Source: Bacilli bacterium
GTDB taxonomy: Bacteria > Bacillota_I > Bacilli_A > RFN20 > CAG-288
DNA: 39,670 nucleotides
Direction: 5' to 3'
Assembly: GCA_022652945.1 (NCBI GenBank)
Contig: JALCRV010000003.1
Location: 152,128-191,797 of the forward strand
Of the stretch, positions 1-39,670 are shown piece by piece. A program made the position numbers and the translations under genes. The notes below the pieces were generated by a model, which searched no databases, was not told the origin of the DNA, and saw only the letters and a program-made list of their open reading frames with translations. Position 1 is the first letter of the stretch. The number at the start of each line of letters is the position of its first letter.

Positions 1-390
1 TACCGTCGCCCCGTACTTTTTCGCTAAGGCGACCGTGGCTCTGGTATTAGCAACGTTTTCATCGTAAGGAGTCAAAGACCCATCGAACATGACGGAAGTA
101 AAGCCGATATCCAGAGCGCGATGGATATAATCGACCGTCTCGCCGTGATCGAGATGGACGACGACTGGTACTTTGGCTTTTTTAGCCATCAAAACCATGA
201 CGGGTCCGATAAAATCGAGGTTAGCGACCGGTTCGTGAAGTTGAGCGTGGGAGATGATGACCGGGACATTGTATTTTTCCACGGTATCCAAGACTGCCTT
301 CAGATTCTCGAGATTCGGGGTATTGAAAGCGCCGATGGCGCATTTATGCTCCTCCGCATACTTAAACACATCTTTCAGATTAGCTAGCAT
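1..390 (-). CDS. Class II ketose-bisphosphate aldolase (partial, N-terminal part)
   Basis: The reading frame runs from an ATG at 388-390 off the left edge, giving the first 130 residues. The start MLANLKDVFKYAEEHKCAIG and the later HLDHGE motif are typical of zinc-dependent class II aldolases of the FbaA/GatY/KbaY family. In that family the Asp of HLDHG is the catalytic acid/base and the following His a metal ligand. The family cleaves ketose (bis)phosphates to dihydroxyacetone phosphate and an aldehyde in the cytoplasm. A ribosome site (AGAAAGGA) lies about 10 bases before the ATG. It is third in order after an isomerase and a sugar kinase, so it probably performs the cleavage step of that route. 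The exact substrate (fructose, tagatose or a deoxyketose phosphate) cannot be read from this fragment. Confidence 0.9.
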   Translation of the reverse strand, partial: MLANLKDVFKYAEEHKCAIGAFNTPNLENLKAVLDTVEKYNVPVIISHAQLHEPVANLDFIGPVMVLMAKKAKVPVVVHLDHGETVDYIHRALDIGFTSVMFDGSLTPYDENVANTRATVALAKKYGATV

Positions 391-411
391 AGTTTTTTGT
401 TCCTTTCTTGT

Positions 412-437
412 TGTTTATTAATCATTATAAATAAACA
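412..437 (-). other. Intercistronic RNA hairpin between kinase and aldolase
   Basis: TGTTTATT and AATAAACA form an 8-bp AT-only stem with a 10-base loop in the kinase-aldolase gap. There is no U-run of terminator type, so it is more likely an mRNA-processing or stability element, or chance in AT-rich DNA. Confidence 0.3.
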
Positions 438-454
438 GTTTTTTGAAATCGTAC

Positions 455-1930
455 CTATTCTAACGGCTTCAAGGCTTTGTAGACTTTAAGATACTTCTCG
501 TACTTCTCATCGTATAAGGCCTTTTTGGCTAAGTCAGGCTTGTATTCTTTCTTGACTTTGACCATCTGCTTTATCCCGTCTTCGAAACCGGAGAAGAGAC
601 CTAAGGCTTTTCCGATAATGATGCCTGAACCTACCGTTCCGGTATCCGGATTCTCTAAGGTGTAGAAAGGGATTCCGAGGACATCGGCCTTAATCTGCAG
701 CCATTTATCGTTTCGGGCACCCCCTCCGGAAGCGAAGAGACGATTAATCGGAGCTTTATCCTTGATCAACGAATCTCTTAGCATTCTTAGTTCGTAAGAA
801 AGGGACTCCAGGACCCCCTGATAGATTTCTCCTCTTGAAGTGCCCAGGTTCAGATTGACGATGGCTCCGCTGGCTAAAGGATCCATATAAGGACATCCAG
901 AGCCAGCGAAATAAGGCAGAACGAAGATATCGGTAGGCAAAGAGGAGATTTGCTTATTCATCTCGTCGAAAGGATTAAGTCCTTTCTCCGTCTCGGATTT
1001 GCAGAACTGGCTGACGAACCAATCTAAGAGAGCCCCGCAGGTCGTAATCATGCCGTAGCTGACATACTTGCCTTTTCTGGGGTAGGGGATAATTCCGAAG
1101 CCCTGTTCGCATAACGCTTCATAAGAAGAGAGGTCGGAATATAGCGGGGTTAGGCATTCGCAAGTCCCCGCGCCATCTACGCCGTCCCCTTCTGTCCAAA
1201 GTCCGACACCTAAAGCCGCGGCTATTTGATCGTGGGCCCCGGTGATGACTTTAATTGAGGAAGACACTCCCATCTCTAAAGCGACATCCTTTTTCAGCTC
1301 TCCAGCAATCGTCCCGACTTCTACCAACCGGGAGAACAGACGATAATCGATTCCAACCTTATCGAGAATCTCTCTTGACCAGGAAAGATGTTTAATATCG
1401 ATAGACATCGTTCGGCAGGCCAGAGCAAAATCCATCTGTTGAACCCCGGAAAGCATATAGACCAAGTAATCTTCGATTAGGCAGATTCTCTTAGTCTTTT
1501 TCAAGACTTCCGGATTGTGTTTTTTGATATAGAGAAGTTTCTCTAATGAAAACATCGGATTAGAGACCTGTCCAGTCAATTCCGCCAGTTTCTTATCGGT
1601 GAAAAGATTTTTTAGTTCCTTAGCTTCTTCCCGTCCGCGAGGATCGGAGTAAAGCATCGTATCGTACAGAGGATTATCTTTCTCATCGAGGCAGACAAAC
1701 GCTTCGGCAAAAGAAGTGATGCCGACGGCCATCAAGTTAGGATAAGCTTGGTAAGCCTGACTAATTAACTTTTTAACAACGTGTAGAATATCGAGCGGAT
1801 CCACCACGGATTCATTTTTATTCAGAGTTTTAGACTCATAATTCAGATGGAAATTCGAAAGTTCTTTGCCGTTATCGAAAACGGTAAGCTTACATCTGGT
1901 GGTTCCGACATCGATGCCCGCGAAAATCAT
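455..1930 (-). CDS. FGGY-family carbohydrate kinase
   Basis: This 491-residue protein has the normal length for FGGY kinases (xylulokinase, fuculokinase, rhamnulokinase). The N-terminal phosphate loop IDVGTTRCKL is at residues 6-15. The GAHDQ segment at 231-235 carries the likely catalytic base Asp234. The adenosine-site motif GGGARNDKW lies in the C-terminal lobe. Such enzymes phosphorylate a ketose with ATP in the cytoplasm. The gene begins 12 bases after the isomerase stop codon behind an AAGGAA ribosome site, so the two are co-transcribed. Placed between an isomerase and an aldolase, it most simply phosphorylates the ketose product for aldol cleavage. The substrate is not assignable from sequence alone; L-fuculose, L-rhamnulose, xylulose or ribulose are all possible. 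Confidence 0.9.
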   Translation of the reverse strand: MIFAGIDVGTTRCKLTVFDNGKELSNFHLNYESKTLNKNESVVDPLDILHVVKKLISQAYQAYPNLMAVGITSFAEAFVCLDEKDNPLYDTMLYSDPRGREEAKELKNLFTDKKLAELTGQVSNPMFSLEKLLYIKKHNPEVLKKTKRICLIEDYLVYMLSGVQQMDFALACRTMSIDIKHLSWSREILDKVGIDYRLFSRLVEVGTIAGELKKDVALEMGVSSSIKVITGAHDQIAAALGVGLWTEGDGVDGAGTCECLTPLYSDLSSYEALCEQGFGIIPYPRKGKYVSYGMITTCGALLDWFVSQFCKSETEKGLNPFDEMNKQISSLPTDIFVLPYFAGSGCPYMDPLASGAIVNLNLGTSRGEIYQGVLESLSYELRMLRDSLIKDKAPINRLFASGGGARNDKWLQIKADVLGIPFYTLENPDTGTVGSGIIIGKALGLFSGFEDGIKQMVKVKKEYKPDLAKKALYDEKYEKYLKVYKALKPLE

Positions 1931-1942
1931 CTTATTTGTTCC

Positions 1943-3343
1943 TTAGTCGATATTGACTAAATCGTAGTTAAGATAAGTCGTAAAGGCTTCGTCGAGAATC
2001 GACTTAATATGGCCTTCGCCGACGGTGGTGTGATGCTTAAACCCGCCGCGAGCCAACTTAATTAGCTTGTTCTGCAGATCAGGAATCTCCGCCACACCGG
2101 CGGTCCCGAAGTAAGCTTGTTCAACCGGATCGGAAGTAAACTTACCTTCGGTGGTATACATAACTAATTTGCCGTCTTTGGTTTGGCAGTTGGCTAAGGT
2201 CATCTCAAAAGGCTTAATTCTCCCTTGATCGCAGCCCCAGCCGGAGCCCGGATCGGTCTTTTCAAACATTTTATGGGCGATAACGCAACCAGGCTTAGTC
2301 ATCAGTTCATTGGCGACCGGTCCGCAGTGGAAGAGGATGACTTTATTCAGATCATCTCCATAGTTGTTGTTCCAATCCAAACAGGTGGCTGGCTTATCAG
2401 AAGCCAAGGACAAAGCTTTCATCGTGATAGCTGAACAGAGATCGATTTCACAGGAAGCCGGAATTCCGCGGTTATTCAATTCGCTTAACAGAACGCAAGG
2501 GCAGCAACGTAAAACTGACTGCATTTCTGTCCAGCAGCGGATGGTGACCGCATCGAGATGGTAGTTCTCAATGTATTCATCAAAGACAACCGCGATCTTA
2601 TAAATGTTCATCGCGTTCATCTTCGGAACTTTAGTGAAATCAGCGTAGGCGTTTAAAGTCTTGATTTTCTTCAAAAGGCGAGGATCATCATCCTTCATAT
2701 TCTGGACTTTGAAGAAGACTTCTGACATATCGAAAGACTCGACGGTAATGCCATATTTCTCCAAGGCAATTTCATCAAAACGAGTGGTCTTGAAGGCTGT
2801 AGTCCGGGCGCCCATGCACCCGATGGTGAATCTCTTCATTCCACCGACGACGCGGCAGATAGCAGCGAAATCGTGAAGGTTCTCAGCGAATTCCTTGGTT
2901 AACGGTTTCACGACGTGCGGCTTCAATACCGTGAAAGGAACGTGATATTGTGAAAAGACGTCGGTGACGGAGAACTTGCCGCAGAAAGCATCGCGGCGGT
3001 TAGCAAAATCCATCTTGCCGATATCATCCGGATAGGCCTGCATCAGAATCGGAGTGCCCGCATCTCTTAAAGCGATGATGGCTCCGTTCTCGTCGACGAA
3101 TATCGGCATGCAGAGAATGACGCCATCGTACTCGCCTTTATGTTTGGCGAGCCAATCGTGGTAAACCTTTCCTTCATCCCGAGTCTCAACCGCTCCATAA
3201 CGAGTGGCTTTTTCATCCATCATTATGTAGTCGTAACCAGCATTTTTCACCGCTTGGACCATTTCCACACGAGCTGAAGCAATCAGTTCCGCCGGCATGA
3301 ATCCACGGTTTCCGAAATAAAGAGCAAAGGTAGTCTTTTTCAT
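1943..3343 (-). CDS. L-fucose/L-arabinose isomerase-family protein
   Basis: This 466-residue cytoplasmic protein resembles the L-fucose/L-arabinose isomerase superfamily: an N-terminal alpha/beta domain (ALYFGNRGFMPAEL, then YDGVILCMPIFVDENG) and a C-terminal metal-site region with CWTEMQ and CEIDLCSAITMKAL. The Glu and Asp of the latter resemble the Mn-ligand Glu/Asp of this fold. Members interconvert aldoses and ketoses. It is shorter than E. coli FucI (about 590 residues) and closer to the uncharacterised family of about 450-500 residues. Start choice: a GGAGGA ribosome site lies 9 bases before the ATG. It is the first enzyme gene of the minus-strand operon and has a repeat-bearing upstream region. 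The true sugar could be L-fucose, L-rhamnose, L-arabinose or a modified sugar. Confidence 0.82.
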   Translation of the reverse strand: MKKTTFALYFGNRGFMPAELIASARVEMVQAVKNAGYDYIMMDEKATRYGAVETRDEGKVYHDWLAKHKGEYDGVILCMPIFVDENGAIIALRDAGTPILMQAYPDDIGKMDFANRRDAFCGKFSVTDVFSQYHVPFTVLKPHVVKPLTKEFAENLHDFAAICRVVGGMKRFTIGCMGARTTAFKTTRFDEIALEKYGITVESFDMSEVFFKVQNMKDDDPRLLKKIKTLNAYADFTKVPKMNAMNIYKIAVVFDEYIENYHLDAVTIRCWTEMQSVLRCCPCVLLSELNNRGIPASCEIDLCSAITMKALSLASDKPATCLDWNNNYGDDLNKVILFHCGPVANELMTKPGCVIAHKMFEKTDPGSGWGCDQGRIKPFEMTLANCQTKDGKLVMYTTEGKFTSDPVEQAYFGTAGVAEIPDLQNKLIKLARGGFKHHTTVGEGHIKSILDEAFTTYLNYDLVNID

Positions 3344-3394
3344 GATAAATATTCCTCCATCGCCACCAGTTTATGAAGTTAAAACGTAAGTTGT

Positions 3395-3426
3395 ATAGTG
3401 TAAAATGTTTTACCGATAATGTAAAA
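3395..3426 (-). promoter_or_regulatory. Direct-repeat operator upstream of isomerase operon
   Basis: On the minus strand TTTTACATTAT and TTTTACACTAT recur with a 21-bp period (plus-strand 3416-3426 and 3395-3405). That is two helical turns, the usual arrangement for AraC-family half-sites. The inverted repeat GTAAAA-TG-TTTTAC (3400-3413) overlaps the right half. A candidate -10 (TATACA, 3397-3392) has no good -35 at proper spacing, as expected for an activator-dependent promoter. The adjacent PocR/AraC regulator is the likely binder (inference). Confidence 0.55.
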
Positions 3427-3464
3427 ACGTCCAGAACTCTATTGCATTATATTTTCAGGGCTTT

Positions 3465-4319
3465 TTATTCTTTCTCCAAAGAGGAGTAATTTTCCTTGCG
3501 GTAGCTGGTAGCTGACATTCCTTTTTCCTTCTTAAAAATACGCTCGAAATAGTTATAATCTCCGAAGCCTACTTCCGAGGCGATTGAAGAGACGCTCTTA
3601 TTGGTTTCCGAAAGGAGCTGGCAGGCTTTCTCCAGTTTCTTTTCGTTGATATATTCCGCTGGTCCGGTCTTAAGATAAGCCTTGGACATCGTATAAAGCT
3701 TCGTTCGGGAAAGGCCCATCTTCGAAGCTATTATCTTTGCGGATAGAGACTCTTCCATACATTCCTCGATGATTTTATCCAGCTTTGCAATGAACTCTTC
3801 CTTGTTAATTGAAAAAAGCCTTTCCGAAATAGCGTATTTGCCTAAAGCGAGAATAATGGTCGAAGCAGCTTGGACTTGCTCGGTCGTCTGGTAAGTCAAA
3901 GCATCGGTCATCTTTCTTTTCTCTTCATCGCTGGCGTTGATTCCGTACAAGGAGGGGAGAAGTTTATGAAATCTTTCATCTTTGTCTTGTATAGTCGTAA
4001 TCTGGCCGAACATGATATATCCGACTATGACACCGTGATATTTAAGGGAAATCGCCGATTCGGTTAAGCCTGAATAGCAAAGGAAGGTATTCAGCTTATC
4101 GCTCTTCATGCATTCCTTAAAAGCACCGATATCGGAAGTGGCACAGGCTTTTAGACCACCCTCTCTTGAATGGATGGCTGAACAGAAAGCGCAGTCGGAA
4201 GGCGGATATTCGATAATCTTGGCGAAGGAAGTATCGTAGAAAGCGATGCGGTATTTCGTTAGAACGTAAAATGATTTGATCAGTTTCGCCAGCTTCTCCG
4301 TATCGATAATGATATTCAT
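3465..4319 (-). CDS. AraC-family regulator with PocR-type sensory domain
   Basis: This 284-residue transcription factor has an N-terminal PocR-like ligand domain (about 5-150). It carries the family's Cys pattern (C43, C46, C59, C70, C81) and the stretch FLCYSGLTESAISL before GVIVGYIMFGQIT. A two-helix-turn-helix AraC DNA-binding domain follows (about 185-280; SVSSIASEVGFGDYNYFERIFKKEKGM). PocR domains are known from regulators of 1,2-propanediol use, where they sense small organic molecules. Here it lies just upstream of the isomerase-kinase-aldolase genes on the same strand, so it probably activates them in response to a pathway metabolite. A ribosome site (AAGG, about 9 bases upstream) supports the ATG at 4317-4319. 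The ligand is unknown. Confidence 0.88.
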   Translation of the reverse strand: MNIIIDTEKLAKLIKSFYVLTKYRIAFYDTSFAKIIEYPPSDCAFCSAIHSREGGLKACATSDIGAFKECMKSDKLNTFLCYSGLTESAISLKYHGVIVGYIMFGQITTIQDKDERFHKLLPSLYGINASDEEKRKMTDALTYQTTEQVQAASTIILALGKYAISERLFSINKEEFIAKLDKIIEECMEESLSAKIIASKMGLSRTKLYTMSKAYLKTGPAEYINEKKLEKACQLLSETNKSVSSIASEVGFGDYNYFERIFKKEKGMSATSYRKENYSSLEKE

Positions 4320-4355
4320 CCTTTGCCGCCTTAGCCTATATTCTGATTTCCAAAC

Positions 4356-4384
4356 ATACTAGCATAAAGACTTCTTTTTGCCAA
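4356..4384 (-). promoter_or_regulatory. Sigma-A-type promoter for the PocR/AraC gene
   Basis: On the minus strand TTGGCA (4384-4379) and TAGTAT (4361-4356) are separated by exactly 17 bases, and TGC precedes the -10, giving an extended -10. The leader would be about 30 bases. This is the best promoter match in the divergent region between the two AraC genes. Confidence 0.6.
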
Positions 4385-4436
4385 TTTGCAGTTTCGTATT
4401 ATTTTTGAATTTTAAAATGCATTTTATTTTACGTAT

Positions 4437-4454
4437 GTATATTAATTAATATAC
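4437..4454. promoter_or_regulatory. 18-bp perfect palindrome in divergent regulator region
   Basis: GTATATTAATTAATATAC is self-complementary over all 18 bases and lies between two divergently transcribed AraC-family genes. It could be a dimeric-regulator operator; the AT richness makes chance or a melting element possible. Confidence 0.4.
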
Positions 4455-4574
4455 TCTAATAAATTTGATTTCTTGAGCATTTCTTTTTTTAGAAATTAAC
4501 TTGAAAAAAAGGATTATTTTCAATTTGCTTTGTATGCTATATTAATACAAAAGAGCACCGTACAAAAAACACCA

Positions 4575-5492
4575 ATGAATAAATTCACCGGAAAATACTG
4601 CAACGACTTCCTCGAGGGGTCCACCACCATCTACAATTACGTCCCTTTCACTAGGTATCCGTATTTGTTCTATGCGCAGTTGGCCGGTATCCAGAATATC
4701 GGGCCCAAGTATTTTAACGATTCGGAATTCTCCCAGGAGTTTCTGATTAATTACACTATGGAAGGTCAGGGTAGCTTCACCTTGTTTAATGAAGAGCACA
4801 TCCTTAAGCAGGGTGATTTGATCTTCATGAACAATTTCTACCGGAGGCTCTTTAAACCTATCGAAGGCTCCTCGTGGAAATTTGCCTGCCTGCACATCTT
4901 TCCCAACGAAATCCTCAGTCAACTTTACCAGAAGATCCTCGAGAAGCAGAAGTGGCTGATCCACGGGGTCGATGAAAATGCTGTAGTTCCTTATATTAAG
5001 CGGATAATCAAGCTTCTTTCCGCTGGTGTATCCAAGAATGAAATACCGATTTCCAACTGTATTTATGAGCTTTTATTATCGATATATTCCTTGGCTATCC
5101 CCGCCGATTCGACCGAGGTCGACTCCGAGCTTTCTTCGGTTATCACTTATATAAGAGAAAATTACTGCTCCCCGATTAATCTCTCCGACATTTTGAAGAA
5201 TACTTCTTACTCGAAAAACCACTTGGAAAGACTTTTTAAAGACCGGATGAAGATGACTATCAATGACTATCTGACAGACCTAAGATTAAAGAAGTCCCAG
5301 TCCTTAATCTTGGCCACCGATACCCCGTTTAAAGAAGTGGCTGCCCAGGTTGGTTTACCCGACTATCGTGCTCTTGTCTATATGTATAAAAAGATGTTCA
5401 GCATGTCGCCGGGGGAATATAAGGAACATGGTAAACTTCCGGCTGAACCTACCTTGGTTGATACTTTTGTACCTAACAAGACGATTGTTTGA
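4575..5492 (+). CDS. AraC-family transcriptional regulator (cupin-type sensor)
   Basis: The N-terminal half (about 30-110, with FLINYTMEGQGSFTLFNEE and LKQGDLIFMNN) looks like the AraC-type cupin effector domain. The C-terminal 100 residues form the double helix-turn-helix (SYSKNHLERLFKDRM; PFKEVAAQVGLPDYRALVYMYKKMF). An upstream in-frame ATG at 4530 lies inside a likely extended -10 (TGCTATATT), so the ATG at 4575 is preferred, giving 305 residues. No clear Shine-Dalgarno sequence is visible for it. It is divergent from the PocR/AraC gene and precedes the sugar-importer operon at 5730 by 237 bases, so it is the natural candidate regulator of that operon. The effector is probably the imported sugar, but this is inference. 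Confidence 0.85.
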   Translation: MNKFTGKYCNDFLEGSTTIYNYVPFTRYPYLFYAQLAGIQNIGPKYFNDSEFSQEFLINYTMEGQGSFTLFNEEHILKQGDLIFMNNFYRRLFKPIEGSSWKFACLHIFPNEILSQLYQKILEKQKWLIHGVDENAVVPYIKRIIKLLSAGVSKNEIPISNCIYELLLSIYSLAIPADSTEVDSELSSVITYIRENYCSPINLSDILKNTSYSKNHLERLFKDRMKMTINDYLTDLRLKKSQSLILATDTPFKEVAAQVGLPDYRALVYMYKKMFSMSPGEYKEHGKLPAEPTLVDTFVPNKTIV

Positions 5493-5619
5493 TTCCGTTT
5501 TGAGCCTAAGACAAGAGATAATTTGCAATTTGAGAACTGTTTTTCTTATTGAATCAGGCCGAGATATAGGCGGTTTTAATTAATGGTGCTTTTTTGCATA
5601 TTATTTTACTTTTGTTGTA

Positions 5620-5649
5620 TTGTGTGAATTTGAATTCAAAACCTATACT
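5620..5649 (+). promoter_or_regulatory. Candidate promoter of importer/GRE operon with palindromic spacer
   Basis: TTGTGT (5620-5625) and TATACT (5644-5649) are 18 bases apart. The spacer holds a 12-bp perfect palindrome, TTTGAATTCAAA (5629-5640). A related run, TGAAATTGAAATT, begins at 5649, 24 bases after TGAATTTGAATT at 5625, which may mark repeated half-sites. The -35 is weak, consistent with activation by an AraC protein. Confidence 0.4.
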
Positions 5650-5729
5650 GAAATTGAAATTGTAAGGGGTTTCTTAATTTTCCTTGCCCCACAGTTCCAT
5701 CTTCGCCTCTTGAAAGGAGTAAAAGAAAC

Positions 5730-7214
5730 ATGAACGCAAAAAAGACTTTGAGGACTCTTGTAGGTGTTTGCTTGATGGTGTCTTATCTTGGCGCCTGCTC
5801 AATCGGGACTCATCTCGATTCCTCCGCCAACTCCACAGTCGGGAATTCTTCTACCTCGGGTGTCACCTCTATTTCCAATGTGACTTCCGACCTTTCTTCC
5901 GAGGATTTAGATGAGCTTGAGAAAATCCAGGCGAAATATGATGCTTCGCTTTACCAGTATGATGGGGAAGAGTGCACCTTAAGCATGTCGCACTGGGATT
6001 CAGATGGCGCGAAGGTCGAAAGAGCGGTCGTCGAAGCCGCCTTGGCTGGCTTTGAAAAGAGATACCCGAAGATCCATGTCAATCTTGATATCATCCAGAA
6101 CTACGAAACAGTTTACGGCAATTACCTAGCTGCCGGCACCGCTCACGATGTCTTCTTAGTCCCCGATGGCGATTTCGCCGCTTGGGCTCCTTCGGGCAAG
6201 TTGATGAATCTCACCCCGTATATCAACGCTTCCGAGCTTTTGACTTTTAACGATCAGGATATTTATTCTTCCTGCCTTTCCCGTTATCAATACAACTCCT
6301 CCACCGGCCGAGCTGGGAGTGGGAACCAACTCTCCTTGCCGAAAGATATCGGCCCGCAGGTTATGTACTATAACAAGGATTGGTTCGATGCCAAAGGTGT
6401 CGCTTATCCGCCTAACGATCGTATTATGACCATGGACGAAGCCACGACTATGTGGAAGAATCTGACCAAATATAGCACGGACAACAAAATCACCGGTTAC
6501 GGTGTCGCCGGCTTAGGTATCGAAGGTTTGGTCTGGTCCGGTGGCGGTGATTTCTTGAATCCTGATCGTACGGCTTTCCCGACTGACCAGGCTACTGTAG
6601 CTGGTCTGAGACAAGGTTATCAATACATGAAGGATGCCTATCTCACTAACAAGATTATGCCGCCTTCGGAGTTTAAGGGTCTGCTTGATGATTCGACTCT
6701 TTTCACTCAGCAGAAAGTCGCAACCGTTTGCGCGGGACGTTGGCAAGTCGCTTCCTTCCGTTCTTTGTCCTTTAACTGGGATGTCGCTTATATCCCCGGT
6801 TTTACCGCTGCTCCGACGAAGAATATGTGGTCCGGTTCAGTCGGTTATTCGGTCTACAGCAAGTGCGCCCATAAGGAAGCGGCTTGGAAGCTAGTCGAAT
6901 ATATCGCCTCGAAGGAAGGGCAGGAAGTCTTGTCCTCTACCGGCTTCCAGATTCCGGTCTATCATTCCTTAGCGGAAGACGCTTCTTTTAAAGCTGGAGA
7001 GATTGCCAAAGGGCCTGAGAATTATGAAGTGTTCGTTCAATCGGCAATCAATCAGTTGCCGGGTCTTTGGATGTATCGCGCTAATCAGCTCTGGAAAGTC
7101 AACGGCTACGATGTACCTTCCGAGTATCTCTTCTCCTCCGACCCTTCGACTGAAATCACGGTCGATCAGTTCTTGGAGACCGCTAAACAGAAAGTCAACG
7201 AAAATCTCGGCTAA
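5730..7214 (+). CDS. Sugar ABC transporter substrate-binding lipoprotein (family 1)
   Basis: This 494-residue lipoprotein has signal peptide 1-22 with lipobox LGAC (Cys23), then a Ser/Thr-rich tether to about residue 57. The binding domain resembles family 1 solute-binding proteins (LSMSHWDSDGAKVERAV... FEKRYPKIHVNLDII near its start, and HKEAAWKLVEYIASKEGQEVL near its end). It captures a sugar or oligosaccharide outside the membrane and hands it to the permeases encoded immediately downstream. An AAAGGAG ribosome site supports the start. It heads an operon that also carries surface carbohydrate-active candidates and a glycyl radical enzyme, so its ligand is probably the same glycan product. 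The ligand itself is not predictable here. Confidence 0.93.
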   Translation: MNAKKTLRTLVGVCLMVSYLGACSIGTHLDSSANSTVGNSSTSGVTSISNVTSDLSSEDLDELEKIQAKYDASLYQYDGEECTLSMSHWDSDGAKVERAVVEAALAGFEKRYPKIHVNLDIIQNYETVYGNYLAAGTAHDVFLVPDGDFAAWAPSGKLMNLTPYINASELLTFNDQDIYSSCLSRYQYNSSTGRAGSGNQLSLPKDIGPQVMYYNKDWFDAKGVAYPPNDRIMTMDEATTMWKNLTKYSTDNKITGYGVAGLGIEGLVWSGGGDFLNPDRTAFPTDQATVAGLRQGYQYMKDAYLTNKIMPPSEFKGLLDDSTLFTQQKVATVCAGRWQVASFRSLSFNWDVAYIPGFTAAPTKNMWSGSVGYSVYSKCAHKEAAWKLVEYIASKEGQEVLSSTGFQIPVYHSLAEDASFKAGEIAKGPENYEVFVQSAINQLPGLWMYRANQLWKVNGYDVPSEYLFSSDPSTEITVDQFLETAKQKVNENLG

Positions 7215-7232
7215 AGAGAGCGGAAAATTATC

Positions 7233-8135
7233 ATGGTCAATAAAAGCGGATTAGCCAGAAGGCATCGCAAAGACAACCTGGTCGGTTGGCTTTTCGTCTC
7301 CCCGCTCGTTATCGGGGTCACCTTGTTTTTAGGCTTTCCGCTTGTCTTCGCCATCTTGATCTCTTTCACCGATTATTCTTTGATGCAGCCTTATGACTTT
7401 TTTGAGTTTCAGTTCCACTTCATCGGGTTTGCTAACTACGCCAAGGCTTTCCGTAATGCCGACTTTATGAGATCGTTGCTGAACGCCTGCATCAACGCTT
7501 TAGGGGTGCCGATTGGGATTTCTTTGTCGATTATTCTTTCTAACCTCTTGTTGCGCCATCCGCGTTGCTCCATGTTGTTCAGGACCTTATATTTCCTGCC
7601 GACTATCTGCGGATCGGTCGTTATCACCTTTATATGGCAGTGGATTTTCACTCTGATTCCTAACTTCTTCTACCTGAAATACGGTCAATCTCCGTTCAAC
7701 ATGTTGAGCGGCAATAACTTCATGATTTCGATGATTATCATGGGGGTCTGGTCGGGATTTGGCACTTCGGTTCTGCTGATTTACGCCTCGATGAAAGGCA
7801 TCGATAAGAGCCTTTACGAAGCGGCTATGATCGATGGGGCCAACGCTGGGCAACAGTTGATCCATGTGACGTTGCCGGCGATTTCTCCAGTCTTGTTCTA
7901 CATCTTTCTGACTGGCTTATCCGGTTCTTTCCAAGACTTTGCTCGCTTCCAGGTCATGGGTTCGAATAAACCTTCTTGGTATTCGATCATGCCGGTCTGG
8001 GAAATCTATAAGCAATCGACCTCCGGTGGAAATATCGCTTACGCTTCGGCTCTAGGTATCGTCCTCGGACTTATTATCATCGCCTTCTCCGGGATTCAGT
8101 TCATCGTCTCAAAAATCTGGGTTAATTACGATTAA
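7233..8135 (+). CDS. Sugar ABC transporter permease (MalF/UgpA type)
   Basis: The 300-residue membrane protein has about six transmembrane helices and the CUT1 permease EAA loop (YEAAMIDGANAGQQ, about 195-208; conserved Gly202) that docks the ATPase. It begins 18 bases after the binding-protein stop codon and is followed 10 bases later by the partner permease. It forms half of the channel of a sugar importer. No ATPase gene lies in this operon, so energy must come from an ATPase encoded elsewhere, most simply the one at 17664. Confidence 0.94.
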   Translation: MVNKSGLARRHRKDNLVGWLFVSPLVIGVTLFLGFPLVFAILISFTDYSLMQPYDFFEFQFHFIGFANYAKAFRNADFMRSLLNACINALGVPIGISLSIILSNLLLRHPRCSMLFRTLYFLPTICGSVVITFIWQWIFTLIPNFFYLKYGQSPFNMLSGNNFMISMIIMGVWSGFGTSVLLIYASMKGIDKSLYEAAMIDGANAGQQLIHVTLPAISPVLFYIFLTGLSGSFQDFARFQVMGSNKPSWYSIMPVWEIYKQSTSGGNIAYASALGIVLGLIIIAFSGIQFIVSKIWVNYD

Positions 8136-8145
8136 AGGGAGAAAT

Positions 8146-9048
8146 ATGGAACAGACATTAGAAAGAAAGGTCATCTTCAACAAGAAGAGAAAGAACGGCA
8201 AGACCATCTTTTTCGATGTTTTGGCTTATACCTTCCTTGTCCTTATCGGCCTTTTAGTTCTTTTGCCCTTTATGATTGCGGTCATCACTTCCTTAACTCC
8301 GGAGACTGTCCTGAACGAAAAAGGTTTTCAGTTCTTTTCTGGCTACATCGATTTTGGATATTATTCTGACATTCTGACCACGAACAATTATGGAGACGGC
8401 AGTTTCCTTTTGGCTTTAGGGAATACTTTCTATTACATCCTACCGCCGGTTGTTTTGGGCCTTTTGAATTCCGCCTTAGCGGGGTACGCTTTCGCCAGAA
8501 TTAATTTCCGAGGCAAGAATGTTGCTTTCTACGCTTTGCTTTCCACGATGGTGATTCCAGGAATCATCGTAACCTTCCCGTCATATCTGCTTTTTATCCA
8601 AGTCTATAAAGTCAACGAGTGGTTCCCTTTATTTCCAATAATTGTCCCTGGAGCCTTCGGCGGAGTCGTGACGATGTTCTACTTAAAGCAGTATTTTACG
8701 GTCCTTCCAAAAGAGCTGGAGGAAGCTGCGGCGATCGATGGGGCTGGAAGAATCAGGACTTTCTTCCATATCATCGCCCCAGTTTCCACTCCTGCCTTGA
8801 TCACCCAGTTGCTTCTGGGCTTCAACGGCTGCTATAACGACTACCTCGGTCCTTTGCTTTATTTGGGTGGTAAGCCAAGTCTGTATACCGTTCAGCTTTA
8901 TGTCTACGGGCTTTCCACCGCTTATAACAAATCGTTCCCGCTGCTGATGGCGGGGGCCATACTCGCTTTACTGCCGGTGTTGATTCTCTATATGTTCGGT
9001 CAGAAGTTCTTCGTCGAAGGAGTCGTGATGACTGGTATCAAGGGCTAA
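8146..9048 (+). CDS. Sugar ABC transporter permease (MalG/UgpE type)
   Basis: The 300-residue inner-membrane protein has a short basic N-terminus, about six helices and a CUT1 EAA loop at 192-201 (EEAAAIDGAG) followed by FFHIIAPVSTPALI. It pairs with the permease encoded at 7233. A GGGAG ribosome site precedes the ATG. The length is normal for the family. The gene is followed after 15 bases by a surface lipoprotein gene, which shows that import and extracellular processing are co-transcribed. Confidence 0.94.
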   Translation: MEQTLERKVIFNKKRKNGKTIFFDVLAYTFLVLIGLLVLLPFMIAVITSLTPETVLNEKGFQFFSGYIDFGYYSDILTTNNYGDGSFLLALGNTFYYILPPVVLGLLNSALAGYAFARINFRGKNVAFYALLSTMVIPGIIVTFPSYLLFIQVYKVNEWFPLFPIIVPGAFGGVVTMFYLKQYFTVLPKELEEAAAIDGAGRIRTFFHIIAPVSTPALITQLLLGFNGCYNDYLGPLLYLGGKPSLYTVQLYVYGLSTAYNKSFPLLMAGAILALLPVLILYMFGQKFFVEGVVMTGIKG

Positions 9049-9063
9049 AAAAGGAGGAAAAAA

Positions 9064-11526
9064 ATGAATAAGAAATTACTGGAGAAAACCATTATGGCTT
9101 CAATGATGTGTTTTTCTTTGCTAAGCTCCTGCGGGGAGGTTACTTCTTCTAAGAACGACTCCGCAGCGGCTTCTTCATCACCGGTCAGCTCTCAAGCTGG
9201 CTCTTCAAGGAGTTCCTTGTCTTCGGATGGCAATGAAACGGGTTTTACCCATGATGATGCGCCGGCAAACTCCCTCACCACTGTCGAAGGTAATCCGATT
9301 TTCCGCAGCAAGAATTACGAACTGGTCTTCCAAGGCAAGGAGGAAGGCTTTGGCTTGAACGTTGTGAAAATGGTTGGGGAAGTCAAGACTTTCTATCAGG
9401 AACAGCCGGCCTATATCAAAATCCGTTCAAAAGGAACCGGTGTTGGAATCGAGTCTTTTAAAGAGACCTTCCTTTCCGCTCCTTATAAAGAAGTCCTCGA
9501 GAAAAACTACGGCTATTTGGCCAAAGGCTATATCACTTCCGCTGCCGGCTCTTCTTTCTATATCGAAGATAATTACTTCCTGAACCAAGAAGATGTCTTT
9601 GTCGTCAACCGGACAGTCAAAGTCTTGGCGGCGGTTAAGGATGATGCGGGCTTTGCCTCCTTAATAAGGATGAATTCCGCTGATGATATCGGGGACTACA
9701 CCAAGTTCGATTACTTCCTGCCTTCGATTCTCTATAAGAATTCAGATAGTATCGTCGGCGGGGCTATCTGCTCAAATTTAGATCTCGATAAGGTTTATGT
9801 TAAGGAAACGAGAATGGGGATGCCGATGGCTTTTTTAAGAAGCCACACCTCCAATGAATCGCTCTCTTTATGTCATTATGATCCCCAAATCGATGGTGGG
9901 GACTCGGCCGGTGGCGGGCAAGCGGGAGAAATCAATGAGACTTTCGCTTACGCTTCTCTCGGCTATACGATTATGCCTAAGCTTTCTGTCGATTTCTGCT
10001 ACCCGTGTTCGGAAGGGCCCAACACTTATGATTCCGGGCAGGGGTGGGCTAGAAGATACCATCCGGTGAAGGTGGGATTCTCCCATAATTTCGAAGTCGG
10101 AATCATCCCCGATGGCTCAGCCACCTATAACGAATCCATGGTGAGTTCCTTTAAAAAAGGCTTCACGATGTCGGAAAAGAAAGTCTACGACGTCAAGATG
10201 GATGATATCTACAGTTACGGGATTAAGATTTTCCAGGATAAATATCTTGAATATACCTCGGGAGGCAAAGTGGTCTCCGCTGGTCTACCTTGGTCTTTGA
10301 ATCTTTTGACCGGGGAATCCGCGGATACGATTTCTTTCCAGATGGGCTTTGTCGGACAACAGATTCCGGCAGGGTATCAGCTTTACCGTTACGGGTTGGA
10401 GAATAAAGACTCCGCTACTAAGACTAAAGGGCTGAATATGCTTAATTTCTGGACCGGAGATATGACCATGGGTTCTTACTTCCCTTCGGTCTGGTGGGAT
10501 CCGGATAATTCTGCGACCGGCGGGCAGAGAAGAAGCTATCCTTCCTTCCTCCGCTGCATGATCGATGGCATGGAAGGGTTGATCGATGCCTATAAGACTT
10601 CCGTCCGTTTCGGGGAAGCTAACGCTACCTGGTTAGATAGATTAACTACTTTCGGCACGCACTTAGTCGATAAGCAGAATGATGACGGTTCCTTCTACCG
10701 CGCTTATACGATCGGCGGGGTGGTCGATACGGATAATTCCAATCCTTGCTTCCAAGGTACGTCAAAGCTGAATACACCGGTCGCGATCCGCTTCTTAGCT
10801 AAGATGTACGAATTGACCGGGGACGCTAAATATAAGACCGCTGCTTTAAAGGCCGCGGACTTCTGCTACACCAATCTTTATGAGGCCTTAGGTAAATATG
10901 TCGGCGGGACTCCGGATAATCCGAATACCGTCGATAAGGAAGCGGCGACTTTCGCGATGTACGGATTTAACGCCGCTTATAACCTTTCGAAAGATGAAAA
11001 GTACTTAAAAGCTGCTGAACATGCGACTATCTGCACCCTTTCTTGGACTTACTGCTACGATTTCAAAGTCAGCAGCGATTCTCTGGAATCCAGCAAGATC
11101 AACGTCTTTAAAGAAGGAGGCGTCATCGGCTTCTCAATTATCGCGACCGGGCATTCCGGAGCGGATAATTTCTCAGCTTTCACCCACTATGAGACTTATA
11201 AGATGTACCTCGAAACGGGGGATGAGTTCTATAAGATGGCGGCTTTGATGCTGCAGAACGATACCAAGCTTTCTAACGATTATGACGGCAGGATGAATTT
11301 CGCTTACCGCGCGATGGGCCCGGAAGCCACCGCAGTCGCCGATTTCTCCTTTAGGACCGTCGGCGTTTGGCTGCCGTGGTCGACGATCGCTAACCTGGAT
11401 CCTCTGACTCAGGTGGAAGACACTTTAGGGAACAAGGATCTTTCGAAAGTGACCATGAGCTTTACAGAACAACAACAAGCCTTAGCCAGTTATGGCTCGG
11501 GTGGCAAATTGAATGGAGGGAACTAG
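9064..11526 (+). CDS. Large lipoprotein, (alpha/alpha)-barrel glycan-active enzyme candidate
   Basis: This 820-residue exported lipoprotein has signal peptide and lipobox LSSC (Cys23), with a Ser-rich spacer to about residue 60. The region to about 360 is rich in predicted beta strands. The region from about 400 to 790 holds repeated helix pairs with patterns such as KMYELTGDAKYKTAALKAADF and KDEKYLKAAEHATIC, characteristic of (alpha/alpha)6 toroids of glycoside hydrolases, polysaccharide lyases and epimerases. DGSFYRAYT resembles substrate-cleft segments of such enzymes. I cannot assign a family or a catalytic residue. A GGAGG ribosome site precedes the ATG. Its place after the importer genes suggests it trims a glycan at the cell surface for uptake. 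A non-catalytic binding role is possible but less likely. Confidence 0.7.
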   Translation: MNKKLLEKTIMASMMCFSLLSSCGEVTSSKNDSAAASSSPVSSQAGSSRSSLSSDGNETGFTHDDAPANSLTTVEGNPIFRSKNYELVFQGKEEGFGLNVVKMVGEVKTFYQEQPAYIKIRSKGTGVGIESFKETFLSAPYKEVLEKNYGYLAKGYITSAAGSSFYIEDNYFLNQEDVFVVNRTVKVLAAVKDDAGFASLIRMNSADDIGDYTKFDYFLPSILYKNSDSIVGGAICSNLDLDKVYVKETRMGMPMAFLRSHTSNESLSLCHYDPQIDGGDSAGGGQAGEINETFAYASLGYTIMPKLSVDFCYPCSEGPNTYDSGQGWARRYHPVKVGFSHNFEVGIIPDGSATYNESMVSSFKKGFTMSEKKVYDVKMDDIYSYGIKIFQDKYLEYTSGGKVVSAGLPWSLNLLTGESADTISFQMGFVGQQIPAGYQLYRYGLENKDSATKTKGLNMLNFWTGDMTMGSYFPSVWWDPDNSATGGQRRSYPSFLRCMIDGMEGLIDAYKTSVRFGEANATWLDRLTTFGTHLVDKQNDDGSFYRAYTIGGVVDTDNSNPCFQGTSKLNTPVAIRFLAKMYELTGDAKYKTAALKAADFCYTNLYEALGKYVGGTPDNPNTVDKEAATFAMYGFNAAYNLSKDEKYLKAAEHATICTLSWTYCYDFKVSSDSLESSKINVFKEGGVIGFSIIATGHSGADNFSAFTHYETYKMYLETGDEFYKMAALMLQNDTKLSNDYDGRMNFAYRAMGPEATAVADFSFRTVGVWLPWSTIANLDPLTQVEDTLGNKDLSKVTMSFTEQQQALASYGSGGKLNGGN

Positions 11527-11529
11527 CGT

Positions 11530-14436
11530 ATGAAGGCATTATTTGTCGGTGCGATTGTTTCATTGATGCTGCTTGGTACTTCTAGAGGTATCTATAAGAC
11601 TAATAATGTCGAAATCAAGCGGGCGAATTATTCCGCTTCGACTTGGGAAGTGGTGAAATCTAACGGTATCGCTAATCCGTATTCAATCGATACGGAAGGA
11701 ACTATTACTGAACAGGGGAATACGGGCTGGCTTGCTAACTATTGGATTAATAAGACCGATACGGTTTACGGAGATTATAAGATCTCCGCAACCATCCAAG
11801 GGACGGAAAGCCTGCCGAATAAAAGAGAGATGCACGCCGGGTTTATCCCTTGGTATTTAGATGACAACAACTACATCATGTGCTACATGCGTTGGGAGAA
11901 TACCGATAAGCCCAACAGTATGTCGGAAGTTGAAGTCACCGGCAAAATCGATGGTAATTTTATGGTCATGTGGAAAAATGACCAGTTCATCGTCAGCGAA
12001 TGGAACGATATGTGGACGGATAATAGAGCTCAAGGCGCTGGGGATGAATGTGTCTTTACCGTTGAGAAAAAGAGAACGGAAGCGAATGATTCCGATTATA
12101 TCCGCGCCTATATTTCTTGGAATGGGGAAGCGGATACTTTAATCGGCTTCCATATGTCTAGAGATGTGGTGAAATACGATGACCGAAAGGCTCATTTCGG
12201 GGTCTACGCTTATAACGATAAATTCACTTTTAAGAACATCGCGATCGTTAATGAGAATAACTCCAAGGTTTTTGCTCCGGTCGGAGATGGAATGGGACAA
12301 GGAATTAACGGGACATGGTCATATGACGATGTCGCTAAGTCTTATTCTTTAACTTCTTCCGCCTCGACGGCTTACAATGACAATCTGCTGACTTTCGATA
12401 ACAATATCGACTCTGATAACTATTCGATCAGCTCCGATATTGCTGTTACTCCGACTGATACTTCAGAATTGGGCATCCTTATTTATTATAAGGATGGCTA
12501 TAACTATTTAGCTGCGGTGATTAAAAAGGAAAACGGTGAGACTAAAGTCGGCTTTAAAGGTAAGTTCACCACCGCCGTCGGCTCTAATCTAAGTGTTAGC
12601 GAGGTGGATACCTTAGCATCATCTTCTGTTGATTTAAGTGCGATTACATCCCTTAAAACCCAGAAGAACGGTATTAAATTCAAACTATTTGTGAATGGAA
12701 GCGAAACGGCCAGCTATGAGCGCTCCTCCTGCACGGGTAAAGGCTTAGTTGGGTTTGGAGGAGCTAATATCGGCTTTACCGCTTCTAATATCCTTATTGA
12801 GAAAGTCCCTTATGTCGCTTACGACTGGTATTCGACACAGTTTGTCGGCGATACGACCTGTTACGTTTCCGCTAAGGTCAACGAAGGCGGAATCAGTTAT
12901 TCTGACGGTGTTTATACGATTCCTGATGCGGCGGTCGATAACGCGGATACTAATAACGTGACCTCTTTCTATTACGGCTCTAATTTCTATGGTGATATCG
13001 GAGTGAAGGCTACTTTCTCCGGGATTAAAGCTGATTCTATCTACGGGGTCTATCCTTGGATCCAGGATCCTGATAATTATCTTAGAGTTCTGGTAAAACC
13101 TGATGGGATTTTGTTTGAGAACCATTTCGGAGAGAATATTTCTTCTAAGCAGTACACCTTACCGGAAGGAGTTAACTACACCTCCGGCGATAAGATCCTT
13201 AACGTCGAAATCAAGTCGCAGAAAGTTTATGTTACCTGGGGTGGAGTCGATGCCTTGGAAGGCGGGTATTTCGATATCGTCGGCAATGACTTAGCCCTCG
13301 CTCCGAATGTCGGCATCGCCGTAGCTAAGAACGGACTCTTAGTCAAGAAAATCGCCACCACCGGTTTTACGCCTTACTCTGAAAGAAAAGAAGGCGATTG
13401 GAAATTCTACGGAGCGAGATTATCTTCGTGGACATTATCAGAGGACGGGAAGACTGTTGATTCTTCTTTCGATGGCGGCACCGCTTGGAAACAGACGCTG
13501 GCGCTGACCTCAATCCCGGATAAGAAAGATTATTATTACGCTTCCAAAGTCAAAGTCCACGAGGTGACCGGCTCGGACTATAAGACCGGGTTTATGCCTT
13601 ATTACCTCGATGGCTCTAACTATGTCTTCATCTGGATTTCTCAGTTTGCCGGAGTCTCGCCTGAACTAGTCGTATCCTGCATGCTTAATGGCAATCTGGT
13701 CGGCTATGAATGGCGTAAGACGGCCTTTACTTATTCCTATATGGAAACTGAAGTCCAACTAGAAGCCAAAATCGAAGGAGATGTAGTCTCCGTTTATATT
13801 AACAAGAGCTTCTCCCCGACCTTCTCAACAACCTTTGAAGGATTATCAAATCGCACCACTGCCGGAGCTTATGCTGGCTTTAACTCCGTCAGTTCCAAAG
13901 CGACCTATTACGACTATCATTTCTCGACTGATACCCGTAACTTCACGATGAATGAAAAGCCGGTCATCGAAGAAACTGGAACCAGAAAGACCACGGGAAT
14001 CATCGGCAATCGTATCACTTTGCCGATCTACACTGGGACTAACTCTTCCGATGAGGTCCTTAATCCGGTGGTTAGTGTGACCGATCCGAATGGAGCAAAT
14101 GTCGAGCTGATGTCTAACCGCTTTATCCCTGATACTTTAGGTGATTATGTCGTTAGAGTCACCTGCACCGATAACTGGGGCAATGAGGCAGAACCGATAG
14201 TCTATACGATTACGATTACTGAAGAACAGCAGACTTCTTCTTCGATAACTTCGGAGAATCCTTCCTCGGATGTGAATTCATCTCAAGGAAATAATAGCTC
14301 TCAGACCTCCTCAGAAAGCGGCAACAACAACGGGAATACCGGTGTTATTGTCGGTGCTTCTGTGGCGGGCGGAGTTGTAGTTTTAGGCGGAGGAGTCGGG
14401 CTGTATTTCTTCTTGAAGAAACGTAAACATCTTTAA
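11530..14436 (+). CDS. Cell-surface multidomain (laminin-G/DUF1080-like) protein, C-terminally anchored
   Basis: This 968-residue exported protein has an N-terminal hydrophobic signal (1-20) without a lipobox Cys. Four consecutive beta-sandwich-like lobes follow (about 25-245, 255-425, 430-615, 620-800). Lobes 1 and 4 share the pattern GFIPWYLDDNNYIMCY / GFMPYYLDGSNYVFIW, and lobe 3 has GVYPWIQDPDNYLRVL. Lobe 2 has GILIYYKDGYNYLAAV. An Ig-like domain (about 810-895), a Ser/Asn-rich stalk, one transmembrane helix (938-962) and a KKRKHL tail end the protein. The repeated motif recalls jelly-roll lectin-like domains (LamG/DUF1080). It probably binds, and may cleave, a glycan at the surface. It starts 3 bases after the previous stop codon with GGAGGG in the preceding gene, so it is translationally coupled. 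Confidence 0.72.
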   Translation: MKALFVGAIVSLMLLGTSRGIYKTNNVEIKRANYSASTWEVVKSNGIANPYSIDTEGTITEQGNTGWLANYWINKTDTVYGDYKISATIQGTESLPNKREMHAGFIPWYLDDNNYIMCYMRWENTDKPNSMSEVEVTGKIDGNFMVMWKNDQFIVSEWNDMWTDNRAQGAGDECVFTVEKKRTEANDSDYIRAYISWNGEADTLIGFHMSRDVVKYDDRKAHFGVYAYNDKFTFKNIAIVNENNSKVFAPVGDGMGQGINGTWSYDDVAKSYSLTSSASTAYNDNLLTFDNNIDSDNYSISSDIAVTPTDTSELGILIYYKDGYNYLAAVIKKENGETKVGFKGKFTTAVGSNLSVSEVDTLASSSVDLSAITSLKTQKNGIKFKLFVNGSETASYERSSCTGKGLVGFGGANIGFTASNILIEKVPYVAYDWYSTQFVGDTTCYVSAKVNEGGISYSDGVYTIPDAAVDNADTNNVTSFYYGSNFYGDIGVKATFSGIKADSIYGVYPWIQDPDNYLRVLVKPDGILFENHFGENISSKQYTLPEGVNYTSGDKILNVEIKSQKVYVTWGGVDALEGGYFDIVGNDLALAPNVGIAVAKNGLLVKKIATTGFTPYSERKEGDWKFYGARLSSWTLSEDGKTVDSSFDGGTAWKQTLALTSIPDKKDYYYASKVKVHEVTGSDYKTGFMPYYLDGSNYVFIWISQFAGVSPELVVSCMLNGNLVGYEWRKTAFTYSYMETEVQLEAKIEGDVVSVYINKSFSPTFSTTFEGLSNRTTAGAYAGFNSVSSKATYYDYHFSTDTRNFTMNEKPVIEETGTRKTTGIIGNRITLPIYTGTNSSDEVLNPVVSVTDPNGANVELMSNRFIPDTLGDYVVRVTCTDNWGNEAEPIVYTITITEEQQTSSSITSENPSSDVNSSQGNNSSQTSSESGNNNGNTGVIVGASVAGGVVVLGGGVGLYFFLKKRKHL

Positions 14437-14458
14437 AGGAATGAGATAGTCCTTTAAA
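14432..14458 (+). other. Intercistronic hairpin before GRE activase gene
   Basis: TTTAAAGGA and TCCTTTAAA form a 9-bp stem with a 9-base loop that starts at the stop codon of the surface-protein gene. There is no terminal U-run. It may stabilise upstream mRNA or insulate the activase ribosome site (AAGGGG). Confidence 0.45.
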
Positions 14459-14473
14459 TAGAAGGGGCTTTAT

Positions 14474-15334
14474 ATGATGGAAGAAACCGATCCGAGAGGT
14501 CTGATCTTCGATATTGAAGAATTCGGTATCTATGATGGACCGAGCATCAGGACTGTCGTCTTCTTAAAGGGCTGTCCTTTAAGATGCATGTGGTGTCAGA
14601 ATCCTGAAGGCTGGAATCCGTTTCCCGAAAGGATGGTTTCTTCCCGTTGTATCCATTGCGACACTTGTAAAAGAGTCTGTCCTCATAAGGATAAATGCAT
14701 CGCTTGTGGGACTTGTCTTCCTTACTGCCCGGTTAACGCTATTTCTATCGCCGGGGAATATATGAAGGCTTCAGAGCTTGCGGACAAGATCCTTGCTAAT
14801 GAAAAACTCTTAAGGCTAAATGATGGCGGGGTGACTTTCACCGGCGGGGAATGTTTAACCCAGACTGATTTTGTCCTTGCGGTTATTAAAAGGCTTAACG
14901 GTCTTCATACGGCGATTGAGACTTCCGGTTATGGAGATGAAAAGACCTTTAAGAAAATGATTGAAGCGGTCGACTTGGTGATGTTCGATATTAAACAAAC
15001 CGATCCTTTAATCCATAAGCGTTATATCGGAGTCGATAATGTTTTAATTAAAAGAAACCTCGATAATCTGATCGCTTCCCATAAACCGTTTATCGCTCGC
15101 ATCCCAGTTATCCCCGGGGTTAACGATAACGAAAAGAATTATCAGGAAACAGTTAACTGGTTAAAAGGTGCCACAAATCTCGATCATGTTGAGTTGCTGC
15201 CTTATAACCGTTCAGCTGGAGCGAAGTATCAGATGCTTAAACTGATCTATAAGCCTACGTTTGATGAAAAAGCTGATCCGTTCATCGATTTAGAAGTATT
15301 CGCTAAGGCTGGAATTAAAGCCAAAGTCATGTGA
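14474..15334 (+). CDS. Glycyl radical enzyme activating enzyme (radical SAM)
   Basis: This 286-residue cytoplasmic protein has the radical-SAM cluster motif C34-x3-C38-x2-C41 (GCPLRCMWC). An inserted two-[4Fe-4S] ferredoxin domain follows, with C59/C62/C65/C69 and C75/C78/C81/C85. The SAM-binding TGGEC motif lies downstream. This longer form, as opposed to the short PflA type, usually accompanies GRE dehydratases, lyases and decarboxylases. It abstracts a hydrogen from a Gly of its partner to install the radical. It lies 14 bases upstream of the GRE gene behind an AAGGGG site. A second ATG, three bases on, is an equally possible start. Function requires anaerobic conditions, so the host is expected to be an anaerobe. 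Confidence 0.93.
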   Translation: MMEETDPRGLIFDIEEFGIYDGPSIRTVVFLKGCPLRCMWCQNPEGWNPFPERMVSSRCIHCDTCKRVCPHKDKCIACGTCLPYCPVNAISIAGEYMKASELADKILANEKLLRLNDGGVTFTGGECLTQTDFVLAVIKRLNGLHTAIETSGYGDEKTFKKMIEAVDLVMFDIKQTDPLIHKRYIGVDNVLIKRNLDNLIASHKPFIARIPVIPGVNDNEKNYQETVNWLKGATNLDHVELLPYNRSAGAKYQMLKLIYKPTFDEKADPFIDLEVFAKAGIKAKVM

Positions 15335-15348
15335 AGGAGCAATAAAAA

Positions 15349-17343
15349 ATGGATTCCAAAAGTATTAGAAATGAACTGACAACTGAAAGATTTAATGAGT
15401 TAAGTAAGTTGATTCAGGATCCGACAAAAAGCCTGGTCTCAAGAGCGGCCTTGCGTCTTAAGTTGCTTTTAGAGGAAGAAAAGATTATTAAAGTGCCAGG
15501 AGAAGTGATCCCTGGGTATAGGACCTTTACCAAATTCCCGGATATCTACGCTCCGGGAGAAAAAGAAAGACTTCAGAAAGGGCATTATATTCACGAACAA
15601 GGCCGGGTCTGCAATATTTCTTCCGACTGGGAAGGCTCTTTAAAGAACGGTCTTTTATATAAAAGACAGATAGCGGAAGAGAACTTAAAGAGGAAAATCG
15701 GGGATTCCGATTTCCTTCAGGCGGCCATCGTCTCTATCGATGCGGTGCTTGAGTATGCTGACCGGTATGAAAATAAGGATCTTTCAAGAGCTATCAGATC
15801 GGGTGCTAAGCATTTTAAAGAAGCGCTGCAGATGTTCCGTATTTTGCATTTAGCTTTATGGGCCTCTAATGTTTACCACAACACAATCGGACGCTTTGAT
15901 CAGTATATGTATCCTTATTATGAAGCCGACCTTAAAGCCGGGCTTCTTACTAAGGAAGAAGCTTTAACTCTTTTAGAGGAATTCTTTATGTCCTTTAACC
16001 GGGATAGCGATATTTATCAAGGGATGCAGCAGGGTGATAACGGACAATCCTTAATGCTCGGCGGGGTCGATAAAGACGGGAAGACTGTTATCAATGAACT
16101 GACCTATCTTGCAATCGATGCTTCTCTGCATAATAAGATGATCGATCCGAAGATTAATCTTCGAGTTGATAAATCAACTCCGCTTTCCCTTTATGAAAAG
16201 TGCACTTTGATGACTAAGCAGGGGCTAGGGTTCCCGCAGTATTCTAACGATGATGTCGTAATCCCAGCCTTAAAAGACTTCGGTTATGAAGAAGAGGATG
16301 CTAGGAATTATACGGTGGCGGCTTGCTGGGAGTTCATCATTCCGGGAGTGGGGATGGATATTCCGAATATCGGAGCGATCTGTCTGGCTTCGGCGGTTGA
16401 TAAAGCCATTAAGAAGGATTTAGCAGCCTGTAATAGCTTTAACGATTTAAAGACTAAGGTTGCTGACGAATTAAAAGAGGAAGCCGATGCTTTAGAAAAG
16501 AGCCTTCGTAATCTTTGGATGGAACCGGCTCCTTATCAGTCAGTCTTAATGCAGGGTTGCATTGAAAAAGGACAGGACATCTCCAAAGGAGCTAAGTATA
16601 ACAATTACGGCATTCACGGGACCGGTATTTCCGATGCTGTCGATCAACTGGCAGCTGTCAATAAGCTTGTCTTTGAGGATAAGGCCTTGACTGCTGAGCA
16701 ATTCTTGAAGAAACTAGAAGGCTCCTTCGAGGATGATCCGACCTTGTTATTCTATTTAAGGACTAAAGCTCCGAAGATGGGAAGAGACAACAAAGAAACA
16801 AATCCGATTGCGGAATTCTTGATCGATGCTTTCGCTGATTCCTGGAAAGGGAAGAAGAACGAAAGAGGAGGGATTTTCCGTCCGGGCACCGGTTCAGCAA
16901 TGTACTATATCTGGCACGCCAGAGAGATTAAGAGCGTCTTAGCTGATGGACATAAGCCAACGGAAACTTTAGCGGCTAATTTCTCACCTTCGTTGCTGCT
17001 TTCCGATGCGGGTCTGCTTTCGGTTATTTCCGCCTTCTCCTGCCCTAATTTAAAGCGAGTCTGCAACGGCGGGCCTTTAACCATTGAACTTCATGATACC
17101 GTCTTCCGCAATAAAGATGGCATCGATAAAGTCGCACAGTTAGTCAGGTCTTTTGTCTTAATGGGTGGTCATCAGTTGCAGCTTAACGCGATCAGCCGGG
17201 AGACATTGCTCGATGCTAAGAAGCATCCGGAAAAATACGGATACTTAATCGTCAGAGTCTGGGGCTGGAGCGGTCACTTTGTTCAGCTGGATAAATGCTA
17301 TCAGGATCAGATTATTGCGAGAACATCTTACAAATCCGTCTAA
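15349..17343 (+). CDS. Glycyl radical enzyme, pyruvate-formate-lyase superfamily, unassigned subtype
   Basis: This 664-residue protein has the C-terminal glycyl radical loop RVWGWSGHF (about 636-644; radical Gly639), preceded by GGHQLQLNAISRETLLDAKKHPEKY and followed by YQDQIIARTSY, all standard for GREs. The thiyl Cys is C326 in AACWEF; Glu328 two residues on matches the Cys-x-Glu of GRE eliminases such as diol dehydratases and choline lyase, and not the Cys-Cys of pyruvate formate-lyase. The protein is about 100-180 residues shorter than most GREs, mainly at the N-terminus. It is encoded with its activase at the end of a sugar-import operon, so the substrate is probably a sugar-derived diol or a related polyol. 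The reaction is unknown; propanediol dehydratase activity is one option. Confidence 0.9.
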   Translation: MDSKSIRNELTTERFNELSKLIQDPTKSLVSRAALRLKLLLEEEKIIKVPGEVIPGYRTFTKFPDIYAPGEKERLQKGHYIHEQGRVCNISSDWEGSLKNGLLYKRQIAEENLKRKIGDSDFLQAAIVSIDAVLEYADRYENKDLSRAIRSGAKHFKEALQMFRILHLALWASNVYHNTIGRFDQYMYPYYEADLKAGLLTKEEALTLLEEFFMSFNRDSDIYQGMQQGDNGQSLMLGGVDKDGKTVINELTYLAIDASLHNKMIDPKINLRVDKSTPLSLYEKCTLMTKQGLGFPQYSNDDVVIPALKDFGYEEEDARNYTVAACWEFIIPGVGMDIPNIGAICLASAVDKAIKKDLAACNSFNDLKTKVADELKEEADALEKSLRNLWMEPAPYQSVLMQGCIEKGQDISKGAKYNNYGIHGTGISDAVDQLAAVNKLVFEDKALTAEQFLKKLEGSFEDDPTLLFYLRTKAPKMGRDNKETNPIAEFLIDAFADSWKGKKNERGGIFRPGTGSAMYYIWHAREIKSVLADGHKPTETLAANFSPSLLLSDAGLLSVISAFSCPNLKRVCNGGPLTIELHDTVFRNKDGIDKVAQLVRSFVLMGGHQLQLNAISRETLLDAKKHPEKYGYLIVRVWGWSGHFVQLDKCYQDQIIARTSYKSV

Positions 17344-17352
17344 GGATATTAC

Positions 17353-17385
17353 AAAAGGCGAAGGGACTATCATCTTCGCCTTTTT
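17353..17385 (+). terminator. Intrinsic terminator after the GRE gene
   Basis: AAAAGGCGAAG and CTTCGCCTTTT form an 11-bp perfect stem with a 10-base loop, followed directly by a T-run. It ends the importer-to-GRE operon. Confidence 0.9.
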
Positions 17386-17554
17386 CTATTAAAGCCTAAG
17401 AATTTATAAAGAAAAAGACATTGAGAAAACGATTTTTAGTCTTAAATAAATTCCATAAACTTTTAATTAACAGAGATTACTTTATTCTAGAGGTTTTTAC
17501 TTTGATCTTCTTGTCATATACGAATTATCAAGGAAAGAAAAACAAGCTTTAGAA

Positions 17555-17574
17555 AATATATACTTTTTTGACCT
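17555..17574 (+). repeat. 20-bp element shared with 21690-21709 (copy 1)
   Basis: AATATATACTTTTTTGACCT occurs here and, perfectly but in reverse orientation, at 21690-21709. Both copies lie in control regions of transport genes. The match ends abruptly on both sides. A common regulator site, most simply for the AraC protein encoded at 20749-21624, is the likely meaning. Confidence 0.7.
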
Positions 17575-17604
17575 GAGTCAATAAAAAATCATACAACATT
17601 GGCT

Positions 17605-17640
17605 TTGATGTATGCGGTTTCAAGACTTATAAGATATAAT
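17605..17640 (+). promoter_or_regulatory. Promoter of ABC ATPase gene with overlapping cre-like site
   Basis: TTGATG (17605-17610) and TATAAG (17628-17633) are 17 bases apart; a consensus TATAAT follows at 17635-17640. TGTATGCGGTTTCA (17609-17622) matches the CcpA cre consensus TGWAANCGNTNWCA at all but one position and sits between -35 and -10, so catabolite repression is plausible. Confidence 0.55.
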
Positions 17641-17663
17641 GCAAATATCAAGAGGAAGCGAAT

Positions 17664-19412
17664 ATGGAAAACCCCGCTAAAGAGATCATTAAGGATAAAG
17701 AGTTAGCTCGTCAGGAAGCCAGAGAAAAGAAGATAAAGGCTAAACAATTAGAGAAGCAGGCTCTGCGCATCCATCAGGAACTCGAGAATTATCAAAAGAA
17801 GCACAAGAAAGAGAAAAAGCAGGCTCCTTCAGATGCTTTTATTTCCTTACAGCATATCAATAAAATCTACGATAACCATGTTCAAGCGGTCTATGACTTT
17901 TCTCTCGATGTGAAGCAGCATGAGTTCATCGTTTTAGTTGGACCTTCGGGATGCGGTAAGTCTACGACTTTAAGAATGATAGCCGGCTTAGAAGATATCA
18001 CTTCCGGCGATCTTTATATCGATGGAGCCTACGCTAACGATCTCAAGCCGAAAGATCGAGGAATCGCTATGGTTTTCCAGTCTTATGCTTTGTATCCGCA
18101 TATGACCGTAGCGGGTAATCTTTCGTTTTCTTTAAGGATCAGGAAGTTTCCGACTTTAAAAGTCGATAAGGAAGGGAAACCTGTTTTAGAGATCAATCAG
18201 AAATTAATTAAGACGGTGAAAAAGCAACTTTCCGATTTAATGGAATACGCTGATTTCATTAAAGGAGAAGGTAAGCAAGAGGAGATAAAGAAAGTCGCAG
18301 CTGATATCGAAGAAACTGAAGCGAAGATTGCATATCTAGAAAAGACTCCGGTTGAAGTTTATGAAAATAAACATATGCCGAAAGAAGAAATCCGCTCTAG
18401 AGTCATGCAGGCGGCGAAGATTCTGCAGATTGAAGAGTACTTGGATCGAAAACCGAAGGCTTTGTCAGGCGGACAATGCCAGCGTGTAGCCTTAGGTCGC
18501 GCCATCGTCCGCAACGCTAAAGTTTTCTTGATGGATGAGCCGCTTTCCAACTTGGATGCTAAGCTTCGTGTCGCTATGCGCGCGGAGATTATTAAACTTC
18601 ATAACTCTTTAGGGGCGACCACAGTTTATGTCACTCACGACCAGACCGAAGCGATGACGATGGCGACAAGGATCGTCGTCATGAATAAAGGTTTTGTCCA
18701 GCAGATTGGAACGCCGATTGAGATTTATTATCATCCTTCTAATATTTTCGTCGCGACTTTTATCGGGTCTCCGGCGATGAATCTTTACGATGTCTCTTAC
18801 GGAAAGGGAAAGATTGATTTCGCTGATAATTTCTCTTTAAATCTCCCTAAAGAGGCTTCTAAAGCAGTCGATGATTTCTATAAGGATGCTTTGAAGAAAG
18901 CACAGGAAGAATTAACTGAAACAGATAAGACTTTCTTTGAAAGAACGAATTATCTTGAATTGATTTCCAAATTTGAAAAGCAGCTGGCGGAAGAGAAAGA
19001 TCTTCTAAAGAAGAAAAAGACCGAAGCTGATTTAGCTAAAGCGAAAGAAGAACTGAAATTCTGCGAGGAGGTTAACGCCTCACGGCAGGAGTTATTGGCG
19101 AACATTGAAGCTTATAAGAAAATCGGCGCTAAGAAAGCTATTCCGTTGATTTTTGGTATCAGACCGGAAGATATCTTCCTCGCTTCTTCTAATAAGGATG
19201 ATAAAGATGCCTCTAAAGGCTTTAAGATTACAGTTAGCGTCGCGGAGTTGCTCGGACGGGAATATTTCATCCATTCAGATTTCCAAGGCAAAGATCTCAT
19301 TTCGAAAATCAATTCTAAGCAATTGATCGCGGCGGGGGATAAACTGGAGCTGTCGTTTGATTTAGCTCATTTGCATCTTTTCGATCCGATTTCTAAAAAG
19401 ACTATCTATTAA
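17664..19412 (+). CDS. CUT1 sugar ABC transporter ATPase (MsmX/UgpC type) with two extra segments
   Basis: This cytoplasmic ATPase has Walker [10 protein letters not shown] (93-101), Q-loop Gln139 ([13 protein letters not shown]), signature LSGGQ (267-271), Walker B VFLMDEP (287-293) and switch His325. A C-terminal MalK-like regulatory domain has the usual [11 protein letters not shown] and FGIRPEDIF signposts. At 582 residues it is about 200 longer than the normal 360-380. The surplus is a highly charged N-terminal helix (1-55), a Lys/Glu-rich insert between Q-loop and signature (about 161-240) and a coiled-coil-like insert in the regulatory domain (about 396-490). Neither importer operon in the window has its own ATPase, so this protein probably serves both. 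An AGAGGAAG ribosome site supports the start. Confidence 0.92.
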
Positions 19413-20761
19413 TGAACATGGAAAAAGCCAGGCTTAAACCCTACGAGAACGAACCTCCCGCTTCGGGCGGGAAGAAGTTTTTTGCTTGGTTGCTGGATGC
19501 GGCTTTGGTTTGCTTTTTGACGCTCGGGCTGATCGTGGCCGGGATCGCTATCTTGGATAATAATATAGGGTACCAGGGACAGGAAGCGAAAGTCACTCTG
19601 GAGATGAAGAACTGCTACCGGATAGAAGAAGAAGCGAAGATCTACGAGTTCACTTCTAACGAAAACGGCTTATATGAACATCCGCGGGAGCAAGAAGATA
19701 TCTTTAAGGATTGGTGTTTACATCATATCCTGCTTTCGTATCAGAAAGATCCGAGCGTTTTTGATGACCATAAAACCACGATATCCAACCCTTCTAATCT
19801 AGCCCCGGCAGATTATACTAATGATTCGCTGGCGTTTTTTTATGTTAACTATGTCCCTAACCATAATTCCTACCAAGGCAAAGAGAACGATATTGTCGAT
19901 TATCAGGGAAGTCTGGCTAAGCCTTTTTATTATTCGGTCATGAAGGGCTTGTCCCCCGATGTTTCTATGTGGGTCTTCGATGAGACTTCTTATGACATTC
20001 CGTATTTAAAGAGTTCCTTTGCTTATGATCTTTATAAGTATTTGTTCTCCGATTCTTCTTATCAGGCTGGACTGACAGCTTATAATCTTCTAGCGACAGC
20101 TTATCAGAAGATATGGAAAGAGGAAATTAATCAGTTGATTGCTTCTTCCGCCTTTCAAGTCCATTACCTGGCTTATAAACAAGCTTACAAAGCTTGCTCT
20201 TACGGCTTAGATTTAGTCTGTCTTTTAGCCTTTGTTATTTCTTATCTTTTAATTTACTTCCTACCTCAGCTTTTCTTTAAAGGCGGAAGAAGCTTCGGAA
20301 AGAAACTTCTTTCTTTAATGATTGTCGATAAAGATGGTTATCAGCTTTTAAATAGGCAGATGCTTTTAAGAAACTTCCTGCAGTTATTTTCTTTCTTTGG
20401 GACTACGATTGTTTCCGTAGTTTTAGCCGGAGGCCTTTCCTCCGGTTGGATGTTCCCTTTATTTGAAATAAGCGGCATCGGTTTCTCCCCTTTAGCTTTT
20501 TCGATTGTCTCAACGGTTATTGGCTTAATCAGCTTTATCGTGAGTTGTTTCGGGGCGAAGAAACAAAGTCTCAGCGATCTTATCAGTTCCTGCTACGTGA
20601 TTGATCTTTCTTATTATGTCGATAAAAGTCGCTCGGCTGAAATCCTCATTCAAGAGGAAGAAGATAAAAAAGTCAAAGAAAAAGAAAGGGAAAACCATGG
20701 GGAAATCTTAGACTCTTCGACTATCGGTTCGTTAAAAGAAGATAAGCATCATTCCGACTGA
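19412..20761 (+). CDS. RDD-family membrane protein with large external loop
   Basis: This 449-residue protein begins with a cytosolic segment and the RDD helix 1 pattern KKFFAWLLDAALV (21-33). A soluble loop of about 200 residues follows (about 48-258), then the second RDD motif GRSFGKKLLSLMIVDKDG and three more helices. A charged tail (about 410-449) completes it. RDD proteins are poorly understood; some affect ion tolerance or transport. Its ATG overlaps the last base of the ATPase stop codon (TAATG), so translation is coupled and the two proteins may interact. Its 3' end overlaps the converging AraC gene by 13 bases. The long loop between helices 1 and 2 is unusual for RDD proteins. Confidence 0.8.
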   Translation: MNMEKARLKPYENEPPASGGKKFFAWLLDAALVCFLTLGLIVAGIAILDNNIGYQGQEAKVTLEMKNCYRIEEEAKIYEFTSNENGLYEHPREQEDIFKDWCLHHILLSYQKDPSVFDDHKTTISNPSNLAPADYTNDSLAFFYVNYVPNHNSYQGKENDIVDYQGSLAKPFYYSVMKGLSPDVSMWVFDETSYDIPYLKSSFAYDLYKYLFSDSSYQAGLTAYNLLATAYQKIWKEEINQLIASSAFQVHYLAYKQAYKACSYGLDLVCLLAFVISYLLIYFLPQLFFKGGRSFGKKLLSLMIVDKDGYQLLNRQMLLRNFLQLFSFFGTTIVSVVLAGGLSSGWMFPLFEISGIGFSPLAFSIVSTVIGLISFIVSCFGAKKQSLSDLISSCYVIDLSYYVDKSRSAEILIQEEEDKKVKEKERENHGEILDSSTIGSLKEDKHHSD

Positions 20762-21624
20762 TTCTCATCCTTCTTGGTGTAATGAGAAGGCGGAACGGAA
20801 TAATAACGTTTGAATTCCTTAGAGAAATAGAACTGATTCTTATAACCGACCGCGGAGGCTATTTTCAGAATTGAAAGGGAATGTTTAGTTAAAAGATCGC
20901 AGGCCTCTCTCATCCTTAAGTCGATGATGTACTGAGAAGGGGCTACTCCGGTTACTTCCTTAAAAAGCCTAGTTAAATAAGCGGGCGAAAAGAACAGTTT
21001 CTTCGCTGCATCGTTAACTGAAAGATTCGGGTTAGTGTAGTTGGCCTTGAAATACTGGATAATCTTGGCGACGTTGGCTTCTTTGTCGCTCATCGATTCA
21101 CGGGTGGCTTCCTCTTCGTGCTCACCGATAAGAATCGAGAAAATATTCATCAGAACCGAGGCGTAAAAAATATCTCGGGAATCCTCATTTGTTGAAGAGT
21201 CGTAATCGGAGAAGATTTCCTTAAAGAAAGAAATAATCTCCTCGAAACGATCGCAGGAAAGAACGTTATGGAAATGGTTGAAATCAGCTTTCTGACAAAG
21301 TTTCTTCACAGTGGTGCCTGAAAATTCAACCCAGGCGTAAATCCAAGGATCGTCAGTATCGGGTCCATAAGTCGCTTTCGAACCGGGCTCAAGCAGAAAG
21401 CAGGTGTTCGGTCCGATGCGGGAAGAAAGACCATTCTCCTCAGTCAAAAAACCGTAGCCGGAGATGACAAAGTGCAAGGTGAACCAAGACTTGTTATATG
21501 TAATCGGGGCCTTCTTCTTGGAACACTTTTCGTAGCCGATTATCTGCGGGCAGATACCCAATTCCAGATTGTTAGCTACCTGCTTATAATCGAAGAATTT
21601 CTTCAGGAAATTTGATTCAGACAT
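20749..21624 (-). CDS. AraC-family transcriptional regulator
   Basis: This 291-residue protein has an N-terminal cupin-like effector domain (about 35-110, FVISGYGFLTEENGLSS and FLLEPGSKATYGPDT). The C-terminal double helix-turn-helix (about 190-288) reads NLSVNDAAKKLFFSPAYLTRLFKEVTGV then ILKIASAVGYKNQFYFSKEFKRYY. A GGAGGG ribosome site lies just before the ATG. It is divergent from the Lpl-type importer operon at 21803 and the intervening DNA carries 20-bp-period direct repeats, so it probably controls that operon, and through the shared 20-bp element the ATPase gene too. Inducer unknown, presumably an imported oligosaccharide. Confidence 0.9.
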   Translation of the reverse strand: MSESNFLKKFFDYKQVANNLELGICPQIIGYEKCSKKKAPITYNKSWFTLHFVISGYGFLTEENGLSSRIGPNTCFLLEPGSKATYGPDTDDPWIYAWVEFSGTTVKKLCQKADFNHFHNVLSCDRFEEIISFFKEIFSDYDSSTNEDSRDIFYASVLMNIFSILIGEHEEEATRESMSDKEANVAKIIQYFKANYTNPNLSVNDAAKKLFFSPAYLTRLFKEVTGVAPSQYIIDLRMREACDLLTKHSLSILKIASAVGYKNQFYFSKEFKRYYSVPPSHYTKKDENQSE

Positions 21625-21689
21625 AAGGCCCTCCGGTTGTAAAAAAATATATAAGATTAACTAGTGATACCAACATCTTAGCATAATGT

Positions 21690-21709
21690 AGGTCAAAAAA
21701 GTATATATT
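21690..21709 (-). repeat. 20-bp element shared with 17555-17574 (copy 2)
   Basis: This is the reverse complement of the element in front of the ABC ATPase gene, identical over all 20 bases. It lies between the divergent AraC gene and the importer operon and overlaps the first half of the TATTCAWAGTC direct repeat. Confidence 0.7.
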
Positions 21710-21736
21710 CAAAGTCAATATTATCTATTCATAGTC
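21706..21736 (+). promoter_or_regulatory. AraC-type direct-repeat operator
   Basis: TATTCAAAGTC (21706-21716) and TATTCATAGTC (21726-21736) repeat with one mismatch and a 20-bp period. A related AGGTC half lies 22 bases further upstream at 21690. It ends about 14 bases before a candidate -10 (TATGAT, 21751-21756), the usual position for AraC activators. Confidence 0.6.
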
Positions 21737-21755
21737 CCAAGATTCGGATATATGA

Positions 21756-21769
21756 TGTAAACGGTTACA
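21756..21769 (+). promoter_or_regulatory. cre (CcpA-type) operator, perfect consensus
   Basis: TGTAAACGGTTACA matches the catabolite-responsive element TGWAANCGNTNWCA at all positions and is nearly palindromic. It begins at the last base of a candidate -10 and lies 33 bases before the first permease ATG, so binding would block initiation or early elongation. Another LacI-family regulator could use it instead. Confidence 0.75.
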
Positions 21770-21802
21770 GATTAGCAGTAAAAAGGGGTTATTTTATTAC
21801 CA

Positions 21803-22774
21803 ATGGAAGCCTTGATGACCAGGGAAGAAATCAAGCAGTTGTCCTCTTTGCCACCTAAAAGAAAGTGGTATTCAAAGTTGGGCTTGTCTTTGCTTTTCAT
21901 GACTTTCCCGACCTTGGCTTACATCCTTGTTTTTCATTACCTTCCTTTAGAGGGCTTGATTATTTCCTTTAAGGATTACAACTCCTTCTCGGGCATGTTT
22001 AATTCGCCTTGGACTTCGATGGGTGGCTTTAAGCATTTCTACGATTTCATCACTTCACCTAACTTCTGGTCTATCATGGCTAACACCTTAAGGCTCTCGG
22101 GCTATTCGATCATTTTTAACACGATTTGCCCGATTATTTTCGCTCTGTTAGTAAATGAAATACCTGCTAAAAAGTATAAAAGATTAATCCAGACAATCAT
22201 GTACGCCCCTTATTTCATCTCCACCGTGGTCATGGTCGGCATGCTTTTTGTCTTCTTTGATGTCGACTCGGGAATCTTTACGAAAATCCTTGTGGCTTTC
22301 GGAATGAAACCTCAAAATCTGATGGAAAACCCTGATTGCTTCGCTTTGATTTATGTTGTCTCCGGCCTCTGGCAGGGTCTGGGCTGGTGGTCGATTGTCT
22401 ATATGGGCACCTTAGCTAATGTGGATCCCAATTTACACGATGCGGCCATCATCGACGGAGCTGGACGCTGGAGAAGAATTTTCGCTGTTAATTTTCCTTC
22501 GATTCTGCCTCTGGCCATCATTATGTTCATCATGTCGGTCGGCAATATTCTCTCCGTCGGGTTTGAAAAAGTATATCTGATGCAGCTTTCGACTAACCTC
22601 TCCGCTTCGGAGATTATTTCGACTTATGTTTACCGTGTCTCCTTCCCGAAATACGGGATTGCTCAGTTCTCTTATGCGACCGCCATCGGCCTATTTAACT
22701 CGCTTATTAATATCCTCATCCTAGTCCTGGCTAACTTCATTTCTAAGAAAGTCTCAGATAACTCTTTGTGGTAA
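21803..22774 (+). CDS. ABC transporter permease, LplB/YteP type
   Basis: The 323-residue membrane protein belongs to the LplB/YteP group of CUT1 permeases: FPTLAYILVFHYLPLEGLIISFKDY near the N-terminus, and an ATPase-docking loop DAAIIDGAGRWRR (213-225). About six helices are visible. In Bacillus the related YteP-YtcP-YtcQ system takes up rhamnogalacturonan fragments using the shared ATPase MsmX. Here too no ATPase gene is in the operon. The ATG at 21803 is 14 bases from AAGGGG, longer than ideal; the Met5 codon at 21815 has GGAAG at better spacing and may be the true start. Confidence 0.92.
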   Translation: MEALMTREEIKQLSSLPPKRKWYSKLGLSLLFMTFPTLAYILVFHYLPLEGLIISFKDYNSFSGMFNSPWTSMGGFKHFYDFITSPNFWSIMANTLRLSGYSIIFNTICPIIFALLVNEIPAKKYKRLIQTIMYAPYFISTVVMVGMLFVFFDVDSGIFTKILVAFGMKPQNLMENPDCFALIYVVSGLWQGLGWWSIVYMGTLANVDPNLHDAAIIDGAGRWRRIFAVNFPSILPLAIIMFIMSVGNILSVGFEKVYLMQLSTNLSASEIISTYVYRVSFPKYGIAQFSYATAIGLFNSLINILILVLANFISKKVSDNSLW

Positions 22775-22792
22775 TAGAAAGGAGGGAACATC

Positions 22793-23659
22793 ATGCATAA
22801 AAAAGCCACCGGAAGCGATAAAGCATTCAATATCTTTATCATGGTCTTAATCGGCTTAATCGCCTTGCTTTTCATGCTACCTCTTTTAAATGTTCTCGCC
22901 TGTTCTTTCTCCTCGGCTGATGATGTCGTGGCTGGAAATGTCGGTCTTTTCCCGGTCAATTTCACTCTGGACGGTTATAAAAAGATTCTGCAGGAGACCA
23001 AATTATGGAAGGGGTTCGGGAACACTCTTTTATACACTTCAATCGGTACGGTAATCTCAATCGTGGCCCAATTCTTATGCGCTTATCCCCTTTCCAGAGA
23101 AGACTTTAAAGGCAAGAAGATTGTGAATTTAATCCTCGTTTTAACGATGTTTATCTCCGGGGGAATGATTCCGACTTACCTGATAATTTCTCAGCTTGGT
23201 CTTTATAACACCATCTGGGCAATCATCCTCCCAGGTTGCATTTCTGTTTTTAACATCATCGTCATCCGCACTTATATGCAGACATCGATTTCTAAAGAGT
23301 TACAGGAAGCCGCCATGATCGATGGCTGCGGTGATTTCCAGATTTTCCTGAAGATTGTCCTTCCGCTCTGCCGTCCGATCTTCGCTGTTATGATTCTTTA
23401 TTCCATCGTCGGCTACTGGAACTCTTACTTCAATGCCTTAATGTACGTTCAAAACAGCTCCTTATATCCTCTGCAGAATGTCTTAAATGATTTCTTGATT
23501 TCTAACACCGCCACCTTAGGAGGCGGAACTGACGTAAACGCCGCTGAGCAGTTAAAGTATGTGACTATTGTCGTTTCTTCTCTGCCGCTACTGGTGATTT
23601 ACCCCTTCTTCCAGAAGTATTTCGAAAAGGGTGTCACCGTCGGCGGCTTGAAAGGTTAA
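22793..23659 (+). CDS. ABC transporter permease, LplC/YtcP type
   Basis: The 288-residue partner permease has about six helices and the docking loop EAAMIDGCG (172-180). The ending YPFFQKYFEKGVTVGGLKG is the typical C-terminus of the LplC/YtcP/AraQ group. It starts 18 bases after the LplB-type gene with a strong AAGGAGG ribosome site, and the binding protein follows after 12 bases. The substrate follows that of the binding protein and is not identified. Confidence 0.94.
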   Translation: MHKKATGSDKAFNIFIMVLIGLIALLFMLPLLNVLACSFSSADDVVAGNVGLFPVNFTLDGYKKILQETKLWKGFGNTLLYTSIGTVISIVAQFLCAYPLSREDFKGKKIVNLILVLTMFISGGMIPTYLIISQLGLYNTIWAIILPGCISVFNIIVIRTYMQTSISKELQEAAMIDGCGDFQIFLKIVLPLCRPIFAVMILYSIVGYWNSYFNALMYVQNSSLYPLQNVLNDFLISNTATLGGGTDVNAAEQLKYVTIVVSSLPLLVIYPFFQKYFEKGVTVGGLKG

Positions 23660-23671
23660 AGGAGGAAAAAG

Positions 23672-25399
23672 ATGAAAAAGAAAGTATTAAGTTTATTCGG
23701 CTTAGTTGTCCTTCTTTCGGCCTTACAAGGCTGCGGAGGGAGTGTTAATACCTCTTCAGGGACAGGAATCGCTGATAATTTCTTACCTAACGGCACAAGC
23801 GAGAACCCTTATCAGATTGTGAAGGATCCGATTACCATCACCATTTTTGCCCCTCATTCCGCTGGCAATCCGGAATACGCCGATTTAACGATGTTTAAAT
23901 ATCTTTCCAAGATTACCAATATCAAATTCAATTTCATCACTCCTGATACTTCAGCTTACACTTCGCAAAGAGCGGCAATTTGGAACTCTGGGACTAACGT
24001 CCCCGATTTCTTCCTTTTCAATAACTCAGTTTCCGAGCTGGTGCAGTTCATGGAAAACGGTTATAACGCCTACGCCCCCTTTAATGATTCTTCCTTTACC
24101 TATACCGCTGATGGGCAGACTATCAACGCCGGTAATTTAATTGATAACTATATGCCTTATTACAAGGCGGGACTAGAGAAAAACTTCGGGATCGATATAA
24201 CCAAATCCGACGCTAAGAAAGTCGCCACCTTATCTGACGGTAAGATGTACTGCACCGTTTCCGTTTCCGATGTGCCGCGGGATCTGACTTATAAGATGTT
24301 TATCAATAAGCAATGGATCGATAGTTTAAATGAACGCTACGATCTTGGCCTTCCGGAACCGGATGATATTAAAACGGTCGAGCAGTATCTGACCGTCTTA
24401 AGAGCCTTCAAGCAATACGATGCCAACAATAACGGAGATCCCGATGATGAAATCCCCGTATCCTCCAAATCTTTGGAGTATCTGCGTAATTTCATCATGG
24501 CTAGTTACGGGTACGCCAATCAGTCGACAGAAATCAACGCTGAAAAGACCAATTACGAATACACTCCTTACACCACTGCCTACCGTAAATATCTGGAAAC
24601 GATGAACACGATGTATAAAGAAGGCCTGCTTCATAACAACACCTTCTCCATCACCACCGATGCCCAGCTAGCTAAATACGGCAACAAAGACCAACTTGGT
24701 TCTTTCGTCTCCGCGGCCGCTTATATCACGGTCGGGTATGACTACGAAAGCCAGTACGTGACCTTCGGTCCGCTCACCTCCGATTATTATAAAGGCACCC
24801 CGATCCACTGGGGCTTTGGTAATTTCAAACCGGATGGAGCCTGCATCCCGACCAGGAGCAAATATATCAGAGAAGTCGCTAGATTAATTGATATTATGTA
24901 CTCCCCGCTTGGAACTCAATTGATCTCTTACGGAGTGGAAGGCAGCGATTGGACTTGGGATGATGAAGCCCATACTTCCTGGACCTTCCATGTCCCGGAA
25001 AATTGGACGGGCAATCAGGAACAGTATCGAGCCACGATTACTCCTAATGTCAATTCCGCATCCGCTCTTTACTGGTCTTATGACTTTGTCGGGAAGATGA
25101 ACGATACCATCATTAAAGCTTTAAATCAGATGTCGGAAAGATATGTGCCGTATCTGAAAAACCCGGAACCTTGGGAATTGAAACTCTCCTCGGCGGAATA
25201 TAACACCGTGACGACAGTTAAGGCGGCTTTAGATCCGCAGCTTGAGTATCTAGAAGCCAGCTATGTCAGGGGAGATTCGGGAGCTGATCCTTACGATGAT
25301 ACCTCTTGGAATTCCTTCACCGATAAACTTAAACGCTACGGGGCCGATAGCCTGGTGAAGTGTTATAACGACGCTTTAAGCAGGAGCAAGGCGGCTTAA
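23672..25399 (+). CDS. ABC transporter substrate-binding lipoprotein, LplA/YtcQ type
   Basis: This 575-residue lipoprotein has lipobox LQGC (Cys21) and a short polar spacer. The large binding domain of the LplA/YtcQ group shows ITIFAPHSAGNPEYADLTMFKYLSKITNIKF at its start, then YDANNNGDPDDEIPVS, a D-x-N-x-N-G-D Ca-binding-like loop common in this group. It delivers oligosaccharides to the two permeases encoded just upstream. The gene order permease-permease-binding protein is typical of Lpl loci. An AAGGAGG site supports the start. Its larger size relative to family 1 proteins fits an oligosaccharide ligand. Confidence 0.93.
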   Translation: MKKKVLSLFGLVVLLSALQGCGGSVNTSSGTGIADNFLPNGTSENPYQIVKDPITITIFAPHSAGNPEYADLTMFKYLSKITNIKFNFITPDTSAYTSQRAAIWNSGTNVPDFFLFNNSVSELVQFMENGYNAYAPFNDSSFTYTADGQTINAGNLIDNYMPYYKAGLEKNFGIDITKSDAKKVATLSDGKMYCTVSVSDVPRDLTYKMFINKQWIDSLNERYDLGLPEPDDIKTVEQYLTVLRAFKQYDANNNGDPDDEIPVSSKSLEYLRNFIMASYGYANQSTEINAEKTNYEYTPYTTAYRKYLETMNTMYKEGLLHNNTFSITTDAQLAKYGNKDQLGSFVSAAAYITVGYDYESQYVTFGPLTSDYYKGTPIHWGFGNFKPDGACIPTRSKYIREVARLIDIMYSPLGTQLISYGVEGSDWTWDDEAHTSWTFHVPENWTGNQEQYRATITPNVNSASALYWSYDFVGKMNDTIIKALNQMSERYVPYLKNPEPWELKLSSAEYNTVTTVKAALDPQLEYLEASYVRGDSGADPYDDTSWNSFTDKLKRYGADSLVKCYNDALSRSKAA

Positions 25400-25401
25400 T
25401 T

Positions 25402-27540
25402 ATGAAAATCAAAAGACTTACCGGTGTGCTTTTGGCCACTCTGTTCGCCTTAGTTTCCTGTCAAAGCGGGTCTTCTTCAGTCGCTTCCGAAGCTATTTCG
25501 TCATCAAATGGAGGAAGTTCAGACGTGAATAAATCAAGTGAATTATCCTCAGAAGTCTCTTCCTCGATTGTTTCTTCTCAGACTCAATCTTCTTCCGAGA
25601 TCTCTTCCGCCGTCTCTTCGGAGAGTTCTTCTATAATCTCTTCTTCCTCGAATTCTTCTTTACCTGAAGTCAGCGGTAAGGAGGCTTTAAATCAACTGAA
25701 GAGTTCACCTTTTAAATCTAATATCTCTTCTTCCTCCTCTCTCGGGCTTTCTTCTTTAGCTGAGTGTGGAATCGATGAAATCAAATTCAACGAAGAAGAG
25801 AAGTACCCGGTCCCATCTGAAGGGACGATCTACCGGGTTGAAGATTACGGTCTTAGTCCAGATAATGATTTGAATTCTCCGAAATTGAATACTTTGCTCG
25901 CCTCTTTAAAGGATGTCGCTGGAACGAAGATCGTGAAGATACCTTCCGGCACTTACTTATTCTCTAACACGCTGAATTTCGATGGCTTAAAAGATGTCTA
26001 CCTTGTCGGTGAAAAAGATACTTTGCTTCTTTTTATCGGTTGGGGAACTTATATCAGCGCCAAAAACTCCAGCAATATCCACTTCAATTCTTTAAAGTTC
26101 GATATGAAATACTCTCCGACTGTCGAAGGAACTATCAGCAGTTTTGATGAGTCGGTCAGCGGAAGCCCGGTGATCGTCTTAGATATTCCTTCCGAATTCG
26201 ATTTGACTAACGATAACTACGCTTCCTGGTTGAACTCTCCAGGTCGGGGTTCTTATATGGAATGTTATTTTGATGAGCCATCTCAAACTTACGTGCCGGA
26301 TACCAGCGCCAACCTTTTCTATAATTCCACCGGCAGCCAAAGCCAGAAGGGGATTACGAAAGCTTCTTATAATTCCGCTTCTCATCAATTAAGCGTGACG
26401 CTTTCAACTGACTTCCCGTATTGGACTTATCGTACGCCTTCGAAAGGTAAACATGTTTCGATGGCGTTTACGATGTATGAAAATTCGGGTTTCTATTTCC
26501 TCGATGATCAGGATGTTTATTTTGAGCATATCGAAGTAGCGACAACCGGTGGCATGGGCTTTAGAGCTGAAAGAGGGAAAGATTTCCATCTTAATCATGT
26601 CCGTTTTGCTCCCTTTGCTTCCTCTTCACGAATCATGACCTGCACGGCTGATATTATCCACACGATTAACTTAGAAGGAAAACTGGATATTACTAACAGC
26701 CTTCTGCAAGGCAGCCACGATGATGCCTTAAATATTAAGCAATTCTATGGAAAAGTCACTTCAGTCACCGCATCTGCTAAAGAAATCGATGTCGGACAGA
26801 CTCAGTCGGAAGTGACAGCGAAGTACGAAATCGGAGATAAGTTAGATCTGTATCAGATGAGCGATATGGCTCTGATGGATTCTTTCACCGTGACCGATGT
26901 CACCAAGAGCGGGACCAATTACTATCTGACCGTCGATCACCGTCCTTCTTCTGATTTAGTCGGTTGCTTAGTCGGTAACGATACTAAGTCTACGCATATG
27001 AATTTAGATAACTCTTTAATCCAATCGAAGAGAAACCGCGGGATTCTATTCCAGACCCGCTATTCCTCCATCACTAATTGCTGCTTCAGAAATGTTGTCA
27101 TGGGAGCGATTCAAATCTTAGGTATTTATGATGTTTTCGGAGAAGGGATTTTACCGACTAATATCACCTTAAGCGGTAATAAATTCATCAAAAACAGCGG
27201 GGATATCTCAATCTTTACTTACGGGTCTTCCTCTACGGCCTCTTCCTGTTCCATCCACGACATTCAGATCAATAACAATTTCTTCTATGACACGATGGAT
27301 CAAAGCAGTAACGTCCTAGGTGGACGTAATGTCAGCTTCAACAATAATCTTTTCTATTTTGATCGGAAAGCTGCTTCGCCTTTTATTAGGATTAACCAGA
27401 CTATCGATTCCGATTTCAGCAACAACTTAGGTGTCTTTTCTGGCGTTCCGATTATAGGCATTGTCTTCTTAGCTCAGGATACAGGAGTCAGCGGAATTAC
27501 CGCTACCAATAACTTATTCAAGGAGGATACAGAGTTATGA
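25402..27540 (+). CDS. Beta-helix lipoprotein, polysaccharide-active candidate (paralogue 1)
   Basis: This 712-residue lipoprotein has lipobox LVSC (Cys20) and an exceptionally long Ser-rich tether (about 22-125). The pectate-lyase-like start YRVEDYGLSPDNDLN... VKIPSGTYLFSNTLNFDGL leads into a right-handed parallel beta-helix. Conserved SHDDALNIK (438-446) and KRNRGIL (543-549) recur in the next gene at matching places and recall the Asp-Asp and Arg-Gly sites of beta-helix glycosidases such as GH110 alpha-galactosidases. Family assignment is uncertain; the protein may be a hydrolase or a lyase. It starts 2 bases after the binding-protein stop codon. Action is extracellular, generating oligosaccharides for the importer. 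Confidence 0.75.
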   Translation: MKIKRLTGVLLATLFALVSCQSGSSSVASEAISSSNGGSSDVNKSSELSSEVSSSIVSSQTQSSSEISSAVSSESSSIISSSSNSSLPEVSGKEALNQLKSSPFKSNISSSSSLGLSSLAECGIDEIKFNEEEKYPVPSEGTIYRVEDYGLSPDNDLNSPKLNTLLASLKDVAGTKIVKIPSGTYLFSNTLNFDGLKDVYLVGEKDTLLLFIGWGTYISAKNSSNIHFNSLKFDMKYSPTVEGTISSFDESVSGSPVIVLDIPSEFDLTNDNYASWLNSPGRGSYMECYFDEPSQTYVPDTSANLFYNSTGSQSQKGITKASYNSASHQLSVTLSTDFPYWTYRTPSKGKHVSMAFTMYENSGFYFLDDQDVYFEHIEVATTGGMGFRAERGKDFHLNHVRFAPFASSSRIMTCTADIIHTINLEGKLDITNSLLQGSHDDALNIKQFYGKVTSVTASAKEIDVGQTQSEVTAKYEIGDKLDLYQMSDMALMDSFTVTDVTKSGTNYYLTVDHRPSSDLVGCLVGNDTKSTHMNLDNSLIQSKRNRGILFQTRYSSITNCCFRNVVMGAIQILGIYDVFGEGILPTNITLSGNKFIKNSGDISIFTYGSSSTASSCSIHDIQINNNFFYDTMDQSSNVLGGRNVSFNNNLFYFDRKAASPFIRINQTIDSDFSNNLGVFSGVPIIGIVFLAQDTGVSGITATNNLFKEDTEL

Positions 27541-30500
27541 AAAAAATAAGTGTTCTTTCAACCTTGGCTTTGCTGGGTCTTCTTGTCAGTTTGGCTTCCT
27601 GCGGAGGTACTCCTACTAACTCTTCTCAAGTAAATTCTTCCGCTATATCTCAGAATAATTCTTCCTCTGTTGTTTCAAGCCAATCTTCTACTCTTACCCA
27701 TGTCGAAAGCCTTTCCTTAGCTGCGGAAACGACGACTATTAAAGAAGGCGAGAACATCCAAGTAAATCTGACGGTTCTCCCGGAAAACGCTTCGGATAAA
27801 AGCGTCGTTTATTCTGTCAGCGATCAGAATATTCTTTCAGTTTCGACATCCGGTTTAGTGAGCGGAATTAAAGAAGGCAGCGGAGAAGTGATCGCTACTT
27901 CTAACGATGGCGGTAAGACAGCTAGATTAGCGATAACCGTAGTAAAAGGCGGAGAAAATGCTTACTTAGCAATCGATGATTACGCCGCGGCTCTTTCTAA
28001 AGATCCTTATACGGTAACTGGCTTATCCGGACAAGCGAAATACGGTCTTTCTCAAGGTGACCAGGTCGGGGTTAACGCCTCTGCCATTCAGGAACGCTTC
28101 CCCTCCAAGGCTGATAGCGAATTTGAAGCGGGACGAATCATCGACTATTCCAAGCTGACCTTAAATCAGATTCAAACAGTTGTCCCGGGCGGGGAAGATA
28201 ATCCGCTTAACCGGTTGCAGACAGCTTTCAGCCTTGCTAAAGACTTAGCGGATGATACGAAATTCACCAAGATTAAATTACCAGGCGGGACTTTAAATCT
28301 GGATACTTCGAATGTCTCGGAAGCCAAAGCTTTCAATATTACCGGTTTAAAGAATACGTATATCGATGGCCAGGGGACTAATGTGGTCTTAAATGTCGGA
28401 GAGAATCTCGCCTGGAAAGGCTTTTTAAACCTCAGCAATGCGAAGAATGTTTATTTTAATGACTTAACAGTCGATCAAGGCTTGCCTTCTAATCTTACCG
28501 GTGTGGTTTCTAGCGTTGATACCACCAACAATGCCATCACAGTTGCGGTTAAAAACTCATTTAATCCTTTAGTCAAAGCGATACTGAAGAAAAATCAGAC
28601 CACCAATCTGGCTTTGCGTTCCTGGGTGGAATTCAACGCTTCTACTTTAGCTCCGCTCCAAGGTGGAAACTTCCGCGTCGATGATTTCTATTCTTACGCC
28701 ATCAGCGGAGATGAAACGAGCGGATATTCTATCGCTGTGAAGTTTAAGACACAAATCAACAATCCGGGTAAAGGATCTTTAGCTTCCTTGCAGTTTACCC
28801 AGTATGATGCTCCGATGATGAACTTTGCTGATTCGGAAGGGATTTACCTTGAGAATCTTACTATCCATCATGCCGCAGGTATGGCCTTAACCTGTGAAAG
28901 TATCACGGGCTTCTACGCCAACCGCTTCAATTTAAGCTTAATCAAAGGCACTGAAGATTTGATGACAGCGACTGCCGATGGCATGCATTTCAATCAGATG
29001 CACGGCGATTGCCAAGTGACTAATAGCTTAATTGAGAATTCTCACGATGATGCTTTAAATATCAAACACGGTTACTGGTATAAGTTAGCTGATGCCGAAG
29101 GCGGCAGCACTAAGCAGATGACCGCCGTGAAACTGACCGGCTCTGTCACCGCTCCGAAAGTCGGAGATAAAGTCATGGTTTTCGATGAGACTTCCTTTGA
29201 AGGACATAACCCGACTCAAGGCTACTATACGATCGCTTCCATCAACGTTACTTCGACTTCCCTTGTCTTCACCGTCAACGAAAGAATGTCCTCGGTAGCG
29301 GACTGGGGAAATTGCCGAGTGACTTTCCTTTCTTCAACCCCTTCCTTTGTCTTTAAGAATAACATTGTCCGCAATAAGAGAAACCGGGGAATCTTAGTTC
29401 AGGTCCCGGGAGCGGATATTGAAAACAATTCTTTCATCAATGTCGGCCACGGCTCGATTCAAGCCGCAACCAGCATGGATATTTATAACGAAGCCACTTT
29501 GCCTAGCGGGATTACAGTGAAGAATAATAAGTTCATTTCTAACTGCTATATCACCCCCGAGCCTTTATACGGGGATGTCTCCTTCTTCGCGATTTCTTCC
29601 AACTGGACCGTCGCTCCGGCGGGAACTATTAAAAACGCCACGGTTGAGAATAACTTCTTCACCCGCAACGGCAATGCCTGCATGGCTTTCCGCGGGGCTT
29701 CCGATTGCTCCATCAAGGATAATCTCTTCTACGAATGCTCCCGTACCCAACCCTCCGGTGAGACCTTTAACTGCTTGTTCTTCCTTTATAACGGCAGCGG
29801 AATCACTATGGAAGGCAACTATAACCAATACACTTTGGAAAAGGGTCTATCGGGGATTATTCTCCAAGGCTTAGCGACTGAATCCAGCGTCACTTTAAAA
29901 GACAATTATCAGGTGGCTTTCCAAGTCAATAACCAAGCCGGCCCGAAAGTCGATGTTTCTAAAGCGACCGGGGCGATCAGCGTCGATGCTTCCTTAGCTG
30001 ATTGGGATCAAGTTAACCCTCTTAATATTGCCCTTGATGGTTATTCAGATGCGGAAGGAAATGCTGTAACTCCTGAATCCATCGCTGATCATTTCAAAGT
30101 CAACAAACTGATGATGACCTATGACGATAACGGCATTTATTTCGGTGTCGATGTCTTCGATAACAAAATCGATGTGAAGACTATCAACGATTTCTGGCTC
30201 GGCGATTGCTTGGAGTTATTTATGTCCACGGTGGTTGATATGCCTAATGCGGACATGATGGTTTATAAAGACCAAGGCGGTGTCTTACAGGCGGCCTTTG
30301 CTCCGACTTGGAAGAGTTCTTCCTATTACACGCTCGCTTCTCAGAGAACCAACTCTGCCTATCTGACCTCTTCTTCTAAGCCTTTGGTAGCTTTCAATTT
30401 GACGACTACTGGTTATACCTCTGAAATCGAGATTCCGTTTGCGATGGCACCGGAATTCAAGACGGCAATCGATAGCGGAAGTCAGATTGATATCGCCTTT

Positions 30501-30623
30501 GTCGTAGCTGACTGCGAACGAGCTGATCTCGGCTTAAAGAGAGTACAAGTCAGCAACGTCCCTCACTTTGTCGAGAACTATAAGACCAAGACACAAAGAA
30601 TGCCTCAGTATTTCTTCAAGTAG
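27537..30623 (+). CDS. BIG2 / beta-helix / CBM9-like lipoprotein (paralogue 2)
   Basis: This 1028-residue lipoprotein has lipobox LASC (Cys22) and a Ser-rich spacer. A bacterial Ig-like group 2 domain (about 54-137) precedes a beta-helix region (about 190-800) with SHDDALNIK (502-510) and KRNRGIL (614-620), matching the upstream paralogue. The C-terminal domain (about 804-1025) has WLGDCLELFMST and EIEIPFA, as in CBM9 carbohydrate-binding modules. Its ATG overlaps the upstream stop codon (ATGA) after GGAGG, so the pair is translationally coupled. The pair probably acts together on one surface-bound polysaccharide; the bond cleaved is unknown. Confidence 0.78.
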   Translation: MKKISVLSTLALLGLLVSLASCGGTPTNSSQVNSSAISQNNSSSVVSSQSSTLTHVESLSLAAETTTIKEGENIQVNLTVLPENASDKSVVYSVSDQNILSVSTSGLVSGIKEGSGEVIATSNDGGKTARLAITVVKGGENAYLAIDDYAAALSKDPYTVTGLSGQAKYGLSQGDQVGVNASAIQERFPSKADSEFEAGRIIDYSKLTLNQIQTVVPGGEDNPLNRLQTAFSLAKDLADDTKFTKIKLPGGTLNLDTSNVSEAKAFNITGLKNTYIDGQGTNVVLNVGENLAWKGFLNLSNAKNVYFNDLTVDQGLPSNLTGVVSSVDTTNNAITVAVKNSFNPLVKAILKKNQTTNLALRSWVEFNASTLAPLQGGNFRVDDFYSYAISGDETSGYSIAVKFKTQINNPGKGSLASLQFTQYDAPMMNFADSEGIYLENLTIHHAAGMALTCESITGFYANRFNLSLIKGTEDLMTATADGMHFNQMHGDCQVTNSLIENSHDDALNIKHGYWYKLADAEGGSTKQMTAVKLTGSVTAPKVGDKVMVFDETSFEGHNPTQGYYTIASINVTSTSLVFTVNERMSSVADWGNCRVTFLSSTPSFVFKNNIVRNKRNRGILVQVPGADIENNSFINVGHGSIQAATSMDIYNEATLPSGITVKNNKFISNCYITPEPLYGDVSFFAISSNWTVAPAGTIKNATVENNFFTRNGNACMAFRGASDCSIKDNLFYECSRTQPSGETFNCLFFLYNGSGITMEGNYNQYTLEKGLSGIILQGLATESSVTLKDNYQVAFQVNNQAGPKVDVSKATGAISVDASLADWDQVNPLNIALDGYSDAEGNAVTPESIADHFKVNKLMMTYDDNGIYFGVDVFDNKIDVKTINDFWLGDCLELFMSTVVDMPNADMMVYKDQGGVLQAAFAPTWKSSSYYTLASQRTNSAYLTSSSKPLVAFNLTTTGYTSEIEIPFAMAPEFKTAIDSGSQIDIAFVVADCERADLGLKRVQVSNVPHFVENYKTKTQRMPQYFFK

Positions 30624-30645
30624 AGACGAGTCGTTTTCTATTGGT

Positions 30646-30674
30646 TTAAGCAGGGCTTCTAGAACCCTGTTTAA
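30646..30674 (+). other. Intercistronic hairpin before the Ser/Ala-rich lipoprotein
   Basis: TTAAGCAGGG and CCCTGTTTAA pair over 10 bases (one G-U) around a 9-base loop. The trailing T-run is short, so it may be a weak terminator or an RNA-processing site giving the next gene a different transcript level. Confidence 0.45.
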
Positions 30675-30721
30675 CATAAATCCTTCGTGTTTAATATCTT
30701 TTTCAGAAAGGAGAACAATCT

Positions 30722-33001
30722 ATGAAAAAGAAAATTCTGCCTTTAGTCCTGCTGACAATGGCAGGGCTCATGATGGCCTCCTGCGGAACTGTTACTAACA
30801 GTTCTTCTCAGGCATCCTCCTCTCCTGCTTCTTCTGTTGCTTCTTCTCAAGTCGCTTCGTCTGCTTCTTCTTCCGCTGCTTCTTCCGCTGTTGTCTCCTC
30901 GACCGTTTCTTCTTCCTCGGCGGTCTCTTCCGCCCCGGTCTCGACAGTTGTAGCAATCCACGTCACTTCCGTCAGCGTCCAAGCGGACAAGACTGAACTT
31001 GACGTCGGTGAAAAAGCTGCCCTGACAATCGGTGTTCTGCCGGAAGATGCGACCGATAAGACTTATACAGTTGTTTCTTCTGATCCGACGATTGCTTCCG
31101 TCAGCGGCAACGAAGTCACGGCTTTAAAGGCTGGTGATGTGAAGATTACCGTTACTTCTAACGATGGAGCTAAGACCGCTTCGGTCGATTTGAAGATTTA
31201 TGCGGCTGCGGCTCCGATCATCACCATCGGCGGTGAGAAGACTTATACCGTCGCGGCTGGTGTGGAGATGACTTTGCCGACTGTCTCGGCTAAGGATTAC
31301 CGTGGAGTAGATCTTACTTCAGCGATTGAAATCGAAGATTCCTTTGAAACCGGTACTTTGACTAACGCCGGAAAGTTCAAAGGAAATGTCGCTGGCGATC
31401 ATGTCATTTCCTATTACGTCGTTGATTCCGGCAATAGAGAAGCCGAAGAGTTTATCACTATTAGTGTCACTCCGGCTAATGCGGAAACTTTCGATACTAC
31501 CGGATATTCCGATCCGGAAGCGATTAAGACTTACGGGACTTATAAGGAAAACTACGCTAAAGGCAAGAAGTCCGTTCTGGCTTCTTCCGCCTCCGCTGCC
31601 TACATTACTTCCACCTCGGAAGCCATAGCTGGCAACTCTTTAATTATCGATGCTAACCAGACCGCTGGTTCAGCTGCTAAATCAGTCTTCTTAACTGGTT
31701 TAACTGATAATTTCTTAAGAGATACCGCCGTGACTTATCAGGTTTCCTTTAAGTATAAGGTCCTGACTGATGCTTCTTCCGCCTCCACTTGGTCTAACTT
31801 CTACTTCGGCCTTTCCTGGGATGGCTTCGATGGCTTAAACAATGCCTTCGTCGGCAGCAATTATGTTAAGGACCAGGTCTATGACTATACTTGCACCTTC
31901 CCGGCCACAACGATTCCTAGCGGTGGCAACGCTTATTTCTTCTTCTTCAAATTAGCGGCGGCTTCGGAAGAAGCTAAGCTCGCTTTCGACTCGATCACTA
32001 TCACCACGAAAGAGACCGCTAAGGTCACCGTAGTTACCCCGACCGCTGATCAACTTCAGGCTGAAGGTGGATTTACTTGGAACTGGGGCGATAAAGGCAA
32101 CACGGTTTCTAATGGTGAAACCGTCCTAGTCGATAATATCGAGGATGCGACTTTAAAGGCTGGAATTAAGGCTGACACCACTAATTTCGGTGTTAACGTC
32201 ATGAAACTGACCAACGCTGATTCCCATTTATTCGGTGGTTTAACTACTGATAATATGATCGTCGGCAAGCTCCTCAAGGTTGATTTCACTTACTACAATA
32301 AGAACAACGGTGGCTTTAACATCATCATGATGGGCACTTCTGGTAATGTCACCTTGTCCCCGACGGTCACCAATGTCGGAGAAGTCTACACCGTCCACGT
32401 TGAGGCCAAGATTCTCGCTGGGCAGTATGGCTTCAATATTTACGGTGCCGGCAATGCGGCTTTCGAGATCTATGTCGGCAACATTACCGCCGCTTTAACT
32501 GATGCCCCGGTCGCTCCGACTGATCAGACAGCTAACGGCTACAAGGTCGGAGATAGCTGGTCTTGGGATGCTCGTCAATGGGGCGCTGCTGATAAGACTT
32601 CGTGGAAGTGTGAAGCGTACGATTCCAACGCTGATGCGATTGCTAATACAGCGATGGGCACCGCTCCGATGAAGTTCACCTTCAACGCTTGCTCCAACGT
32701 CACCATGGAATGGTTCCAGGCGGGTGGCAAGATTGAAGTCGGCTGCAAGTATAAGATTGAACTTAACTACTACATCGTTTCTTATACGGATGGGGCTCAC
32801 TTGTATTACAACGTCGATAATTCCGCTTTCCTTGATGCGGGAATCGAAACGACCGCTGGTTACCATAAGGCCACGATTGAGTGGACGGCAACTAAAGGTG
32901 TCGATTTCTTCTCCTTCTATGTTCTCGGAAGCGAAACTATTACCGGCTCGATGTATGTCGGACCGTTGAGCGTCACTCTCGAGGCGCTGGCTGTCGCTTA
33001 G
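30722..33001 (+). CDS. Ser/Ala-rich lipoprotein with BIG2 and carbohydrate-binding-like domains
   Basis: This 759-residue lipoprotein has a signal with MASC lipobox (Cys21) and a Ser/Ala/Val tether (about 25-75). A BIG2 domain (about 80-155; ELDVGEKAALTIGVLPEDATDK) and a second Ig-like domain (about 163-250) follow. Three consecutive beta-sandwich modules fill about 260-755, the last two with related tryptophan-rich starts (FTWNWGDKGNT; WSWDARQWGAADKTSW). No catalytic motif is apparent, so it is probably a glycan-binding surface protein that holds substrate for the neighbouring enzymes. An AAAGGAG site supports the start. A strong terminator follows, which suggests high expression and makes it the end of the importer operon. 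Confidence 0.78.
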   Translation: MKKKILPLVLLTMAGLMMASCGTVTNSSSQASSSPASSVASSQVASSASSSAASSAVVSSTVSSSSAVSSAPVSTVVAIHVTSVSVQADKTELDVGEKAALTIGVLPEDATDKTYTVVSSDPTIASVSGNEVTALKAGDVKITVTSNDGAKTASVDLKIYAAAAPIITIGGEKTYTVAAGVEMTLPTVSAKDYRGVDLTSAIEIEDSFETGTLTNAGKFKGNVAGDHVISYYVVDSGNREAEEFITISVTPANAETFDTTGYSDPEAIKTYGTYKENYAKGKKSVLASSASAAYITSTSEAIAGNSLIIDANQTAGSAAKSVFLTGLTDNFLRDTAVTYQVSFKYKVLTDASSASTWSNFYFGLSWDGFDGLNNAFVGSNYVKDQVYDYTCTFPATTIPSGGNAYFFFFKLAAASEEAKLAFDSITITTKETAKVTVVTPTADQLQAEGGFTWNWGDKGNTVSNGETVLVDNIEDATLKAGIKADTTNFGVNVMKLTNADSHLFGGLTTDNMIVGKLLKVDFTYYNKNNGGFNIIMMGTSGNVTLSPTVTNVGEVYTVHVEAKILAGQYGFNIYGAGNAAFEIYVGNITAALTDAPVAPTDQTANGYKVGDSWSWDARQWGAADKTSWKCEAYDSNADAIANTAMGTAPMKFTFNACSNVTMEWFQAGGKIEVGCKYKIELNYYIVSYTDGAHLYYNVDNSAFLDAGIETTAGYHKATIEWTATKGVDFFSFYVLGSETITGSMYVGPLSVTLEALAVA

Positions 33002-33022
33002 TCTTTCAGTTATTCGTCTAAT

Positions 33023-33065
33023 CACATCGGGGGCGGGGATATTCCCCGCCTCCCAATGTGTTTTT
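33023..33065 (+). terminator. Strong intrinsic terminator between lipoprotein and GH127-like gene
   Basis: CACAT-C-GGGGGCGGGGA pairs with TCCCCGCCTCCC-AATGTG over about 16 base pairs with one small internal loop, then TTTTT. The next gene's ribosome site begins only 4 bases after the T-run and no clear promoter lies between, so downstream expression may depend on read-through. Confidence 0.9.
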
Positions 33066-33079
33066 AAAAAAGGAAACAT

Positions 33080-34585
33080 ATGAATATTATTAAAGGGGAA
33101 CTCGGCGAACGCATCAAGCTTAATAGAGCACGCTTAAGCGATCCTATCTATAATCCACCTAAGCTTTTCGAAAAGCATGGAGAATGGCCGGGGGATTTTG
33201 AGGGGCGAGCTATTTTAAGCCTTTGTTCGCTTTACGAAGCCGAAAAGGATGATAAGGCAGAAAATGAGAGTATCAGAAGACAACTGAAGGCTATTTTTGA
33301 TGTTCTGCCGAATTTTTTAAATGAGCATAAGTATTTTGGGCCGGTTTTTAATACGCTTTTTGTCAATGAACAGCAGGTTGCGGGTAATTCTTGGTATCTA
33401 CGAGGCTTGATTGCCTATTACAAGATTACCGGTGACGAGAAGTATCTTGATTGGGTTAAACAGATCACTAAGGAATTCTTGATTCCTTTAGCTCCTTATT
33501 TTGACTTTTATCCGCTGGCCAAGCGCGCTATCGGGGGTGTCGGTGGTGCGCTCGAAGGCAGCATTATCAATAAATGGCAGGTGTCGACCGATGTCGGGTG
33601 TGCTTTTATTATGCTCGATGGTTATACTGCTGCTTATGATTTAACTAAAGATGTCGAATTGCTGCCGGCGATTGAAAATATCATCACCGTGTTCCAGCAG
33701 ACTGATTTTGTGAAATTGGGTTGGCAGACTCACGCCAGCTTATCAGCAACTAGAGGTGTCCTAAGATTTTATAAGACGACGGGAAATAAAGAGTATTTAG
33801 AATATGCGAAGAAGAATGTCGAGCGTTACTTGAATGAGGGCATGACTTATGATTTTGCGAATTTTAACTGGTTCCACAGAGAAAATTCCTGGACAGAGCC
33901 CTGCTGTATTATCGATTCCTTGATCCTTTTTAAAACCCTTTATGAATTGACGGGTGAAGAAAGATACTTAGATATCTTTAATAAGGCTTATATCAACTCG
34001 CTTAGGACTTTCCAAAGGGACAATGGCGGGGCGGGGTGTTCTACCTGCGCTCACGATGATAATTATGTTATTAAGCCTTATCTTTATGAGGCGTTCTTCT
34101 GCTGCACAATGCGGATGGGGGAAGGCTTTGATAAAATGGCTTCTTTCGATCTGGTGCCTCAAAAGGATGGCTCTTATTTTGCTCCTTACCCTGTTCATCT
34201 GCTTAAGAAGATAGATGGCAATCAGTTAGAAATCGATGCTGATATTTATAATTCTGAAAGAATCACAGTAAAAACCGATAAGCCTTGTAAGTTAGTGATC
34301 TATGTTCCGGAAGGGTTCTCTTTAATAAAGAAATATCCTTCCTGCCAATTAAAAATGAATAGATTATTTATCGAAATTACCGGCAAAGGTTCATTCGATT
34401 TCGAGTATAATATCACTGTAAAACGCAAAGGAAATCTGAAATTCTACGGAGATATGTTGTTGAGTAAAAAAGACAATCCGACAGAAGGGAAGACGTTTAT
34501 CATCGACGGAGAAGAATATTCCTACCTGAACGACAATCGCAAGTTTTCTAAAGAAGAACTTGAGAAAACGGAGCAACATCTTTAG
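33080..34585 (+). CDS. GH127-superfamily (DUF1680-like) protein, putative beta-L-arabinofuranosidase
   Basis: This 501-residue protein has no signal peptide. Helical-toroid patterns (LRGLIAYYKITGDEKYLDWVKQI; LYELTGEERYLDIFNKAY) surround the hallmark of the GH127 superfamily: Glu-x-Cys (E273-C275) and Cys-Cys (C341-C342, in FFCCTMRMGEG). In the characterised beta-L-arabinofuranosidase HypBA1, E338, C340, C417 and C418 bind zinc and C417 is the nucleophile, so the active site looks intact. It is shorter than the usual 600-700 residues. It would act in the cytoplasm on imported oligosaccharides and is followed at once by a GH78-like gene. Related families (GH142, GH146) have similar centres, so the exact specificity is open. 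Confidence 0.8.
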   Translation: MNIIKGELGERIKLNRARLSDPIYNPPKLFEKHGEWPGDFEGRAILSLCSLYEAEKDDKAENESIRRQLKAIFDVLPNFLNEHKYFGPVFNTLFVNEQQVAGNSWYLRGLIAYYKITGDEKYLDWVKQITKEFLIPLAPYFDFYPLAKRAIGGVGGALEGSIINKWQVSTDVGCAFIMLDGYTAAYDLTKDVELLPAIENIITVFQQTDFVKLGWQTHASLSATRGVLRFYKTTGNKEYLEYAKKNVERYLNEGMTYDFANFNWFHRENSWTEPCCIIDSLILFKTLYELTGEERYLDIFNKAYINSLRTFQRDNGGAGCSTCAHDDNYVIKPYLYEAFFCCTMRMGEGFDKMASFDLVPQKDGSYFAPYPVHLLKKIDGNQLEIDADIYNSERITVKTDKPCKLVIYVPEGFSLIKKYPSCQLKMNRLFIEITGKGSFDFEYNITVKRKGNLKFYGDMLLSKKDNPTEGKTFIIDGEEYSYLNDNRKFSKEELEKTEQHL

Positions 34586-34589
34586 ACCA

Positions 34590-36866
34590 ATGCCATTCTT
34601 CAATAAGGCTCAGCAAGTATATCCTTTTGAATTAAAGGATGAGATGAATATCTCTCTTCTTTTTGTTCAGGATTTTTTAAAAGAGACCAATATGACTTTG
34701 ACGATAAGCGGGAATAGCGCCTACCAGGTCTTTCTTAATGGAAATTTAGTCTTATATGGGCCTTCAAAGGCTGCTCATCACGTTTATCGAGTCGATAGCT
34801 TACACTTAGATAAACTGGAAGCAAAGAACCGGTTAGTTATTGTCTTAGCAGGGTATAATTGCTGCAGTTTTGATAGAGTTCTTGAGCCTCCTTTTCTAGC
34901 TGCGGAACTGTCATCTGATGGGATACCTTTTTTCTGGACGGGCAGAGATTTTACTTGTTATAGATTCACTCCTCGCTTGCAGAAAGTCTCGCGTTTCTCC
35001 TATCAAAGATGCTTTTCCGAATCGTATGTTTTTAAGCAGCCTTTTCAAGCTTATAGATATGGGGAAACCCTCGATTACCCTAAATTAAAAGTCTCTCTTC
35101 TTCAGGAGGGGAGATTTATCGCTAAGGGTGTTTGTTTTCCTTTCTTAGCTTTCGAGCCTTTCATTCCTTGTGAAGGAGGGATGGTCGCTTGTAATCCGAA
35201 GAAAAAAGTCTATGAAGACCGCTATATGGTCACCGAATATTTGAAAATCTTCCCGAAAGCGACCTGGGAAGATAATCCTAACGATGAAGTCTCCCGCTTT
35301 AATTACCTTAAAGAGAGAGGAGTCATGAAAGACTGTCAATCCGACTCCTTTTTGACTGTTAGACATCAAGGGGCTAAAACAGGCTTTATTGCCTTTAAAG
35401 CGAAAGTCATTAAAAAAGCTAAGGTCTATGTAGTCTTTGATGAGATTAATTCTTCTTCTGATCCTAAAGAAGCTATCGGGATTACTTTCTACCGCAATAC
35501 CACCCAGAATATTATTTCTTATGAGCTAGCAGAAGGTGAATATAATCTGATTTCCTTTGAGCCTTATACAGCTCAATACATCCGCTTTATTGTTCTTGGT
35601 GGGGAAGTTGAATTCTCACAGATGGGCATGTTCCTTTTAGAAAACAAGGAAGTAAGAAATGCTGTTTTTAGTCTTGAGGATAAGAAGATTGAAGAAGTCT
35701 TAAAAGCCGCTAAGGAGACTTTAGCTCAGAATTCTGTAGATATCTTAACCGACTGTCCTTCCCGTGAAAGAGCGGGTTGGCTTTGCGATTCCTATTTCTC
35801 CTCACGGGCTGAGAAGCTACTGACTGGGAATAATAGAGTCGAAAGAAATTTCCTTGAGAATTTCGCTGATTATGTTCCTAACGGAGATATTCCTGAAGGA
35901 ATGCTGCCGATGTGTTACCCCGCCGATTTTAAAGACCACACCTATATTCCTAACTGGGCGATGTTTTATGTCTTGGAGTTAGATAATTACCTAACGAGAA
36001 ATAACGACCCGGATTTAAAAGAAAAATCGAAGAAGAATATCACGGGTTTGCTGGAGTTTTTTAAGAAATATGAAAATGAAGATGGTCTGCTGGAGAATTT
36101 GGAGAATTGGGTTTTTGTCGAATGGTCTAAAGAAAACGACCCTGAAAGTATCAGCGGAGTCAATTTCCCGTCGAATATGTTATATGGGGCGATGTTAAAG
36201 GCGGCCGGGCGATTACTGGAAGCTAAGGATTTGATAGCTAAAGGCCAAAAAGTCCTGCAGACTGTCGATAAATTGTCTTTTGATGGAGAGTTCTATCACG
36301 ATAACGCCTTAAGAGATAAAAAAGGCAAACTTCAATTGACGGAGCGTATTGGAGAGACTACCCAATATTACGCTTTCTATTTTCAAGCGGCAGATATGGA
36401 AAAACGCCAGGCCCTTTTCCAGACGCTTTTAACTAAGTTTGGACCTTTAAGAGATACGAAGGCGGTTTTTCCTTCTGTCTATCCTTCTAATGTCTTCATC
36501 GGAGATTATCTGCGTTTAGAGATTATGACTCGTTACGGTTTATTTGAAGAAGTCAAAAAAGAAACGATCGATTATTTCTATAAGATGGCCAAACTTACCG
36601 GGACTTTATGGGAACACGATTCCTCTTTTGCTTCTTTGAACCACGGCTTTACCAGCTATATTTTTAATCTGATCTTTTCTTCGCTTACCGGCATTGTTAA
36701 TATCGATTACCTGAAAAAGGAAATCTATGTGAAGAAAATTCAGGCTCAAGGGAACTTTTCCTTCAAGCTTCCTTTAGATAATGACTTTCTTTCCGCTACA
36801 ACGGAAGGCAAAAAGATCAGGCTTCTAGTTCCTGAAGGATATAAAATCATCCGGATTAAAGACTGA
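34590..36866 (+). CDS. GH78-like protein, putative alpha-L-rhamnosidase
   Basis: This protein (758 residues from the ATG) has no signal peptide. The N-terminal region is beta-rich (SGNSAYQVFLNGNLVLYGP). The motif TDCPSRERAGWLCD (387-400) corresponds to the DCPQRDERxGWxGD signature of GH78 alpha-L-rhamnosidases and opens an (alpha/alpha)6 barrel (about 365-680); a C-terminal beta domain follows. It probably removes L-rhamnose or a related sugar from imported oligosaccharides in the cytoplasm. Start: a TTG at 34560 would give 10 more residues and overlap the previous gene by 26 bases; the ATG at 34590 lies 4 bases after that gene's stop codon, with GGAG rather far upstream. It nearly abuts the converging SWIM gene (2-base gap). 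Confidence 0.8.
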   Translation: MPFFNKAQQVYPFELKDEMNISLLFVQDFLKETNMTLTISGNSAYQVFLNGNLVLYGPSKAAHHVYRVDSLHLDKLEAKNRLVIVLAGYNCCSFDRVLEPPFLAAELSSDGIPFFWTGRDFTCYRFTPRLQKVSRFSYQRCFSESYVFKQPFQAYRYGETLDYPKLKVSLLQEGRFIAKGVCFPFLAFEPFIPCEGGMVACNPKKKVYEDRYMVTEYLKIFPKATWEDNPNDEVSRFNYLKERGVMKDCQSDSFLTVRHQGAKTGFIAFKAKVIKKAKVYVVFDEINSSSDPKEAIGITFYRNTTQNIISYELAEGEYNLISFEPYTAQYIRFIVLGGEVEFSQMGMFLLENKEVRNAVFSLEDKKIEEVLKAAKETLAQNSVDILTDCPSRERAGWLCDSYFSSRAEKLLTGNNRVERNFLENFADYVPNGDIPEGMLPMCYPADFKDHTYIPNWAMFYVLELDNYLTRNNDPDLKEKSKKNITGLLEFFKKYENEDGLLENLENWVFVEWSKENDPESISGVNFPSNMLYGAMLKAAGRLLEAKDLIAKGQKVLQTVDKLSFDGEFYHDNALRDKKGKLQLTERIGETTQYYAFYFQAADMEKRQALFQTLLTKFGPLRDTKAVFPSVYPSNVFIGDYLRLEIMTRYGLFEEVKKETIDYFYKMAKLTGTLWEHDSSFASLNHGFTSYIFNLIFSSLTGIVNIDYLKKEIYVKKIQAQGNFSFKLPLDNDFLSATTEGKKIRLLVPEGYKIIRIKD

Positions 36867-36868
36867 TT

Positions 36869-37933
36869 TTAATATTTCTGACGGTATTGATAACTGGTTT
36901 TCTTATATATCTCTTTATTCTTAAAACTGGCGAATATAGAGCGGAATTCTTTTTCTTCGTAACCGAAGAGAAGATAGAAATCCATAAGTTTCTTAAGATA
37001 GTCTTCCTGAACGAACTTTCCCGTAAAAGCCTTTTTACCGGTTGTTCTTTTTTTACTTAGCTTTAAAGCCTTCTGACCTATAAAGGACATAAGCTTCTTC
37101 CTACCGCTTTCTAAAGAAGAACATTTTAAGAGAAAAGGCAGGCATTCTGAGGACGGATTCATATCCTCATCTATAGATAAAGGTAGGACAAGACTTAAAG
37201 CAGAAGGAGTTAATTCTTGAGAGACAGCTAGGCATTTTTCAAATAAAGGAATAAATGATCTTTCTAAAAGAGTCAGGCTGCTTTTAGCTTCCTCCTCCGG
37301 CTTTAAGAAACTGATTTTCTTTAAGATTTCCTCTCCGGTTTTTAACCCCGCTTTGGAAGAATAAGGGGAAGTCACCTGGTTAGTCAGCTCTTTAAGTAAG
37401 ATATTGATTCTTAATTGGAGTTCTTTAACCTGCTCTAAAGTGACTGTTTCTTCCGGGCAGCAGTTTTCCAGGATTCTTTTTATCCACAAAGCGTAATATT
37501 CTTCGTCGAGAGGGAAGTGCTTTTCTTTGATTTTCTCTTTTAAGGTTCCATCGCTTTTCAAGGCTTCCTTCAACCAAGAAAGCAATTCGTTCTTATCCAG
37601 AGAATTAATAAAAGCCTGGATATCAGGTTCTTTAAAAACGTAACCATTCGGTCTATATGGATCGTCTTGAGTTAAAGCGTAAAGCAAAGCGGCCAGATGT
37701 TGACAATTCTTACCTTCTTTTCCTAACTCGCATGAACAACTGCCGTTAACAAAGCTTCCTTTTTCGATTGTGACCTGTGAACGGAAGGATTTCACACCCT
37801 TAATGTCGGCCTTATACATATTGTCCTTCACTTTGATGTTTGTAACCGCGCCATTTTCAAAAAGCGCCTTACCGCTTTCTAAAACGGCTTTGTCGAAGGA
37901 CTTTTTAAAACTGATATTTTGTTTTTTAATCAT
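36869..37933 (-). CDS. SWIM zinc-finger protein
   Basis: The preferred start is the ATG at 37931-37933 (354 residues), with GGAAG 9 bases upstream and a TATACT -10 at 37955-37950. A longer frame from 37984 lacks a ribosome site and runs through that promoter. The N-terminal region has the SWIM motif C66-x-C68-x8-C77-x-H79 (SCSCELGKEGKNCQHLAALLYAL). The remaining helical, Lys/Glu-rich region has no recognisable catalytic motif. SWIM domains bind zinc and occur in proteins interacting with DNA or proteins, often beside SNF2 helicases. No helicase gene is visible here. The function is unknown and no link to the sugar genes is evident. Confidence 0.82.
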   Translation of the reverse strand: MIKKQNISFKKSFDKAVLESGKALFENGAVTNIKVKDNMYKADIKGVKSFRSQVTIEKGSFVNGSCSCELGKEGKNCQHLAALLYALTQDDPYRPNGYVFKEPDIQAFINSLDKNELLSWLKEALKSDGTLKEKIKEKHFPLDEEYYALWIKRILENCCPEETVTLEQVKELQLRINILLKELTNQVTSPYSSKAGLKTGEEILKKISFLKPEEEAKSSLTLLERSFIPLFEKCLAVSQELTPSALSLVLPLSIDEDMNPSSECLPFLLKCSSLESGRKKLMSFIGQKALKLSKKRTTGKKAFTGKFVQEDYLKKLMDFYLLFGYEEKEFRSIFASFKNKEIYKKTSYQYRQKY

Positions 37934-38017
37934 GTTTATTTGCTTCCACAGTATAACATACAGAGCCGAGGACTGAAAAACCATAATTTTATTTATTTTA
38001 TGCAGTTGCTTTCATGG

Positions 38018-38030
38018 TAAAATTCTATAT
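38018..38030 (+). promoter_or_regulatory. Candidate -10 giving a leaderless or near-leaderless transcript
   Basis: TAAAAT at 38018-38023 ends only 7 bases before the ATG at 38031, and no Shine-Dalgarno sequence is present. Transcription would start at or close to the A of the start codon. The -35 is not convincing. Confidence 0.35.
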
Positions 38031-39548
38031 ATGAAAGTCCGTAATATCATCAATTTATTGATTTTAATTGCTTGTTCGGGAGTGATTCTTTGGGAATCCT
38101 GCCAACCTGGAGGCGAATCGGCCGCTCAGAGCGAATATTTAACTGAGCTTTTTGATCCGGGACCAAAAGTTGCCGAGAATATCCTTCCGACTTCTTTATC
38201 AATCCAAGGTCCCACAACTTTATATGTCGGCAAAAGCAATCAATACTCTTTTACGATGACACCTGATAATGTTACAGATTCTAGAGTGGAATGGTCGGTG
38301 GATGATTCAAGTCTAGCCTCCGTTGATTCTTCTAGCGGTCTTTTAAGCGGCCTTAAAGAAGGGACTGTTACTTTAACTGTTTCTTCAGTCCTAACTTCCA
38401 ATATCAAAGCCTCTCTTGCTGTTAATATTTATAATCAGCCTCTGACTCAACTCTCCTTATTTCTTAAATCGGGTGCTGCTTCATTAATAAGGCAAATGAC
38501 AGATTATCTCCAATTCAGTTCAAATAAGAGCGACTTAAAACGTTCCGATCTGATCTTTGAGACTTCCGATCCTAATATCATCAGTCTGGACTCTAATGGT
38601 TATATCCGCGCCCAGGGAATCGGGAAGGCTTCTTTAAAAGCCTCATGTCCGCAATATCCGTCAGTTATTTGCCCTGATCTCGTAATTAGCGTCACCGAAG
38701 GGGATTTCCATCCGGTGACATCTTTAAATGTTTCCACCCCGGAAACCATTTATATCAAGCAAACCTTGGACTATCAAGTTATTTTCAATGATGATGCCTC
38801 GGATAAGACTTTTACTTATACATCTGCTTCGGGTAAGGTTGCTATCTCGGAAAAGAAAATAACCGGCAGCAGAATCGGAGATGAAACGATCACCATTACT
38901 TCCCTTTCCAATCCGACGTACAAAGTTGAAAAGAAAATCGTAATCATTGAAGTCCGGGCAAAGGAAATAATAATTAATAGCTCGAACTTCCAATACGGTA
39001 AAGCATATAAACTTAGTTATACCTTAAAGCCTGATGTCGGAGTACTTCCGATCAGTTATCCAGCTGTGACTTTCTCCTCTTCTGATTCTTCCATCGCTTC
39101 CATCGATAAAGACGGCTACATTACCGGACATAAAAAGGGAATGGTCAATGTCAAAATTGTATGGAATCGAGATCAAGCGATTTCCGCTTCCAAAGCTATC
39201 ACCATAACATCCTTGCAATCTTCCTTTTTCCAAAGGCTTCATCTCATCATCAGAAAATCAGTCGGACATTTTTCAGTCTTCTGTGTAACCGGGATTTTCG
39301 GTTATCTGGTTTTCGAAGATCTGTTCTTCAAAAAGAAACGGATGTGGCTATCCGCTATCGTTTGTTTCGTCTACGGTTTTGCATTAGCGGGGGGTTCGGA
39401 GTTATTGCAGTCTATCACCCCGGGACGCTATTGTGTTTTTAGTGATGTGATGATTGATTCTGGTGGGTTTTTAGCTGGTATTTTGATTACCTGGCTTCTT
39501 CTGTTCTTAATCAGGAAAAGACGAAAGAAAGAAGAAAAGGCAAAATAA
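38031..39548 (+). CDS. VanZ-like membrane protein with inserted Ig-like (BIG2) domains
   Basis: This 505-residue protein has TM helix 1 (about 6-22) followed by ESCQPGGESAAQS, the post-helix-1 motif of VanZ-family proteins (SSQPGxxS...QS). The rest of the VanZ domain resumes only at about 405 (KSVGHFSVFCVTGIFGY, then GGSELLQSITPGRYCVFSDVMIDSGG, the Glu-Gln-PGR-D-N/S-GG pattern) with three more helices. Between them are about four Ig-like modules (about 54-133, 140-222, 230-305, 310-393), at least the first and last of BIG2 type (SLASVDSSSGLLSGLKEGTVTLTV). The insert lies in what should be the external loop. VanZ proteins are linked to glycopeptide resistance and often unknown envelope roles. 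No signal cleavage or LPXTG is seen. Confidence 0.85.
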   Translation: MKVRNIINLLILIACSGVILWESCQPGGESAAQSEYLTELFDPGPKVAENILPTSLSIQGPTTLYVGKSNQYSFTMTPDNVTDSRVEWSVDDSSLASVDSSSGLLSGLKEGTVTLTVSSVLTSNIKASLAVNIYNQPLTQLSLFLKSGAASLIRQMTDYLQFSSNKSDLKRSDLIFETSDPNIISLDSNGYIRAQGIGKASLKASCPQYPSVICPDLVISVTEGDFHPVTSLNVSTPETIYIKQTLDYQVIFNDDASDKTFTYTSASGKVAISEKKITGSRIGDETITITSLSNPTYKVEKKIVIIEVRAKEIIINSSNFQYGKAYKLSYTLKPDVGVLPISYPAVTFSSSDSSIASIDKDGYITGHKKGMVNVKIVWNRDQAISASKAITITSLQSSFFQRLHLIIRKSVGHFSVFCVTGIFGYLVFEDLFFKKKRMWLSAIVCFVYGFALAGGSELLQSITPGRYCVFSDVMIDSGGFLAGILITWLLLFLIRKRRKKEEKAK

Positions 39549-39571
39549 AAAGCGGCTCCTGATCAGTGATG

Positions 39572-39593
39572 TGTACCCCGAATCCTGGACACT
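39572..39593. mobile_element. Possible IS3/IS150-type terminal inverted repeat
   Basis: TGTACCCCGAATCCTGGACA resembles ends of IS150-group insertion sequences, which start TGTA, contain a C-run and finish with GGACA. If real, the element extends off the right edge. No transposase and no second end are visible, so this stays tentative. Confidence 0.35.
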
Positions 39594-39621
39594 ATTGCTA
39601 GCATAATATCACAGTTCGGAC

Positions 39622-39661
39622 ATGGATGCCTCCCTGAATCTAAGGGGAGGCATCCATTTTG
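39622..39661. terminator. Strong intrinsic hairpin/terminator at right edge
   Basis: ATGGATGCCTCCC and GGGAGGCATCCAT form a perfect 13-bp stem with a 10-base loop, followed by TTT-GTCTT. It could end the VanZ-like gene's transcript or be an outward-facing terminator inside an insertion element whose end lies at 39572. Confidence 0.75.
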
Positions 39662-39670
39662 TCTTCTCGC

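Follow-up and report, generated by a model that had tools for sequence, protein, structure and literature searches.

The operon of the short glycyl radical enzyme

The window, by which we mean the whole stretch of 39,670 nucleotides that was analysed, comes from a gut bacterium and carries a gene for a short glycyl radical enzyme (GRE) directly preceded by one for a GRE-activating radical SAM enzyme (Table 1). Both belong to an operon spanning positions 5730–17343, with all genes on one strand in the order solute-binding protein, two permeases, 820-aa protein, 968-aa protein, activase, and GRE, and with intergenic gaps of 18, 10, 15, 3, 37, and 14 bp. A 7-bp GC-rich stem followed by TTTTT was found 3' of the GRE stop codon, at 17357–17385, which makes the GRE the last gene of the operon. 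An automated terminator scan of the window did not list this hairpin because its loop is 10 nt long. The terminator, together with the co-oriented ABC importer genes from position 5730 onward, bore out the proposal of an earlier note on this DNA that the GRE closes a sugar-import operon. The same note had seen no microcompartment gene nearby; in agreement with this, a test for a GRE-associated microcompartment (GRM) was negative, with BMC shell genes searched for and absent in both the window and the genome.

Table 1. Positions, strands, and bases of assignment of the features described, numbered from the first nucleotide of the window.
Feature	Position	Strand	Basis
Class II ketose-(bis)phosphate aldolase, 3' part beyond the window	1..390	-	complete as L114:13667-14518
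FGGY carbohydrate kinase, xylulokinase-like (possible partner)	455..1930	-	
Sugar isomerase carrying an L-fucose-isomerase C-terminal domain (possible partner, putative linkage)	1943..3343	-	
PocR-domain AraC regulator, head of divergent sugar-catabolic genes	3465..4319	-	
AraC-family regulator, upstream of operon	4530..5492	+	
Sugar ABC importer solute-binding protein, SBP_bac_1	5730..7214	+	profile match
Sugar ABC importer permease 1, UgpA/CUT1 type	7233..8135	+	profile match
Sugar ABC importer permease 2, UgpE/CUT1 type	8146..9048	+	profile match
Lipoprotein-like exported protein, 820 aa	9064..11526	+	weak pectate-lyase / C5-epimerase matches; lipobox read from sequence
Surface protein, 968 aa, N-terminal signal and C-terminal membrane anchor	11530..14436	+	without Pfam match
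GRE-activating radical SAM enzyme, 286 aa	14474..15334	+	CPLRCMWC motif, ferredoxin-like Cys-rich insert, TIGR02494
GRE ribosome-binding site, AGGAG	15335..15348	+	sequence
Short glycyl radical enzyme, 664 aa	15349..17343	+	PF02901, PF01228, motifs, model
Intrinsic terminator GGCGAAG-loop-CTTCGCC-TTTTT, operon end	about 17353..17386	+	read from sequence
MalK/UgpC-like ABC ATPase, own transcription unit	17664..19412	+	profile match

The ABC ATPase downstream of the terminator is probably the ATPase of the operon's sugar importer. A charged insertion of about 55 residues splits its ABC_tran match, and a further insertion lies near its C-terminus. A second glycan-use operon, at 21803–36866, encodes two ABC permeases, Big_2/CBM9 surface proteins, and GH127-like and rhamnosidase-like enzymes.

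The GRE protein and its clade

The GRE matched the profiles PF02901 (7.5e-85) and PF01228 (5.2e-16) far above their cut-offs, and was the only Gly_radical-family protein detected in the MAG of the window, which is 92.7% complete. Its C-terminal radical motif reads RVWGWS, with G639 aligned to the radical glycine, and C326-W327-E328 aligned with Cys433-V-Glu435 of glycerol dehydratase (GD). Both elements that the earlier note had pointed out, the radical Gly639 and an eliminase-type C326-W-E328, were thus upheld by alignment to their GD equivalents. The radical motif, the Cys-loop cysteine within the barrel, and the radical SAM activase (258 bits for TIGR02494, against a cut-off of 174) place the protein in the GRE superfamily, while the CXE motif, present as CWE with E328 invariant in the clade, places it in the eliminase class.

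The start codon, ATG at 15349, follows a GGAG, and a TAA in the same frame, at 15343–15345, excludes an N-terminal extension of the GRE upstream; a frameshift concealing an upstream N-terminus was likewise ruled out by the ribosome-binding site and this stop codon. The view that most of the usual N-terminal region is missing had therefore to be corrected: the start is genuine, and alignment with PflD, YbiW, and other full-length GREs revealed instead a single gap, some 56 columns wide, following residue ~57, an internal deletion common to the clade, along with small loop deletions and an N-terminus slightly shorter than that of relatives. An AlphaFold2 model built with 55 clade sequences had a mean pLDDT of 93.0 and a pTM of 0.93. 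VIA-align paired 646 residues between positions 1–664 of the model and 14–776 of 2f3o (Z 41.6), and gave Z values of 36–39 against GD, propanediol dehydratase (PDD), CutC, HypD, PflD, and YbiW. As modelled, the GRE is compact and its fold is complete.

One scan of GTDB genomes found at least 72 further loci of this kind, at least 73 with the window's own. Among the matches listed, clade members were mostly 40–59% identical to the GRE, after which identity dropped to 31%, a level represented by GREs of 799–864 aa. The clade spans at least seven phyla (Bacillota, Bacteroidota, Planctomycetota, Verrucomicrobiota, Kiritimatiellota, Lentisphaerota, and Spirochaetota, plus one Melainabacteria MAG), and its carriers are mostly animal-gut MAGs. 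The full-length ORFs, at least 65, had a median length of 689 aa (range 655–784, taken as first-start ORFs); AACWE was found in 65 of 65 and R[VI]WGWS in 64 of 65 of the full-length ORFs among the matches listed. Broken short GREs, with two ORFs or an in-frame TGA, were seen at L055:9800-11826, L070:9863-11936, and G421:C37:21704-23383, and are either pseudogenes or assembly errors.

In a 36-row tree (LG+C20), the short GREs and three divergent short GREs formed one branch with a support of 100/99, and the remaining eliminase-type GREs, among them every characterised one placed in the tree, fell on the opposite branch. One divergent row, L152, was on a long branch. The tree references HypD, CutC, and others came from plasmid and E. 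coli records, and the GD and PDD sequences from PDB alignments. A 99-row quick tree gave the same split, so that the suspicion of an unassigned GRE forming its own sequence cluster was confirmed in both trees as a branch apart from the characterised eliminases tested. Membership of a known GRE subgroup was ruled out by the trees and by missed NCBIfam cut-offs. No characterised GRE, PDB entry (best ~25–29% identity), or NCBIfam equivalog covers the clade, and a search of the open PMC literature for short GREs and for GREs that act on sugars or pentoses brought up no paper about it. Judged by sequence, the GRE with its CXE motif is of a known kind, and what is new is a subfamily outside every named subgroup tested. 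The best explanation of the activase and GRE is that they form a working pair, of predicted activity, from a new uncharacterised subfamily.

No HypD or CutC family member turned up when the window's phylum was searched. From the searches at family and phylum level, the clade seems to be rare near the window's lineage, and the short GRE may therefore have been acquired horizontally by that lineage; the base composition of its locus did not stand out.

Active site, genomic neighbours, and candidate chemistry

The catalytic cysteine and the CXE glutamate are invariant in the clade, and 24 positions were at least 95% conserved within it, with a different residue in each of the 25 GREs that served as references or outgroups. 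The clade-specific residues in the GRE were N89, H177, D266, K268, N270, H423, E580, W327, W638, and W640. Our arguments about the pocket were made by alignment to solved GREs rather than from model coordinates. GD His164 is replaced by Asn89, without exception in the clade, and GD Ser282, Tyr339, and Tyr640 by His177, Gly232, and Gly515 in the GRE; the conserved Q-P-S/N strand of other GREs has become D266-P-K268-x-N270 in the clade. The residue aligned with GD His164 is Asp in CutC and His160 in HypD, where it is essential, the H160Q variant being inactive (PMC7077986). In isethionate lyase, first-strand residues take part in binding the sulfonate (PMC8473560). The change of both tyrosines to glycine would leave room for a larger substrate, and because the leaving-group-side histidine of hydroxyl-eliminating GREs is Asn89 here, the handling of the leaving group would have to differ. 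We infer that the GRE keeps the radical relay and the CXE base but has a larger, more polar pocket and a different way of dealing with its leaving group.

In 54 of the 73 loci listed, the activase adjoins the short GRE (<300 bp, same strand). Neighbours in the same 73 loci were a XylE-like sugar porter (16), LacI (13), GH51-like (9), GH127 (6), and GH36-like (6) proteins, CUT2 parts (about 5), and a GalM-type mutarotase (3); arabinofuranosidase-type GHs and GalM mutarotase adjoin clade loci, and importers of four types (XylE-like porter, CUT2, CUT1, and GPH) occur beside short GREs. The expectation that C-W-E members always stand next to sugar importers was not sustained, as only 27 of the 73 loci listed had a recognised importer within 6 kb; some of these 73 loci were truncated, and the similarity search missed some importers. 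Many Oscillospiraceae members have housekeeping surroundings and no sugar gene near the GRE. Minimal operons consisting of LacI, a CUT2 importer, the activase, and the GRE were found at L009 and L071, suggesting that the GRE acts close to an imported monosaccharide. Related Bacteroidota account for most of the GH51-like and GH127 neighbours, and these associations are not independent observations.

In Planctomycetota and Lentisphaerota members (L013–L016, L027, and L028), no gene next to the GRE was recognised as an activase; a ThuA-domain gene follows the GRE at L014, and L028 has a similar gene. An AraR-like arabinose regulator, considered for the GntR and Peripla_BP_3 regulators of the Bacteroidota loci, was unsupported by their sequences. 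A microcompartment link at L009 was also rejected, since its shell genes lie on contig C49, about 2 kb from a GRE match in an 854-aa frame, and its short GRE on C60.

Further partner genes were found in Diplocloster (L018/L022), whose GRE operon encodes LacI, Zn-ADH, a xylulokinase-like FGGY kinase, DeoC (TIGR00126, 229 bits against a cut-off of 117), an aldo-keto reductase, a DUF4867-like protein, an SGL lactonase, and a GPH symporter. The DeoC/FGGY/Zn-ADH/SGL set recurs with a short GRE in Ructibacterium gallinarum, at 45–63% identity to that of Diplocloster; these two lineages are the only ones known to have DeoC in a short-GRE operon. In R. gallinarum, one operon-like run (L178:4362-16520) holds three different GREs, two activases, a GH43-like protein (named from sequence), and GH36, and only one of the three GREs has CXE, the others reading SACCTF and NSCMGI. 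The genomes of Diplocloster modestus and D. agilis (G414 and G415) each had an unusually large number of GRE-like matches, 9–11. Genome G244, from the same taxonomic order as the window, matches the window's operon in composition but not in gene order: a single run encodes the activase, the GRE, a CUT1 importer, and three exported proteins. In the window's own genome, an intracellular GH51 arabinofuranosidase (477 bits to 1pz3) is encoded just upstream of the window, close to the genes for the ketose-phosphate aldolase, the FGGY kinase, and the Fucose_iso_C isomerase. A search for AraA in this 92.7% complete MAG found none, and the isomerase (1943–3343) had no sequence match in the PDB. The isomerase, kinase, and aldolase near GH51, with no detectable AraA, possibly form a non-canonical arabinose route.

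Taken together, these data make a sugar or sugar-derived substrate plausible, and better supported than it was in the earlier note; elimination chemistry on such a substrate is what we infer from them. Our preferred but tentative reading, to which we give somewhat less than an even chance, is that the GRE is a radical eliminase that converts an arabinose-type monosaccharide, or one of its simple derivatives, into a deoxy-sugar. The activase would place the radical on Gly639, from which it would pass to Cys326; the Cys326 thiyl radical would abstract hydrogen from a monosaccharide-sized polyol, and, with Glu328 of the CXE motif as the base, a hydroxyl or ring oxygen would be eliminated to give a deoxy-sugar or a deoxy-sugar-like carbonyl compound. 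The likeliest substrate would be a pentose of the arabinose type or one of its simple derivatives (the alditol or the aldonate). Arabinofuranosidases would detach it from plant glycans, and it would be either imported or liberated within the cell; in several species the product would then pass to a kinase and to deoxyribose-phosphate aldolase. The partner genes would suit a cyclic aldose, an alditol, or an aldonate alike: DeoC in the operon favours a 2-deoxy-aldose phosphate downstream, and the lactonase and dehydrogenase favour an oxidised intermediate. The arabinose identity and the downstream pathway are speculative, and GH36, GH35, and GH42 neighbours would fit galactose too. Against the preferred reading as a whole, we counted Asn89, the importer-less loci, the non-independent Bacteroidota loci, and the fact that DeoC operons are known from no more than two lineages.

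A broader reading, which we consider possible but would not expect, sees in the short GREs a carbohydrate counterpart of NrdD: enzymes that would use radical chemistry to deoxygenate sugars, free or activated, and perhaps those in furanose form or of arabino or galacto configuration. In a catabolic branch, an arabinose-type sugar would become a deoxy-sugar for cleavage by deoxyribose-phosphate aldolase; in a biosynthetic branch, GREs encoded next to UDP-galactopyranose mutase in capsule-type loci would modify sugars. The three divergent short GREs (genomes G012, G326, and G255; loci L116, L152, and L154) keep N89, G232, CWE, and W638 and sit, with activases, among polysaccharide-synthesis genes, including a flippase and glycosyltransferase-like genes (named from N-terminal sequence only), with UDP-galactopyranose mutase in the G326 and G255 loci. 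This sister group is sporadic, with one in 294 genomes in the order of G255, and its members are candidate GREs of glycan biosynthesis.

It is unlikely that the GRE is a small-diol dehydratase, similar to GD or PDD without a microcompartment. By this route, the isomerase, kinase, and aldolase would split a ketose-1-phosphate into DHAP and glycolaldehyde or lactaldehyde, and the aldehyde would be reduced to ethylene glycol or 1,2-propanediol and then dehydrated. The nearest solved relatives, GD and then PDD, and the divergently encoded PocR-type regulator, Fucose_iso_C isomerase, FGGY kinase, and ketose-bisphosphate aldolase are consistent with it, but GD H164, Y339, and Y640 are lost, the clade stands apart from GD/PDD, shell genes are absent, and the pathway enzymes are not generally beside clade GREs; moreover, the direct pairing with an importer suggests that the GRE acts on the imported compound. 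We also think it improbable that the reaction is a non-elimination one on a sugar, that is, C-C cleavage, epimerisation, or isomerisation. Such a reaction would fit the replacement of the hydroxyl-eliminase histidine by Asn throughout the clade, the remodelled Cys and Gly loops (AACWE and VWGWS), and the lack of any other enzyme in the minimal operons, whereas the invariant CXE glutamate of eliminases and the absence of the double Cys of PFL argue for elimination.

A ring-opening lyase of the YbiW/PflD kind, acting on an anhydro-sugar or its phosphate, is quite doubtful. YbiW and PflD were crystallised with anhydro-sugar phosphates, Gly232 occurs as in PflD, and sugar genes are neighbours in the clade, but the GRE falls outside the PflD and YbiW clades, no fsaA-like neighbour was recognised, and the importers are ABC/MFS, not PTS as flanks pflD, so that an unphosphorylated substrate is expected. 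Finally, although the GRE is shorter than any characterised GRE, the chance of a decayed or artefactual ORF, or of a truncated ordinary GRE, is negligible in view of the intact frame with a ribosome-binding site, a pLDDT of 93, the same length class and all catalytic residues in at least 65 full-length homologues, and a deletion conserved across phyla.

Comparison with known glycyl radical enzymes

Among the reactions that set anoxic guts apart, some of the most distinctive are carried out by GREs, which are oxygen-sensitive radical enzymes; few of them have known substrates. The subfamily described here has a signature matched by no characterised GRE compared, and its gene neighbours include deoxyribose-phosphate aldolase along with importers of the pentose type and hydrolases of arabinosides; should the GRE indeed deoxygenate a common plant sugar, this would be a new anaerobic sugar pathway. 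The named-strain carriers, Diplocloster and Ructibacterium gallinarum, make the subfamily testable.

HypD, CutC, and isethionate sulfite-lyase have the same eliminase architecture with CXE but different substrate-binding residues, and the GRE fell far below the curated cut-offs for HypD (NF043068, 258.9 against 1100 bits) and CutC (TIGR04394, 207.4 against 1050 bits). It likewise failed as a pyruvate formate-lyase (TIGR01255, 62 against 994 bits), its Cys loop being ACW and not CC. NrdD, the class III ribonucleotide reductase, is a GRE that deoxygenates a furanose and has fold similarity to our model (Z about 20), but with no sequence-level match found, a different Cys loop, and no nucleotide-binding features in the GRE, it serves as an analogy only. 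PflD and YbiW were crystallised with 1,5-anhydromannitol-6-phosphate and 1,5-anhydroglucitol-6-phosphate, respectively (PDB titles), and PflD, a sugar-phosphate GRE, has, like the clade, Gly at the GD Tyr339 position. Both differ from the GRE in forming separate clades, outside which it fell in the trees, in being full length (765 and 810 aa), and in having His at GD-164 and PTS or aldolase partners.

The best sequence and Foldseek matches of the GRE are GD (1r8w) and PDD (5i2g), at ~25–29% identity. Membership of the GD/PDD group failed, as the GRE belongs to a separate clade (100/99) without a microcompartment and differs from GD by the internal deletion of ~56 residues and by H164N, S282H, Y339G, Y640G, V434W, A762W, and Y764W. 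With both enzymes, it has in common the ten-strand barrel, the Cys and Gly loops, the CXE motif, and the activase.
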